DNA of 64,000 bases from an uncultured Opitutia bacterium (GTDB taxonomy: Bacteria; Verrucomicrobiota; Verrucomicrobiia; Opitutales; Opitutaceae), in NCBI GenBank assembly GCA_903859715.1, contig CAIONS010000069.1:1-64000 (forward strand). Reading direction: 5' to 3'. Within the stretch, counting starts at the first letter, position 1, and the number at the start of each line of letters is the position of its first letter. Shown here piece by piece: positions 1 to 64,000 of this stretch. Position numbers and translations under genes: made by a program. The notes under the pieces are model-generated. The model saw only the letters and a list, made by a program, of their open reading frames with translations. It was not told the DNA's origin and did not search any database.

Positions 1-52
1 ATCCTCCGGATGAGCCGTCGATCGATTCGGCATTACGGCTCATCCGGAGGAT
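1..52. repeat. Perfect inverted repeat, 18-bp arms (atcctccggatgagccgt / acggctcatccggaggat), 16-nt spacer; may extend beyond the window start
   Basis: Arms 1-18 and 35-52 are exact reverse complements by reading. Confidence 0.9.
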
Positions 53-85
53 TCGCCCTACCTTTCAAACTGCCGTTCCGTGGCT

Positions 86-117
86 CGGATTCGCTCCGAT
101 CCGCGGAGATTCGCGGG
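86..117. repeat. Dispersed repeat copy 1: cggattcgctccgatccgcggagattcgcggg
   Basis: 31/32 identical to 3796-3827; each copy lies about 5 nt beyond the stop of a minus-strand gene. Confidence 0.85.
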
Positions 118-121
118 CAGC

Positions 122-940
122 TCAAAACTCCAGCGCCTTCATCGGGCCGATCTTCACGCCGAAGCGTTCGCTGTAGGGCCGCACGCGTTTGAAGTCCGTG
201 CGCTTCAGGTCGAGGCTGCCGCCAAACTTCATGAACAGGATCGTCGCCGTCGCGTCACCCGTGATCTCGACCGGCACCAGGTTGTGCTTCGGGTCCACCT
301 CGGCGAAGTCGACGCTCGCCTCGCCGGATTTGACCTTCACCACCAGTTTCACCCGGAACGCACTGCGCACACGCAGCGCCACGTTCTCAAAGGCCCGCCG
401 CGGCTTGCTGACCCGTGCCATGAGCTGGAATTTTTCGACCGGGATCGTGCCCTGCCCGTCATTGCGCAACGGCACCTCGTAAGTGATGCTGTCCGCCGTC
501 TCGCTCACGACCTCGGCTCGGGCGAGGTCAATGGACGCCGTGCCGCCATTCATGCTGAGCCGCGGCGGCTCGCTGCCTGGCGTCTTTCCCTCGGCCTCCT
601 GCTTCGCAAATTTTTCGGCGCGTTTTTCCCCGCGATGGCGGAATTCCTTGAGCTGATGCTCCGTCGGCGGCTTGCCCTCGATTTTCAGCGGCTGGTATTG
701 CTCGGCGTAAGGTTGGGAGGGATCGAACCGCACCACGGTCTCGGACTTGGGCACGCCATGCTCATCCATGACCTGCACCGTCTCCGTGTATGCCCACCGA
801 TCGAAGTCTTGCGCCAGCTTGCCCAGCGCATCGTACAACAGGGGCGGCACGCCCGGTTCGGCCACGGCCGGCCCTTCCGCCGCAGCGGCAAAGCCGGCAA
901 AGGCGAGGAGCAGGACAAGGCAGGTGGACCAGTGGCGCAT
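122..940 (-). CDS. Hypothetical secreted protein
   Basis: ORF with signal-peptide-like start MRHWSTCLVLLLAFAGFAAAAEG; start chosen downstream of the track's longest ORF start. Confidence 0.65.
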   Translation of the reverse strand: MRHWSTCLVLLLAFAGFAAAAEGPAVAEPGVPPLLYDALGKLAQDFDRWAYTETVQVMDEHGVPKSETVVRFDPSQPYAEQYQPLKIEGKPPTEHQLKEFRHRGEKRAEKFAKQEAEGKTPGSEPPRLSMNGGTASIDLARAEVVSETADSITYEVPLRNDGQGTIPVEKFQLMARVSKPRRAFENVALRVRSAFRVKLVVKVKSGEASVDFAEVDPKHNLVPVEITGDATATILFMKFGGSLDLKRTDFKRVRPYSERFGVKIGPMKALEF

Positions 941-990
941 CGGAGTGTAAACCCCGTGCCGCAGGATTCGTTCCACGGGATTTCGCGCTC

Positions 991-2817
991 TCACATCCGG
1001 CAGATCAGCAGCTCTCGCTCGTAGATCATCTCTTTCGGCAGCCGGTCGTGCAGGTCGAGGAAGAGCTCCTCGTGGCCCATGACCTCGGCGCGCCACGCGG
1101 TGCGGTCGAAGGCCATGATCTGGTCCCACTTTTCCTGCGGGAAATCCAGGCCGGCCCATTCGACGTCCTCATAGCGGGGCATCCAGCCAATGGGGGTTTC
1201 CTTCGCGAGGGTCCGGCCGCGGGTGCGGTCGACGATCCACTTCAGGATGCGCATGTTCTCGCGGAAACCGGGCCAGAGGAACTTGCCGTCCGCGTCCTTG
1301 CGAAACCAATTCACGTGGAAGATACGCGGCGTGACGCTCAGCTTCTTCTGCATCATGATCCAGTGGCGGAAATAGTCGCCCATGTGGTAGCCGCAGAACG
1401 GCAGCATGGCCATCGGGTCGCGGCGGACCTTGCCGATCGTGCCCGCCGCCGCCGCCGTCATCTCGGAGCCCATCGTGGCACCGACATACACGCCGCTGCT
1501 CCAGTTGAACGCCTGGTAAATGAGCGGGATCGTCGCCGCCCGGCGGCCGCCGAAAATCAGCGCGCTGAGCGGTACGCCATCCGGCTTTTCCCAGTCCGGG
1601 TCGATCGTCGGGCACTGCGCGGCCGGCGCAGTGAAACGCGCATTGGGGTGCGCCGCCTTCGCGCCGGTTTGCTTCGCCAAGGCCGGCGTCCAAGGCCGGC
1701 CCTGCCAGTCGGTGCACTCCGCCGGCGGCTCGTCCGTCATGCCTTCCCACCAGACGCCGCCCTCGGGCGTGAGCGCGACGTTCGTGAAAATCGTGTTCTT
1801 CGCGAGCGAGGCCATCGCGTTCGGGTTGGTCTTCACCGACGTGCCCGGAGCGACGCCAAAAAAACCGGCTTCGGGATTGATCGCATGCAGCCGGCCCTCG
1901 GCGTCCGGCTTGATCCACGCGATGTCGTCGCCGACGGTCCAGACCTTCCAGCCCTTCTTTTTCAACGCGTCGGGCGGGATCAGCATCGCGAAGTTCGTCT
2001 TGCCGCAGGCGCTCGGGAACGCCGCCGCCACGTAGGTCTTCTCGCCCTTCGGATCCTCGACCCCGAGGATCAGCATGTGCTCGGCCATCCAGCCTTCGTC
2101 ACGCGCCATGTTCGAGGCGATGCGGAGCGCGAAGCATTTCTTGCCAAGCAGCGCATTGCCGCCGTAGCCGGAACCGTAGCTCCAGATCTCGCGTGTCTCG
2201 GGGAAGTGGACGATGTATTTCTCGGCATTGCAGGGCCAAGGCACGTCCGAGGCACCCGCCTTGAGCGGCGCCCCTACGGAGTGCATACACGGGACGACGC
2301 GCTTCTCGCCCTTGTCGATCTCGGCGTAAACCGGCAGGCCGATGCGCGCCATGATGCGCATGTTGACGACCACGTAGGGCGAGTCGGTCAGTTGCACGCC
2401 GATCTGTGACATCGGGCCGCCCACCGGACCCATGCTGAACGGCAGCACATACAGGGTGCGGCCGGCCATGCAGCCGGCAAAAAGGCTGCGCAGCTTCTTG
2501 CGCATCTCATAGGGATTCTCCCAGTTGTTCGTCGGACCGGCGGCTTCCTTCGAGAGGGAGCAGATGTAGGTGCGGTCCTCGACGCGCGCGACATCGTTGG
2601 CATCGGACCGGGCATAGTAACAGCCGGGCCAGAGTTTCTGGTTCAGTTTGATGAAGGTGCCGTCCTCCACCATCCGGGCGCAGAGCGCGTCGTATTCCTC
2701 CTGCGAGCCGTCGACCCAGTGGATGTGGGCGGGTTTGCACAACGCGACCATCTTTTCGACCCAGCGCAGCAGGTGGGTGTTTTCGCTCAGGGGTTTGGCG
2801 AAATTTCGTTTCTTCAT
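991..2817 (-). CDS. pckG: Phosphoenolpyruvate carboxykinase (GTP)
   Basis: Full-length [24 protein letters not shown]-loop and [27 protein letters not shown]-terminal motif; start [23 protein letters not shown]. Confidence 0.96.
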
Positions 2818-2939
2818 GGGTGGAAAGTAGGCCCGCGGGACCGGTGAGTAAACGGGAATCCCGGCACGCCGGGGCCCAATGAAGCCCGGCTTTCGCCCAC
2901 ATAAGTTGCGGCTCGCCTGCCCCGCCGCCACGCGGCAGG

Positions 2940-3395
2940 GTGCCGCTCATGACATCGCGCCTTTTCCCGGCCCTGCTCGTCCTGTGTCTGGCGGTCACGG
3001 CCGCTTCCGCGAATGATAAGCCCAGCAAGGGCACCATGACCCTTACGCCGGCCGCGCCGCCGGACCCCGATCTCACCACCTATTACGTCGGCCTGATTAC
3101 CAAGGGCCCCAACTTCGACGCCTACGACAAGGAGGATCGCGCGAAGATTCAGTCCGCGCATCTGGCCAACGTCGACCGGCTCGCCCAGTTGGGAAAACTC
3201 CTGGTGGCCGGCCCCTGCCCGGACAACCGCGAATGGCGCGGGATTTATATTTTCAAGTGCGGCTCCCTGCAGGAGGCCCAGCAACTCGCCGCGAGTGATC
3301 CGGAAGTGCAGACCGGCCGGCTCAAGGTGGAGATTCATCCGTGGATGACTGAGAAGGGCTCCATCCGTGATCCGGAGTTTCCGCCGCCGAAGTGA
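2940..3395 (+). CDS. YciI-like domain protein with signal peptide
   Basis: Secretion signal; [46 protein letters not shown] resembles YCII-related domains. Confidence 0.65.
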
Positions 3396-3407
3396 TCCTG
3401 CCCGCCC

Positions 3408-3575
3408 GTGAACAAGCTCTGCATTCTCGTGGTCAGCACCATCGGCGGCTACGTCGACTGGGCCATCCCCGACTATCTCGGCTGGGGCTTTGGCTGGTCC
3501 TTCGTGATCAGCGGCGTGGGCAGCATCGTCGGCGTGTGGGCCGGCTGGCGGCTGGCGCAGAAGCTGGCGGAGTGA
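3408..3575 (+). CDS. Small (55 aa) hydrophobic membrane protein
   Basis: GTG-start frame VNKLCILVVSTIGGYVDWAIPDYLGWGFGWSFVISGVGSIVGVWAGWRLAQKLAE; not reported in this frame by the ORF track. Confidence 0.55.
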   Translation: MNKLCILVVSTIGGYVDWAIPDYLGWGFGWSFVISGVGSIVGVWAGWRLAQKLAE

Positions 3576-3597
3576 GACGCGTGATCGGAGACGGATT

Positions 3598-3781
3598 TTT
3601 AAAACACGGAGAGCGCAGAGAAAGGCGAGAAGTCTGAAATCAGAGGCCCGGTTGCGGGTAGGGCACGTTATCCTTAGCGCGCCGGTTGGAGACAGTCGGA
3701 CCCCAACGCGGCGCGCGGAAGGCACGATTCACTTTCGAATCGGCCTCCTCTTTCGTGTGCTTCGTGTCTTTCGTGGTGAAA
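3598..3781. repeat. Degenerate member of the CACGAAG-type hairpin family (right arm tttcgtgtgcttcgtgtctttcgtggtgaaa, 3751-3781)
   Basis: Quasi-tandem ttcgtg units; weaker left partner acacggagagcgcagagaaag near 3602. Confidence 0.5.
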
Positions 3782-3795
3782 CCCGTTCGGTAGTC

Positions 3796-3827
3796 CGGAT
3801 TCGTTCCGATCCGCGGAGATTCGCGGG
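3796..3827. repeat. Dispersed repeat copy 2: cggattcgttccgatccgcggagattcgcggg
   Basis: 31/32 identical to 86-117. Confidence 0.85.
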
Positions 3828-3832
3828 GAACC

Positions 3833-4741
3833 CTACTTCGTCGGCTCGATGTGCACCGTGACGTCGCTGATCGCATGCGGCGAGGAGGCGATCAGGGCAT
3901 CCTTCACGGCGTGCGCGATGTCGTGGCCGGCCCGCACCGTGAGATCGCCGTCCACCCGGACCTGGATGTCCACGAGATGGCTGAGCCCGCTCTTCCGCAC
4001 CCGCACCTTGTCGAGGGCGCCCACCCCGGGCACCGCCAGCGCCAAAGCGCGGACCTCGTCTTCAAATTTTCCCGGGGCCGCCGTGTCCATCACGTCGCCC
4101 AGCGCCTTGTTGAACATCCGGACTCCGTTGAATGCGATGACCACGCACGCGAACAGCGCCGCCCAGTCATCCGCCACCTCCCAGCCCTTCCCGCCGGCGA
4201 TCGCCAGCGCGATGCCCACGAACGCCGCGCCCGAGGTGATCGCATCCGACCAGTGATGCAGCGCCTCGACGTCAAGCGCCGTGCTGCCCGCCGCGGCCCC
4301 CGCCGCCGCCATGCGGCGCGAAAACCACACCTTGGTCACGACAATCCCCGCCAGGAGGGGCAGCGTGAACCAGTGCGGTCCTTGATGCGGCGTGACGATC
4401 TCGTGCACCGCATGGACCGAGATCCAACCGACCGCCGCAAAAATAACCAGCGCCACCCCCAGCGCCGCAAGCGGCTCCGCCTTGCCATGGCCGTACGGGT
4501 GATTCGCATCCGGCGGCCGCGCCGCGACCCGGAACCCCGTCCACACCAGGATGGACGAAAACACGTCGAGCAGCGATTCCGCGCCGTCCGCGATCAGCGC
4601 GTAGGTGTGGCCGAGGATGCCGCCGGCAAACTTCAGCACCGCCAGCAGCAGGTTGAGCCCGATCCCGCGCGCCACCAGCCGCGCGCTGTCCTCGGCGCGG
4701 CGTTGCATGACAACATGGGGATTGAGCGGCTCGAGGGACAT
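3833..4741 (-). CDS. Cation diffusion facilitator (CDF) family transporter
   Basis: LIADGAESLLDVFSSILVWTGFRVAARPPDANHPYGHGKAEPLAAL is CDF signature; C-terminal cytoplasmic domain. Confidence 0.93.
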   Translation of the reverse strand: MSLEPLNPHVVMQRRAEDSARLVARGIGLNLLLAVLKFAGGILGHTYALIADGAESLLDVFSSILVWTGFRVAARPPDANHPYGHGKAEPLAALGVALVIFAAVGWISVHAVHEIVTPHQGPHWFTLPLLAGIVVTKVWFSRRMAAAGAAAGSTALDVEALHHWSDAITSGAAFVGIALAIAGGKGWEVADDWAALFACVVIAFNGVRMFNKALGDVMDTAAPGKFEDEVRALALAVPGVGALDKVRVRKSGLSHLVDIQVRVDGDLTVRAGHDIAHAVKDALIASSPHAISDVTVHIEPTK

Positions 4742-4829
4742 GGCGATTCACGGTAGACCGCCGCCGCGCGCGCCGGCCAGCCCGCAATTGACCGCACGCC
4801 CGCGCTGCACCAGCCTCCTCCCGTCCGCC

Positions 4830-5285
4830 ATGGCCTCCACCAAGACCACTCTCGCCACCGATCCCGTCCGCCAGTTCTCCGTGTTTGCCGAGAACCGCGT
4901 CGGCCGCCTCTACGATCTCACCGCCCTGTTCAAGGAGAACAGCGTGCACATCATGGCCATCACCGTGCTCGACACGACCGACAGCGCCATCATCCGCCTG
5001 ATCGTCGACGACCGGGAGAAGGCCCGCGAGCTGATGGTGAACAACGATTTTCCCTACACCGAGTGCGACGTGCTCGCCGTGGAGATCGACGATGAGACCG
5101 CGCTCCGCGACGTGCTCGCGGCCCTGCTCGAGGCGGAGATCAACGTCCACTACGTCTACAGTTTCATCAAGCGCCCCGACTCCAAGGCCGCCCTCGCGCT
5201 CAGCATCGAGGATGCCGACGTCGCCGCCCAGGCCCTGAACCGCCGCGGCTTCAAGGTGCTGACGCAGCGGGATATTTCGCGCTGA
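4830..5285 (+). CDS. ACT domain-containing protein
   Basis: FSVFAENRVGRLYDLTALFKENSVHIMAITVLDTTDSAIIRLIVDD ACT pattern, two ACT-like units. Confidence 0.85.
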   Translation: MASTKTTLATDPVRQFSVFAENRVGRLYDLTALFKENSVHIMAITVLDTTDSAIIRLIVDDREKARELMVNNDFPYTECDVLAVEIDDETALRDVLAALLEAEINVHYVYSFIKRPDSKAALALSIEDADVAAQALNRRGFKVLTQRDISR

Positions 5286-5383
5286 AAGCTCGAAACGAGA
5301 AGTTCGAAATCCGAAACTGGATTTCCGAATCCACCAACCTGCTGGCTCGTCCTTCGGATTTCGGGTTTCGACCTTCGAGCTTC
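5285..5383. repeat. Intergenic inverted repeat, GAAATCCGAA family
   Basis: Left aaagctcgaaacgagaagttcgaaatccgaaa; right cttcggatttcgggtttcgaccttcgagcttc (approximate reverse complement). Confidence 0.8.
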
Positions 5384-5392
5384 ACCGCCGGC

Positions 5393-5932
5393 TTACTTCA
5401 CCTCACCCATCTTCTCGCCCTCGAGGAGATAGATGCCGGTCATGTAGCCGTTCTCGAACATCGCGCCGACCTTGAGTTCGCCGTAAAACGAGATCGGCAC
5501 GTCCATCAGGGGCTTCACCCCGCCCTTCACCATCTTCACGACGACCCATTCGTTCATGTTCGGTACGACGCCGTAGCAGCACATCATCGGGTCCTTCACC
5601 AGGAGGAATTCGGTCACCAGGCCGCCGTCCATTTTCACCGGCAGCATGAAGCCGGTCACGATCGCCTTCTTCCCGTTCCAGTTTTTCACCCCGGCGGGAA
5701 TCTGCTCATCGCCCGACGGCGGGGGCGCCTTGGCATCCGCCGTCGGATCATAGGCGGGCGGAATGAATTTGTACGAGGCCAGCTTGTCGAAGCCGAGCCG
5801 CAGGTAACCATTCTCCACTTCGGGTGCGGGCAGGCCGAGATCATCCGCCGCGCGCAGCATGACTGCCAGCAGGGCCAGCCCCACGGCAGGCAGGAGGACT
5901 TTCAACCAGTGGCGGGACGCGAGGTGCATGTT
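5393..5932 (-). CDS. DUF3299-like secreted protein
   Basis: Conserved FLLVKDPMMCCYGVVPNMNEWVVVKM-type motif; signal-like N-terminus MHLASRHWLKVLLPAVGLALLAVMLRA (start approximate). Confidence 0.7.
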   Translation of the reverse strand, partial: NMHLASRHWLKVLLPAVGLALLAVMLRAADDLGLPAPEVENGYLRLGFDKLASYKFIPPAYDPTADAKAPPPSGDEQIPAGVKNWNGKKAIVTGFMLPVKMDGGLVTEFLLVKDPMMCCYGVVPNMNEWVVVKMVKGGVKPLMDVPISFYGELKVGAMFENGYMTGIYLLEGEKMGEVK

Positions 5933-6011
5933 CAGCCCCGTACTTTGCACAACTGTCCCAGCGCGTCAAAAGCTTTGCCGCCCCTCCCGGCCGGCCTTCA
6001 CTCTCCCGGCG

Positions 6012-9000
6012 ATGCACTTCGCCCGGCTCCGTCCGCTCTCCGCCGTCCTCGCATTTTTCCTCATCACCGGCGCTCTCGCCGCCCGCGACCCGTGGTTCCC
6101 GGACGGACCCGTCCAGCCGCAGATTCCCCACGGCGTGCTGCTGCCGCAGAAGGTCCGCACGCCGCAGTTCCCGCTGAAGACCGCGCGGACCCTGCATTCC
6201 GACGCCGAGATCGCCCTGGCCCGCGCCAATGTCGCGAAGTATCCCGCCGCCCGCGCCATCCTCGAGCCGTCCATGGTGGAGGCCCGCTACTGGGCGGCCT
6301 GGACCGATGAGGCCCTGCGCGACCTCGTCACCACGGCCGAGGTGCCGCGCGCCGTCGAGCTCTGCAACGCCGGCTGCCCGATCCACGGCCGGAAAATCTA
6401 CGAGGGGATCAACGGCTCCTCCTTTCCCTGGATCGTCGACCCGAAGCACCCGTTTCAGGTGAAATGCCCCATCGGGGGCGAAACCTACCCCAGCAACGAC
6501 TACGGCGCGTATTACCACAGCGGGTTCAAGGACAAGAGCCTGCTCACCGGCAAGATTGTGGATGACGGCTGGGGCTGGGTCGGGCCCGATGGCAACCGCT
6601 ACTGGTTCGTCGCGCACGCCAACCATCTCGTCTGGCAGGGCGCCGGCCTCGACAGCCGCTGCATCATCAACGGCATCCGATCCCTGAGCCGCGCCTATCT
6701 GCTCACCGGCGACCGGAGCTACGCCCACAAGGCCGCGGTGCTGTTCCGCCGCGTGGCCGAGGTTTATCCCACCATGAATTACGAGCAGCAGTCGCGCTTC
6801 GGCCAGCTCATGGCCGAGCAGGGCACACGCTACACCGGCAAGATCGTGAACCTCATCTGGGAATCCTACCAGGTCGCCCCCTCCCTCGCCGAGGCGTACG
6901 ACAACATCTGGGAAACCATCGACGGCGACACGGCGCTCCAGAAATTCTATGGCCAGACCGGCGAGCAGATCCGCGCCTGCATCGAGGCCAACTATTTCGA
7001 GGAGGCGATCGACGGCTATTTCAACGACATGATGCGCGGCAACTATGGCACGCACCAGCGCGCCCTGCTCATGCTCGCCGTCGTCCGCCAGCATGGCGAC
7101 AACCGCCGCTACGTGGACGAGATCCTGCACCGCCCCGAGGGCCACCTGCTCCGCATCGGCTTCGATTACGCGCTCTACAATTCCGTCTATCGCGACGGCG
7201 CCCCGCATGAGTCGCCCGATTACAATTTTGTCTGGATCCGCATTCTCGCCGCCTCCGGCGAGATGCTGAACAAACTGGGTTACGACATCGCGACGCTTCC
7301 GCGGTTGAAGCGGATGTTCGACCAGCCGCTCGACTACATCACCATCGGCCGGCTCTCGGACCCGCTGGGGGACAGCAGCACCCGCTACGCCCCGCTCATC
7401 GGCAACGACTCGCTGACCTACCAGCGGGGCTTCCAGCTCTACCGCGATCCGCGTTATGCCGCCTACCTCGCCGGCATCGGTGCGACCGGCGACAAAAGTT
7501 TTGGCAGCTACGAGGCCCTCTTCGCCCCCGCTCTGGTAGCCGCTGGTTCACCGCCCGCGGCGAACCACCTTGAGCCCGTGGAAAGGGTCGTTCCGCCCCA
7601 AGCGTCGCGGATCTTCAGCGGCTATGGCAGCGCCATCCTCAACAACCCGGCCGACACCCGCTCGGTCGATCTGTTCTACGGGCTCCATGTCGCCCACTAC
7701 CACCACGATCGCCTGCACTTCGACCTGTTCGCCCACGGTCAGGATATGATGCCCGATCTCGGCTACCCCGACGGCGCGAACGAATTCAACTCCAGTATCT
7801 TCACGTGGTCGAAGACGACCATCTCCCACAACACCGTCACGGTCGACGCCCACCGCCAGCCCGCCAACCCCGCCGGCCAACTGCTGCTGTTCGCCGACGG
7901 CCCGTTTGCCCGCGCGCTGGTCGCGGACGCTTCCGGCACCTACCCGCAGACCACGACCTACCGCCGCACGCTGGTGATGGTCGACGCACCTGGCGCGGCA
8001 GACCAGGGTTACGCCGTCGATTTCTTCGACGTCGCCGGCGGCCGGCAGCACGATTACAGCCTGCACGGCCCGACAGGAAAATTTACCACCCTCGCCAGCA
8101 CGTGGTCTGCACCCGCCCCCGGCACCCTGGCCGGTCCGAACGTCGCCGTCGGCGAACTCTACGACGACCCCGTGCGTGGCGCGAAGGATTTCAAGGGCAG
8201 CTATCTTAACTACGCGGGCTCCGGCTTCCAGCACCTCGTCAACGTGCAGTGGCTCCAGTCCGGCGCGGAGACCGTCATCGCGGACTATGTCCACGACAAG
8301 GATCCGGCTGCACGCCTCCGCCTGCGCATCCTGCCGCAGCCCGGCCAGGAGCTGCTGCGGGCCGAGGCGCGGGTCTCACCCATCAAGTATCCGGAGCTGG
8401 TCACGTTTCTCATCGCGCGCCGCGTGGCCGGACCCGGCGAACCGGAGCTGACCAGCGCGTTCGCCGCCGTGCTGGAGCCGTACGCCACCACGCCGTTCAT
8501 CGCCTCGGTCCACCGGAGCGACTTCGCCAACGGATCGGCGGTCACCGTCACGCACACCGACGGCCAGCGCGACATCGTGATCCATCACCACGGCTCCGAT
8601 ATTGCGTTGTTCGCCCGCGAAGACACGCCGCCGCTCGCGACCGACGCCGAGGTCGCAGTCGTGACGCTCGATGAAAAGAACCAGCCGGTGCGCGCCTTCT
8701 TCGCCGGCGGCACCTTCTTCCAGCTCGGCCACCGCAAGCTTACCGCGACGGGCCTCGAGGGCAAAATCACCGCCCTCAACGTGACTGCCGGCCAGCTGCG
8801 CGTCCGCCTCGCCGCCGGCTCACCGCCGCCGGACCTCGCGGCCCTGCCCGGCCGCATTCTTCACCTGTCGAATCCGCTGCGCGAGACCGTGGAGACCATT
8901 ACCGCCGTCCGGCGCGAGGGCGACGAACTGGTTTTCACCGTGAAGGACGACCTCCGCGTCGGCCTCGTGCACGTCACCTCCGTCGAGGGCGCCACCGTCC

Positions 9001-9224
9001 TGAGCAAGACGGCCCTGCGTCTTTTCGCCATCTATCGCGGCACCACGCTGTGCGACCAGGCCGACCGGCCGCTCGCCACCGTGCTCGAGGCCCGGGATGA
9101 CGGCCGTCTCACGCTCACCGCCCCGCCCACGGGAAAAATCCCTTCCGGGACAGACGTCTGGCTCATCGATGGCGCCGTCGGCGAAACCGTCCGCCTGCCC
9201 GCGATCCTCAGCTGGACCAAGTGA
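6012..9224 (+). CDS. Heparinase II/III-like / alginate-lyase-fold secreted protein (~1070 aa)
   Basis: Signal peptide MHFARLRPLSAVLAFFLITGALAARD; alpha-toroid region plus YGLHVAHYHHDRLHFDLFAHGQDMMPDLGYPDG heparinase II/III motif. Confidence 0.8.
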   Translation: MHFARLRPLSAVLAFFLITGALAARDPWFPDGPVQPQIPHGVLLPQKVRTPQFPLKTARTLHSDAEIALARANVAKYPAARAILEPSMVEARYWAAWTDEALRDLVTTAEVPRAVELCNAGCPIHGRKIYEGINGSSFPWIVDPKHPFQVKCPIGGETYPSNDYGAYYHSGFKDKSLLTGKIVDDGWGWVGPDGNRYWFVAHANHLVWQGAGLDSRCIINGIRSLSRAYLLTGDRSYAHKAAVLFRRVAEVYPTMNYEQQSRFGQLMAEQGTRYTGKIVNLIWESYQVAPSLAEAYDNIWETIDGDTALQKFYGQTGEQIRACIEANYFEEAIDGYFNDMMRGNYGTHQRALLMLAVVRQHGDNRRYVDEILHRPEGHLLRIGFDYALYNSVYRDGAPHESPDYNFVWIRILAASGEMLNKLGYDIATLPRLKRMFDQPLDYITIGRLSDPLGDSSTRYAPLIGNDSLTYQRGFQLYRDPRYAAYLAGIGATGDKSFGSYEALFAPALVAAGSPPAANHLEPVERVVPPQASRIFSGYGSAILNNPADTRSVDLFYGLHVAHYHHDRLHFDLFAHGQDMMPDLGYPDGANEFNSSIFTWSKTTISHNTVTVDAHRQPANPAGQLLLFADGPFARALVADASGTYPQTTTYRRTLVMVDAPGAADQGYAVDFFDVAGGRQHDYSLHGPTGKFTTLASTWSAPAPGTLAGPNVAVGELYDDPVRGAKDFKGSYLNYAGSGFQHLVNVQWLQSGAETVIADYVHDKDPAARLRLRILPQPGQELLRAEARVSPIKYPELVTFLIARRVAGPGEPELTSAFAAVLEPYATTPFIASVHRSDFANGSAVTVTHTDGQRDIVIHHHGSDIALFAREDTPPLATDAEVAVVTLDEKNQPVRAFFAGGTFFQLGHRKLTATGLEGKITALNVTAGQLRVRLAAGSPPPDLAALPGRILHLSNPLRETVETITAVRREGDELVFTVKDDLRVGLVHVTSVEGATVLSKTALRLFAIYRGTTLCDQADRPLATVLEARDDGRLTLTAPPTGKIPSGTDVWLIDGAVGETVRLPAILSWTK

Positions 9225-9231
9225 ACTGCAG

Positions 9232-9252
9232 GGCGGGGTCGCCGACCCCGCC
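9232..9252. repeat. Short perfect hairpin ggcggggtcg-c-cgaccccgcc just after the heparinase-like gene
   Basis: 10-bp complementary arms, 1-nt spacer, immediately 3' of stop at 9224. Confidence 0.8.
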
Positions 9253-9267
9253 AATTCGTCACCCGCC

Positions 9268-9627
9268 ATGAAAAATCCCCAGATCGTCCGCAATTACTTC
9301 ATCCTGCCGAGCTGTCTCCTGCTGCTCAACCTGGCGAACTCGATCATTTCCTACAAAGCCGCGATGATCTACGATCACGTCGTGCGCGTTGCCGTCATCA
9401 TGGCCCTGGTGCTTTTCGGGAGTTCAGTCGTCGCCTTTCTGATCGCCCCCGGCCTCGAATCCGTGGTGCGCGGGATGCACCGCACGAGCCGCCAAAGCGC
9501 CGGGATCCTCGGCGAACTGGTTTTCATGGGCGCCCTGGCGCTAGTCATCTTCTGGCTCTACTATCAGGTCTACATCTACGGCCCCGCCTCCATCCTCCCC
9601 GCCGAGTGGGTCAACCCGAAGCTGTGA
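9268..9627 (+). CDS. Hypothetical membrane protein
   Basis: 120-codon ORF MKNPQIVRNYFILPSCLLLLNLANSIISYKAAM with three hydrophobic segments. Confidence 0.7.
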   Translation: MKNPQIVRNYFILPSCLLLLNLANSIISYKAAMIYDHVVRVAVIMALVLFGSSVVAFLIAPGLESVVRGMHRTSRQSAGILGELVFMGALALVIFWLYYQVYIYGPASILPAEWVNPKL

Positions 9628-9654
9628 AGCCCCGCCCTAACTTAGAGCCCTCCC

Positions 9655-9858
9655 ATGAAAACCATTGCCAGCTATAACAACCCGATGGACGCACATCTGC
9701 TCCACGCCCGGCTGGAAGGCAGCGGTATCGCCTCCTACCTCCGCGACGAAAATATGATCACGTTGGACTGGCTCGCCGCCAACGCCGTCGGAGGTATCCG
9801 GGTCGACGTCGCCGACGAAGACTACGAGCGGGCGCTGCAGATCCTTAAGGCCGAGTAG
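9655..9858 (+). CDS. DUF2007-like putative signal-transducing protein
   Basis: MKTIASYNNPMDAHLLHARLEGSGIASYLRDENMI matches the DUF2007 pattern. Confidence 0.85.
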   Translation: MKTIASYNNPMDAHLLHARLEGSGIASYLRDENMITLDWLAANAVGGIRVDVADEDYERALQILKAE

Positions 9859-9867
9859 AAAAACCGC

Positions 9868-10719
9868 CTATACTCGGTAAAAGGCCTCGGCGTTCCGGAC
9901 GTAGAGCTTGTGCAGCTCGTCCGGCGACGCGCCCTTGAGCGCCGCGTCGAGCGTGTTGACCCAGCGCGGATAGTCCGTCGCCTGTGTCGACACCGGCCAG
10001 TCACCGCCGAAAATCACCCGGTCAAACCCGAAGCAGTCGACCACGTGGTCGATGTACGGCTGCAGTTCGGCCGGCGTCCATTTCTGGAAATCCGCCTCCG
10101 TCACCAGGCCGGAAAGTTTGCACCAGACGTTCGGGAACTTCGCGAGTTCCCGCATCTCCGCCCGCCACGGGTCGAGCAGGCCGGCCTTGATGTCGGGCTT
10201 CGCGATGTGATCCATGATGAACTTCACGTTCGGACACTGACGCACGAGCTTCAGCGTGTTGGCCAGCTGCTTGTGGTTGACGCAGAGATCGAAGCTCAGC
10301 CCGTGGCGCGGCAGCAGCTGCACGCCGCGCACAAAGCCCGGCTTCAGGCAGAACTCCGGATCCGCTTCGAACTGGATGATGCGACGGATGCCCTTGATCA
10401 GCGGGTTCGATGCCAGCCGCGCCAGCTCTACTTCGACGCCATCGCCTTTCTCCAACGGCGCCCACGGCACGATACCGCGAAGACGTGGATCGGTTCGCGC
10501 GACTTCCGTCACCCAATCGGCCTCTTCCTGGAACAGCGCGAAGTCGGCCTCGCATTGGAGGAAAACCATCTTCGCCACCTGCACCGGGCCACACGCCTTG
10601 CGGTAGTCCTCAATAAGGTGGTTCTTGTTCAACATCGGCACCCCCGCGAGCCACGGATACCGCAGCCGGTCGAGGTTCCAGATGTGCAGGTGCGTATCGA
10701 CGATGGGGAACGAGGGCAT
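9868..10719 (-). CDS. Amidohydrolase 2 family (lactonase-like, TIM barrel)
   Basis: MPSFPIVDTHLHIWNLDRLRYPWL and FGFDRVIFGGDWPVSTQ motifs typical of L-fuconolactonase-like amidohydrolases. Confidence 0.88.
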   Translation of the reverse strand: MPSFPIVDTHLHIWNLDRLRYPWLAGVPMLNKNHLIEDYRKACGPVQVAKMVFLQCEADFALFQEEADWVTEVARTDPRLRGIVPWAPLEKGDGVEVELARLASNPLIKGIRRIIQFEADPEFCLKPGFVRGVQLLPRHGLSFDLCVNHKQLANTLKLVRQCPNVKFIMDHIAKPDIKAGLLDPWRAEMRELAKFPNVWCKLSGLVTEADFQKWTPAELQPYIDHVVDCFGFDRVIFGGDWPVSTQATDYPRWVNTLDAALKGASPDELHKLYVRNAEAFYRV

Positions 10720-10734
10720 GATGGGGAGGAGTAT

Positions 10735-10864
10735 GTTCGAAGGAGAAAATCCGAAATCCGAAAAAGCTCTAGCCGGAAACCGCTATCCCGACTGTCGTTC
10801 GGTAAAAGATTGTTTGTGATCGGTCGCGATTCTTTCGGATTTCGAACTTCTACCTTCGAGCTTC
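10735..10864. repeat. Intergenic inverted repeat, GAAATCCGAA family
   Basis: Left gttcgaaggagaaaatccgaaatccgaaaaagct; right tttcggatttcgaacttctaccttcgagcttc. Confidence 0.75.
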
Positions 10865-10880
10865 CGCCGCCAAGGCGGTC

Positions 10881-11840
10881 CTACTTGTTGACCTGATTCT
10901 TCAGAGACTCACCGCGCAAACCGCGGACGACCTCCTCCGCCGCTAACTGCTGCAGGCGCGGGATGCTGCTCTCGCTGTACCACGCGACATGCGAGGTCAG
11001 CAGCGCGTTCGGACAGGCGAAGAGCGGATGGTCCTTCTCGACCGGCTCTTTCTCATAAACATCCAGGCCCGCCCCCGCGATCACGCCGGCCTGCAGCGCG
11101 GCAGCCAGTGCGACGGTGTCCACCAGTGGACCGCGCGCGGTGTTCACGACGATCGCGTGCTTCTTCATCTGCTCCAGCCGCGCCGTGTTCACAAAGTGCT
11201 TCGTCTCTGCCGTGAGCGGCAAATGCAGCGAGAGGAGATCCGCCCGCGTGAACAATTGCTCGAGATCCACCTTCTCCACGCCCACCGCGGCCATCGCCTC
11301 GGTGGTGACATACGGATCGTACGCGATGCGCTTGCCGCCAAACCCCTTCATCATCTCGTGCGCCGTGCGCGCGATGCGGCCGAATCCCGCGGTCGCAAAC
11401 GTTGTTTCCCGGAGCGCCGGCATCGGCTTGTCCGGCGTGATCTTCCACGTGCCGCTGCGCAGCCGGCGGTCGATCATCGGGAGCTGGCGGGCGAGCGCCA
11501 GTGCCAGCGAAACCGCGTGTTCCGCGACTTCATGCACGCCGTAGTCCGGCACATTGCAGACCGCGATGCCCCGGGCCTTCGCGGCGGTAAGATCGACGTT
11601 GTCCACGCCGATCCCGTAGCGGATAATCACCTTGCAGCGGGTAAGTGCGGCGATGACCGCGGCATTGACCGGCGCCCACTGCACGAGGAGCGCATCCGCG
11701 TCGCGCGCCGCGGCGATGACCTCATCGGCTGTTTTGCATTGGGCAACGACGAGCTCGGCGCCAGCGGCGGCGATGGTCGTTTCCTCGTGGCGGATATTGG
11801 GGAAACCGTGATCGGTGATCAGTACGCGAAGTTTGGGCAT
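10881..11840 (-). CDS. D-isomer specific 2-hydroxyacid dehydrogenase (C-terminal-binding-protein-like)
   Basis: NAD-binding and HAIVVNTARGPLVDTVALAAAL signatures. Confidence 0.92.
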   Translation of the reverse strand: MPKLRVLITDHGFPNIRHEETTIAAAGAELVVAQCKTADEVIAAARDADALLVQWAPVNAAVIAALTRCKVIIRYGIGVDNVDLTAAKARGIAVCNVPDYGVHEVAEHAVSLALALARQLPMIDRRLRSGTWKITPDKPMPALRETTFATAGFGRIARTAHEMMKGFGGKRIAYDPYVTTEAMAAVGVEKVDLEQLFTRADLLSLHLPLTAETKHFVNTARLEQMKKHAIVVNTARGPLVDTVALAAALQAGVIAGAGLDVYEKEPVEKDHPLFACPNALLTSHVAWYSESSIPRLQQLAAEEVVRGLRGESLKNQVNK

Positions 11841-11860
11841 ATGGAAAAAGGAAATTTGGT

Positions 11861-11944
11861 TTTACACCAAGATCGCAAAGAACGCGAAGCGGTTGGGGAC
11901 AAAAATAGTCTGCCTGACTTGGCGGTCTTTGCGTCCTTCGTGTA
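11861..11944. repeat. Intergenic inverted repeat, CACGAAG/GCAAAG family
   Basis: tttacaccaagatcgcaaagaacgcgaag ... ttggcggtctttgcgtccttcgtgta. Confidence 0.75.
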
Positions 11945-11955
11945 GGAGTCTGGGC

Positions 11956-12780
11956 TCAGGCCGTGCCGGCGATCTTCGCCGTCTGGCCGAGACCCTCGGG
12001 CCCGAGGCCATTGTAGCCGCCGTCCACCGGCAGGTCGGTGCCGGTGATGAAGGACGCATCGTCGCTCAGCAAAAAAAGCACGGGACCGGCGATCTCGATC
12101 GGATGACCCATGCGCGCCAGCATATGGTACTGGCCCCAGATCGGATCGTACTTCGCGCGGTCGCCGCCCGCGGCCTTGTCGACTTCGCGCGTCCAGATCC
12201 AGCCGGGGCTGACGCTGTTGACCCGGATCTTGTACGGCACGAGGTCGAGCGCCGCGCAGCGCGTGAGCTGCGCCACCGCGCCCTTCGCCGTGTTGTAGGT
12301 CCAGCGGTTGGGCTGCGCGATCCACGCCGAGATGCTGGAAACGTTCACGATGGCGCCGCCGCCGTTTTTCTTCATCGGCTCGGCGACGAGTTGCGTGAGC
12401 TGCGCGAAGGCAAACGGCCCGACATTGAACGACCGCTCGAAATCCTCACGCGTGGCATCGAGCCCCTTCGCGATGAAGGAAAAGGCGTTGTTCACCAGAC
12501 AGTCGATCCGGCCGAGCTGCTGCACGACCTCGCCGACCAGCTTCCGGCAAAACGCCGCATCCGCCAGGTCGCCGGCGATGATCAGCGGAGAAAATCCCGC
12601 GGCGGTGAATGCCCGTCGACCCTCTTCGACATCCGCGGGCAGGCCGGTCGCGGCGACCGTCGCGCCTTCGCGCAGCAGCTCAAGGGCGATCGCGTAGCCA
12701 ATGCCGTTGGTTCCGCCGGTCACGAGGGCGACCTTGCCCTTGAACCGGCCCGTGATCGGGGTGCGGGTGGGTGAATTCAT
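11956..12780 (-). CDS. SDR family oxidoreductase
   Basis: VTGGTNGIGYAIA, YNTAKGAVAQLTR active site, FITGTDLPVDGGYNG C-terminus. Confidence 0.93.
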   Translation of the reverse strand: MNSPTRTPITGRFKGKVALVTGGTNGIGYAIALELLREGATVAATGLPADVEEGRRAFTAAGFSPLIIAGDLADAAFCRKLVGEVVQQLGRIDCLVNNAFSFIAKGLDATREDFERSFNVGPFAFAQLTQLVAEPMKKNGGGAIVNVSSISAWIAQPNRWTYNTAKGAVAQLTRCAALDLVPYKIRVNSVSPGWIWTREVDKAAGGDRAKYDPIWGQYHMLARMGHPIEIAGPVLFLLSDDASFITGTDLPVDGGYNGLGPEGLGQTAKIAGTA

Positions 12781-12849
12781 TCGGATTTGGGGTTGGGGTT
12801 TCCTGACCTCAGCTTTCGGATTTCGGGTTTCGAGCTTCGGATTTTTTGA
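12779..12849. repeat. Partial/degenerate GAAATCCGAA-family element
   Basis: ttcggatttggggttggggtttcc...tttcggatttcgggtttcgagcttcgga; only right-arm-like units. Confidence 0.55.
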
Positions 12850-12852
12850 ACA

Positions 12853-13869
12853 TCACGGACAAATCACCGCTTTGATGTCGGCGCCCTTCGCGGCGAGCAT
12901 CCGGTTGAACGCCGTCACGCCGTCCTCCAGCGGGAAACGCTGCACCCACGAGAGGGCGTCGACTTTCCCGGAGGCCATCAACTCCAGCGCCTGCGACAGC
13001 TCCTCGATCTTCGCGGCGTAGGTGCCGAGCACCTGCTTTTCCGGCAGCGTGATGTTGTAGGAATCCAGTGTGACCGTGTTCTCATGCAGTCCGATCCACA
13101 CCGTCACGCCGCCGGGCCGCAGCGCCTCAAGCGACGTTTTTTTCGTGGCCGACGCGCCCACCGCATCCACCACGAGGTCCGCGCCCTCGCCGCCCGTCGC
13201 GGCCAGGATCACCTTCGCGGCGTCCTGTTCGCGTGGATTGATCACGCCAGCCGCGCCAAGTTTCTTCGCGATGGCCAGCCGCTCGGGACTCAGGTCGGCG
13301 ACAAACACGCGCGAACCGCGCAGCACCTGCAGCGCCTGCTGGCAAAACAGCCCGATCGGGCCCGCACCGAGCACAAGGGCCGTCGTCGCCGGCAGGTGAC
13401 GCGTGAGATTCACGACATGGATGCCGTTGGCGAGCGGCTCGGCGAGCGCGGCCGCCTCCGCGGGGAGATTCTCCGGCCACGGGATCAGGCAGCGCGCAGG
13501 CACGTTGACGAATTCCGCAAACGCCCCGGGGCGGTGCATGCCGAAAATCTGCCGCTGCGCGCACAGGTGCGTGTCGCCCCGCTCGCAGCGCACGCACCGG
13601 CCGCAGGGCACCAGGGAGTTGCTGACGACGCGCGCGCCCTTTTTCCAACCGCGCACCTCCGCGCCGACCTCGGCGATCACACCGCAAAATTCGTGGCCCA
13701 TCACCAGCGGCGGCTGGCGGCGCGGGCTGTGGTTCTTGAACGTCTCGAGCTCGCTGCCGCAGAGGCCGCACGCGTCGACCTTGACGCTCACTTCATCGGG
13801 ACGCGGCGGCACGACGTCGAGGTCACGTACTTCCAGCCGGTCAAACTCGGGGTAATTCAGGACACGCAT
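12853..13869 (-). CDS. Zinc-dependent alcohol (polyol) dehydrogenase
   Basis: GHEFCGVIAEVGAEV, structural Cys cluster CGRCVRCERGDTHLC, Rossmann GAGPIGLF. Confidence 0.93.
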   Translation of the reverse strand: MRVLNYPEFDRLEVRDLDVVPPRPDEVSVKVDACGLCGSELETFKNHSPRRQPPLVMGHEFCGVIAEVGAEVRGWKKGARVVSNSLVPCGRCVRCERGDTHLCAQRQIFGMHRPGAFAEFVNVPARCLIPWPENLPAEAAALAEPLANGIHVVNLTRHLPATTALVLGAGPIGLFCQQALQVLRGSRVFVADLSPERLAIAKKLGAAGVINPREQDAAKVILAATGGEGADLVVDAVGASATKKTSLEALRPGGVTVWIGLHENTVTLDSYNITLPEKQVLGTYAAKIEELSQALELMASGKVDALSWVQRFPLEDGVTAFNRMLAAKGADIKAVICP

Positions 13870-14015
13870 GGTCGTTTGCTGGGTTGGCCCTCGGAGTGCG
13901 CGATGGCAAGGCGAAGCCGAATGAAATTTCTAGGGACCACGCCCGCAATCCACGCGGTGACACAGCCCGCACTTGTGTTTTCCCGGGAAAACATCTTTCG
14001 CGATGGGAGCTTTCC

Positions 14016-16340
14016 ATGAGTTCCACCACCCATCCCGTTGCCGTGTTGAATATCCGCCGCGTGACCTATCCCGCGAACTCCCAGCCGGTCGAGCAGACCG
14101 CCGCGGAGGAACTGGCCCGGTTTGCCGGCATCACCGCGATCCCCGCGACCCGCCCCGGCCCCGGCGTGAACGTGGCGCTCGCTTCGCGGCGCTGGGCCAA
14201 AATCAAGGGCGCGCCCGCCGAGGGCGCCTGGGTTTGGCTGCGCGTCACGGACACCGGCGCCGGCGAGATCACGGCCAACGAGCCCGCCTTCCTGTTCGCC
14301 GCGGTGCGGCTGCTGGCCAACGGCCTCAGCGACACGACCCGCGCCAAGCTCGACCGCGGTGTGCTGATCAAGGCGGCTTTCCGCATGAACCGGCCGATTT
14401 CCGACAGCTGCCTCACGCAGTACTGGCGGACCGTGCGCAACTTCGATCCCGAGCAATATATCGCCACGCTCGCCGAGAGTGGTTTCACCCACCTCGAGGT
14501 CAACGGCCTCCAGGCCCACATGCCGTACGAGGATTCCGTGCAGTCGGAATACTATTCCCAGTTCTACACCTACAGTCCCGGCTTCAACCACTTCATCGAC
14601 ACGCCGCTGACGCAGGGCATCTGGCCGGCGCATTACCTCGAGGCGAATCTCAACCATCTCAAATCTCTCGCCGGCCTCGGCCGGAAATACGGCCTGAAGC
14701 CGGGCGTGTGCATGTTCGAGCCGCGCACGCTGCCCGAGCGTTTCTTCCAACGCTACCCGACCCTCCGCGGCGCGCGCGTCGACCACCCGTTCCGCTCCCG
14801 CCTGCCGCGCTACTGCCTCGCTCAGGACCACCCGGTCACGAAGCAGCATTATCGTGCGGCGATCCAGGCGCTCCTGAAAAACGTCCCTGATCTCAGCTAC
14901 ATGTCCGTGTGGACGAATGACAGCGGCGCGGGCTTCGAGCATACCGGCTCGCTCTACGTCGGCCGCAACGGCGGACCCTACATGATCCGCGAATGGCGCA
15001 ACCACGACAAGGTCGCCCAGGCCGCCGGCGAAAGCATCGGCCGCTACCTGCGCAACCTCCAGACCGCCGCCGCCGAGCTCAACCCCGACTTCGACGTCAT
15101 CCTCCGCATCGAGCCGTTCAAGCTCGAGCAGGACCACATCAAGGCCGCCATGGGCGACCACGTCACCTGGGAGGCGCCCTCGCTGCTCGTGCGCGGCTAT
15201 CACCTGCCCTACAGCCATCCGCGCTACCCCGAGATGGGCGGCGTGGCCGGCAGCTCGCTGCAGCCGGTGCTCGATGAAAGCGAGCGCACCGTGCTCAAGG
15301 ATTCCCGCGCCCACGGCATCGATCCGCTGCTTTACTACTCGGCCGGCAGCACGGCGAATTACGAGCCCCTGATCGGCCTGCCGTATCCGCGCATGCTGCA
15401 TCGGAAACTCGCCTCGATGCGCGACATCGGCCTCCAGCGCATCAGCGCGCTCGGCGGCCTCGCCAATACCACCGCCACGCCGTATTGGCCCAACCCCGCC
15501 GTGCTCACCGCCGGCCAGTTCACGCCCAAGCTCTCCGTCGACGCGGTCCTGCTCGCGACGGCCCAGCGCTTCGTCGGCGAAAAATATGCACCCGGTCTTG
15601 TCGCCGCCTGGGACGCCTTTGAGGACGCCCTGAGCTGGCAGCCGCCCGTGCCGCTCTTCACCGGGTTCGGCTTCTGCTGGCAGCGGACCTTTGACCGCCC
15701 GTACGTGCCCGACATCGAGGCCATCCCGGAAAAGGAGCGCGCTTATTACGAACGCCATGGCTGCTTCCAGCACAACAATCCCGGGATCAATGATCTCGGC
15801 AAGGACGTGCTCTTCGACCTCGTCACCCGCGACTACGGCGCGAAGGCCTACGCGGCCTTCGACCAGAATGTTTTCCCGCGCCTCGAGAAACTCCTGGCCA
15901 AGCTGACCAGGCTCTCGGCCTCAACCGCCGGCCACGCGACGGCTCACGCCGTGTTCACCGACCTGCTGGACCGAGCCCGCGCCTATCGCGCGTGGTGCGG
16001 CTCCCTGCGCACCGTGTGCGCGTGGTGTGCGCATGTGTACGGCTACCTCGAGAGCAAGACTGCCGCGGACAAGAAGAAGCACGAGAAGCTGCTGCAGGCG
16101 GCCATCGACTTCGAACTCGCCAACACCGCCGATCTCATCGCCCTGCTCACGCAGACGAAGACCGAGGTGATGGTCCTCTCCGCCGTGGGCAACAACACCT
16201 TCTTCTACGGCGAGGATCTGCCCCAGCTCCTGCACGAGAAGATCCGGCTGATGAAGAAATACCGCCACCTGAAGCCGCGCATCGACAAGGGCATCCTCTG
16301 GCGCCCCATCCCCGGCGCCCAGTGGCCGAAGTTCGAATAA
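14016..16340 (+). CDS. Uncharacterised large protein, possible TIM-barrel glycosidase related to alpha-glucuronidase/hexosaminidase-type enzymes
   Basis: N-terminal QPVEQTAAEELARFAGI resembles the alpha-beta domain preceding GH67/GH20-like barrels; no signal peptide seen. Confidence 0.5.
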   Translation: MSSTTHPVAVLNIRRVTYPANSQPVEQTAAEELARFAGITAIPATRPGPGVNVALASRRWAKIKGAPAEGAWVWLRVTDTGAGEITANEPAFLFAAVRLLANGLSDTTRAKLDRGVLIKAAFRMNRPISDSCLTQYWRTVRNFDPEQYIATLAESGFTHLEVNGLQAHMPYEDSVQSEYYSQFYTYSPGFNHFIDTPLTQGIWPAHYLEANLNHLKSLAGLGRKYGLKPGVCMFEPRTLPERFFQRYPTLRGARVDHPFRSRLPRYCLAQDHPVTKQHYRAAIQALLKNVPDLSYMSVWTNDSGAGFEHTGSLYVGRNGGPYMIREWRNHDKVAQAAGESIGRYLRNLQTAAAELNPDFDVILRIEPFKLEQDHIKAAMGDHVTWEAPSLLVRGYHLPYSHPRYPEMGGVAGSSLQPVLDESERTVLKDSRAHGIDPLLYYSAGSTANYEPLIGLPYPRMLHRKLASMRDIGLQRISALGGLANTTATPYWPNPAVLTAGQFTPKLSVDAVLLATAQRFVGEKYAPGLVAAWDAFEDALSWQPPVPLFTGFGFCWQRTFDRPYVPDIEAIPEKERAYYERHGCFQHNNPGINDLGKDVLFDLVTRDYGAKAYAAFDQNVFPRLEKLLAKLTRLSASTAGHATAHAVFTDLLDRARAYRAWCGSLRTVCAWCAHVYGYLESKTAADKKKHEKLLQAAIDFELANTADLIALLTQTKTEVMVLSAVGNNTFFYGEDLPQLLHEKIRLMKKYRHLKPRIDKGILWRPIPGAQWPKFE

Positions 16341-16344
16341 ACTG

Positions 16345-16436
16345 ATTTCACCAAGAAGATCACAAAGCGCACGAAGCCTGACCAGGCCGTCGGCAAGTTT
16401 CTGAACTTCGTGCTCTTCGTGCCCTTTGTGGTTAAT
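16345..16436. repeat. Intergenic inverted repeat, CACGAAG family
   Basis: ttcaccaagaagatcacaaagcgcacgaag ... cttcgtgctcttcgtgccctttgtggttaat. Confidence 0.8.
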
Positions 16437-16451
16437 TTCAGATTCTGAGCC

Positions 16452-17339
16452 TTACCCACCCCGGACTTTTTTGCGGAAGTCCGACGGTGTCGTGCCCGTG
16501 ACCTGCTTGAACGCCTTCGAGAAGTGGAACTCGTCGCAGAATTCCAGTTCCTCCGCGAGTTCCTTGAACGTCCGGTCGCCGTGGTAGATCGCCGACTGGG
16601 CGCGCTCGATGCGCTTGCGCTTCTGGAACTGTCCTGGTGACACTCCCAGGCGCGCGGCGAACTGCTTCCGGAAATTCTCGTAGCTCAACCCCACTTTCTG
16701 CGCCACCGCCTGCGGCGTCGACCAGCCGCGCACCTCCGGCACCCCGAGCAGCCGCTGGCTCTCCTCCAGCCACGCGCCCCCGCTCGCTTCACGCGCATCC
16801 GTCTCCCGCAGCGCCAAGAGCGCCGCCAGCACCTCGGAAAAACGTCCCAGGGTCCGCAGCGCCGCCGCCGGTCCATGGCCCTCTTCCGGCACCACCGTCT
16901 CCTCCAGCCGCCGCGCCCAGAAGTCCACCGGTTCCGCCCGCCAGACCGGCCGCGCCGGATCCAGCAATCCGCGCTTGCGCCACAAATCGAACTGCGGGCC
17001 GGAAAAAACCAGATAAAGGTGCCGCCATGGACTGCCGGCCTTCGGCCCGTAGGCGTGCGCCAGTTCCGGAGTGATCAAAATGACGTCGCCCCCGCGCAGG
17101 TCGCGCCTCACCCCGTTCGCATCCGCGTAATACCCCTCCGCCGCCAGGATGTAGATCAACGAATAGCTTCCCAAAACACGCATGGTCTTGGGATCAATGC
17201 CGGGATTGTTCTCCAGTGCTCCCGCCAGCTGCAGGCCGCCTACAGCTGTGGACATCGGGCTTTCCAGCCAGGCCCGGGCGCGGAAATTATCCATCGAAGG
17301 CATTGACTCCCATAATTTACATGCCTTTTCCCAGTTCAA
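16452..17339 (-). CDS. AraC family transcriptional regulator
   Basis: C-terminal double HTH: VAQKVGLSYENFRKQFAARLGVSPGQFQKRKRIERA...EFCDEFHFSKAFKQVTGTTPSDFRK. Confidence 0.93.
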   Translation of the reverse strand: MNWEKACKLWESMPSMDNFRARAWLESPMSTAVGGLQLAGALENNPGIDPKTMRVLGSYSLIYILAAEGYYADANGVRRDLRGGDVILITPELAHAYGPKAGSPWRHLYLVFSGPQFDLWRKRGLLDPARPVWRAEPVDFWARRLEETVVPEEGHGPAAALRTLGRFSEVLAALLALRETDAREASGGAWLEESQRLLGVPEVRGWSTPQAVAQKVGLSYENFRKQFAARLGVSPGQFQKRKRIERAQSAIYHGDRTFKELAEELEFCDEFHFSKAFKQVTGTTPSDFRKKVRGG

Positions 17340-17377
17340 CCATTTTGTCTTTGGCCGGAAGGGTGTACCTTCAGCCC

Positions 17378-18298
17378 ATGAGCACTGCTACCCTGCCCCA
17401 GATTTACTCGTATGGCCACGCGCTCGACATGGACGACGACAAGTTCGGCCTGCTGCGCGACTCCTCCGATGCCGCCACGGATTTCGTGGAGCTGCGCCGC
17501 CGCTTCGCCGACGACGGTTACCTTTACATGAAGGGCTACCTCGATCGTGGCCAGGTGCTCGAGGCCCGCGCCAGCCTGACGGAACGCCTCGCCGCCGCCG
17601 GCGCGCTCGATCCGGATTATCCGCACACCGAGGCCATCGCCCGCAAGGATGCCGGCTATATCTTCAAGCCCGACCTCACCACCGGCAACGAGAAGGTCCA
17701 GCAGCTCCTCTATTCCGGCCGGCTCACCGACTTTTACCGCGGCTACTACGGCGAGGATATCCGCCACTATGATTTCACCTGGCTGCGCGCCATCGGTCCC
17801 GGCAAGGGCACCAACCCGCACTGCGACCTGCCTTACATGGGCCGCGGCACCCACAAGCACATGACCTGCTGGCTGCCATACGGGGACGTCTCGTTTGAAC
17901 TCGGCGGTCTCATGATCCTGGAGAATTCCTTCAAGCGGATGGATCTGCTCCAGAATTACGTCTATCGCGACGTCGACGCCTTCTGTGAAAACAAACCCGC
18001 CGAGGTCGCCAAGGTGAAGGAGGGCAAGTGGGCCTTCAGCGGCACCCTGTCCCACAATCCTCCGTCCGTGCGCAACAAGTTCGGCGGCCGCTGGCTGACG
18101 ACCGAATATGAGGCCGGCGACTTCCTTACGTTCGGCATGTTCCAGGTCCACGCGTCGCTCGACAACCGCACGGAGAACCGCCTGCGCATCTCCAGCGACA
18201 CGCGCTACCAGCGCGCCTCCGAGCCGATCGACGAACGCTGGGTCGGCGTCAACCCGCCCGCCCACGGCCCGAACGGCAAGCGCAACCTCGTCTGCTGA
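17378..18298 (+). CDS. Phytanoyl-CoA dioxygenase (PhyH) family Fe(II)/2OG oxygenase
   Basis: NPHCDLPYMGRGTHKHMTCWLPYGD (HxD) and FQVHASLDNRTENRLRISSDTRYQ (distal H and R). Confidence 0.88.
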   Translation: MSTATLPQIYSYGHALDMDDDKFGLLRDSSDAATDFVELRRRFADDGYLYMKGYLDRGQVLEARASLTERLAAAGALDPDYPHTEAIARKDAGYIFKPDLTTGNEKVQQLLYSGRLTDFYRGYYGEDIRHYDFTWLRAIGPGKGTNPHCDLPYMGRGTHKHMTCWLPYGDVSFELGGLMILENSFKRMDLLQNYVYRDVDAFCENKPAEVAKVKEGKWAFSGTLSHNPPSVRNKFGGRWLTTEYEAGDFLTFGMFQVHASLDNRTENRLRISSDTRYQRASEPIDERWVGVNPPAHGPNGKRNLVC

Positions 18299-18303
18299 GC
18301 CTT

Positions 18304-18392
18304 GTCATTCTGAGCGCAGCGAAGAATCCAGTGCGGCCCCGCCGTGAGTTTCGATAACGTCCAACTGGATTCTTCGCTGCGCTCAGAATGAC
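18304..18392. repeat. Perfect 29-bp inverted repeat (gtcattctgagcgcagcgaagaatccagt / actggattcttcgctgcgctcagaatgac), 31-nt spacer
   Basis: Arms 18304-18332 and 18364-18392 are exact reverse complements; starts 6 nt after the PhyH gene. Confidence 0.95.
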
Positions 18393-18450
18393 AGCGGTCT
18401 GAGTCAGATCCTCTTTCACTCCTCCCTTCACTTTCTCACCCCTCCGCCCC

Positions 18451-19776
18451 ATGGCCTCCACGTCCGCCCCCGCCCGCCCCGTCACCGCCCCGGCCGGCCG
18501 CATGGCCGCCGTCAATGAGATGACCCGCCTGATCCGCCTCCTCTTCGAGGTGGAGCGCGAGTTCGTCCGCACCGTTCCCACGCTCGTATATCGCGTGGGC
18601 GAACCGGAGCTGAAATACCTCATCTGCCAGCACGTCTGGGAATCCGCCGGCCACGCCCGCTTCCTGCGCGAACGCGGCCGCGAGCTCACGACCTTCGGCT
18701 CCACCGAGTCAGTGCGCGATCCGCTTCGCCGAATCTTCACCGAGGCCGTCGGCGTCAACTCCGCTGACCCGCTCGTGATCGCCGCTGGATTCTACGGGGT
18801 GCTGAAGCCCGCCCTGCTCGCCGCCTACCGCCACTACCTCAAGGTCACCGATCCGCTCGCCGACTGGCCTTCCAAAAAACTCGTCGAGGAATTCATCGCC
18901 GATGAGGAACGCCATCTCCGCGAAATCGCGCCATACCTGCAGGGCGTCGACGCGCGCGAATGGAAACTCCATCTCACGCAGGCGCTCGACGATCTCGGCG
19001 GCTGGCTTGGGCAGGAAACCCGCCTGCCGCTCGCCGCCGGCTATGTCTGGCAGCACGAGAAAACGCCCTACACGCATCCCGCCACCTGCAACCGCGGCAG
19101 CTATCCCGTCTGCTCCGGCGTCTTCGGCCTCGATCCCAAGGAAGACCCCATCGTCCGCCCGTGGCTCACCGACCCGAAGACCGACGCCCGCGTCATCCGC
19201 CTCATGGTCTACGTGTGGCTGATGATGGAAATGGACGCCATCGATTATCTCTCGACCGTGTTCATCGAGACGCCGACTGCGCCGTTCGACCTGCACTACG
19301 ATCTCGCGCGCCATCTCTGGGACGAGTCGCGCCACAGCCAGTTCGGCTTCCGCCAGCTGCCGAAACTCGGCGTCGACCTCATGACGGTCGAGCACTCGCT
19401 CGATCTCTACAACATCCTCGTCCAGATGCCGCCGCACGAGCGCTACGCGATGATGACGATGGAATTCGAGGCCAACAGTTTTCCGACCAAGGCCACGGTG
19501 ATGGACCGCGTGCGCGAGCTGAACGACTTCGAGGCCGACACGCTCCTCGCGTTCGACCGCAACGACGAGCAGAACCACGTCCGCTACGGCCACCGCTGGC
19601 TGCCGGAAATCATGGCGCTGTTCGGCGAGACGCGCTCCACCGAGGATTTCGTGAAGGAGACGAAGGCGAAATTCTACCAGTTGGCCGAGATCTATGGCGG
19701 CAAGGTCCCGCATTCCCTCCCCGCCAGCCGCCGCCTGACTGGCGAAAAGATCCTGAAGCTCGCCGGCGTCACCTGA
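18451..19776 (+). CDS. Ferritin-like (putative di-iron) protein with two ferritin-like halves
   Basis: Four E..H-type motifs: WESAGHARFL, DEERHLREI, WDESRHSQFG, DEQNHVRYG. Confidence 0.6.
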   Translation: MASTSAPARPVTAPAGRMAAVNEMTRLIRLLFEVEREFVRTVPTLVYRVGEPELKYLICQHVWESAGHARFLRERGRELTTFGSTESVRDPLRRIFTEAVGVNSADPLVIAAGFYGVLKPALLAAYRHYLKVTDPLADWPSKKLVEEFIADEERHLREIAPYLQGVDAREWKLHLTQALDDLGGWLGQETRLPLAAGYVWQHEKTPYTHPATCNRGSYPVCSGVFGLDPKEDPIVRPWLTDPKTDARVIRLMVYVWLMMEMDAIDYLSTVFIETPTAPFDLHYDLARHLWDESRHSQFGFRQLPKLGVDLMTVEHSLDLYNILVQMPPHERYAMMTMEFEANSFPTKATVMDRVRELNDFEADTLLAFDRNDEQNHVRYGHRWLPEIMALFGETRSTEDFVKETKAKFYQLAEIYGGKVPHSLPASRRLTGEKILKLAGVT

Positions 19777-19781
19777 TTTTC

Positions 19782-19844
19782 TTGGAGATGCGGCGCCCTC
19801 GCCGCGTCCAGCGTCCATCCGCGGCGAAGGCGCCGCGGCTCCAA
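19782..19844. repeat. GC-rich imperfect inverted repeat downstream of the ferritin-like gene
   Basis: ttggagatgcggcgccctcgccgcg / cgcggcgaaggcgccgcggctccaa, 22/25 complementary. Confidence 0.85.
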
Positions 19845-19946
19845 TGCTGTGTGAATCCCGGCATACCAAGGAAACTCCGTCCCCGCCTGAATGTTCGGTC
19901 GCTCACCGCTTGAAAGTGCGCTGAACCTGCTCTTCTCTGAATCTGG

Positions 19947-22058
19947 ATGTTTGCCCCAATTTCCCGTCTGCTCACGCTCTTCTGCTGTCTGACTCTGGCC
20001 GCGCACGCCGGCAGCCTGGTCTCGCTCAAGACCACCCCGCTCACACCCGCCGCAGCCGTGGCGGCCATCGCCGCGGACGAGATCCAGCCTTTCAACCTGC
20101 AGGGCAAACCCGTGCCCCTCGGCACCCGCCTGCAAGGCCAGAGCCTGCCCGGTCTCAATTCCGCACTTACGCCCGTCGTGGCGGCCGTGCAGGATGACAC
20201 GCTCTACGTCATCACGACCGGGACCGATGGCGCGACCGCCTTGTGGCGTTACACCGCGAAGACCGGCGGCTGGCAGCGGCTCGCCGCGCCGCCAGGGACC
20301 CTGCTCCCGGTCGCGCAGGCCGTGGGGCCGTCCCATATCCTGTTTCTCGCACCAGCCGGTAGCGGCGCCGTCGAGGTCTTTGGTTACCATCTCATCACCG
20401 ACACCTGGGCCTCCTTCGGCACGTGGTCCGCGCCGGGACCCATCGATGCCGCCCGCGGTTCAGGCAATGGCTTCATTCTCACGGCGCATGATGCCGGCGG
20501 CACCGCCAGTCATACCCGGATCGAGATCACCACGATCAAGCGCGGCCTCAAGGTCATCGATTACGTCGTCATCGTCATCTATCTCTTCGGCGTCGCCGGC
20601 ATCGGTTTGTATTTTTATCTCACCGGCAAGAAAGACACAGCCAACTTCTTTCTCGCCGGCCGGAAAATCCCATGGTGGGCCGCCGGCCTCTCGCTCTATG
20701 CCACCGGCACCAGCGCCATCAGCTATCTGGCCATCCCCGCGAAATCCTACGCGACCAACTGGCTGTACCTCGCCCAGAACGTCATCGGCTTCGTCGGCAC
20801 CATCTACGTCGGGTTCGTCATCGTCCCGCTGGTCCGCCGACTCAACCTCGTTTCCGTCTACGAGTATTTGGAACTGCGCTTCCACCCCGCCGTGCGGATG
20901 ATCGCCTCGTTCATCTGCATCGTGCAGCATCTGGCGGGGCGCATGAGCATTGTCCTCCTGCTGCCCTCGCTCGCGCTCTCCGCGGTCACCGGAATCTCTG
21001 TCGTCACCTGCATCCTGATCATGGGCCTGATCACCACTGTCTACACGTTTCTCGGCGGCATGAAGGCCGTCATCTGGACCGACGTGTTGCAGGTGTTCGT
21101 CATGGTCGGCGGCGCCCTGTTCGCGATGGCCTGGATGATCCATGGGGCCGGCGGCCTCGGTGAAGTCGTGCGTGTCGCCCACGCCGGCGGGAAGACCCAC
21201 CTCTTCGACTTCAGCTTCGATTTCACGATCCCCAACGTCTGGATCTTCATCCTCCTGCTCATCGTCGGCACGCTCACCTGGCCGCAGGATCAGGTCATGA
21301 CGCAGCGCGTGCTGTCCACCAAGGACGACAAGGCCGCGCGCAACTCCGTCTTCATGCTCACCGCGCTCGTGCTGCCGGGCAGCTTCATGTTCTTCGCCCT
21401 CGGCACGCTGCTGTACGCCTACTACAAGGCGCATCCTGCCAGCCTCAACCCGCTGCTCGCGACCGACCAGACGTTCCCGCAGTTCATCGCCGCGGAACTG
21501 CCGCCGGGCGTCACCGGCCTGATCATCGCCGGCATCTTCGCCGCCTCGATGGCCACGCTCAGCTCCAACATCAACTCCATCTCCACGCTGGTCTCGGTGG
21601 ATTTCTATGAACGCTACGCCAAGCGGCCCACCGCCGCGATGAGCGTGCGGCTGGCGGAACTCGTCACCGTGCTCACCGGCATCATCGGCACCGCTCTCGC
21701 CCTGTACCTCTCCACGCTGAAAATCCAGTCGCTCTTCGACAAATGGCTGGAGCTGTTCGCCCTGCTCGGCGGCGGTTTCGCGGGCATCTACGCGCTCGGG
21801 ATGTTCACCCGCCGGGCGAACTGGCAGGGCGCGGTCATCGGCATCGTCATGAGTCTCGTGATGACCCTGCTCGCGAAACTCTACACGCCGGTGCACGTGC
21901 TGATGTACATGGTCATCTCGATTTCCTCCTGCATGGCCTTCGGCTACCTCGGCAGCTGGTTTTTCCCCTCGCCCGCCCAATCCCTCCGGGGCCTCACCAT
22001 TTTTGACCAGATCAAGGGCGGCGTCACCGTCGACCCGGCCAAGCTCCGCGGCCACTGA
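19947..22058 (+). CDS. Sodium:solute symporter (SSS) family transporter with ~190 aa N-terminal kelch-like exported domain
   Basis: SSS core GKKDTANFFLAGRKIPWWAAGLSLYATGTSAISYLAIPAKSYATNW; N-terminal signal and LWRYTAKTGGWQRLAAPP kelch-like repeats. Confidence 0.88.
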   Translation: MFAPISRLLTLFCCLTLAAHAGSLVSLKTTPLTPAAAVAAIAADEIQPFNLQGKPVPLGTRLQGQSLPGLNSALTPVVAAVQDDTLYVITTGTDGATALWRYTAKTGGWQRLAAPPGTLLPVAQAVGPSHILFLAPAGSGAVEVFGYHLITDTWASFGTWSAPGPIDAARGSGNGFILTAHDAGGTASHTRIEITTIKRGLKVIDYVVIVIYLFGVAGIGLYFYLTGKKDTANFFLAGRKIPWWAAGLSLYATGTSAISYLAIPAKSYATNWLYLAQNVIGFVGTIYVGFVIVPLVRRLNLVSVYEYLELRFHPAVRMIASFICIVQHLAGRMSIVLLLPSLALSAVTGISVVTCILIMGLITTVYTFLGGMKAVIWTDVLQVFVMVGGALFAMAWMIHGAGGLGEVVRVAHAGGKTHLFDFSFDFTIPNVWIFILLLIVGTLTWPQDQVMTQRVLSTKDDKAARNSVFMLTALVLPGSFMFFALGTLLYAYYKAHPASLNPLLATDQTFPQFIAAELPPGVTGLIIAGIFAASMATLSSNINSISTLVSVDFYERYAKRPTAAMSVRLAELVTVLTGIIGTALALYLSTLKIQSLFDKWLELFALLGGGFAGIYALGMFTRRANWQGAVIGIVMSLVMTLLAKLYTPVHVLMYMVISISSCMAFGYLGSWFFPSPAQSLRGLTIFDQIKGGVTVDPAKLRGH

Positions 22059-22067
22059 CCTTTCCCG

Positions 22068-23165
22068 ATGAATAAAACCTATCGTGCAGTGCTGGTCGGC
22101 ACCGGTGGCATTGGCGACGCCCATGTGCGCGCCGTGGCCGACACCCTGAGCCGCGTCTCCCTCGTCGCCGCGTGCGACATCGACGCCACCCGCGCCCGCG
22201 CCTTCTGCGACAAGCATAAGATCCCCGCGTCGTACACCGACTATGCGGCGATGCTGCAGGCCGAGCGTCCCGACATCGTGCTCATCGCCGCGCCGCCCGG
22301 CCTGCATGCCGACATGAGCATCGCCGCCATGGAGGCCGGCGCTTGGGTGCTCTGCGAAAAACCCCTCTGCGCCTCCCTCGCCGAGTTTGACCGCATCGCC
22401 GCCGCCGAACAGCGCACGGGCCGGCGCACCGCCTGCGTGTTCCAGATGCGCTTCGCCACATCCAATACCCATGTGCGCTCGCTGCTCGCAGCCGGCCGGT
22501 TCGGCCGTCCGTTGATCGCCGTGTGTAATACCCTCTGGTACCGCGATGCCGCCTACTACGCCGTGCCGTGGCGCGGCCGCTGGTCCACCGAGCTCGGCGG
22601 ACCGACCATGAGCCAGGGCATCCACACGATGGATCACTTGCTGCACCTCCTCGGGGACTGGACCGAGGTCAAGGCCGTCGCCGACACGCTCTATCACCAG
22701 ATCGAGGTCGAGGATGTCTCCATGGCCCTCGTGAAATTCGCCAGCGGCGCCCGCGCCTCCATCATCAACAGCACGCTGTGCCCGCGCCAGGAGACCTACC
22801 TCCGTCTCGACTGCGAGCGTGCCACCGTGGAACTCACGCACCTTTACGCCTACCAAAGGGAAAACTGGAAGCTCACGCCCGCCGATCCCGCCTCCAGCAC
22901 CGAACTCATGACCGCCTGGAACAACTTCCCGCCCGACGTCGGCTCGACCCATGGCGCGCAGCTCAACGCCTTGGTCGGGAACATGGACGCTGCCACCGTG
23001 CCGCTCACCAGCGGCGCCGAGGCCCGCCGCACCCTCGAGTTTCTGACCGCCCTGTACAAGTCCGCCTACACGGACACGACCGTCACCCGGGGCTCGATCC
23101 AGCCCGGCGACTCGTTTTACACGGCGCTCCACGGCGGCCTCGCCCCTGTGCGGCATAAAAAGTAA
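22068..23165 (+). CDS. Gfo/Idh/MocA family oxidoreductase
   Basis: AVLVGTGGIGDAHVRAVAD Rossmann; AWVLCEKPLCASLAEFDRI (EKP motif). Confidence 0.94.
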   Translation: MNKTYRAVLVGTGGIGDAHVRAVADTLSRVSLVAACDIDATRARAFCDKHKIPASYTDYAAMLQAERPDIVLIAAPPGLHADMSIAAMEAGAWVLCEKPLCASLAEFDRIAAAEQRTGRRTACVFQMRFATSNTHVRSLLAAGRFGRPLIAVCNTLWYRDAAYYAVPWRGRWSTELGGPTMSQGIHTMDHLLHLLGDWTEVKAVADTLYHQIEVEDVSMALVKFASGARASIINSTLCPRQETYLRLDCERATVELTHLYAYQRENWKLTPADPASSTELMTAWNNFPPDVGSTHGAQLNALVGNMDAATVPLTSGAEARRTLEFLTALYKSAYTDTTVTRGSIQPGDSFYTALHGGLAPVRHKK

Positions 23166-23218
23166 ATATCTTGCCAAGCCCGGGCCCGGCGCGTGCTTCG
23201 TCAGGCGCGGTCTCCACC

Positions 23219-24982
<1,764 letters not shown>

Positions 24983-25071
24983 TTTTGACTGCCGCGGCCG
25001 GGCATGGCACCCATGGGACAATTCCGGGTCACATTTCGCGCCCTGCTTCCACCCTCGTTCGTTTCTCACCC

Positions 25072-25581
25072 ATGAAAACCCTGTTCGCCCTGTTCCTCCT
25101 TACGGCCGGCGTCGCCCTCGCCCAGTCCTCCACCACCTTTCCCGGCGTTAAGACCGTGATGTCGCCCGAGGACTTCGCCCGCGCCGGCCTGTCCGCTCTC
25201 ACCCCCGAGCAACTGGCACTGATCGACGCCGCGATCGTCAATCATTACAACCGTACCGTGACGACCGCCGCCAGCCAGCAGGCCGCCGTCATCGTGCAGC
25301 AGCAGACCATCGCCACGAACAAGCGCAGCTGGCTCGACCGTTTCGGCATGCCCGACTTCGGCACGGACTGGCGGAACATCCCCAGCCTCAAGGCCCATTG
25401 CACCGGCTGGGTCGGCGGCAACAGCTTCAAGCTCGACAACGGCCAGGTCTGGGAAGGCTACGACACCATCACCACCGAGGTCGCGAACAAGGACATTGAA
25501 ATCCAGGCGCGCCCCGGCGGCGAGTTCGCCCTCATCGTCAACGGCATCAATACGACGATCCAGGTTCACCGGATTAAATAA
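25072..25581 (+). CDS. Hypothetical secreted protein
   Basis: Signal peptide MKTLFALFLLTAGVALAQ; short conserved-looking C-terminus. Confidence 0.7.
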   Translation: MKTLFALFLLTAGVALAQSSTTFPGVKTVMSPEDFARAGLSALTPEQLALIDAAIVNHYNRTVTTAASQQAAVIVQQQTIATNKRSWLDRFGMPDFGTDWRNIPSLKAHCTGWVGGNSFKLDNGQVWEGYDTITTEVANKDIEIQARPGGEFALIVNGINTTIQVHRIK

Positions 25582-25757
25582 GCTCGAAGAAAGAAGTTCG
25601 AAATCCGAAAGGTCCGGAGTCCGGTCGCTCTTGATTTGAAAACGCCGTCCGCGCCACCTTCCGGGCACGCCTTCGAGCGATGCCTTTTGATCTTCTTCCC
25701 TTGTTGCTTCCGAACTTCGGGTTTCCTTCGGATTTCGGATTTTAACCTTCGAGCTTC
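25580..25757. repeat. Intergenic inverted repeat, GAAATCCGAA family (long spacer)
   Basis: aagctcgaagaaagaagttcgaaatccgaaa ... ttccgaacttcgggtttccttcggatttcggattttaaccttcgagcttc. Confidence 0.75.
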
Positions 25758-25769
25758 CTTTCCCTCGCC

Positions 25770-26630
25770 GTGCTCACCCTCAACGACTCGACGCTGACCG
25801 TCGACATCCTCGACCCCACCGACGCCACGGACTGCGCCCACCAAGGCCTCCGCTACTGCTGGGGCGGCTACATCTGGCAGATCCGTGATGTCCAAGCGGG
25901 TGAACTTCTTTCCGGCGCGGAATATCCGAATCCGAGCCCTCGTCCGTTCAACGGCCAGGGTCTGCCCGAATCGTTCCGGCACGCCGAGTTTGGCACGAAT
26001 CGCCCGCTCATCCTGGAAAAAAATCGCGGCTTCATCATCGGCATCGGCGAGGTCGCACCCGACAACGCCGGCGAGCTGGTTGTTACCGAACCCTGCGCCT
26101 GGACGATCACCCGCAGTCCCGGCAGCATCGAGTTTTGCACCGGGCAGTCCGGGAACGGCTACGCCTGCCAGCTCACCCGCCGCCTCACACTCGCCGGCCG
26201 CACCCTCACGTCCGCCACGTCGATCACCAACACCGGCTCACGGCCGCTGCCCTTGCACTGGTTTGCCCATCCGTTTTTTGCGCTCTCCGACCGGCTCCTC
26301 ACCTGCGACCTGCCCGCCAGCTGGGGCATGGCCGCAAACGCCGGGTACACGCTCGATGCCGCCCACCGGCTGGCCTTCAAGCGGCGCTTCGAGTCCATCG
26401 ACGACGGTCATTTCGAAAAACTGATCATCAGCCGCGGCACGACGCTGCGCGCCACGGTTTCGCATCCCAAACTGGCCGGGATCACCTTCTCAACCGACTT
26501 CACGCCGGATTTCTGTCCGGTCTGGGGCAACTGCAACACCTGGTCGATCGAGCCGTATATCATGAGCGAACTCGCCCCCGGCGCCCAACGCGCCTGGCAG
26601 CTCCGCTACGATTTCGGCTCCGTGGCCTGA
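25770..26630 (+). CDS. Aldose-1-epimerase-like (galactose mutarotase-like fold) protein, GTG start
   Basis: VTEPCAWTITRSPGSIEF...LTLAGRTLTSATSITNTGSRPLPLHWFAHPFFAL pattern of mutarotase-like proteins. Confidence 0.65.
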   Translation: MLTLNDSTLTVDILDPTDATDCAHQGLRYCWGGYIWQIRDVQAGELLSGAEYPNPSPRPFNGQGLPESFRHAEFGTNRPLILEKNRGFIIGIGEVAPDNAGELVVTEPCAWTITRSPGSIEFCTGQSGNGYACQLTRRLTLAGRTLTSATSITNTGSRPLPLHWFAHPFFALSDRLLTCDLPASWGMAANAGYTLDAAHRLAFKRRFESIDDGHFEKLIISRGTTLRATVSHPKLAGITFSTDFTPDFCPVWGNCNTWSIEPYIMSELAPGAQRAWQLRYDFGSVA

Positions 26631-26694
26631 GTCCGATGCTGCCCTGGTAGCAGCCGACGTAAGGAGGCTGGGGATTTAGTCCGTCCGCCAAAAA

Positions 26695-29214
26695 TCACAG
26701 GCTGCGCAAACAATCCGCCGGATTGATCCGCTTCAGCCGGAACAGGCTCGGGATGCACGCCAGCACCGCCACCACCAGGATCGCCAGTGCTACACCCGCG
26801 TAGGTCGCCGCATTGTGCGGGTCCACTCCGTACAGCAGCGAACCCAGTCCGCGAATCACCTGGCTCGTGATCACCAGTCCAAGCGCCACGCCGATCAGCG
26901 CGGTGATCACATGCCCGCACGTGAAACCGGTCCACAGCATCCGCGGCTCCGCCCCCAGCGCCATGCGGATGCCGAATTCCCGCGAGGATTGCAGCACTTG
27001 CGCCACCGTGAGGCTGTAGACGCCGATCGCGCACAGCAGCAGGGCCGCGATGGCAAACACCGTGGTCAGATCCGAGGTCATGCGCATGGAGCTCAGCATC
27101 AGGTCGATCTGGCCCTTGATCGTGGAAGGAAAATAAAGCGCGAGGCGCGCATCCGTCCGATGGATCGCGTCGGTGAGTGAGCGGATGGTGGGCACGCCGG
27201 CCTGATCACGTACAAAAATAAAAGTGCCCGAACCCATCCCCCATTTCAGGCTGTAGGAAAAGAAAAACGCGTCATTCGTCCGGGCCGTCGGGCCGTTGGC
27301 CTGAAAATCCTTCACTACGCCGCGCACCACAAACTGCTCCGGCGGTTCGTTGTCCTTCATCCAGCGGAAGCGCAGGTAGACCGCGCGCTGCAGCGGATCC
27401 TGCCCGGGCCAGAGTTTTCGCGCCAGCGACTCGTTGATCACAGTGTAGGGCGGGCCCTCCACCTTGGCGTCATAGGGCGGAAACGTCTCCCCGGCGACAA
27501 ACGGCACCTGCAGCGTCGCAAAATAATCCGCCGAGACTTCCGACTCGAAGGCCTCGCCCCGTTCCGCGTGCTGCGCAAACGCCCCGGGATCGAGCGCATA
27601 GGTGCAGTACGGGCCGTTGCTATAGCCGGGGGGATTGCCCGCGAGGGCCGCCGCCGCGGTCTCTCCGCGGGCCTTCACCTGGTCCAGCGTCCGGTAGTGC
27701 AGCTCGAGCCGCTTCGAATCCTCCGTTTCCTTCGGATAGGAAATCGCCTGGTTGGTGAGCTTGCCCATGAAGATCCGGCCGGCGGGATAGCCCCATTGTT
27801 CCTGTCCCACATTGTAGCTTGAGCGGACGAGCAGTCCGGAGGTCACGCCCAACACGGTCAGCAGGGCAATCTGGCCCATCAGCAACAGCCGGCGCCAGAC
27901 CGCGCGGCCCGTGCCCCGGCTCGCGTAGGCGTGCTCGCGGATCACCCGGTCCGGGTTGACCCATAGCAGATAGATCGCCGGCGCAATCACCGTCACCAGC
28001 GCGGACACCGCGGCGAGGATCAGCGCCATGCCCACGTGACCCCATTGGAAACGATAAACCAGCCAGTAGGGCGCGTTGAGCGATTTGACCCGGTCGTAAA
28101 GCAACGGGCCGATCACCGGCAGCAGGGCGATGCTGATGACCGCCGCCAACGACGCGATGATGCCCACTCGCAGGCAGACGGTGCGGATCGCCGCTCCGCG
28201 CGGAATGCCGAGCGCCAGCCCGGTCGCCACCTCGGAACGCCGGCCCAGGAAATCGATCAGCATCAGGTTCGCGGCATTGGCACAGCTCACCAGCACGAAG
28301 AGGACGGAGAGCGCGAAGAGGATCGCCGCGCTGACGCGGACATTGGCCAGCAGGTAAAAGTCCCGCAGCGGGAGCAGTGCCGGGCGCAGCTTGTACTTGT
28401 TCGCCGGGCTGTCGGGGCCCAGCTGCCCGAGGATGATCTGCAGGTCGCCCGCCGCGCGCTCCGGGGTGACGCCCGGTTTCAATTTCACCAAGGCGTCGCG
28501 CATTGGATTCCAATTGGAGTTGGGCGTCGAGCCGTACGAGAGCCACAGATCCTGGTCGTTGGGAAAGCGGAACTCCCGCGGCATCACCCCCACGATTGTC
28601 ACCGGGGCGCCGCTCACCGTCATCGTCTGGCCGACAACGTCCGGTGCGCCGTTGTAATTGCTTTCCCACATGCGCCGACTGAGCAATGCCACCGCCGCCG
28701 AGCCTTCCTTGTCATCCTCTGGAGTGAACAGCCGCCCCAGCATCGGCCGGGCTCCCACCACCTGCAGGGCATGCGAGGTCGGGTACGAGGCCATGAACCG
28801 CTCCTCGCCGCCCGGCGTGCGCACAAAGACCGAGTTGTAGAACGAGAGTTCGTGGAATTCGGAAAAGACCTTCTGTCCCGCCTTGTAGGCGATGATCTCC
28901 TCTTTCGATGAGTGCTGCCGAAATCCCATCGCCGTGCTGCCGGCATAGGTCATGACATAGTACTCTCCGTGAGGATCGAAATCCGGCTCACTCAAGTGCA
29001 CCGTCTGAAAAAGTGTCCAGCTGAGGAGGGAAAGCACCACCGACACCGCAAAGGTCCCGAGCAAGAGTCCATTCTGGACCCGCCGCCGCATCAACTGGCG
29101 CAGCGACAGCACGAACTCAAACCAGAGCACGTTCATAAGGGGCGGCTCAGCGAAACGGGGCGGTGACACGTTGGCCATTCTAATTCCCAACGGCACCTGC
29201 GATGGCTTGCGCAA
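26695..29214 (-). CDS. MacB/FtsX-like ABC permease, ADOP-type, copy 1
   Basis: MacB periplasmic core plus FtsX domains; VLQSSREFGIRMALGAEP and SLFRLKRINPADCLRSL motifs; paralog of 29360-31873. Confidence 0.9.
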   Translation of the reverse strand: MRKPSQVPLGIRMANVSPPRFAEPPLMNVLWFEFVLSLRQLMRRRVQNGLLLGTFAVSVVLSLLSWTLFQTVHLSEPDFDPHGEYYVMTYAGSTAMGFRQHSSKEEIIAYKAGQKVFSEFHELSFYNSVFVRTPGGEERFMASYPTSHALQVVGARPMLGRLFTPEDDKEGSAAVALLSRRMWESNYNGAPDVVGQTMTVSGAPVTIVGVMPREFRFPNDQDLWLSYGSTPNSNWNPMRDALVKLKPGVTPERAAGDLQIILGQLGPDSPANKYKLRPALLPLRDFYLLANVRVSAAILFALSVLFVLVSCANAANLMLIDFLGRRSEVATGLALGIPRGAAIRTVCLRVGIIASLAAVISIALLPVIGPLLYDRVKSLNAPYWLVYRFQWGHVGMALILAAVSALVTVIAPAIYLLWVNPDRVIREHAYASRGTGRAVWRRLLLMGQIALLTVLGVTSGLLVRSSYNVGQEQWGYPAGRIFMGKLTNQAISYPKETEDSKRLELHYRTLDQVKARGETAAAALAGNPPGYSNGPYCTYALDPGAFAQHAERGEAFESEVSADYFATLQVPFVAGETFPPYDAKVEGPPYTVINESLARKLWPGQDPLQRAVYLRFRWMKDNEPPEQFVVRGVVKDFQANGPTARTNDAFFFSYSLKWGMGSGTFIFVRDQAGVPTIRSLTDAIHRTDARLALYFPSTIKGQIDLMLSSMRMTSDLTTVFAIAALLLCAIGVYSLTVAQVLQSSREFGIRMALGAEPRMLWTGFTCGHVITALIGVALGLVITSQVIRGLGSLLYGVDPHNAATYAGVALAILVVAVLACIPSLFRLKRINPADCLRSL

Positions 29215-29255
29215 GACTCCGCGACGAATTCGACCCCGCCGCCTGAGCAGGAACC

Positions 29256-29343
29256 GGATAAAGCGCGAAAGCGCAAAGGGGCGGCGGCCGCGTGACTTCT
29301 TTTGCGATCGGCCTTCGCGACTTTGCGTCTTTGCGCTTTATCC
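29256..29343. repeat. Intergenic inverted repeat between duplicated permeases
   Basis: ggataaagcgcgaaagcgcaaag ... cttcgcgactttgcgtctttgcgctttatcc. Confidence 0.8.
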
Positions 29344-29359
29344 AACTTCCCGCCTGCCC

Positions 29360-31873
29360 TCACAGGCTGCGCAAGCAGTCCGCCGGATTGATCCGCTTCA
29401 GCCGGAACAGGCTCGGGATGCACGCCAGAATCGCGACCAACAAAATCGCGCCTGCCACGCCGGCATAGATGGCGGGGTTGTGCGCATCCACGCCATAAAG
29501 CAGTGCCTTGAGAATCCGCGCCACTTGTGTGGCCGCCAGCCAGCCGATCAGTACACCAAGGAGCGCCGTGAACAGATGTCCACGGGTGAAATTCCGCCAG
29601 AGCAGGATCGGCTCACCCCCCAGCGCCATCCGGATGCCGAACTCTCGCGACGACTGGAGCACTTGTGAAACCGTCAGGCTGTACACGCCGATCGCGCACA
29701 GCAGCACGGCCGCGATGGCGTAAAGCAACGTGAGCCGGGTGGTGAGATGCACCGACCCCAGCGTCAGATCGATTTGCTGCCCCAGCGTGGAGGAGAAATA
29801 CAGCGCCATCCGCGGATCGATCCGGTGCACGGCCTCGCGAATCGCCTCCGCCGTCGGCAGCGTCTTGCCGCTCGCCATGAAATAGGCGGTCCCGGGCGCG
29901 TTGTCCTCGTCCATCATCACATAGATGCCGTCGTTGTTCTGCGCCATGGGCCCGGACGCCTGGAAATTTCGCAGCACCCCGCAGATGACCAGGTGCTGCA
30001 GGGGCTCGTCGGGCCGGTTGCTCTTGATCCGCAGGTACAGAGTGCGCTGCAGCGCACTCTGCCCGGGCCACAACCGCTGGGCCAGCGACGCGGTGATCAC
30101 CGCGTAGGAAATACCCTTCGACGGCCGCGTCTTCGGGAAGGTCGTGCCGGCGACGAAAGGAACGCCCAAGGCCGCGAACAATCCGTCGGTCGTGAACGCC
30201 GACTTCGCCTCACCCAGCGGGTGATTCTGCGTGATGGCGTCAGGATCGAGCGCATAGGTACAGTTCGGCGGGCCGCTGTACCCCATCGGCGGCGACATGA
30301 AGGCCGCGCCTTCCATCCCCGGGAGTCGCATGACTTCATCCAGGATCTTGTTGTAGACCGCGACCCGGTCTTGGATCACCCAGTCGCCATTTTTGGCCTG
30401 GCCGGCGCTGAGCGTGCTGATCGACGCGATGAAAACGCGGCGGGCCTCATAGCCCCAGCCCTCTTCGCTGACCTGCGCGCTGGACCGCACGAGCAGGCCG
30501 GCACACACGCCAAGCACCGTAAGGAGCGCGATCTGGGCCACGAGCAGCAGGCGGCGCCACAGCGCGTGCCCGCTCCCGCGGTTCGCGTGCGCGTGCTCGC
30601 GAATCATTCGCTCGGGATCCATCCACAGCAGATAAGCGGCCGGAAGGATGAGCGTCATGGCCGCTGACGCCACTGCGAGCGCCACGGCCATCCAGACGTG
30701 ATGGGGACCAAACGAGAATTCCAGCCAGTAGGGCGCGTTCATCAGGGTCAGGCTGTGATGGATGACCGGCGCCAGGACCAGCAGCACACCTAGCCCCAGC
30801 AGCGCGGACGCCGCCGCGATGAGTACGATCTGGAAACAAAGCCCTCGTAGCGCCGCCGTGCGCGGGATTCCCAGCGCCAGCGTCGCCGCTGTCTCCGGAC
30901 GCCGCCCGAGGAAATCAATCAGCATGAGGTTGGCGGCGTTGACGCAGCTCACGATTACGAAAAGCAGTGACAGTGAAAACAGGATGAGCGCGCTCACGCG
31001 CAGCTGGGGTTCGAGGTAATAATCCCGGAAGGGAATGACGGCCGCCCGGTATCCCCGCTTGTTGGCCGGGGTTTCCGGGCCGAGGCCATCGAGGATCACC
31101 TGCAGGTCCCGCGCGGCGCGCTCGGGCGTCACCCCTGGCTTCAGACGCGCGAGGCCGTCGCGAAAGGCGTACCAGTCGTAACGATAGGCCTGCCCCGTCG
31201 GAAACCAGACCTCCTGATCGTTGGGAAAACGGAAGTCCGCTGGCATGACCCCCACCACCGTCACCGTCTGGCCCCCCGTGCTGATCGCCTTGCCGATGAT
31301 CGCCGGATCGGCGTCGAACCGCGTCTGCCAGAGACGATGGCTGATGATGATGACCCGAGGCGCACCGTGTTTGTCTTCCGCCGCGGTAAAGAGCCGTCCC
31401 AGCAGCGGTCGTGCCCCGACCAACCGCAAGGCCGACGATGAAACGTAGGCGGCCAGCACCCGCTCGGTCCCGTTATTCGTGGTGATGAACTCGGAACTGT
31501 AGAAGGCGATCTCGGCAAAATCGCTGAAAACCGTCTGTCCCGCCTGCATCGCCCGAAATTCACTTTCCGTGGCGTGCACTCCACTCGTCGGACTGCTGCC
31601 GGCAAAGGTCGCGATGCAAAGTTCTCCCGTCGGGTCGAATGCCGGCCGGCTCAGGAACATCGTGTGGAACAGCGACCAGCTCAGCAACGCCAGCGCGATC
31701 GAGACGGCAAACGTCAGCAGCATGAGCCCGTTCTGCACCCTCCGACGCCCCAGCCGGTGCAGCGAAAGCATGAACTCGAACCAGAGCACATTCATAAGGG
31801 GCGGCTGAACGAAGCGGTGCGGGGACACGTTGGCCATGCTAATTCCCAACGGCACCCGCGACAGATTGCACAA
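29360..31873 (-). CDS. MacB/FtsX-like ABC permease, ADOP-type, copy 2
   Basis: Same architecture and same N/C-terminal motifs as copy 1 (VPLGISMANVSPHRFVQPPLMNVLWFEF; LFRLKRINPADCLRSL). Confidence 0.9.
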   Translation of the reverse strand: MCNLSRVPLGISMANVSPHRFVQPPLMNVLWFEFMLSLHRLGRRRVQNGLMLLTFAVSIALALLSWSLFHTMFLSRPAFDPTGELCIATFAGSSPTSGVHATESEFRAMQAGQTVFSDFAEIAFYSSEFITTNNGTERVLAAYVSSSALRLVGARPLLGRLFTAAEDKHGAPRVIIISHRLWQTRFDADPAIIGKAISTGGQTVTVVGVMPADFRFPNDQEVWFPTGQAYRYDWYAFRDGLARLKPGVTPERAARDLQVILDGLGPETPANKRGYRAAVIPFRDYYLEPQLRVSALILFSLSLLFVIVSCVNAANLMLIDFLGRRPETAATLALGIPRTAALRGLCFQIVLIAAASALLGLGVLLVLAPVIHHSLTLMNAPYWLEFSFGPHHVWMAVALAVASAAMTLILPAAYLLWMDPERMIREHAHANRGSGHALWRRLLLVAQIALLTVLGVCAGLLVRSSAQVSEEGWGYEARRVFIASISTLSAGQAKNGDWVIQDRVAVYNKILDEVMRLPGMEGAAFMSPPMGYSGPPNCTYALDPDAITQNHPLGEAKSAFTTDGLFAALGVPFVAGTTFPKTRPSKGISYAVITASLAQRLWPGQSALQRTLYLRIKSNRPDEPLQHLVICGVLRNFQASGPMAQNNDGIYVMMDEDNAPGTAYFMASGKTLPTAEAIREAVHRIDPRMALYFSSTLGQQIDLTLGSVHLTTRLTLLYAIAAVLLCAIGVYSLTVSQVLQSSREFGIRMALGGEPILLWRNFTRGHLFTALLGVLIGWLAATQVARILKALLYGVDAHNPAIYAGVAGAILLVAILACIPSLFRLKRINPADCLRSL

Positions 31874-31913
31874 GACCCCGCGGTGATTTCAGCCCGTGAC
31901 TTGGGCAAGAGCC

Positions 31914-32027
31914 GGATTAAGCGCGAAGACGCAAAGGTGCGAAGGACGGAGCTAATTCGGAATCTCCGAGATAGGGACGCCTGCTTTTGCGATCAGCCTT
32001 CGCGACTTCGCCTCTTCGCGCTTAACC
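31914..32027. repeat. Intergenic inverted repeat, same type as 29256-29343
   Basis: ggattaagcgcgaagacgcaaaggtgcgaag ... cttcgcgacttcgcctcttcgcgcttaaccc; overlaps the 3' end of the GH43 gene. Confidence 0.75.
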
Positions 32028-32915
32028 CAACCTCAGCCCGTCCACCGTTTCCCGCACGGGCAGAAATTTGGTCCGCTCGAATCCCGGACGATTCGGCGTG
32101 TGCAGGGCCATCATCAGCTCTCCCTCCAAGGTCCGGAACATCATCGGGTGGCCGCCATCGGCGGCATACAGCGGCGCCGGTGACTGCACCCACGGTCCCG
32201 TGAGGGTGCCGCTGGTGCTGCGTGCCACACCCGTGAGGTAGCCGCCCGCCCCGAAACTCGACCACAGCATCAGTAGCTCGCCTGACGCGGTGCGGTGCAG
32301 CCACGGGCCGTCGGTCACGCGGTAGCCGGAAAATTCTCCCCACGTCTGCGGCCGGCTCCACGCCGCTTCGCTGGCACAAAACAACCGGCGCGGTTCACCC
32401 GCGACCGCGCTCAGATCCGCCGTCAACGGCAGCGCATGCATCTCGCCATCGGGCACCTGCACCCATTCGCGCACGAAAACCAGCCAGGGCGTTCCGTCGG
32501 CCTCAACGTGCAGCGTGCCGTCGATGCACGGCCAGCCCGCCGGCGTCACCGGTCCTTCGCCGGCCGGACGGAACGGCCCGTCGGGTGCATCGGCCACATA
32601 GATCCGGGTATAGCGGCGCTCCGGCCGCGCCAGATCGGTGCCGTGCATGAACGAGCCGAACAAATACCAACGTCCGCGATAGGCATGCACCTCGGGCGCC
32701 CAGAAATAAGTCACTCCGTCCGGCCCGGCCGCCGTGAGCGCAGGCCGCGGCTCGCTCCACGTCTTCAGGTCAGAACTCGAACGCACCACAAATCCACCGT
32801 GCGCCGCCTCGCCAAACCCACCCGTGCCAAACAGGAGATAGCGGCCCGCCGCCCCATCGGTCACGATGAAGGGATCGCGGATCTGGATATCGGCGAGTGG
32901 CGTACCAAAATTCAT
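32022..32915 (-). CDS. Glycoside hydrolase family 43-like (five-bladed propeller)
   Basis: IQIRDPFIV, TYFWAPEVHAYRGRWYLFGSF, GWPCIDGTLHVEADGTPWLVFVREW motifs. Confidence 0.85.
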   Translation of the reverse strand: MNFGTPLADIQIRDPFIVTDGAAGRYLLFGTGGFGEAAHGGFVVRSSSDLKTWSEPRPALTAAGPDGVTYFWAPEVHAYRGRWYLFGSFMHGTDLARPERRYTRIYVADAPDGPFRPAGEGPVTPAGWPCIDGTLHVEADGTPWLVFVREWVQVPDGEMHALPLTADLSAVAGEPRRLFCASEAAWSRPQTWGEFSGYRVTDGPWLHRTASGELLMLWSSFGAGGYLTGVARSTSGTLTGPWVQSPAPLYAADGGHPMMFRTLEGELMMALHTPNRPGFERTKFLPVRETVDGLRLG

Positions 32916-32943
32916 CTCTATGAAGATCGATCTCGATCAGAAT

Positions 32944-33032
32944 TTAACCACGAAGGTCACCAAGCGCACGAAGACCTGATCAGGATCCGGAAGGATCGAA
33001 CCCTTCGTGATCTTCGTGCCCTTCGTGGTTAA
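32944..33032. repeat. Intergenic inverted repeat, CACGAAG family (best-preserved copy)
   Basis: ttaaccacgaaggtcaccaagcgcacgaag / cttcgtgatcttcgtgcccttcgtggttaa, 26/30 complementary. Confidence 0.9.
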
Positions 33033-33045
33033 ACATCCGATCCAC

Positions 33046-33900
33046 TCAGACGTGCGCCGTCACAAGAGCCGTGAGTTCCAGGCACAGGCCTTCCGGCAGT
33101 TCCTTCTCCTCGGCGCCGTGATAATAAAACGCCGGGCCGTGCTCGATGGTGATCTTCCCCTCGTGCAGGCGCGCGACCGCGCCGTTGCCGATGCCGAGCA
33201 CCGTCTCGGCGGGATTGAGCCGGAGGTAGCCCTTGATCTTGCCCACCCGGCCCGCGTACTCGTTGCTGTCGGCCGGCGGATGATGCGGGTTGACGACCAC
33301 CGGCAATACCCCGATCGACTTGCGCGTCGGCACATCCACGACGGGGAAATCATTGGTGCAGCCAATGACCGTGCCGGCGACATTCGAACCGGCGCTCGAG
33401 CCGTTGTAAGGCACCCCGGCGAGCACCCGCTCCCGGATGGCGGCGAGCTGCCTCGTCTCGATCAGCGTGCGGAGCAGCAGGAAGGTTTCGCCACCTCCGA
33501 CAAAGAAGGCCTCGGCCTCGGCGATTTTCTTCAGCGCCGCCTCTCCTTCCCAATGGTGGAGGGACTCCGCCTCGTAGTGATCATCCGCAAACAGCAGCTT
33601 CAGCTTCTGCTCGTCCGCGTTGCGCTTGTCCGGCTCCGTGGCATGCAGCACGAGCAGGATCTTCTTCCGCGCCCCATAATGCAGGTTGTGCGCCGCACGC
33701 ACGGCATCCGTGAACTTGCCGTCCTTCGTGATCGTGCCGCCGCTGATCATGACGGAGGCCCGCGGGCCTGTGAAAAAATTGGGCCCGGCCGGAAACAACC
33801 CGTCCTTGGTCATCTCGGCCTGGAGCAGGGGCGGCAGCGTGGCAGCGGCGCCGGCCACGGCGACGGTTTGCAGGAAAGTGCGGCGGGTGAAGGTACTCAT
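33046..33900 (-). CDS. Tat-exported peptidase S51 family protein (dipeptidase E/cyanophycinase-like)
   Basis: Twin-arginine FTRRTFLQTVAVAGAAATLPPLLQAE; FFVGGGETFLLLRTL; GVPYNGSSAGSNVAG catalytic Ser motif; TNDFPVVD. Confidence 0.85.
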   Translation of the reverse strand: MSTFTRRTFLQTVAVAGAAATLPPLLQAEMTKDGLFPAGPNFFTGPRASVMISGGTITKDGKFTDAVRAAHNLHYGARKKILLVLHATEPDKRNADEQKLKLLFADDHYEAESLHHWEGEAALKKIAEAEAFFVGGGETFLLLRTLIETRQLAAIRERVLAGVPYNGSSAGSNVAGTVIGCTNDFPVVDVPTRKSIGVLPVVVNPHHPPADSNEYAGRVGKIKGYLRLNPAETVLGIGNGAVARLHEGKITIEHGPAFYYHGAEEKELPEGLCLELTALVTAHV

Positions 33901-35438
33901 GGTTTAAGAGGAGAAGCGGGTGCGTCGGCGAACGGCCACAGGCCGACGCCTTTCAGGCGGTTTTCAAGGGCAAATTTCCTGAACAGGGCCTCGACCTCGG
34001 ATGGGGCCAGCCGGCTCGTCGTGAGCCCGGGCTCGTTCGCGAGCCGGTAGGTGAGCGCCGCGATCACCGCGGCTGACTCGGGAATCAGGCGGACATCCAC
34101 CTTGTCGATGGTGTCGGCGAAATCGTGATAATAGCGGACGGAGTCCGGCGCAATGAATCCGCCAAACGTGATCGCGCGGATGCCTTCCAGCTGGAAGGAC
34201 GTGTGGTCGCTGCCAAACCAGTTGATGTTGCCGACGCCCTGTTTGAGCGGGTGCGCGCCGAGCGAGGCGTTGAAGCGCTCCAGCAACGGCAGCAGATCGT
34301 CGTAGCCGAGCGAGTTTACCGACAGCGGAAAGCCGACCATGTCGAGATTGACCACCGCGGCGACGGGTTGGCCGCGGAGCGCGGCTGCATGGATGCGCGA
34401 ACCCCACAGGCCCTGCTCCTCGCCGTTGAACCAGACCAGTTCGACCGTCCGGAGATTTTGCGGCGCGTGGGCGTGGAGCAGCTTGGCAAGCACGTACAGC
34501 TGCGCGGTGCCGACGCCGTTGTCCATCGCCCCCTGCCCCAAATCCCAGGAATCAAAATGCGCGCCCACCACGATCCGGTCGGCCGTGCGGCCGGGAAACG
34601 TCGCGACGATGTTCGCGGTCTCGATCTCCTCGCAATGCGAGCGCACCTCCATGCTCACCCGCACGGTTTCGCCGCGCTTCAGCAGCCGGAGCATCCAGTT
34701 GCCCTCCTCCTGCGTGAGGCTGAAGACCGGGATGCGCAGCGGTTCGCCCGTGAAGGAGCCGGTGCGCGCCAGCAGCTGGCCGCCGGCCACGCGGTTGATG
34801 AAAAGGATGCCGCGCATCCCGTGCTTCACGGCGGCATTCTCATACTGCCCGCGCGGCACCGTGGTATTCGGTCCGAGCAGGCCGACCTTTCCCTTGGCGT
34901 CGAGGTGGGCAAAATCCTCGTCGCGGCCCTGGCCGATGTCCACGACCTCGGCCTCGAACTTCGCCTGCGGCTGCGTGTAGCTGAGCGCCGCCACGCGCAA
35001 GGGGCGGTGCAGCGGCGCGAGCAACATCACCTCGTCGCGTTCGCGAACCCAGCCGGGCATCTTGAATTTCTCCAGCCGGGCATCGACCCCGAGCGCCTTC
35101 AGCTTCTCCACCGTGCGCTCCAGTGCGCCACGATTCCCGGGCGAGCCCGTCAGCCGGCCACCAAAGTCATCGCAAAGCTGCGTGAGGAATTCATGCCCCG
35201 AGGTATCGGCGTGCGCCTCCGCGACAATGGCATCCTGCACCGCCTGCGCCCGCAGCGGCCCCCCGCCCACCAGCATCACCACCACCCCCACCGCCGCCCA
35301 GCCCCACCCGCGCAGTTTGTCACCTAATGGGTGACAAACGGGCCTTTGCCCCCCGAGACCAACGCGGGGAAGTTTGTCACCCATTAGGTGACAAACTGCA
35401 CTAAATGGGGTGGCGGGCGGGCGATGGACGAGGTTCAT
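33897..35438 (-). CDS. M28-like family metallopeptidase with PA-like domain (true start may be internal, near 35270)
   Basis: VGAHFDSWDLGQGAMDNGVGTAQLYVLAKLL and LVWFNGEEQGLWGSRIHA zinc-peptidase motifs; overlaps next gene by 4 nt. Confidence 0.87.
   Translation of the reverse strand: MNLVHRPPATPFSAVCHLMGDKLPRVGLGGQRPVCHPLGDKLRGWGWAAVGVVVMLVGGGPLRAQAVQDAIVAEAHADTSGHEFLTQLCDDFGGRLTGSPGNRGALERTVEKLKALGVDARLEKFKMPGWVRERDEVMLLAPLHRPLRVAALSYTQPQAKFEAEVVDIGQGRDEDFAHLDAKGKVGLLGPNTTVPRGQYENAAVKHGMRGILFINRVAGGQLLARTGSFTGEPLRIPVFSLTQEEGNWMLRLLKRGETVRVSMEVRSHCEEIETANIVATFPGRTADRIVVGAHFDSWDLGQGAMDNGVGTAQLYVLAKLLHAHAPQNLRTVELVWFNGEEQGLWGSRIHAAALRGQPVAAVVNLDMVGFPLSVNSLGYDDLLPLLERFNASLGAHPLKQGVGNINWFGSDHTSFQLEGIRAITFGGFIAPDSVRYYHDFADTIDKVDVRLIPESAAVIAALTYRLANEPGLTTSRLAPSEVEALFRKFALENRLKGVGLWPFADAPASPLKP
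35312..35399. repeat. Nested palindrome: two 28-nt arms, each a hairpin (gcagtttgtcacctaatgggtgacaaac / gtttgtcacccattaggtgacaaactgc)
   Basis: 35312-35339 and 35372-35399 are exact reverse complements; within each arm gtttgtcacc pairs with ggtgacaaac. Confidence 0.95.
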
Positions 35439-37360
35439 GATTCTTGGATCCAGACGCGCATTTCGCCTTCGCCGCGGTTGGCCCAGAGGCCGTAGGGAAT
35501 GGCGCGCAGGGACAGGGCTTCGGTTTTCGGTGGAGTTGTCGTGTAAAGCGACGGGCTGGGTTGGACCCGCACGCCCTGGCCTTCAATCACCACGCAGCCA
35601 CCGAGCAAGGTTGCATCGCGGCGGGCGGTCAGGCTGGCGGTGCGTGGCAATGTCACTGCGGCGAGGTTGGCACCGTTGTCCGGTTCCTCGAGGCAGTACA
35701 CCACCGGCCCCCGCTGCAGCGCCACCTTGCCCGCGGCCGTCGACAGGCGCGGGTCGGCGCGCACGCGCTCGATAGGCATGGGCAGGGTGAGAAAAATCTT
35801 GTCGCCCGGCTGCCAGACCCGGCGCAAGACCGCGTAGCCCTTCACCGGCGCGAGCGGCTGTGACTGGCCATTGATCGCCAGCGTGGCCCCGCGGCACCAG
35901 CCCGGGATGCGCAGCTGCAGCGTAAACTCCAGCGGCGCGGCCGGCCGGACCTCGATGGCCACTTCCTCCGTCCACGGATAGTCGGTGCGCAGCGCGAACT
36001 TCACCTCGGCGCCGCCGACCGTGAAGCGCAGGTCAGACTCGGCATACAGATGCAGCGCAATGCCGTCGGGGCGCAACGACGCCACATAGTCGGCGAGCGA
36101 GGCGAAGAGCCGCGCGACATTCGGCGGACAGCACGCGCAGCCGAACCAGCCGACGCGCTGCGTCTTGACGAGGTGACATTCGTAGCGGCGCTTCGCCACC
36201 GCCGGGATGAGCTCGAGCGGGTTGACGTAGAAAAACTTCGTGCCGTCGAGCGACATGCCACTGAGCACGTTGTTGTAGAGCGAGCGCTCCATCACGTCGG
36301 CGAATTCCCCGCGCAGTTCCAGATCCAGCATGCGTCGCGCAAAGAAGATCACGCCGATCGCCGCGCAGGTCTCGGAATAGGCGCGGTCCGGCGGCAGATC
36401 GAACGGCTCGGTGAATTTCTCACCGTAAGGCTCCGAGCCCACTCCACCCGTAATGTAGAGATGGCGGCTCACCAGGCTGCTCCAGAGCGTGTGGCACGAA
36501 CGCACCAGCGACGCGTCGCCCAGCTCGTGCGCCAGATCCGCCATCGCCGCGAGCAGGTACATCTGCCGCACGGCATGGCCGACCGGCTCCGTCAATTCGC
36601 GCACCGGGCGGGCGGCCTGCAGCGTGGCGAGGCCGTCGAAATACATGTGCCAGGGGAGCGGATCGGCCCGGCGCCGGGATTCCTCCATGAGGTAATTGGG
36701 CGACTGGCCGCGCTGATCGATGAAATATGCGGCAAGCTGCGCATAACGCGTCTCACCGGTGGCACGGGCGAGTTTGACGAGCGCAAGCTCGATCTCCTCA
36801 TGGCCGCAATAGCCCGGGATCTGCCCGGGCCCGAGGCCGAACGTGCGCTCGATCAGGTCCGCCAGCTTGCGCACGACGGCGAGCAGCGTGCGCTTGCCGG
36901 TGGCCTGGAAGTGCGCCACGCCCGCCTCGATCATGTGGCCGGCGACATAAAGTTCATGGCAATCGCGCAGGTTGGCCCAGCGGTTCTGCGGCTCGACGAG
37001 TTGGAAATAGGTGTTGAGGTAGCCGTCCGCGCCCTGCGCTTTCGCGAGCGTCGCGATCAGGCGGTCCAGCTCGGCCTCAAGCGCGGCATCCGCATGCGTG
37101 GCGAGCCGGTAGGCCGCGGCCTCGATCCACTTGGCGAGATCGGAATCCTGCCAGAACAGCCCGTAGAATTTTCCCGGCTTCTCGCCGGCCGCGACCTGAA
37201 AGTTATGCACGCACCCGCTGGGCTCCGCGCCGGCCACGCGGTCGTTGAGCGCTTCCCACTGGTAGGGAATGACCACCTCGCGCACGAGACGGACCCGCTC
37301 GGCCAGGAACCCGCGCGTAAAACGAACCTGATTGAGCGGCAGGGCCGAAATGTAATTCAT
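35435..37360 (-). CDS. GH127 beta-L-arabinofuranosidase-like
   Basis: LNQVRFTRGFLAERVRLVREVVIPYQWEALND; SHTLWSSLVSRHLYITGGVGSEPYGEKFTEPFDLPPDRAYSETCAAIG; CHLVKTQRVGWFGCACCPPNVARLFASL. Confidence 0.93.
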   Translation of the reverse strand: MNYISALPLNQVRFTRGFLAERVRLVREVVIPYQWEALNDRVAGAEPSGCVHNFQVAAGEKPGKFYGLFWQDSDLAKWIEAAAYRLATHADAALEAELDRLIATLAKAQGADGYLNTYFQLVEPQNRWANLRDCHELYVAGHMIEAGVAHFQATGKRTLLAVVRKLADLIERTFGLGPGQIPGYCGHEEIELALVKLARATGETRYAQLAAYFIDQRGQSPNYLMEESRRRADPLPWHMYFDGLATLQAARPVRELTEPVGHAVRQMYLLAAMADLAHELGDASLVRSCHTLWSSLVSRHLYITGGVGSEPYGEKFTEPFDLPPDRAYSETCAAIGVIFFARRMLDLELRGEFADVMERSLYNNVLSGMSLDGTKFFYVNPLELIPAVAKRRYECHLVKTQRVGWFGCACCPPNVARLFASLADYVASLRPDGIALHLYAESDLRFTVGGAEVKFALRTDYPWTEEVAIEVRPAAPLEFTLQLRIPGWCRGATLAINGQSQPLAPVKGYAVLRRVWQPGDKIFLTLPMPIERVRADPRLSTAAGKVALQRGPVVYCLEEPDNGANLAAVTLPRTASLTARRDATLLGGCVVIEGQGVRVQPSPSLYTTTPPKTEALSLRAIPYGLWANRGEGEMRVWIQES

Positions 37361-38859
37361 GAGAAACGCACGGCGGCCACGGAACCGGGCGGGAGGGAAA
37401 ACTGCACCGTGCCGCCCTGAACGCGCACGCCATCGAGCGGACGGGTCGTGACCGCCCGCGGTTGTTCGAAGGTGTTGCACGTCGTCAGCACCGGCGTGGC
37501 AAGGACCCGCGCCTCGGCCAGCACTGGCGTGCGGCCCTTGAGCGCGAGCGTAATTTCGGTAGGGGTCGCGGGATCCGTATTGCAGAGCGTGACGTTCACG
37601 GCGCCATCGGTCGCGAGCGAGGCGGTCGCCGAGACCCCGGGATAGTCCAATACTCCATGCGTGACGGACGCCGCATCGTTGTCCAATGCGAGGCGCTTCG
37701 CATCCTGGTGCACCGCATAGAGCGCGAGCACGTCCCAGGTCGGCGTGAGCACAAGCCGGCCGCCGCCCTCCTCGGTGAGCGCCACGGCCTGCAGCACGTT
37801 CACGATCTGCGCGAGATTGGCGATGCGCACGCGCTCACAGTGGTTGATGAAGATGTTGAGCGTGAGCGAGGCGAGGACCGCGTCGCGGACGGTCTGCTGC
37901 TGATAAAGGAACCCGGGATTCGTGCCCGGCTCGACGGCATACCACGCGCCCCACTCGTCCACGACGAGGGAGGTGAGGCCCTTCGGATCGTAGCGGTCCA
38001 TGACCGCGCAATGACCGCGAACAATGGCCTCCATCTTCCAGCCTTCCGCCATGACGGATTTCCACCCGCTGTGATCAAACCCGGTGGCCGGGTGACTCGG
38101 TGGCCAGTCACCGAGGACCGTATAATAATGAACAGACAGGCCCTGCAGCATCGGGCCGCCGAGCGGACCCTTGAAGGCCTCGCGCATCATCACCTCGGTC
38201 CAGTGGAAGTCGTCGTTCCGCGCCCCGCTGCCAATGCGATAGAGCGGTGCGCCGGGGAAATCTCGCACGTAGGTCGCGAAGCGGCGGTACTCACCGGCAT
38301 AGTACTCGGCGGTCATGTTGCCGCCGCAGCCCCAGGTCTCGTTGCCCACGCCCCAGAGGCGGACCTTCCACGGGTCGCGGCGTCCGTTGGCCACGCGCTC
38401 GTCGGCCAGCGTGCCGGCGGAAGCGTTGCAGTACTCGACCCATTCGCGCAGCTCGCGCGGAGAACCGCTGCCCACGTTGCCGGCCAGGTACGGCTCGCAG
38501 CCGAGCTGCTCGCACAGGTCGAGAAACTCATGGGTGCCCACGGCGTTGCTCTCGACCACTCCGCCCCAGTGCGCGTTGACGCGGCGGGGACGTTTTTCGC
38601 GCGGACCGATGCCGTCGCGCCAGTGGTAATCATCGGCGAAGCAGCCGCCGGGCCAGCGCAGGTTGGGCACGCGGATCTGCTTCAAGGCCGCGACCAGATC
38701 GCGGCGCCAGCCGCGGAGGTTGGGCACCGGGGAGTTTTCGCCGACCCAGAGGCCGTCGTAGATGCAGCGACCGAGATGCTCGGCAAAGTGGCCGAAAATA
38801 TGCCGGTCAATGACCGGGCCGGGTTCGTCGGCGTGAACCGTGAGTTTAACCGGGGGCAT
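37357..38859 (-). CDS. GH51 alpha-N-arabinofuranosidase
   Basis: HIFGHFAEHLGRCIYDGLWVGENSPVPN; acid/base WGVGNETWGCGGNM; nucleophile region VVDEWGAWY; overlaps GH127 by 4 nt. Confidence 0.95.
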   Translation of the reverse strand: MPPVKLTVHADEPGPVIDRHIFGHFAEHLGRCIYDGLWVGENSPVPNLRGWRRDLVAALKQIRVPNLRWPGGCFADDYHWRDGIGPREKRPRRVNAHWGGVVESNAVGTHEFLDLCEQLGCEPYLAGNVGSGSPRELREWVEYCNASAGTLADERVANGRRDPWKVRLWGVGNETWGCGGNMTAEYYAGEYRRFATYVRDFPGAPLYRIGSGARNDDFHWTEVMMREAFKGPLGGPMLQGLSVHYYTVLGDWPPSHPATGFDHSGWKSVMAEGWKMEAIVRGHCAVMDRYDPKGLTSLVVDEWGAWYAVEPGTNPGFLYQQQTVRDAVLASLTLNIFINHCERVRIANLAQIVNVLQAVALTEEGGGRLVLTPTWDVLALYAVHQDAKRLALDNDAASVTHGVLDYPGVSATASLATDGAVNVTLCNTDPATPTEITLALKGRTPVLAEARVLATPVLTTCNTFEQPRAVTTRPLDGVRVQGGTVQFSLPPGSVAAVRFS

Positions 38860-38923
38860 GGGGTAGGAAGGAAATTCGAAACGCGAGGAGCAGAAACCTG
38901 AAACCGGGCGTCCGGGTTTCCGC

Positions 38924-40789
38924 TTACGGAATCACGCTGTCCGTGATCTTCACCGTGTTGAAGTCGAGCACCCGCTGAAGCTTGCCGTACGTGAGGGTCA
39001 GCTTGCGCGAGCCCTTCTCGGCATTGAGGTACGGACCCTCGAAGAGTTTCCACTTCGTGTAATCGAGCACGCGGCCGTCCACGAGCGGGGCGGCACCGTA
39101 GGCGACGACGATGTTTTTGCCGCGCAGCGTGCGCATCTTCACAGTGGGCACGGGCTCGAGGGAGAATTCCAACGGCAGCGCGTTGATCGCGGCCTTGAAC
39201 GCCTCGAAGTTCTTGAACTCGCCCGTGCTCGCGGCCTGCACGATGGTGCCATTCTTCAGCGAATCGCTCTGGAGCCGGCTGTCGCGGATCGCCGCCTGCG
39301 CCCAGTGGCTCTGCGTCCACACGTACGGCGCAAGCGGCCGGTAGGCGAGGTAGGCGTTGCCGCCCTGCGCGAAGATCCAGCCGGACTTGTCCTCGGTCAG
39401 CTTGGTCAGGTCCTTCGAGAAAAACCCGTTGATGTGCGGGAATTTCGTGCCGGGCGGGATGTCGTAAAGCGCGACGATCGTGTCGAGATCCTGGAACACC
39501 TGCTCGTATGGCGAACTGCCGACCAGCTTGTCGGGCGAATCATAGCTCGGCTTGCTCAGGTTGACGGCGCCGCCCGCCGTGGTGTCGGGATAATCGGCAA
39601 AGTACATTTGCATCGTGTGCGGCGAAGATTCCGGATGCATCGAGAACATGAGGTTGTGCTGGCCGCGGGGATTCGGCACGGCCCAGGTCACATCCCAGAC
39701 GTGCGACTGGATGGGATCGGAGACGCCGCCCTGGTAGGAGCCCACCGCGTAGTCGTGCCGGACGTAGGTGGTCTTGTAAATCGGGGCGAAGAGCACATCG
39801 CTGTAACGCCAGCGGCGGCGGGTGCGCTTCAGGTCCTTCTGCAGGTAGTCGTGGTCGCGGTCCATCGCGATGCGGTAGAGCACCTCCGGCACCTCGTAAT
39901 TGGGCGCGGCCGGCGCGAAGTAAACGCCCCAGCCGCCGAAGCCCGCCGGCGGCGGCACGTTGCCGAACAGCAGCCAGGAGAAATACGCCGCCAGGCTGTT
40001 CGCTGGCTCGATCAGCGCCTCGTCCGTGGTCCGCGAGTGCGAACCAACCGGCACGCCGTTGAGGGTGCCCTCGGCGAGGTCGGAGAAAATCCATTCCAGC
40101 ATCATGTGGCCGCGCGTTTTCATCGCGGGATCCTTCGCCCAGCTGGCGAGGTACATCAGCGGGCAGGCGTATTCCCCGATGTAATGCACGGGGTTGTACT
40201 CGCCCTGGCCGACGGTCGTCGCGAGATCCATCCAATGGATGAGATATTCCTTCGCCTCGGCGAGATTCTCCGCGGAGCTCTTCCCCGTGTACCACGAGCT
40301 GGCGGGTTCGTTCGGGTACATTTCCGAGATGAGGTAGAGCGAAATGTAGTACATCGCCCAGTGGTTCTCCGTGTCGCCACGGATCTGGTACGTCGTGCGC
40401 CACATGTCGCGCATCGCCTGCTTCGCCTCGGACGAGAGCTGGTCGCGGCCCATGTAGGTCACGCACACCACGGGAAACATCCAGAACGGACCCGTGCCCG
40501 GCGCCTTCATCAGGCGGATGACCTGCTCCGAGCAGAATTTCGGATCCTCGTGGCGTGCGAGCATCGTCGCGACGGCGGCGAGATCGATGCCGGCCGGATC
40601 GGCGCGGTTCACGAGGTTGGCGCGGTAGTCGATGACTTCCTGGACGCGTTTCAAATAGGCGGCGCGACGGGCCGCGGCGTCCGTCACGATCTCGCGACTC
40701 GGTACGGTCGTGGCGCTGAAGGAAGGCTGCGCGCGCAGGGCCGCGGTCGCCGCGAGGAGGAACAGCAGGGCAGTAAGGAAAATTTTCAT
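38924..40789 (-). CDS. Uncharacterised secreted protein, family A copy 1
   Basis: Signal peptide MKIFLTALLFLLAATAALRAQ; shares GDTENHWAMYY, TGKSSAENLAEAK, LKRTRRRWRYSD, SYQGGVSDPIQ, SGWIFAQGG.AYLAYRPLAPY with 41913-43823. Confidence 0.85.
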   Translation of the reverse strand: MKIFLTALLFLLAATAALRAQPSFSATTVPSREIVTDAAARRAAYLKRVQEVIDYRANLVNRADPAGIDLAAVATMLARHEDPKFCSEQVIRLMKAPGTGPFWMFPVVCVTYMGRDQLSSEAKQAMRDMWRTTYQIRGDTENHWAMYYISLYLISEMYPNEPASSWYTGKSSAENLAEAKEYLIHWMDLATTVGQGEYNPVHYIGEYACPLMYLASWAKDPAMKTRGHMMLEWIFSDLAEGTLNGVPVGSHSRTTDEALIEPANSLAAYFSWLLFGNVPPPAGFGGWGVYFAPAAPNYEVPEVLYRIAMDRDHDYLQKDLKRTRRRWRYSDVLFAPIYKTTYVRHDYAVGSYQGGVSDPIQSHVWDVTWAVPNPRGQHNLMFSMHPESSPHTMQMYFADYPDTTAGGAVNLSKPSYDSPDKLVGSSPYEQVFQDLDTIVALYDIPPGTKFPHINGFFSKDLTKLTEDKSGWIFAQGGNAYLAYRPLAPYVWTQSHWAQAAIRDSRLQSDSLKNGTIVQAASTGEFKNFEAFKAAINALPLEFSLEPVPTVKMRTLRGKNIVVAYGAAPLVDGRVLDYTKWKLFEGPYLNAEKGSRKLTLTYGKLQRVLDFNTVKITDSVIP

Positions 40790-40807
40790 GGTGGCAGGGA
40801 AGCGGTT

Positions 40808-41848
40808 TTACTTGGTGGCGCGGGGCAGGAACACGAACCGGTTCACCGCCGATCCTTCGAGGCCCTCGTTTTTCCACGTCCGGCCGAAATCATCCGAGGA
40901 ATACAGCGCCTCGCCGATCACGCTGGCGTACAGGCGGCCCGAGTCGGGATCCACACCCACGCGCCAGACACAATGCGCCGGCGGATCACTGTCCATGCGG
41001 AAACCGGCCTTCTTGCCGGGCAGGCCGGCGTTGCGCTCGACCCAGGTTGCGCCGCCGTCCTCCGACGTCATCACGCCGACCGACCAGCTGCAGAGCGCGA
41101 AGCGCGCCGGGTTGGTCGGATCAAACGTGATGTTGTAGAGCGCCTTGTCGGCCGGCGGCCCGGCCAGCGGCGTCCACGTGAGCCCGCCATCGCGCGAGAT
41201 GAGGGCGCCGGCGCTCTGCGACACGGCCAGCCAGAGTTTCGGATCGGAGGGCGACTGCTGGAGATCGGTGATCGTGTCCTTGGTCGGGAACACCCGGCGC
41301 CACGACTGCGCGCTGTTCTCGGTGAGATAAATTCCCGTCTCGCAGCCCGCGAGCACGCGGCCGGCCTTCGTGCGGTCCACCCGGATGGTCTGCGTGTATT
41401 TGCCGCGGTCCGGCAGGCCGTTTTCCAGGCGCGGCCAAGTGTTGCCGCGGTCGGGCGAAACCGCGATCCCGTCGGGCAGCGCGATGTAGACGTGGTCCGG
41501 CGCGTTGGGATCGACATCCAGGTCCTTCAGCTCGGTCATGTCCCAGCTCGTGGTGCAGCGCCAGGTCTTGCCGCCATCGAGCGTCCGCCAGCAGCCGTTG
41601 ATCGCGGCAACATAGAATACGTTATGGTCGCGGGGATCGAAGGACAGCGCGGTGACGGTGACGTCGTTGTTGCCGAGATGCGTCCATTCGCCGTTCGCCT
41701 CGCGGCGGAAGACGCCGTTGATCGTCACGATGACGGAGCCTACGACGTAATTCCGGTTGGTGGCGGCGCAGATGTAGAAATCGTGGCCGGCCGCCAAGGC
41801 CGAGGTGGCGACGGTCAGGGATAGAAGGACGGAACGGAGGAATTTCAT
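40808..41848 (-). CDS. Secreted Asp-box (BNR/sortilin-like) beta-propeller, family B copy 1
   Basis: Signal peptide; repeated S.DGG.TW boxes (TLDGGKTW, SPDRGNTW, SRDGGLTW, SEDGGATW, SSDDFGRTW). Confidence 0.85.
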   Translation of the reverse strand: MKFLRSVLLSLTVATSALAAGHDFYICAATNRNYVVGSVIVTINGVFRREANGEWTHLGNNDVTVTALSFDPRDHNVFYVAAINGCWRTLDGGKTWRCTTSWDMTELKDLDVDPNAPDHVYIALPDGIAVSPDRGNTWPRLENGLPDRGKYTQTIRVDRTKAGRVLAGCETGIYLTENSAQSWRRVFPTKDTITDLQQSPSDPKLWLAVSQSAGALISRDGGLTWTPLAGPPADKALYNITFDPTNPARFALCSWSVGVMTSEDGGATWVERNAGLPGKKAGFRMDSDPPAHCVWRVGVDPDSGRLYASVIGEALYSSDDFGRTWKNEGLEGSAVNRFVFLPRATK

Positions 41849-41912
41849 GAGAGGGGAAGATGGGTTGGGGAGACGGCCGGGAAGACCCCGCCGTTCGATC
41901 CGGGGGATAGAG

Positions 41913-43823
41913 TCAGGGGAGAACGGAGTCTGTGATGCTGAGGGTGTTAAAATCCAGCACGCGCTTGAGCTGGCCGTGGGTGATCGTGAGTTTCCGCGAG
42001 CCTTTCTCGGCGTTGAGATAAAGCCCCTCGAACAGCTTCCATTTCGAGTAATCCAGCGGCGTGCCGTTGACGACCGGCGCCTGGCCATAAGTGAATGAGA
42101 TCCGCGTACCGCGCAGCGTGGTCAGTTTCACGACGGGCACCGGCCCGAGCTTGAACTCCAAAGGCAGCGCCTTGATCGCGGCCTGGAAGGCCTCGAAGCT
42201 CGCGAACTCATCCACGGACGCCGCCTGCACGATCGTGCCGTTCTGCAGGTGCTCGCTGACGAGCAGCTTGTCGCCGTGTTCGCCCGGATCGGTACGCTCC
42301 CATTTGTAGCCGGATTTCGAGGGCAGCTGTTTGTAACCGAGCAGATGCTCCCACCGATAGGGCGCCAGCGGCCGGTACGCCAGGTAGGTGCGGCCGCCCT
42401 GGGCGAAAATCCAGCCCGACTTGTCCTCGGTGACACGGATCAGGTCCTTCGAGAAAAATCCGTTGATACGGGGATAGGCGGTGCCGGCCGGGATGTCGTA
42501 GAGAGCGATCACCGTGTCGCGATCCTGGAACACGCGTTCGTACGGCGAGGAGCCGAGGACCTTGTCCGGCACGTCGTACGAAGGTTTTCCCTGGCCCGAA
42601 AGCGAGGAGATCATCTCGTCGGGCTGCTCCGTGAAATACGTCTGCAACGTGTGGGCCGAGGCATACGGATGCAGGGAGTAAATCGTGTTGTTTACGCCCC
42701 GCGGATCCGGCACCGCCCACATCACGTCCCACACGTGGGTCTGGATCGGATCGGACACGCCGCCCTGGTAGGAGCCGACGGAATAATCCCGGTGCATGTA
42801 GCTGGTCTTGTAGATCGGCGGCATGAACTGGTCGCTGTAGCGCCAGCGGCGGCGCGTGCGCTTGAGATCGCGCTGCACGTAATCCTGGCTGCGATCCACT
42901 GCGACTTGGTAAATGACCGCGGGGACCTGATAATTCTCCGCGGCGCCGGCAAAGAAGATGCCAAACCCGCCGTAGCTGGCCGGCGGCGGAGTGTTGCCAA
43001 ACATCGTCCAGGTGAAAAAGGAGGACAGGCTGTTCCAGTGCTCGACCACGGAGGCCTCCGTTGTGCGGGCGTTGGGACCGCGCAGCACGCCGTTCAGCGA
43101 GTTGTCCGCCAGCTCGGCCATCAGCCAGTCGAGCATCATGTGCCCGCGGATCTTCATCTCCGGATCCTTCGACCAGGTCGCGAGGTAGAGCATCGGGATC
43201 GCATACTCCCCGATGTAGTGCGTCGGGTTGAACTCGCCCTGCCCGATCGTCGTCGCGAGATCCATCCAATGGATCAGGTAAGCCTTCGCTTCGGCCCGGT
43301 TTTCCGCGGAGCTCTTCCCGGTGAACCAGCTGTCGGCCGGGTCGTCAGGGTAAAGCTCCGACATCAGGTACAGCGAAGAGTAATACATCGCCCAATGGTT
43401 CTCCGTGTCGCCGCGCAGGGGAAAATAGGTGCGCCAGGCATCCCGGATCGCGGCCTTCGCCTCGGGCGAAAGCTGGTCGCGCCCGAGGTAGGAAATCGCC
43501 GCCCAGGGAAACATCCAGAACATGTCTCCCGTCTGCGGCTGCTTCATCAGCTCGACGATGCGGGCGGAAACCAGGGCGGCATCCTGCCGCAGCGCGAGCT
43601 TGGCCACGATCTGGCCCGTGCCGATGGTCTCGGGTTTCTCCGGCTTCACCGTGTCCGCGTACCAGACGAGGACCTCGTGGACGCGGTCGAGGTAAGCCCG
43701 GCGCAGCGTGTCGCCCCGGGTGTCCGGCGGCGGCACGGGCATGGGGCCGCTGAAAGCCGGCTGGGCCGGGGCCGAGCCAGCGAGGAAAAGCGCGAAGGCG
43801 AGAAAACCGAAAAAGGGCTTCAT
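41913..43823 (-). CDS. Uncharacterised secreted protein, family A copy 2
   Basis: Signal peptide MKPFFGFLAFALFLAGSAPAQ; close paralog of copy 1 over full length. Confidence 0.85.
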   Translation of the reverse strand: MKPFFGFLAFALFLAGSAPAQPAFSGPMPVPPPDTRGDTLRRAYLDRVHEVLVWYADTVKPEKPETIGTGQIVAKLALRQDAALVSARIVELMKQPQTGDMFWMFPWAAISYLGRDQLSPEAKAAIRDAWRTYFPLRGDTENHWAMYYSSLYLMSELYPDDPADSWFTGKSSAENRAEAKAYLIHWMDLATTIGQGEFNPTHYIGEYAIPMLYLATWSKDPEMKIRGHMMLDWLMAELADNSLNGVLRGPNARTTEASVVEHWNSLSSFFTWTMFGNTPPPASYGGFGIFFAGAAENYQVPAVIYQVAVDRSQDYVQRDLKRTRRRWRYSDQFMPPIYKTSYMHRDYSVGSYQGGVSDPIQTHVWDVMWAVPDPRGVNNTIYSLHPYASAHTLQTYFTEQPDEMISSLSGQGKPSYDVPDKVLGSSPYERVFQDRDTVIALYDIPAGTAYPRINGFFSKDLIRVTEDKSGWIFAQGGRTYLAYRPLAPYRWEHLLGYKQLPSKSGYKWERTDPGEHGDKLLVSEHLQNGTIVQAASVDEFASFEAFQAAIKALPLEFKLGPVPVVKLTTLRGTRISFTYGQAPVVNGTPLDYSKWKLFEGLYLNAEKGSRKLTITHGQLKRVLDFNTLSITDSVLP

Positions 43824-43842
43824 GGTCGGAGGGTTTGCAGGG

Positions 43843-44868
43843 TCAGTTCGCCGCCTTGGGCACAAAGGCAAACGCAGTGACCCGGGAAGCCGGCAGGCCG
43901 CCGATCCGCCAAGTCCGGCCGAAATTATCGGACACGTAGAGCGCCTGCTCGACCAGCGAGGCATACAGCCGGCCCGTGTCCGGATCGATCGCCGTGCGCC
44001 AGACATGGTGCGAGTCCGGCAAACCGGTATTGCGGGTCTGCCACGTCCGGCCGCCGTCTTCGCTCACGAACAGTCCATCCGTCCAACTCGTGATCGCGAG
44101 ACGCTGCGGATCGCGCGCATCAAAGGCCACATTGTAGAGAGCGTGGTCGGACGGCACACTGGCGAGTTTCGTCCAGGTGCGTCCCCCATCCCGGGAACCA
44201 AGCGCCCCGTCGCCCTCCGTGACCGCCAGCCACCGCAACGGATCGTGCGGCGACTGCTGGATATCCTCGATGGTCACGGCGGTCGGAAACACCCGCCGCC
44301 AGGATTTCGCACCGTCCTCGGTCAGATAGATGCCCGTCTCGCAGCCCGCGAACACACGGCCCGCGTGCGTCCGGTCGACCTGCACGACCTGCGTGTACTT
44401 GCCCCGGTCCGGCAGGCCCCGCTCCATCCGGGTCCACGTCAGGCCGCGGTCATGCGAAACAATGACGCCGTCCGGCACGCCGACATAAACCGTGTCGGGC
44501 TGGTGGGGATCAACGACCACGGATTTCGGCTCGGTCACATCCCAGTCCGTGACCACGCGCCACGTCTTGCCGCCGTCCGGCGTGCGCAGGAGACCGTTCA
44601 ACGCGGCGACATAAAACATCCGGGGGTCGCGCGGATCGAACGCCAGGGCCAGCATCATCGCCTGGTTGATCCCGAATTGCGTGAAATCGCCGCCGGCCTC
44701 CCGGCGATAGACGCCGTTCAGGCCGGAATCCTTGAAGCCGATGACGCGGGCACTGCCGTTGATCGAGGCACAGAGGTACAAGTCGTGCGCCGGGGCGGCG
44801 GCGCCGGGCGCAGCCACCGCCGAGGCCAGCAAGACCAGCAGTGCGGGAAGAACTTTATTTCGCAGCAT
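43843..44868 (-). CDS. Secreted Asp-box beta-propeller, family B copy 2
   Basis: Close paralog of 40808-41848 (LPDRGKYTQ..VDRT.AGRV.AGCETGIYLTE). Confidence 0.85.
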   Translation of the reverse strand: MLRNKVLPALLVLLASAVAAPGAAAPAHDLYLCASINGSARVIGFKDSGLNGVYRREAGGDFTQFGINQAMMLALAFDPRDPRMFYVAALNGLLRTPDGGKTWRVVTDWDVTEPKSVVVDPHQPDTVYVGVPDGVIVSHDRGLTWTRMERGLPDRGKYTQVVQVDRTHAGRVFAGCETGIYLTEDGAKSWRRVFPTAVTIEDIQQSPHDPLRWLAVTEGDGALGSRDGGRTWTKLASVPSDHALYNVAFDARDPQRLAITSWTDGLFVSEDGGRTWQTRNTGLPDSHHVWRTAIDPDTGRLYASLVEQALYVSDNFGRTWRIGGLPASRVTAFAFVPKAAN

Positions 44869-44893
44869 AAGGTGGCGGGGCGGGAACGGCGGC

Positions 44894-46186
44894 TCAGGCT
44901 TTCTTGAGGATCTCGTCGACGGCACCGACCAGCCGGTCGCACTCGTCGTGAAAATTAAACACATGGAGCGACACGCGCACGGCATCCAGGCCCTGCTCGT
45001 TCACGGGCCGGCAGCGCAGGCGGTAATCGCGCCACAGGTCGCTGAAAAGTTTTTCGTAACCCAGTTTCGGCGTATGAAACGTGAGGATCGATCCCCAGAG
45101 TCCGTCTCCAGCCGGGGTCAGGATTTCCACGCCCGGGATTTTCTCCAGGCCCCGGCGCAGATGCGCCGCCAGTGTCCGGCCGCGCGCGGCGATCCGCTCA
45201 CGTCCGATTGCTTCCTGGAACTTCAGTGCCTCCGCCAGCGCCACCACGCTCGCGGCATTGCGCGTGCCGTACTCGTAGCGAACCGCCGACGGCGTGTAGG
45301 TGAGTTCACCCGGCAGGTGGGGCAGCGAGCCCGAGTAGGCGCCGATCCCGGAGGGCGCGACGTCGTCCTGGCGCTCGCGGCGGATGAAAAAGACGCCGGT
45401 CTCATGGGGCCCACCGAGCCACTTGTGTCCGCTCGTGGCATAGGAATCGCACTCAAGATCGCGCACGGCGAACGGGAACATGCCGCCGGACTGCGCGCCA
45501 TCGATGTGAAACCAGGCGCCGTGCTCATGCGCCAGCCGGCCGATCGCCGCCGCGGGCAGAAAAATGCCCGTCGGGGAAGTCACGTGACTGATCTGGATCA
45601 CCTTTGTGCGCGGCGTGATCAGGGCGCGGATGCGTTCCACATTGCTCTCCGCGCCTGCGGGATCGGGCACGAATACCTTCACCACGACCCCGCGGGTCTT
45701 GTGCTGGTTGTACCAGGGGATCGAACCGCCCGGATGCGCATGCGAGTCGATGATCACCTCGTCGCCGGCCCCGAGCTTGAGGCCGGACGCCACGATCGAC
45801 GTGCCTTCGGTCGTGTTGCGCGTGAGGCAGATTTCATCGGGCTTCGCTTGGAAGAATCGGGCGACGACCTCGCGGGCCGGGGCAAACTGGTCGTGGCCGG
45901 TGTCGGAGTCCTTCTGACGTTTCAGCATTTCCTGCGTGAACGCATTGAGCACGGGGGTGGACGCCGGGCCGAGGCCGCCGGTGTTGAAATAAACCAGCGT
46001 GGGATCGAGCGAGGCATACTGCGCCCGCACCGCGCGCCAGAAACCCTCGGGCTTTCCCTCGTCGAAGGCCGGCAGCACCACCGGCGGGGCATCGATGGTT
46101 TCGCGGGCAAAAAGCGCCGGGGCGGCAAACGCGCCCAAGGCGCCGATCCCCACATTGCGCAGAAAATCCTTCCGGTTGGTGGTCAT
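44894..46186 (-). CDS. Tat-exported class V aminotransferase-fold PLP enzyme (isopenicillin-N-epimerase-like)
   Basis: TTNRKDFLRNVGIGALGAFAAPALFA leader; HIDGAQSGG and SGHKWLGGPHETGVFFIRRE PLP-lysine motif. Confidence 0.9.
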   Translation of the reverse strand: MTTNRKDFLRNVGIGALGAFAAPALFARETIDAPPVVLPAFDEGKPEGFWRAVRAQYASLDPTLVYFNTGGLGPASTPVLNAFTQEMLKRQKDSDTGHDQFAPAREVVARFFQAKPDEICLTRNTTEGTSIVASGLKLGAGDEVIIDSHAHPGGSIPWYNQHKTRGVVVKVFVPDPAGAESNVERIRALITPRTKVIQISHVTSPTGIFLPAAAIGRLAHEHGAWFHIDGAQSGGMFPFAVRDLECDSYATSGHKWLGGPHETGVFFIRRERQDDVAPSGIGAYSGSLPHLPGELTYTPSAVRYEYGTRNAASVVALAEALKFQEAIGRERIAARGRTLAAHLRRGLEKIPGVEILTPAGDGLWGSILTFHTPKLGYEKLFSDLWRDYRLRCRPVNEQGLDAVRVSLHVFNFHDECDRLVGAVDEILKKA

Positions 46187-47043
46187 GGCGAGGTGAAGGT
46201 CAGGGTGTGGTCAAGGGCCAGCTCCGCTCCCGCGGCCAGCCCGAGATCCTGGTCGAATTGCACGGGAAAGGCCGCGAGCGGATAATTGCGCCGGACAAAC
46301 CAGTGCAGCGGGCCGCGGTTGTTGGCAAAGCGAATGACCGCGCGATTGAGCGTGGTGTCGGACTGCGCATGCCACTCCATCCAGCCGGCGGGCGCGCCAT
46401 GCACCGCCTTGTCACCCTCGAGTCCGCCTTCGGCCGTGATTTTGATGGTGGGATCAAGATGATCGTCCAGCAGGGCCCGCGCCCCGCGGAATTGCAGGCC
46501 GGTGTAGTGCGAGCCGGCCAAGCCGCCAAACGAATGGGGATTGCCCAGTGAAAGGCCGCGGCCGGTGGCATTGCGGAGCCGGGTGCTCCAGCGGAGGGAC
46601 CAGGATTTCTTCTCCGCTTCCACTGCGATCTCAACGGTCCGGTCTTCGTGGAAGATGACTTCCTGCGGCGTCCGCCATTCCAGTGTGTGTGCCAGCGTGG
46701 CGGTCGGACCGTCGGTCGACAACTTTGTCCAAGTCACATGGCGTTGTTCGCCGTGGTCATCGCGCCATTTGTAACCGTCTTCGCGCCGGCAGGTGGGGCC
46801 ACCCCAGAAGTTGAGGCCGGAAACATTCGTCAGCGTGAACGAGAGCCCGTGGTGCCAGGGATGGTCGTTCGGGCGGAAGTTGGTGAGCGTGTCGCCCGCG
46901 AGCGAGTTGACCGGATGGAAATACGGGCGGGGCGATTCCTTCAGCGCCTCCGCCGAGACATACACGTAGCGGCAGAGCACGCGTTCGTCCGCGAGGACCG
47001 TCACCGCCCGGTCGGGCTCGTGCTGCAGTCGAAGCGTGCTCAT
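46183..47043 (-). CDS. DUF6807/PmoA-like protein
   Basis: SPRPYFHPVNSLAGDTLTNFRPNDHPWHHGLSFTLTNVSGLNFWGG; 4-nt overlaps with both neighbours. Confidence 0.8.
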   Translation of the reverse strand: MSTLRLQHEPDRAVTVLADERVLCRYVYVSAEALKESPRPYFHPVNSLAGDTLTNFRPNDHPWHHGLSFTLTNVSGLNFWGGPTCRREDGYKWRDDHGEQRHVTWTKLSTDGPTATLAHTLEWRTPQEVIFHEDRTVEIAVEAEKKSWSLRWSTRLRNATGRGLSLGNPHSFGGLAGSHYTGLQFRGARALLDDHLDPTIKITAEGGLEGDKAVHGAPAGWMEWHAQSDTTLNRAVIRFANNRGPLHWFVRRNYPLAAFPVQFDQDLGLAAGAELALDHTLTFTSP

Positions 47044-49481
47044 GCGAGGGCGAAGGCCTCCTCGAATTTGCCGCCGGCCAGGGTGCGAACTTCACCTCCC
47101 AGTGCGGCGATGGTCACCTCGACACCCGCCGGCGCGGCGACCTTCAGGTGGAATTTTCCGCCCACCACGCGCCACGCGACCTCGATGAGGCCATGCGGCG
47201 TGCACACGCTGCCGGCGGCATGCGTGAGCCCGCAGCGGTTGGGCGCGATGCGGACCTTGGCAAAGCCGGGCTCTGTCGCGGTGACGCCAAGGATGCGCTG
47301 CTGGAACTCGAGCACGGGATGCGCACTCCACGCATGACAGAGCGAGCGCCAGTAGCTGTTTTCCTCCACGAAGGTCGACAGGCCGTAGCTGATCGATTCA
47401 TGCCACGGGCCAAGATACTTCGGCATGTCATCGGCGCGGCCGCATTTCGCCAGCGCGGCGAAACCGGTGTGCCACCAGAAGAAGGAACCGGGCGCGAGTT
47501 TCTCGTCGTTCGGAAACCGCCGCAGGATGATCGCGCGTTCCCGTTCACCGGCGAGGCCCGCGACGATCGCCCAGGCGTTGCCGTACTGGCTGACTTCCGG
47601 ACCGCCGGGGCGGTCGAAGTAGAGCCCCTCCGCCTCGGACCAAAATTGCGCGTGCGCCTTGCGGCGCAGGTCCTGGGCCTCGCGCGCGAGCGCATCGGCC
47701 TCGGCGGCGCCGCCAAAATGACGGATGAGCAACGCGGCCTCGTCGAGGGCGTTGATATATTGCGCGGAGTGAATGCAGGTCGTGCCGGTATCGGCGCCCG
47801 GCACCACGCCGCGCGGCCACCATGGGCACCAGTCGGTGATGTTCCAAAACGGCAGCCGGGCGGGCAGGCCGTCAGCGTCGGTGTGACGGCGGTACCAGTC
47901 GAGCACGGCGCGAATGCCCGGGAGCAGGTCCTGCACGGTGGCGCGGTCGCCGGTGCAGTAAAAGTAGTCCTTGATGTTGGTGATCCAGTGAATGCTCCAG
48001 GCGGGGATGATCTGCACGAGCCGCGACGGGAATCGCGCCTGCGTGAGGCCGTCGGACAGCCGCGACCAGTCGAAGTGATACAGGGCCTGGCGGCTCAGCC
48101 GGTAATCGCCCGTCGTGAGCATGCCGAGCTTCGAGGTGATCATCGTGTCACCCGCATACTGCATCTGTTCGTAGTGCGGGCAGTCCTCAAAGGTTTCGTG
48201 CGAACACATCCGCATCGTGTGGAGGCCGACCTGCCAGATCTTGTCGAGCGCCGGGTCGGACGAGCTGAACGTGGCGGTGATGCGGTAGGGATAGGCCGTG
48301 AACCGGTGCTTCACCGCGCGGAGGGTGAGCGGCGCGGCACCGACCTTGATCTCCAGGCCGATGTAGCGGAACGCGCGCCAGTGCAGCGGCTCAAACGTTT
48401 CCGCCCCGCCCGACGGCTCCCAAACATCGCCCCAGCCCGTGACCAGGCCGCGGCGATCAAAGGTCCAGCCGCGGCTTTCGTCGGCGAAGTGCGAGGCGAG
48501 ATTCGCGAGCGACTGTTGTTTGCCGAGCAGCTTCGCGCCCGGCGTGTTCCAAGGCAGGCGCAGCGCCTCGGCGTAAGTCAGCCGGACCACGCTGCCTGGG
48601 CCACCGGTGACTTCGAGATGCGGGAAGGCGGTGGTGAGTTCCGTCGCATCGAGCACGAGGGTCACCGTTTCGTTCGCCGGCAAGGTCAGGGCGATGCCCT
48701 GCTCCAGCAGCGCCTTCCATGGGGCGGAAACCGGCGCGCCTCCGGCGAGAAATGCGTCCTCAAACACCTCGGGCGCCCCTTCCTCGAGCATCGGCACCAT
48801 GCGCGGCATCAGGCCATAGGGACTGGCGGGATCGCGGCGGTTCACCAGCAGCTCGGCCTTGAACAGCACATGCGCCACGGGCCAGGCCGTGTCGTCAAAC
48901 CCGGGCGTGTTCCAGCCGGTCGGGATCAGGCTCGAAACGCGGTGCTCAAAATAGCCCAGGTAGCCCTCGAACGTGGTGTGCTCATTCTGGAACCGGTGGG
49001 CTTTGTCCACGGCGACCTTCCACGTCGCATCCGTGCGCAGGTCCGTGAGCGTCTCGCCCGACCGGGTCTGCAGCGCGCCTTCCAGCACAAAGCCGCCGGT
49101 GTAGGTCATCACCGAGCACGGCGGCCCGAGCAACGCAGGCCGGTGTGCCACGCGCGACATGTCGAGCACCAGCGCCGCGAGGACGTTGCGGCCGCGGCGC
49201 AGGTGCGGCGCGAGGTCGAACGTCTCGTAGAAATGATGGTTCACGTCGCCCTTCGCGGGTCCGCGGCCGAGCAGCGTGCCATTGCAGAAAAACAAATAGC
49301 GGCTGTCGCCCGAGACATGAACCGTCAGCGCCGCGGCCGCGGGATCAGCGACGTCGAAGGTGCGGCGGAAATACCGCACCTGATAGTGCGAGGGCGTGGC
49401 CGCCTCGGGCGGCGGCGCGGAATGGGATCCCTCGGCGGACCAGATCCACGAGGCGGAGTTGATGAAGGGTTGGACGGACAC
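47040..49481 (-). CDS. GH78 alpha-L-rhamnosidase-like
   Basis: SHETFEDCPHYEQMQYAGDTMITSKLGMLTTGDYRLSRQAL catalytic region; N-terminal beta-sandwich domains. Confidence 0.9.
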   Translation of the reverse strand: MSVQPFINSASWIWSAEGSHSAPPPEAATPSHYQVRYFRRTFDVADPAAAALTVHVSGDSRYLFFCNGTLLGRGPAKGDVNHHFYETFDLAPHLRRGRNVLAALVLDMSRVAHRPALLGPPCSVMTYTGGFVLEGALQTRSGETLTDLRTDATWKVAVDKAHRFQNEHTTFEGYLGYFEHRVSSLIPTGWNTPGFDDTAWPVAHVLFKAELLVNRRDPASPYGLMPRMVPMLEEGAPEVFEDAFLAGGAPVSAPWKALLEQGIALTLPANETVTLVLDATELTTAFPHLEVTGGPGSVVRLTYAEALRLPWNTPGAKLLGKQQSLANLASHFADESRGWTFDRRGLVTGWGDVWEPSGGAETFEPLHWRAFRYIGLEIKVGAAPLTLRAVKHRFTAYPYRITATFSSSDPALDKIWQVGLHTMRMCSHETFEDCPHYEQMQYAGDTMITSKLGMLTTGDYRLSRQALYHFDWSRLSDGLTQARFPSRLVQIIPAWSIHWITNIKDYFYCTGDRATVQDLLPGIRAVLDWYRRHTDADGLPARLPFWNITDWCPWWPRGVVPGADTGTTCIHSAQYINALDEAALLIRHFGGAAEADALAREAQDLRRKAHAQFWSEAEGLYFDRPGGPEVSQYGNAWAIVAGLAGERERAIILRRFPNDEKLAPGSFFWWHTGFAALAKCGRADDMPKYLGPWHESISYGLSTFVEENSYWRSLCHAWSAHPVLEFQQRILGVTATEPGFAKVRIAPNRCGLTHAAGSVCTPHGLIEVAWRVVGGKFHLKVAAPAGVEVTIAALGGEVRTLAGGKFEEAFALA

Positions 49482-49511
49482 GGGGTGAAGATGAGGGTGA
49501 AATCGTTGGGC

Positions 49512-50516
49512 TCAGCGGGCCGGCGGCACAAAAATATAATCGAAGCCGTAGGCGCCGTAAAGGCCGCCATTTTGCCAGGTGAAACCGAGATCGTCGGAAT
49601 AGTAGCTGCCTTCCTCGAAGGTTGAGGCCCAGAGACGGCCCTTCACATCGGGGTCGAAGGCCAGCACGAAGACATTCCGGACCGGCAGGCCCGCGGAGCG
49701 ATCCGCCCACGTTTTGCCACCGTCAGCCGACACGCGCACGCCGATCCCCCAGCCTCCCACGGCAAGCTGGGCGGCTGTCCGCGGCGAAACCGCCACGGCG
49801 TAAAGATTGGCCGAAGCCGAGCCGGGATCCGTCGCATTCCAACTGGCGCCGCCATCATGCGAGAGCCAAGCGCCGCGTCCCTGGGTGCCGGCCAGGATGA
49901 ATTTCGGTTCCGCTGCACTCTGGGCGAGCCGCAGCACGCTCACGGCGGGGAATTTTGCCCGCTGCCACAAAGCCGCGCCATTCACCGAGACATAGACCCC
50001 GTCCTCCGTGCCCAGCAGGACGCGGCCCGCGTGCGCCGAGTCGGCGAGGATCGTCTGGCAGTAAAATTTCGCGAGACCCTGGTGCGCAAGCTGCCACGTC
50101 TCGCCGCCATCGATGGAACGCAGCGGACCCCACGCCGTCGCCGCGTAAACGAGCGACGGATTGTGCCGGTCAAAGACAATGCTGCGCACGTCGGCCACTT
50201 CCCAGCCCGTGACCTTGCGCCAGGTGCGGCCTCCATCGGGCGTGCGCACGACGCCGTCGGAACTGGCCAGCAGCATGACATCGGAATTCACCGGGCTCAC
50301 CGCCAGGCCCGCGACCCCCAGAATGCGCGGGCCGAAATTGGCCCATTGGCCATCGGCGGCGCGAAGATACAGGCCGGAGTCGAGCGGAGTCGGCGAATTT
50401 TTCTGGGCCTTGGTCATGGACACAGCGGCATAGAACCGGCTCGGGCCCGGGGCTTCCGCAGCCTGCACGCCGGCGGTCAGAACCAAAAAAGGAAGAAGGA
50501 AACGAAGAAGGCTCAT
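49512..50516 (-). CDS. Secreted Asp-box beta-propeller, family B copy 3
   Basis: Signal MSLLRFLLPFLVLTAGVQAAEA; TPDGGRTW, SIDGGETW, SHDGGASW, SADGGKTW; 4-nt overlap with family A copy 3. Confidence 0.85.
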   Translation of the reverse strand: MSLLRFLLPFLVLTAGVQAAEAPGPSRFYAAVSMTKAQKNSPTPLDSGLYLRAADGQWANFGPRILGVAGLAVSPVNSDVMLLASSDGVVRTPDGGRTWRKVTGWEVADVRSIVFDRHNPSLVYAATAWGPLRSIDGGETWQLAHQGLAKFYCQTILADSAHAGRVLLGTEDGVYVSVNGAALWQRAKFPAVSVLRLAQSAAEPKFILAGTQGRGAWLSHDGGASWNATDPGSASANLYAVAVSPRTAAQLAVGGWGIGVRVSADGGKTWADRSAGLPVRNVFVLAFDPDVKGRLWASTFEEGSYYSDDLGFTWQNGGLYGAYGFDYIFVPPAR

Positions 50517-52447
50517 GGCTGGGCGGGGACCACGGTCAATGAGCTGGCGTTGTGCTCGAAATCCAGGAGATAGCGCTCCGGACCGTAGCTGATTTCAAGT
50601 TTCTGACTGCCCCGGAGCGCATGGCCGAACGGGCTTTCGAACAGCGGCCATTTCGCGAAATCCACAAGCTTGCCGTTGATGGCCGGCGTCTGGCCATAGC
50701 GGGCATGGATCACCGTGCCGTCGAGAGAGGTGAACGTCGCCTCGGGCGCAGCAGTCGTGGAAAATTTCAGCGGCAGCGTGCGCACCGCGGCCTTGAACGC
50801 CTCGTAGGAGGCAAAGTCCCGGGCGGCTGCGACCTGAACCACGTAGCCATTCCGCAGGGCCGGACTCACATAACAGCGGTGACCTGCGCCCCAGTCCGTG
50901 AAACCCCCGCTGATAAAGGTGCCGCCGGCGCCGTTGCGCAGCAGGCCGGTCCAGTCGCTCGGTCTCCATTCGCCGTGAGCAAACGGGCGGTACGCGATGT
51001 AGGCCGGTCCGCCTTGCGCGAAAATCCAGCCGGAGGCGTCCTCGTCCGTCTGCGCGAGGTCGCGCGAGAAAAACACCGTCACCAGCGGGAAGCGCGTGCC
51101 CGGCGGGATATCGTAGAGGGCGATGAGTGCGGCCCCATGCTGGTAAACCTGTTCGTAGGGAGAGCCGCCGGGGAGTTTGTCGGGAGTGTCGTAGTCGGCC
51201 TTGGAGCGGGCAATGATGTTGGTGGCGGTGTCCCAATCCCCGGCAAAAAACATCGTGCCCTCGAGAGGCGACGAATAGGGCTGCACCCCGAAGAACGTGT
51301 TGGCCGCCTTGGCCGCCGGCAGGTCTGTGCGCCAGATAAGGCTCCACGTCTGCTGCTGAATGGGCTGGAGCAGGCCGCCTTGCGTGGAGCCGAGGATGAA
51401 GTCGCTGTCCACATAGCTGTATTTATAAACCGGTAGGGTGCGCTTATCGCCGATCATAAACGTGCCGGCCTCGGCATTGCGCATGCGCCAGCGGGTGCGC
51501 TTGAGTTCGCGCTCGACGTAGGGTTGGTCGCGATCGCGGGCGATCCGCTCGAGGATCGGCGGCGGGGTGTAGCCGCTCAAGGTGAGCAGCTGGACCGTGG
51601 CATTGGGCTGGCGCTCGCCAAAACCGAAGAGCAGCCAGCCGAGGGCCACCGAAGGTGTGATGCCGGGCGCCACGATTTGCTTCGGATACACCCGGCTGTG
51701 CGCACCACCATAGTATCCGTCGAGCGTTTCGACGGCGTAATCATAAATGACATAATCGAGCAGCATGTGTGCCTTGTGCCGGAAGGCCGGGTCGTGGGCC
51801 CAACCTGACAGCAACGAGAGCCCGATGACGTATTCCTCGATATAATTGGGCGAATCATACTCGCCCTGGCCAAAGGAGGTCGTGACCTCCATCCAGTGCT
51901 CAAGGTAGCTGCGGGCCTCGGCCATGTTTTCCGCCGAGGATTTCCCGTTGGACCATTTCCCGGGGCCGGCTCCGGGGTAGCTTTGGGCCGCGAGGTAGAG
52001 GGTGGAGTAGTAAAGCACCCAGTGGTTCTCGGTATCGCCCCGGCTCGGCCAGTAAGTGCGCCAGAGTTCGGCGATGCGGGCGCGGGTGGCATCGTCCAGG
52101 CCGCGTTCTCCCGCCATCATCACGGACACCATCGGATACATCCAAAACATGTCACCGGTGGGCTTGGGAGCGATGAGCCTGGCCAGACGCGCCAAGGCCG
52201 CCTCACGCCGCTCCCCGCGCTGGAGACACGTGGCGACGTCAAAATAGCTCCCTTTGGTCGGGTCCGCAGCTTGAATCGCCGCCATCGAACTGGTCGCGAC
52301 GCTTTGGCAGCGCTCCTGGTAGCGGCGGGCAATCTCGGCATCCGACAGAGAAATCGGGTCAATCGCGGCCCGGCTGACCATGGCTCCCATCGCCCCAACC
52401 AAGACCAACACCATGATACCGCGCCTCTTTACCTGTTTCACGATCAT
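50513..52447 (-). CDS. Uncharacterised secreted protein, family A copy 3 (divergent)
   Basis: GDTENHWVLYYSTLYLAA, NGKSSAENMAEARSYLEHWMEV, LKRTRWRMRN, GSTQGGLLQPIQ, SGWIFAQGGPAYIAYRPFA. Confidence 0.83.
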   Translation of the reverse strand: MIVKQVKRRGIMVLVLVGAMGAMVSRAAIDPISLSDAEIARRYQERCQSVATSSMAAIQAADPTKGSYFDVATCLQRGERREAALARLARLIAPKPTGDMFWMYPMVSVMMAGERGLDDATRARIAELWRTYWPSRGDTENHWVLYYSTLYLAAQSYPGAGPGKWSNGKSSAENMAEARSYLEHWMEVTTSFGQGEYDSPNYIEEYVIGLSLLSGWAHDPAFRHKAHMLLDYVIYDYAVETLDGYYGGAHSRVYPKQIVAPGITPSVALGWLLFGFGERQPNATVQLLTLSGYTPPPILERIARDRDQPYVERELKRTRWRMRNAEAGTFMIGDKRTLPVYKYSYVDSDFILGSTQGGLLQPIQQQTWSLIWRTDLPAAKAANTFFGVQPYSSPLEGTMFFAGDWDTATNIIARSKADYDTPDKLPGGSPYEQVYQHGAALIALYDIPPGTRFPLVTVFFSRDLAQTDEDASGWIFAQGGPAYIAYRPFAHGEWRPSDWTGLLRNGAGGTFISGGFTDWGAGHRCYVSPALRNGYVVQVAAARDFASYEAFKAAVRTLPLKFSTTAAPEATFTSLDGTVIHARYGQTPAINGKLVDFAKWPLFESPFGHALRGSQKLEISYGPERYLLDFEHNASSLTVVPAQP

Positions 52448-52536
52448 ATAAAGGGATTGTCTCTGGAAAGAGAGGACTCAGCATGAATCTGTTTCATTCA
52501 GCATTTCAATCAGCATTTTCCCTGAAATTTCACCCT

Positions 52537-53403
52537 ATGAAAACCCCAAAAAAGACGACTCCTCCCCGCCTCATTCAATGCGCCACCCCGTGGTCGATGG
52601 TGCACTACCCCAGCGCCAAGCACGAATGGTCACTGGAGCGGAAAATGAAGGCGATCAAGGCTGCCGGCTTTGACGGCGTCGCCGCGTTCATCAACCCTGA
52701 AACCCAGGCCATCGCAAGCAAGCTGGGCCTGGTGATGATGGGCGGATTCGATGGTTCCAGTGTGGTCACGGCGCGCAAGCAGATCATCGCCCAGCGCGAC
52801 CTCGGAGGTTACTACATGAACGTCCAGTTGCTCGACCACGACACGCCGCCGGCGGTGGCCGCCAAGCTGGCCGTCAAGCTGATCAAAATGTCCGATGAAC
52901 TCGGGGTCGGCGTCCACATCGAAACCCACCGCGACACCGCGACCGAGACCCCGGAGAAATTCGATGAAATCGCCCGGCTTTTCCAGCGGGCCACGGGCAA
53001 ACTCATGCCTGTGACATGGGATCATTCGCACTTCGCGGTCTCCAAGCACATCCTGCCCCAGTTCTACTCCGCCCGCCTGCTGGCGTGGCCCAAGCTGATC
53101 CAGAAATCCCACCTGTTCCACCTGCGGCCGTTCAACAGCCAGCATTGCCAGATTCCCGTGACCAATGGCCGCGGAAAGCTCACCCCGGAATTCAAGGACT
53201 ACCTGGCGTTTGTCGAGGACCTCTTCACGCTCTGGCTCCAAGGCCCGGAGCCGCGCGGCGAACTCTGGACCTGCCCGGAACTTGGCATGAGCCACGGCTA
53301 TCATGTCAGCACCAATCCCCTGCCCTGGCCGGATGCGATTCGCGCGCGAAAGGAATACGCCGGAGCCTGGCAGAAGGCCTTGCGCCGGGCCAAAAAGCGG
53401 TAA
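52537..53403 (+). CDS. Sugar phosphate isomerase/epimerase-like TIM-barrel protein
   Basis: KAIKAAGFDGVAAFINPE...GVGVHIETHRDTATETPEKFDEIARLFQ; VTWDHSHFAVSKHI. Confidence 0.8.
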   Translation: MKTPKKTTPPRLIQCATPWSMVHYPSAKHEWSLERKMKAIKAAGFDGVAAFINPETQAIASKLGLVMMGGFDGSSVVTARKQIIAQRDLGGYYMNVQLLDHDTPPAVAAKLAVKLIKMSDELGVGVHIETHRDTATETPEKFDEIARLFQRATGKLMPVTWDHSHFAVSKHILPQFYSARLLAWPKLIQKSHLFHLRPFNSQHCQIPVTNGRGKLTPEFKDYLAFVEDLFTLWLQGPEPRGELWTCPELGMSHGYHVSTNPLPWPDAIRARKEYAGAWQKALRRAKKR

Positions 53404-53472
53404 CCGGAGCTCAGCAAAAGGCAGGGATCGGCCAGCCAATTCCCTGAATACTACTTGACGGGATGGCATGAT

Positions 53473-53493
53473 TTTCAGAGTTGTTTTCTGAAA
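53473..53493. promoter_or_regulatory. Putative operator: tttcaga-gttgttt-tctgaaa upstream of the LacI-type regulator
   Basis: Perfect 7-bp inverted repeat 23 nt before the start codon. Confidence 0.4.
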
Positions 53494-53515
53494 CTTTCAC
53501 GGCCTACCCCTCGCC

Positions 53516-54556
53516 ATGCTCATCGCCGATATTGCCCACCGGGCCAAGGTCTCTCCCGCCACGGTCTCCCGCGTCATTAATCAGCCTCACTTGGTCGCGC
53601 CCGACCGGCTGGCCCGGGTGCAGGCGGTCATGACCGCGGTCAACTATGTGCCGACACCCCTGCACCGGCGCCGCGGACCCAAGTCGCGCCTCGCCACGCC
53701 CAAGAAAATCGCCGTGTGGTTCGTGGGCGCGAAGAAAACCTCCACTCATAACTGGTTTCAGGACCAATTGCTGCACATCCAGCCTTCCAATGAACGGCAA
53801 CGCATCGAGCTGAGCGTGCTGTTCTCGGACACCCCGGAAGATCTGCCCCGGGTGCTCGCGGAGCGCCAGGTCGACGGCGTCATCATCCAAGGCATGGAGC
53901 CCTCGGCGGCCTGCATGCAGAAGCTCGGCACGCTGCCGCATGTGTGGTTCATGACCCGCCGCACCTCCAATTTCTCCGGTGATTACGTCGAGCCTGACAA
54001 CGACCTCAACGGCCGGCTCGCCGCCGATTTCCTGCACAGCCGCGGACACAAGACCGTCGGCGTGATCGCGACCGACCCGGCCTACAGCGCCGTGGCCTGG
54101 CGCGCGAAGTCATTCGCCGAGCGGGCCAAGGAACTCGGCCTGACCGTGCACCACATTTTCGGCAAGACCCGGCCGGGCGTCAGCTACCTCGAAATCGTGC
54201 CCTTGCACGAGGAAAGCGACACGCTGGTTCGCCGCATGATGCAGGCGACACCCCGCCCGACCGGTCTCTACATGCCCGTGGATCATTTCTGCGGCTCGTT
54301 CTTTCGCTCGATGCGGCAGGCCGGCCTGAAATCAGAGCGCGATTTTGAAGCCGTGCTCGGGAACTACAACCAGGTCATCTATCATAATCTCGACCATCTG
54401 CCGGCCGCACTCGACATCAACCTGCCCACGTTGGTGCGCAAGGTTGTCGATCATCTCGTCTGGCGGATAGAAAACCCGCAGGCCATCGGCCGCGTAGGCA
54501 TCAGCATTGCCCCCACGCTTGTGACCATGGCCCAGTCGAAGCAGTTGATCGCCTGA
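53516..54556 (+). CDS. LacI family transcriptional regulator
   Basis: N-terminal HTH IADIAHRAKVSPATVSRVINQPHLVAPDRLARVQAVMTAVNYVP; periplasmic-binding-like core. Confidence 0.95.
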   Translation: MLIADIAHRAKVSPATVSRVINQPHLVAPDRLARVQAVMTAVNYVPTPLHRRRGPKSRLATPKKIAVWFVGAKKTSTHNWFQDQLLHIQPSNERQRIELSVLFSDTPEDLPRVLAERQVDGVIIQGMEPSAACMQKLGTLPHVWFMTRRTSNFSGDYVEPDNDLNGRLAADFLHSRGHKTVGVIATDPAYSAVAWRAKSFAERAKELGLTVHHIFGKTRPGVSYLEIVPLHEESDTLVRRMMQATPRPTGLYMPVDHFCGSFFRSMRQAGLKSERDFEAVLGNYNQVIYHNLDHLPAALDINLPTLVRKVVDHLVWRIENPQAIGRVGISIAPTLVTMAQSKQLIA

Positions 54557-54763
54557 ATTTTCATCAAAGCCGCAAAAGACTACTCTTGCTAAAGTAGATC
54601 GGGCTCTTTTCCCTCGGTTTCGACTCTTCGCCCCCCGGTGAGTCTGTCGGCCCCCCACCTACGCAGCCTTTGGCTGCGCGTTCTTTACAGTTTCTTACTT
54701 TCCCGATTTTGGGCGCGTTTACCCGTGCCCGAAGCCGGAAACTACAAACCACCCCCCACAAGA

Positions 54764-57700
54764 ATGAAATCAGAAATCAGCTATCCACTACACAGGACCA
54801 GTAAGCATCTGGTTGCCTGTTTGGCCCTGTTGGCCGCGGTTGCGAATCCCGCACTCCGGGCCGCCAGCGCGGATGACATGCAGAAACTCGAGGATGAGGT
54901 CGCCGCACTTAAGCAGCGTCTCGCCCAATATGAAGGCCCGAACGCCACCGCTCCCGCCGCTAGCACAACGGCCACGGTTGTCGCCAAACCTGCGGTCGGC
55001 ACGAGCCGGCTCGCGACCGACGATGGTGTGACCCTGCTCACACCGTACGAAGTCTCCAGCGACAAGGACAATGGCTACCTACGGACTAATTCCGCCACGG
55101 CCACCAGCATCGGCATGGAGATCCAAAAGATCCCGATGTCAGTCTCGGTGGTGAGTTCGGAGTTCATCCAAGACACCGGCATGCGAAGCCTCACGGATAT
55201 CCTGGGTTTCACCGCCGGAACCTCGGGTGATCCGCGCTTCAATGTCACCCGTCCGTCCAATAATCCCACCCCGCAGGGCACCTTCACCATTCGCGGTTTC
55301 CCGGTGAATATCATCCTCCGCGACGGCGTGTTCCTTTATTCGACGAAGTTCAACGTCGATAACACGGACCGGGTTGAAATCATCAAGGGTCCTGCGGCCA
55401 TCTTCTTCGGCCAAGGTTATCCCGGTGGCGTAATCAACTACATCACCAAGACAGCCAGCCTCGGCAAGCTCCCGACGGAAATCAGCTACACGTTTGGCTC
55501 CGACAATACCAACCGCGGACTGATCGATGAAAACCATGTGCTGTCCAAGACCGCCGCCATTCGCATCGTAACCGGTTGGGAAAACAGCCAGGGCCAGCGC
55601 TCGTTCGAATACCAGAAGCGCTTCGACCTTACGCCGTCGGTCCTGTTTGACCCGTTTGCGAACGGCAAGCTGAAGATCACGGCCAACACGATCTACCTGC
55701 AGGAGCGTTTCAACGCCAACAATAGCGACTGGCTCTTCCCCAGCGGCTGGTTTCAAGCGTATGCAGCTCCTTCGCAGGCGCTCATCAACGCGGCTGGCGC
55801 AGCGGTCTCGGGCGCGGCCAATCCGACCGCAGCCTACCAAGCCCGGATCTTCGCGAACTTGGGCGCTTACAACGCTGACCGCCGCGTGGTCGCAGGAGAT
55901 CCCCTCCTGCCGCTCTACACCTCAGTCTCGCGGGGCGCCTATTACACGGATCTCAACGGCAACCGGGTTCATGACAAGCACTTCAACTATCTGAACCGGG
56001 GTTCTTTCTATCAGAACGATCAGACCACCTCGACGTTCGCACTGGAGTTGACCCCGTCCAGCTGGTTCTCGATCCGTTATAACCTGACGCAGGACCAGAC
56101 GAACTTCAGCGATCAGGAGGGAAACAATTATCCCAATGCGGATGGCATCACCTTCAGCGCCATCAGCGGCTGGAGTGCAACAATGTACAACCGCAAGACG
56201 CGGACGCACCAGATCGATGCAGTGGCCAGCGTCGATGCCCTCGGCGTCAAGAGCAAGTTCCTGTTCGGCTATTCCCTGCAGAACTTCCGTCAGCAGTATG
56301 CCACGCCACTCAACGCCACGCCAGACTACAAGCTCGTCCCGGGTTACAACTACCCGACAACGAACCCCGCCACGAGCCTCACAGCCGGTGATGCTACCCG
56401 CAACACGGGCAATCTGCAGGTCCTCAAAGATCGCTTCGGCAATATTCTAAGCGCGACGCAGGTCTACACCACGTGGGATCCCGCGGCCCAGGTTCAGCCC
56501 CCGAACTCCAAGTTGTTCGACGGTTGGGCCAACCCGCTCGATGGTTATCCCACCCAGTACAATGCCTGGTATCTCAACTACCAGGGCACGGCGCTGTCGG
56601 ATCGTCTCACGGTCCTCGGCGGCTATCGCCGGGAAACCTATCGCCAGGCGGGCCAGGCCCTGACCAGCAACTTCCCATGGTTCTCGCCTCCCGTCTACGC
56701 CGGCAACAACACGACCTTGTATCCCGAGGCAGTGTATGGCTACAGCGCCTCCTATGCGTTGGGGAATTTCCTCACCCAAAAGGGCAATTCCTACATGGGC
56801 GGCGCTTCCTTCGAAATCAAGAAGGGCGTGAATCTCTACACCTCGGTCAGCCAGACGTTCCGGTATAATAATCTGACGCCGCTCGGCGGCTTCAACAATA
56901 CCGGCCTCTTTGTCGACTCCACGGGTGCCTCGGTGTTCGCCACGCTGGTCAATCCGGCCCTCGCGGCCAATCCGGCTGGTTTCACGTTCAAGTATTACAA
57001 CGGCGGCACGACCCTGATCACCACGCTGGCGCAAGCCGCGGCGGCCGAGGTTCATGACGGCGCAAATACCCTGGCCCCGAACGAAGTGGGCAAGAACATC
57101 GAAATCGGTGCGAAGGTGGCCCTTGATGACAACCGGATTGTCGGTACGTTCTCGCTGTTCCGAGCGGATCGTAACAACCAGTTGGTGGAAGACCTCCAGC
57201 ATCAGGCGGTCGATTCACTCAACTACGGCAACACCGCTGGTGTTCCAGCGGGTCAGCGCACCTTCCGCTGGCGTTCTACGGCCCATAACCGGATCGAGGG
57301 AACCGAGGCGGAAGTCATCTGGACCCCGGCGCGAAACTTCCAACTCCTGGCCAACGCCTCGTGGTATTGGACAGCGAAAACGCTGGCTGACCCATCGGTG
57401 CGTCCGACGAATATCGTCTATAATATCTACTTCGGAAATCGCATCGAGAATGTGCCGGAATATCGGGCCAACTTCTTCGGCAAGTACACGCTGTCCGCAG
57501 GCACGTTCCATGGCCTGTCGTTCGGCCTGGGCGCCCGCTATGCCTCTCGCTCGATCGCGTCACGTTCGGCGGATTGGAATCCCAACGAGGGCGGCCTCAC
57601 GAGTTCTAACTTCCTCGTTTGGAAGGGCATGATTTCATATCCTTACGAGGTCAGGGGCTACAAGCTGGTGAGCCAGTTCAATATCGATAACATCTTCAGC

Positions 57701-57784
57701 AAGAAATATATCGATGGCGGAGTCGGCGTACCGATTCTGGCTCCAACCGCAAACTGGACCATAACAACAACCCTGAAGTTCTAA
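54764..57784 (+). CDS. TonB-dependent outer-membrane receptor
   Basis: Plug domain (IPMSVSVVSSEFIQDTGMRSLTDIL...FTIRGFPVNIILRDGV...VEIIKGPAAIFFGQGYPGGVINYITK), terminal WTITTTLKF. Confidence 0.95.
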   Translation: MKSEISYPLHRTSKHLVACLALLAAVANPALRAASADDMQKLEDEVAALKQRLAQYEGPNATAPAASTTATVVAKPAVGTSRLATDDGVTLLTPYEVSSDKDNGYLRTNSATATSIGMEIQKIPMSVSVVSSEFIQDTGMRSLTDILGFTAGTSGDPRFNVTRPSNNPTPQGTFTIRGFPVNIILRDGVFLYSTKFNVDNTDRVEIIKGPAAIFFGQGYPGGVINYITKTASLGKLPTEISYTFGSDNTNRGLIDENHVLSKTAAIRIVTGWENSQGQRSFEYQKRFDLTPSVLFDPFANGKLKITANTIYLQERFNANNSDWLFPSGWFQAYAAPSQALINAAGAAVSGAANPTAAYQARIFANLGAYNADRRVVAGDPLLPLYTSVSRGAYYTDLNGNRVHDKHFNYLNRGSFYQNDQTTSTFALELTPSSWFSIRYNLTQDQTNFSDQEGNNYPNADGITFSAISGWSATMYNRKTRTHQIDAVASVDALGVKSKFLFGYSLQNFRQQYATPLNATPDYKLVPGYNYPTTNPATSLTAGDATRNTGNLQVLKDRFGNILSATQVYTTWDPAAQVQPPNSKLFDGWANPLDGYPTQYNAWYLNYQGTALSDRLTVLGGYRRETYRQAGQALTSNFPWFSPPVYAGNNTTLYPEAVYGYSASYALGNFLTQKGNSYMGGASFEIKKGVNLYTSVSQTFRYNNLTPLGGFNNTGLFVDSTGASVFATLVNPALAANPAGFTFKYYNGGTTLITTLAQAAAAEVHDGANTLAPNEVGKNIEIGAKVALDDNRIVGTFSLFRADRNNQLVEDLQHQAVDSLNYGNTAGVPAGQRTFRWRSTAHNRIEGTEAEVIWTPARNFQLLANASWYWTAKTLADPSVRPTNIVYNIYFGNRIENVPEYRANFFGKYTLSAGTFHGLSFGLGARYASRSIASRSADWNPNEGGLTSSNFLVWKGMISYPYEVRGYKLVSQFNIDNIFSKKYIDGGVGVPILAPTANWTITTTLKF

Positions 57785-57813
57785 TCTGACGATTACTTTC
57801 AAGAGCCATCTTC

Positions 57814-57850
57814 AAGGGGCGGAGACAATAGTCTCCGCCCCTTTTCTTTT
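57814..57850 (+). terminator. Rho-independent terminator of the TonB receptor gene
   Basis: aaggggcggagac-aata-gtctccgcccctt followed by ttctttttg. Confidence 0.92.
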
Positions 57851-57878
57851 TGCCGATAGAGCGTGACCACGGATCGGC

Positions 57879-59090
57879 TCACGACACCGGAGCCAGTGTC
57901 TCCGCCACGGGCGTGCGGTAGGCCTTGAACGCCGGCACCACGCCGCCCAGCGCGCACAGGCCGATCATCCCCAAAGGACAAAAGGCCAGCACGGGCTGCC
58001 AGCGCCAGACTTCCAGCACGACCCCCGTCTGCGTGCGAATGACGCCCGCCACCACTGTGAGCAGCACAAAGTAAACCACATAGCCCGCCAGCGCACCCAG
58101 CACACCAATCACCGCCGCCTCGCTCACCACGGCGCCAAAGATCGTCCGCCGTTTCGCCCCGAGTGCCCGCAGGATCGCCAGATCCCGCTGCCGGGCGCTC
58201 ATGGAATTATAAATGCTCGCCAGTACCGAACCCGCGGCGACCAGCGCCACCAGGTACGCCACCAGCTCCAGCACGCGGTCGAACCACGAAATCTTGCTGA
58301 ACAGTTCCGCGATGATCGTGCCCACGGGATAGGCGAACGTCAGCCGGTTGCCCTGTTTGTTATACATCAGGTCGAGCATGAACCCCGCCGTCGGCGCCCG
58401 CAGCTGGATGAGCACCGCACTTACATCCGTCGCCGCCCGGGGATCGTGTCCGCTCATCGTCTGCAGACCCCGCAACGGAATCCAGATCACGCGGTCCATC
58501 GGCGTGTTCGTCGGCGCCAGAATGCCCGTCACCGCGTAAGTTTCCGCGTGCTGGTTTTTCTCGTCGTAGGTCAGGCCGTGGAAGGGATGAAACGTGTCGC
58601 CCGCCTTCAACCCCAGCTTCTCCGCCGCAAAACTGCCCGCCACCGCTTCCTTCACCGTCGGATCCGCGGAGAAAAACCTCCCGCCCGGCTGCAGCGTGAT
58701 CTTCTTTCCCGGCGCGAGTTCCACGTCTGTGAACAACTCCGGCAGCGTCCCCACCAGCCGGTAGCCGCGCAGGTTGTCACCCACGGCAATCGGAATCGCG
58801 GTCTTCACCGCCGGATGGCGCTTGATGAACTCGTAGTCGCTGTAGGCCAGGTTGCCCGGCGAAGCCTCCAGGTGAAAAATCGCGTTGAGGACGAGCTGCA
58901 GCTTGGATCCGCGCGCTCCGAGCACCGCATCAAACGCCGAGCCGGTCGAGGCAAACGCCGCCTGCGACTGCGTCTTGACCGTCCACACACTCATGAGCAA
59001 TCCGCACGCCAGCGCGATGCTCCCCGCCGTCACGACGGTCGAGAGCGCATGCTGCCGCAGCGAGCGATAGATGATCAGCGGCAGGGTCAT
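57879..59090 (-). CDS. ABC transporter permease (FtsX/MacB-like)
   Basis: SIALACGLLMSVWTVK; SMSARQRDLAILRALGAKRRTIFGAVVSEA; 4-nt overlap with the ATPase gene. Confidence 0.92.
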   Translation of the reverse strand: MTLPLIIYRSLRQHALSTVVTAGSIALACGLLMSVWTVKTQSQAAFASTGSAFDAVLGARGSKLQLVLNAIFHLEASPGNLAYSDYEFIKRHPAVKTAIPIAVGDNLRGYRLVGTLPELFTDVELAPGKKITLQPGGRFFSADPTVKEAVAGSFAAEKLGLKAGDTFHPFHGLTYDEKNQHAETYAVTGILAPTNTPMDRVIWIPLRGLQTMSGHDPRAATDVSAVLIQLRAPTAGFMLDLMYNKQGNRLTFAYPVGTIIAELFSKISWFDRVLELVAYLVALVAAGSVLASIYNSMSARQRDLAILRALGAKRRTIFGAVVSEAAVIGVLGALAGYVVYFVLLTVVAGVIRTQTGVVLEVWRWQPVLAFCPLGMIGLCALGGVVPAFKAYRTPVAETLAPVS

Positions 59091-59764
59091 CGCGCTGGCT
59101 CCTTCATCGCCTCGTTGATCACCGCAAAATCCCGCCGTTGCTCAAACTGCGCGAGCACCTCCTCATCGTGGCTCACCAGCAGGAGGGCCGCGTTGTTTTC
59201 CCGGCAAACCTCGCGAATCAGCCCCAGCGCTTCCCGCGCATGTCGGCGATCGAGATTCCCGGTCGGCTCATCGGCGAGAACCAGCTTGGGGCGGTTCGCC
59301 AGCGCACGCGCCACGGCCACCCGCTGCTGCTGGCCGGTCGAGAGTTGGCGGGGAAAATGGTCCAGCCGGTGACCCAGCCCCATCCGCCCGAGCATCGCCT
59401 GCGCGTGCGCCCGGTCCGCTCCCCGCGGACCAAATGACATGCCGAGCACCACGTTCTCCAGCACGGTGTAGCCCTGCAGCAGATTGAAGGTCTGGAAAAT
59501 ATAACCGAGCTTCTCCGCCCGCAGCCGGTCACGCTGCGATTCGCTCAGGGCCGTCATCTCCGCGCCATCAATCGTGACCCGTCCGCCATCTGCCGCCAAG
59601 ATCCCGGCGATCAGATGGAGAAATGTCGTCTTGCCCGAGCCGCTTTCGCCCCGCAGCGCCACTTGCTCGCCTGCCGCCAGGGCAAACGTCGCCACGTTCA
59701 CGATCTCCACGCGCTCCCCTTCGGGTGAACGGAACGATTTCCTCAGGTCGGCAACGGCTAGCAT
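59087..59764 (-). CDS. ABC transporter ATP-binding protein (LolD/MacB-like)
   Basis: LRGESGSGKTTFLHLIAG, LSTGQQQRVAVARALANRPKLVLADEPTGNLD. Confidence 0.95.
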   Translation of the reverse strand: MLAVADLRKSFRSPEGERVEIVNVATFALAAGEQVALRGESGSGKTTFLHLIAGILAADGGRVTIDGAEMTALSESQRDRLRAEKLGYIFQTFNLLQGYTVLENVVLGMSFGPRGADRAHAQAMLGRMGLGHRLDHFPRQLSTGQQQRVAVARALANRPKLVLADEPTGNLDRRHAREALGLIREVCRENNAALLLVSHDEEVLAQFEQRRDFAVINEAMKEPAR

Positions 59765-59870
59765 GGCGGAGTAACATGCGAAGACGCCGCCGGTTGACCA
59801 ACCGTTTCGTGCAAATTCACGCATTCACCCGCAAGGTCATCCGCGGTCCTGTTTTACCCGTACCAATCCC

Positions 59871-60356
59871 GTGAGCATCACCGCCCCCGTTCCCGCCCAT
59901 CCCTCCTTCTGGCAGCGGCGCCTGCTTGGACCCATCCGTGCGCTGCTCACGCAGGGCATGACGCCGGACCGGATCGCGCTCACCCTGGCCGTCAGCACCG
60001 CCTGCTCCCTGCTGCCGTTTCTCGGTTTCACCTCGCTGCTCAACCTCGGTGTCGGTCTCTCGCTGCGGCTCAACCAACCCATCATGCAGACGCTGAACCA
60101 GCTGCTCGGCCCCCTGCAGCTGGGCCTGATTCTGGTCTATGTGCGCCTCGGAGAAAAAATCTGGGGCGCCCCGCCCATGCCGCTGTCGGTTTCCACCCTG
60201 ATACGCTCGTTCCGGGAAAACCCCGGCGCCTTTCTCCAGCGCTTCGGCTGGACCGGCGTGCATGCGGCCACCGCCTGGGCACTCACCGTGCCGTTCATCG
60301 TGGCCGGTCTCTATTTCTTCCTGCGGCCGCTGCTGCGCCGCTTCGCCCGGCGGTAA
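59871..60356 (+). CDS. DUF2062 domain membrane protein
   Basis: GMTPDRIALTLAVSTACSLLPFLGFTSLLNLGVGLSLRLNQPIMQTLNQLLGPLQ. Confidence 0.85.
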   Translation: MSITAPVPAHPSFWQRRLLGPIRALLTQGMTPDRIALTLAVSTACSLLPFLGFTSLLNLGVGLSLRLNQPIMQTLNQLLGPLQLGLILVYVRLGEKIWGAPPMPLSVSTLIRSFRENPGAFLQRFGWTGVHAATAWALTVPFIVAGLYFFLRPLLRRFARR

Positions 60357-60367
60357 GCCATCTCACA

Positions 60368-60396
60368 GCGCCGATTTAAAATCTTACTATCGGCGC
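60368..60396. repeat. Hairpin gcgccgat-N13-atcggcgc
   Basis: 8-bp perfect arms after the DUF2062 gene; possible terminator remnant, no clear U-tract. Confidence 0.6.
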
Positions 60397-60419
60397 CCTG
60401 TTCCGGGCCGGTACTGGAC

Positions 60420-60435
60420 ACGGCGGCGCCGCCGT
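60420..60435. promoter_or_regulatory. 16-nt perfect palindrome acggcggcgccgccgt, 14 nt upstream of prpB
   Basis: Exact self-complementarity; possible operator or RNA hairpin. Confidence 0.35.
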
Positions 60436-60449
60436 ATCAGCGTGCTTCC

Positions 60450-61292
60450 ATGAGCACCGCCCCGACTCCCGGCGCAAACTTTCGCGCGGCGCTCGCGGCC
60501 GAGAATCCCCTGCAAATCGCCGGTGCGATCAATGCCTACGCCGGCCTTCTCGCCCAGCGCGCCGGTTTCCGGGCGCTCTATCTCTCCGGAGCCGGGGTAG
60601 CGAACCACTCCTATGGTATTCCGGATATCGGTGACACCACGCTCGCCGACGTGCTCATCGACGTTCAGCGTCTCACCCGCCGTGTCTCATTGCCCCTGCT
60701 CGTCGATATCGACACCGGCTGGGACGATCCCGCTGCCGCCGTGCGCGCCATGGCCGCGGCCGGCGCGGCCGCTGTCCATATTGAGGACCAGGTTCCCGCC
60801 AAGCTTTGCGGTCATCTCCCCGGCAAACAGATCGTTCCCATCGCTGAAATGGTTGCCCGTGTGAAAGCCGCCGTCTCCGGCAAGCCTTCCTCCGATTTCG
60901 TCGTCATGGCTCGGACCGATGCCGCCGCCAACGAGGGTGTCACTGCTGCCATCATTCGCGCCCAGGCTTACGTCACCGCCGGTGCCGACATGATCTTCGC
61001 GGAGGCGCTCCACACGCTGGATGATTACCGAGCGTTCACGGCTGCGGTGAAGGTCTCCGTCCTCGCCAATCTCACTGAGTTTGGCCAGACACCCTACTTC
61101 ACCCTCGAGGAACTCCGCTCCGCCGGCATCGCCATGGCCTTGTACCCGCTCTCCGCTTCCCGCGCCGCTGCTGCCGCCTCCCGGGATGTTTATACCGCCA
61201 TCCGTCGGGAGGGCACACAAGCGTCCGTCGCCGGCCGCATGCAGACCCGGGCCGACCTCTACGATATCCTTGGCTACAATCAGAAAACCTGA
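60450..61292 (+). CDS. prpB: Methylisocitrate lyase
   Basis: INAYAGLLAQRAGFRALYLSGAGVANHSYGIPDIGDTTLADVLID; VHIEDQVPAKLCGHLPGKQIV. Confidence 0.95.
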   Translation: MSTAPTPGANFRAALAAENPLQIAGAINAYAGLLAQRAGFRALYLSGAGVANHSYGIPDIGDTTLADVLIDVQRLTRRVSLPLLVDIDTGWDDPAAAVRAMAAAGAAAVHIEDQVPAKLCGHLPGKQIVPIAEMVARVKAAVSGKPSSDFVVMARTDAAANEGVTAAIIRAQAYVTAGADMIFAEALHTLDDYRAFTAAVKVSVLANLTEFGQTPYFTLEELRSAGIAMALYPLSASRAAAAASRDVYTAIRREGTQASVAGRMQTRADLYDILGYNQKT

Positions 61293-61325
61293 ATGCACTC
61301 CGCGCTTCGTAGTTAAATGGAAACG

Positions 61326-62516
61326 ATGTCCGACGACCCCAGTCCCACCCCGGTCCCCAAAACCAAGAAATCCGTCGCACTCTCCGGCGTCGTCGCGGGC
61401 AACACCGCGATCTGCACGGTCGGCCACTCGGGCAACGACCTCCATTACCGCGGCTACGACATCGCTGAGATCGCCGCGCAAGCCACCTACGAGGAGGTTG
61501 CCCATCTGCTCATCCACGGACACCTGCCTAACCGCACCGAACTCGACGCCTATCGCGCCCTGCTCATCCGGCTCCGCGGCCTGCCCGCTCCTCTCTGCGC
61601 CGTGTTGGAGCAGATTCCCGCCGCCGCGCACCCGATGGACATTCTCCGCACCGGCTGCTCCATGCTCGGCAACCTTGAGCCCGAGCACTTACCCGCCGCC
61701 GGCGGCAATGCCTCCACCGTGGACGGAGCCTGCGCCCTCGCCAACCGTCTGCTCGCCTGCTTTCCGTCCATGCTGCTGTACTGGCACCACTTCGTGACCA
61801 GTGGAAAACGCGTGGCCGTCGAAACCGACGATCCGTCCATCGCCGCGCACTTTCTGCACCTGCTGCACCAACGCGTCTCGTCCGCCGCCCAAGTCCGGGC
61901 GCTCGACCGCTCGCTCATCCTCTATGCCGAGCACGAATTCAACGCCTCCACGTTTACGGCCCGCGTCATCGCCGGCACCGGCTCTGATTTCCATTCGTGC
62001 ATCACGGGTGCCATCGGCGCACTGCGCGGTCCCAAGCACGGCGGCGCCAACGAGGTCGCGCTCGAAATCCAGCAGCGCTATCGCACGCCCGACGAGGCGG
62101 AGACCGACTTGCGCGCCCGCCTCGCCCGCAAGGAAATCGTCATCGGCTTCGGCCACCCCGTCTATACCATCAGCGACCCGCGCAATCCGATTATCAAGGC
62201 CATCGCGCGCCAGCTTTCCGAGGACGCACACGATCTGGCCCTCTTCGACGTCTCAGAACGGATCGAGACCCTCATGTGGAATGAGAAGAAAATGTTTCCC
62301 AACCTGGATTGGTTCAGCGCCGTCGCCTACCATCGCCTCGGCGTCCCGATGCTGATGTTCACCCCGCTCTTCGTGGTCGCCCGCACCGCTGGCTGGGCCG
62401 CGCACATCATCGAGCAGCGCATCGACGGCAAAATCATCCGCCCCGGCGCCCACTACACCGGCCCGGCCCCGCGTCCTTTCCCATCTATGGCGGAAAGGCA
62501 CGCCGCGCCGCTTTAG
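61326..62516 (+). CDS. prpC: 2-methylcitrate synthase/citrate synthase family
   Basis: [57 protein letters not shown]; start 61317 or 61326. Confidence 0.94.
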
Positions 62517-62595
62517 GCGGTAAGCTGTAAGCATTAAGCTTTCGAAAATTCGCCGTTCATCCTGCTTAGCGCCTACCGCCTATAGCTTAGCGCCC
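62514..62595. repeat. Inverted repeat with quasi-tandem gtaagct/gctaagc units filling the prpC-prpD gap
   Basis: taggcggtaagctgtaagcattaagct ... gcttagcgcctaccgcctatagcttagcgcc. Confidence 0.75.
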
Positions 62596-62596
62596 A

Positions 62597-64000
62597 ATGT
62601 CTTCTCCCATCAGCAACGTCCGCCCCGCCCCCGACCCGCTTATCGCCGATCTCGCTGACTACGCGCTCACCGCGCCGATCACCAGCGACGAAGCCCTCGA
62701 CACCGCCCGGTGGTGTCTCGTGGACACACTGGCCTGCGGCATCATGGCCCTGGCCTATCCGGCCTGCACCAAGCTCCTCGGCCCCGTCGTCCCCGGCACC
62801 GCGATCCGGCACGGCTCCCGGGTTCCCGGCACAAGCTACGAACTCGATCCTGTGCAGGGCGCATTCAACATCGGCACCATCGTCCGCTGGCTCGACTTCA
62901 ACGACACGTGGCTCGCCGCCGAATGGGGTCACCCCTCCGACAACCTCGGCGCCATCCTCGCCACCGCCGACTGGCTCAGCCGCAATCAAGCCGCCGGCAC
63001 TCCGGTCTCCGCCTTCAACTCGCCCCTCACCCCTCGTCCTTCGTCTCTCACGATCAGTGATGTCCTCGTCGCGATGGTGAAAGCCCACGAGATCCAGGGC
63101 GTGCTCGCCCTCGAGAACTCCTTCAATCGTGTCGGTCTCGATCACGTTCTCCTGGTCCGTGTCGCTTCCACTGCCGTCACCACCGTCATGCTCGGCGGCA
63201 CGCGCGACCAGGTCATCAATGCCATCTCCCACGCCTGGATCGACGGCTCCGCCCTCCGCACCTACCGCCACGCACCCAACACCGGTTCGCGCAAGTCCTG
63301 GGCCGCCGGCGACGCCACCAGTCGCGCCGTCCGCCTTGCCCTCATCGCCATGACCGGCGAGATGGGCTATCCCTCCGCGCTCACCGCCAAGACGTGGGGA
63401 TTCCAGGATGTCTCCTTCAAGGGCAACTCCCTCAAACTCGCCCGCCCGCCCGGCAGCTACGTGATGGAGCAGATTCTCTTCAAGCTCTCCTTCCCCGCCG
63501 AATTTCATGCGCAGACCGCCGTCGAGTGCGCCGTGCAGCTTCACCCGCTCGTGCAATCCCGTCTCGACCAGATCGAGCGCATCGAGCTGACCACGCATGA
63601 GTCAGCCATCCGCATCATCGACAAAACCGGCCCGCTGCATAACCCCGCTGACCGCGACCACTGCCTCCAGTACATGACCGCCATCGGCCTGATCTTCGGC
63701 GGACTCACTGCCGATCATTACGAGGACAAAATCGCCGCGGACCCGCGCATCGACGCTCTTCGCGCGAAGATGTCCGTCACCGAGGACAAGCAGTACTCGA
63801 AGGACTACCTCGACGCCGACAAACGCTCCATCGCCAATGCCGTCCAAGTCTTTTTCAAGGACGGCTCCAAGACCGGCAAGGTCGCGGTCGAATACCCCAT
63901 CGGCCATCGCCGCCGCCGTCAGGAAGGCATCCCGATTCTCCAGCAAAAAGCCCTCGGCGCCTTCGCCGCCCACTATGGGAGTGCCAAGGCCACCCAGCTC
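62597..64000 (+). CDS. prpD: 2-methylcitrate dehydratase, truncated by the window end
   Basis: Open frame of 468 codons to 64000; [60 protein letters not shown]; not in the ORF track because it lacks a stop in the window. Confidence 0.95.

What the first reader, a model, noticed from the sequence alone, without database searches (positions are those of the whole stretch)
38924..52447. Three paired copies of an uncharacterised secreted protein (A) and a secreted Asp-box propeller (B) in one operon
Three ~620-645 aa secreted proteins (38924-40789, 41913-43823, 50513-52447) share GDTENHW(A/V)(M/L)YY, GKSSAEN.AEA, LKRTR.R, G(S).QGG...PIQ and SGWIFAQGG.AY.AYRP(L/F)A. Each sits beside a secreted ~335-346 aa propeller with S.DGG.TW boxes (40808-41848, 43843-44868, 49512-50516); pair 3 has a 4-nt ATGA overlap. 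Conserved pairing across three copies suggests each pair works as a unit. The helical N-terminal half with an invariant GDTENHW and a beta-rich C-terminal half looks like an alpha-toroid plus beta-sandwich lyase layout, but I do not recognise the family. This is my main candidate for an undescribed system: an exported two-component glycan/glycopeptide processing module.
Basis: partly seen in the sequence, partly recalled or inferred. Interest (0 to 1): 0.8.

Follow-up and report, generated by a model that had tools for sequence, protein, structure and literature searches.

The report
Paired secreted lyase-like enzyme and propeller
Three neighbouring gene pairs each encode a secreted protein that looks like an unrecognised family of sugar-acid-cutting enzymes plus a dedicated propeller-shaped partner, and this partnership holds across several bacterial phyla, where the two genes swap order and are sometimes fused into one.

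Summary
A has no Pfam, NCBIfam or PDB sequence match. An AlphaFold2 model of A1 (pLDDT 91.4) matches only polysaccharide lyases among its 23 best PDB hits (PL35, PL17, PL33, PL8). In 41 divergent homologs N142, E197, Y203 and R253 are invariant and H143 is 40/41. The N-to-Y spacing (61) lies within the 53-63 of known toroid lyases.

B is a 7-bladed Asp-box propeller. Among 57 related genomes A and B occur in the same 22; 43/43 B genes touch an A, and 43/47 A genes touch a B. In named genomes 77 of 81 untruncated A genes have B alongside, in Verrucomicrobiota, Rhodothermales, KSB1 and Acidobacteriota, with at least three order flips and natural A-B fusions. A fusion model has pTM 0.91, as expected if A and B pack in a fixed orientation.

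Best reading: A is a new family in the toroid/beta-sandwich lyase superfamily that cleaves uronic-acid glycans by beta-elimination, with B as an obligate, probably non-catalytic partner. Activity, substrate and the complex are untested; distant A relatives lack B.

The parts
38924..40789 (-). A1: secreted lyase-like protein, 621 aa, subfamily I (H363 kept)
40808..41848 (-). B1: secreted Asp-box propeller, 346 aa, upstream partner of A1
41913..43823 (-). A2: secreted lyase-like protein, 636 aa, subfamily I
43843..44868 (-). B2: secreted Asp-box propeller, 341 aa, upstream partner of A2
44894..46186 (-). Class-V aminotransferase-fold PLP enzyme with Tat-like signal, weakly PvdN-like; recurrent neighbour of A-B, also in Rhodothermales
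46183..47043 (-). DUF6807 protein, conserved in Opitutaceae A-B loci
47040..49481 (-). GH78-type alpha-L-rhamnosidase
49512..50516 (-). B3: secreted Asp-box propeller, 334 aa, downstream partner of A3, 4-nt overlap
50513..52447 (-). A3: secreted lyase-like protein, 644 aa, subfamily II (H363 replaced by Q)
37357..38859 (-). alpha-L-arabinofuranosidase (GH51-like C-terminal domain)
35435..37480 (-). GH127 beta-L-arabinofuranosidase
33897..35438 (-). M28 peptidase
33046..33900 (-). S51 peptidase (PepE-like) with Tat signal; recurrent A-B neighbour
32022..32915 (-). GH43 family glycosidase
53516..54556 (+). LacI-type regulator, divergent
54638..57784 (+). TonB-dependent receptor (plug domain)

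Best explanation
It most likely cleaves a uronic-acid-containing glycan by beta-elimination: N142 (with H143) neutralises the uronate carboxylate, Y203 is the base/acid, and R253/E197 support the site. B is a single 7-bladed Asp-box propeller that binds A to form an obligate exported A-B complex and probably gives substrate binding or stability rather than catalysis. In this operon three pairs of two types (A1/A2 with a beta-domain His, A3 without) would work with rhamnosidase, arabinofuranosidases and exported peptidases on one complex acidic glycan or glycoconjugate. Shown by computation: A's predicted fold, the conserved residues, the A-B linkage and fusions. Inferred: catalysis, elimination chemistry, B's role, substrate.
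For: AF2 model of A1: pLDDT 91.4, pTM 0.91. All 23 best Foldseek PDB hits are polysaccharide lyases, best 8khw 4.4e-6 and Alg17c 4ojz 4.9e-6. N142, E197, Y203, R253 in 41/41 and H143 in 40/41 divergent homologs. N-to-Y spacing of 61 lies in the 53-63 of Table 4 of PMC12088678 and of PMC11848413. The best profile-profile match to local Hepar_II_III proteins places A's ENH and E..S..Y on the stretches carrying their N and Y motifs, although the score is weak. A-B linkage: same 22 of 57 genomes, 43/43 B beside A; 77/81 in named loci; at least 3 order changes; natural fusions L076, L080, L043, L054; fusion model pTM 0.91. Context: GH88-like unsaturated-uronyl-hydrolase homolog beside A-B in 7 Rhodothermales-type loci; heparinase II/III-family protein beside A-B in marine Opitutales.
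Against: No significant sequence or profile link to any known lyase. Foldseek TM-scores are low (0.3-0.4) at large rmsd, so domain arrangement differs or only parts align. The beta-domain His of known lyases is not invariant: 0/53 in subfamily II. No GH88/GH105 in this operon; the genome's only GH88-family match is on another contig. Distant A relatives lack B. pTM is an indirect sign of a fixed interface; no PAE matrix was available.
Confidence: 0.62

Rival explanations
1. A has the lyase fold but is a uronate C5-epimerase (like human DS-epi1, which shares fold and Tyr) rather than a lyase.
For: PMC11848413 notes DS-epi1 shares fold and catalytic Tyr with these lyases; the beta-domain His is lost in subfamily II.
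Against: Context is catabolic: TonB receptor, glycosidases, GH88-like and heparinase-like neighbours.
Confidence: 0.1
2. A-B is a glycan-binding or surface-recruitment complex without catalysis; the lyase fold is retained only as scaffold.
For: The usual third catalytic His is missing in subfamily II; B resembles Ycf48/sortilin binding propellers.
Against: Strict invariance of N142/E197/Y203/R253 even at about 22-30% identity, more than a scaffold needs; several copies per operon.
Confidence: 0.13
3. A is a glycosidase or a differently acting enzyme (for example on glycopeptide or amino-acid-substituted sugars) that converged on a toroid plus sandwich layout; the peptidases and the exported PLP enzyme are its real partners.
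For: S51, M28 and the PLP enzyme recur beside A-B in several lineages.
Against: All significant fold matches are lyases and the N-H...Y spacing matches them.
Confidence: 0.1
4. The pairing is only inherited operon neighbourhood, with no physical partnership.
For: Related genomes inherit gene order; distant A relatives do without B.
Against: Order flips at least three times while adjacency is kept, fusions, recurrence in four phyla, fusion pTM 0.91.
Confidence: 0.05

Closest known systems
PL35 GAGase II/VII and PL33 BtPL33HA (glycosaminoglycan lyases)
   Same: Two-domain helical toroid plus beta-sandwich; Asn neutraliser and a catalytic Tyr 53-54 residues on; among the top Foldseek hits.
   Different: No detectable sequence similarity; A's spacing is 61 and the beta-domain His is lost in subfamily II; no propeller partner is described in the passages read.
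PL17 alginate lyase Alg17c and PL8 xanthan/hyaluronate/chondroitin AC lyases
   Same: Same overall fold by Foldseek; N...Y or N-H...Y active-site residues.
   Different: TM-scores only 0.3-0.4; profile comparison of A with local PF05426 and PF07940 proteins is not above background.
GH74 xyloglucanases, Ycf48/HCF136, DAIP (Asp-box propellers)
   Same: B's closest solved sequences and folds; 7-bladed Asp-box propeller.
   Different: GH74 uses two propellers with the active site between them (own knowledge); B is a single propeller and always paired with A.

Membership tests
Toroid/beta-sandwich polysaccharide lyase superfamily (PL8/12/15/17/21/23/33/35/39) | (alpha/alpha)n toroid followed by antiparallel beta-sandwich | tested here: met
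   helices 38-309, strands after 315; best 23 PDB hits are lyases (moderate E, low TM)
Toroid/beta-sandwich polysaccharide lyase superfamily (PL8/12/15/17/21/23/33/35/39) | Asn/His neutraliser and Tyr base/acid at the usual spacing (53-63) | tested here: met
   N142-Y203 spacing 61, invariant; geometry in the cleft not inspected
Toroid/beta-sandwich polysaccharide lyase superfamily (PL8/12/15/17/21/23/33/35/39) | beta-domain His about 130-166 residues after the Tyr (most families; in PL8/PL23 the His precedes the Tyr) | tested here: inconclusive
   H363 (160 after Y203) in 27/34 outside subfamily II, 0/53 in subfamily II; structural equivalence not checked
Toroid/beta-sandwich polysaccharide lyase superfamily (PL8/12/15/17/21/23/33/35/39) | beta-elimination activity on uronates | not testable with these tools
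   needs purified protein
Any existing PL family with Pfam, NCBIfam or PDB representation | sequence or profile match to the family | tested here: not met
Sortilin/Ycf48/GH74 Asp-box propellers (for B) | Asp-box repeats and beta-propeller fold | tested here: met
GH74 (for B) | tandem propellers with catalytic Asp pair between them | tested here: not met
   B is one propeller of about 310 residues; catalytic Asp residues not mapped

The most novel reading that the evidence does not exclude
A-B is the first two-protein polysaccharide lyase: a new PL family whose catalytic toroid/sandwich subunit works only as a complex with a dedicated Asp-box propeller, with natural single-chain fusions, acting on an as yet unassigned acidic glycoconjugate that also needs exported peptidases and a PLP enzyme.
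Probability: 0.35. Interest if true: 0.75.

Novelty: new variant of a known kind. Interest (0 to 1): 0.62.

Why it matters
It would add a sequence-invisible family (320 encoding stretches found in one scan of species genomes, in at least four phyla) to the uronate lyases and introduce an obligate propeller partner, which is not described for this enzyme class in the papers read. The natural A-B fusion gives a ready construct for testing activity and structure.

Tried and rejected
Single-protein and profile searches of A against Pfam, NCBIfam and PDB gave nothing. hhalign of A against local Hepar_II_III, alginate-lyase and control families was not significant (best P 0.014, only with the broadest A profile); a first run used a wrong global option. 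The first fusion alignment (A5) misplaced B rows on A and was discarded; row sets were then chosen offline so that A and B rows fall on the right parts. Reading stop-separated pairs in frame for a paired alignment was considered; apart from the natural fusions only one such pair in the fetched loci is in frame, so it was dropped. Paper searches for a lyase-propeller heterodimer or a new Verrucomicrobia lyase family found nothing. GH74-type catalysis by B was rejected because B is a single propeller.

Full report
Observation. The six genes are present at the stated coordinates, all on the minus strand. A1, A2 and A3 are 621, 636 and 644 aa; B1-B3 are 346, 341 and 334 aa. Pairs 1 and 2 are B then A; pair 3 is A then B with an ATGA overlap. 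The operon reads A3-B3-GH78-DUF6807-class-V PLP enzyme-B2-A2-B1-A1-arabinofuranosidase-GH127-M28-S51-GH43, with a divergent LacI regulator and TonB-dependent receptor.

What A is. A has no match in Pfam, NCBIfam or the PDB by sequence, nor as an 87-sequence profile against PDB. AF2 on that alignment gave pLDDT 91.4 and pTM 0.91, with helices to residue 309 and then beta strands. Foldseek against the PDB gave 15 hits at E<=0.001, all polysaccharide lyases, and the first 23 hits are all lyases: PL35 GAGase VII/II (8khw, 8khv), PL17 Alg17c (4ojz), PL33 BtPL33HA and PL8 xanthan, hyaluronate and chondroitin AC lyases. TM-scores are only 0.3-0.4, so this is superfamily, not family, similarity.

Active-site residues. 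The 77 loci were retrieved with GDTENHW and FWM patterns, so motif invariance within that set is partly by construction. The 41-sequence alignment is less biased: 26 of its rows are distant homologs found without motif choice. There N142, E197, Y203 and R253 are 41/41 and H143 is 40/41. Table 4 of PMC12088678 and PMC11848413 list the neutraliser and Tyr of most known lyases of this fold 53-63 residues apart; here it is 61. The position nearest the known beta-domain His, H363 (160 after Y203; 130-166 in PL12, 15, 17, 21, 33, 35 and 39), is His in 27 of 34 sequences outside subfamily II and in 0 of 53 of subfamily II. A1/A2 and A3 are therefore two types. That H363 is structurally equivalent is an inference, as no coordinates were available.

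A-B partnership. In 57 related genomes the A and B families occur in the same 22; 43/43 B genes lie beside an A, 43/47 A genes beside a B (two of the four exceptions are G006 fragments, one at a contig start), and 0/11 distant A relatives are beside a B. In 77 named loci from Verrucomicrobiota, Rhodothermales, KSB1 and Acidobacteriota, 77 of 81 untruncated A genes have a same-strand B next to them (52 A-B, 25 B-A). On the A tree the order changes at least three times. A and B are one open frame in L076, L080, L043 and L054. The AF2 model of the L080 fusion (972 aa) has pLDDT 90.9 and pTM 0.91 despite a disordered linker at about 642-660; if the domains were not oriented relative to each other, pTM could hardly exceed about 0.65 (A is about 63% of the chain; my estimate). 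The alignment rows were mostly unpaired, so the packing signal comes from the model itself rather than from coevolution.

What B is. B is a single 7-bladed Asp-box propeller nearest GH74 propellers, 3b7f, DAIP and Ycf48. A single propeller lacks GH74's two-propeller active site, so a binding or stabilising role is more likely.

Context. Three lineage-specific settings recur. Freshwater Opitutaceae: GH78, DUF6807, the Tat-signal PLP enzyme, M28, S51, GH51 and GH127. Marine Opitutales: a Hepar_II_III-family protein, S51, NagA/NagB-like genes and a sodium symporter. Rhodothermales and relatives: PhyH, a GH88-like protein matching unsaturated glucuronyl hydrolases in PDB at 1.5e-11, a cupin, MocA oxidoreductases and an SDR. 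Neighbours of the second and third kind fit the products of a uronate lyase. The S51, M28 and PLP neighbours suggest peptide or amino-acid substituents; this is a lead only.

Verdict. Lyase activity, substrate and the physical complex remain untested. I file A as a probable new family of the known toroid/beta-sandwich lyase superfamily, with the dedicated propeller partner as the new element.

Noticed in passing
window 44894-46186 (-): A Tat-signal class-V PLP enzyme (weakly PvdN-like over its full length) is a recurrent neighbour of A-B, 50-56% identical even in Rhodothermales loci; an exported PLP enzyme in a glycan locus is unexplained.
   Followed up: partly
window 33046-33900 (-) and L084, L086-L088, L105: A PepE-like S51 peptidase recurs beside A-B in both freshwater and marine Opitutales, with different surrounding genes.
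   Followed up: partly
L101:6047-11761 (+): Three tandem A genes without any B in the fetched stretch; the same genome has an A-B pair elsewhere (L082).
   Followed up: no
window 5859-9224 (+): A 1121-aa ORF carries a Hepar_II_III_C match, a possible further lyase-type enzyme in the window.
   Followed up: no
window 26695-31873 (-): Two tandem MacB/FtsX-type permease genes of about 838 aa each next to the glycan operon.
   Followed up: no
   Followed up: partly
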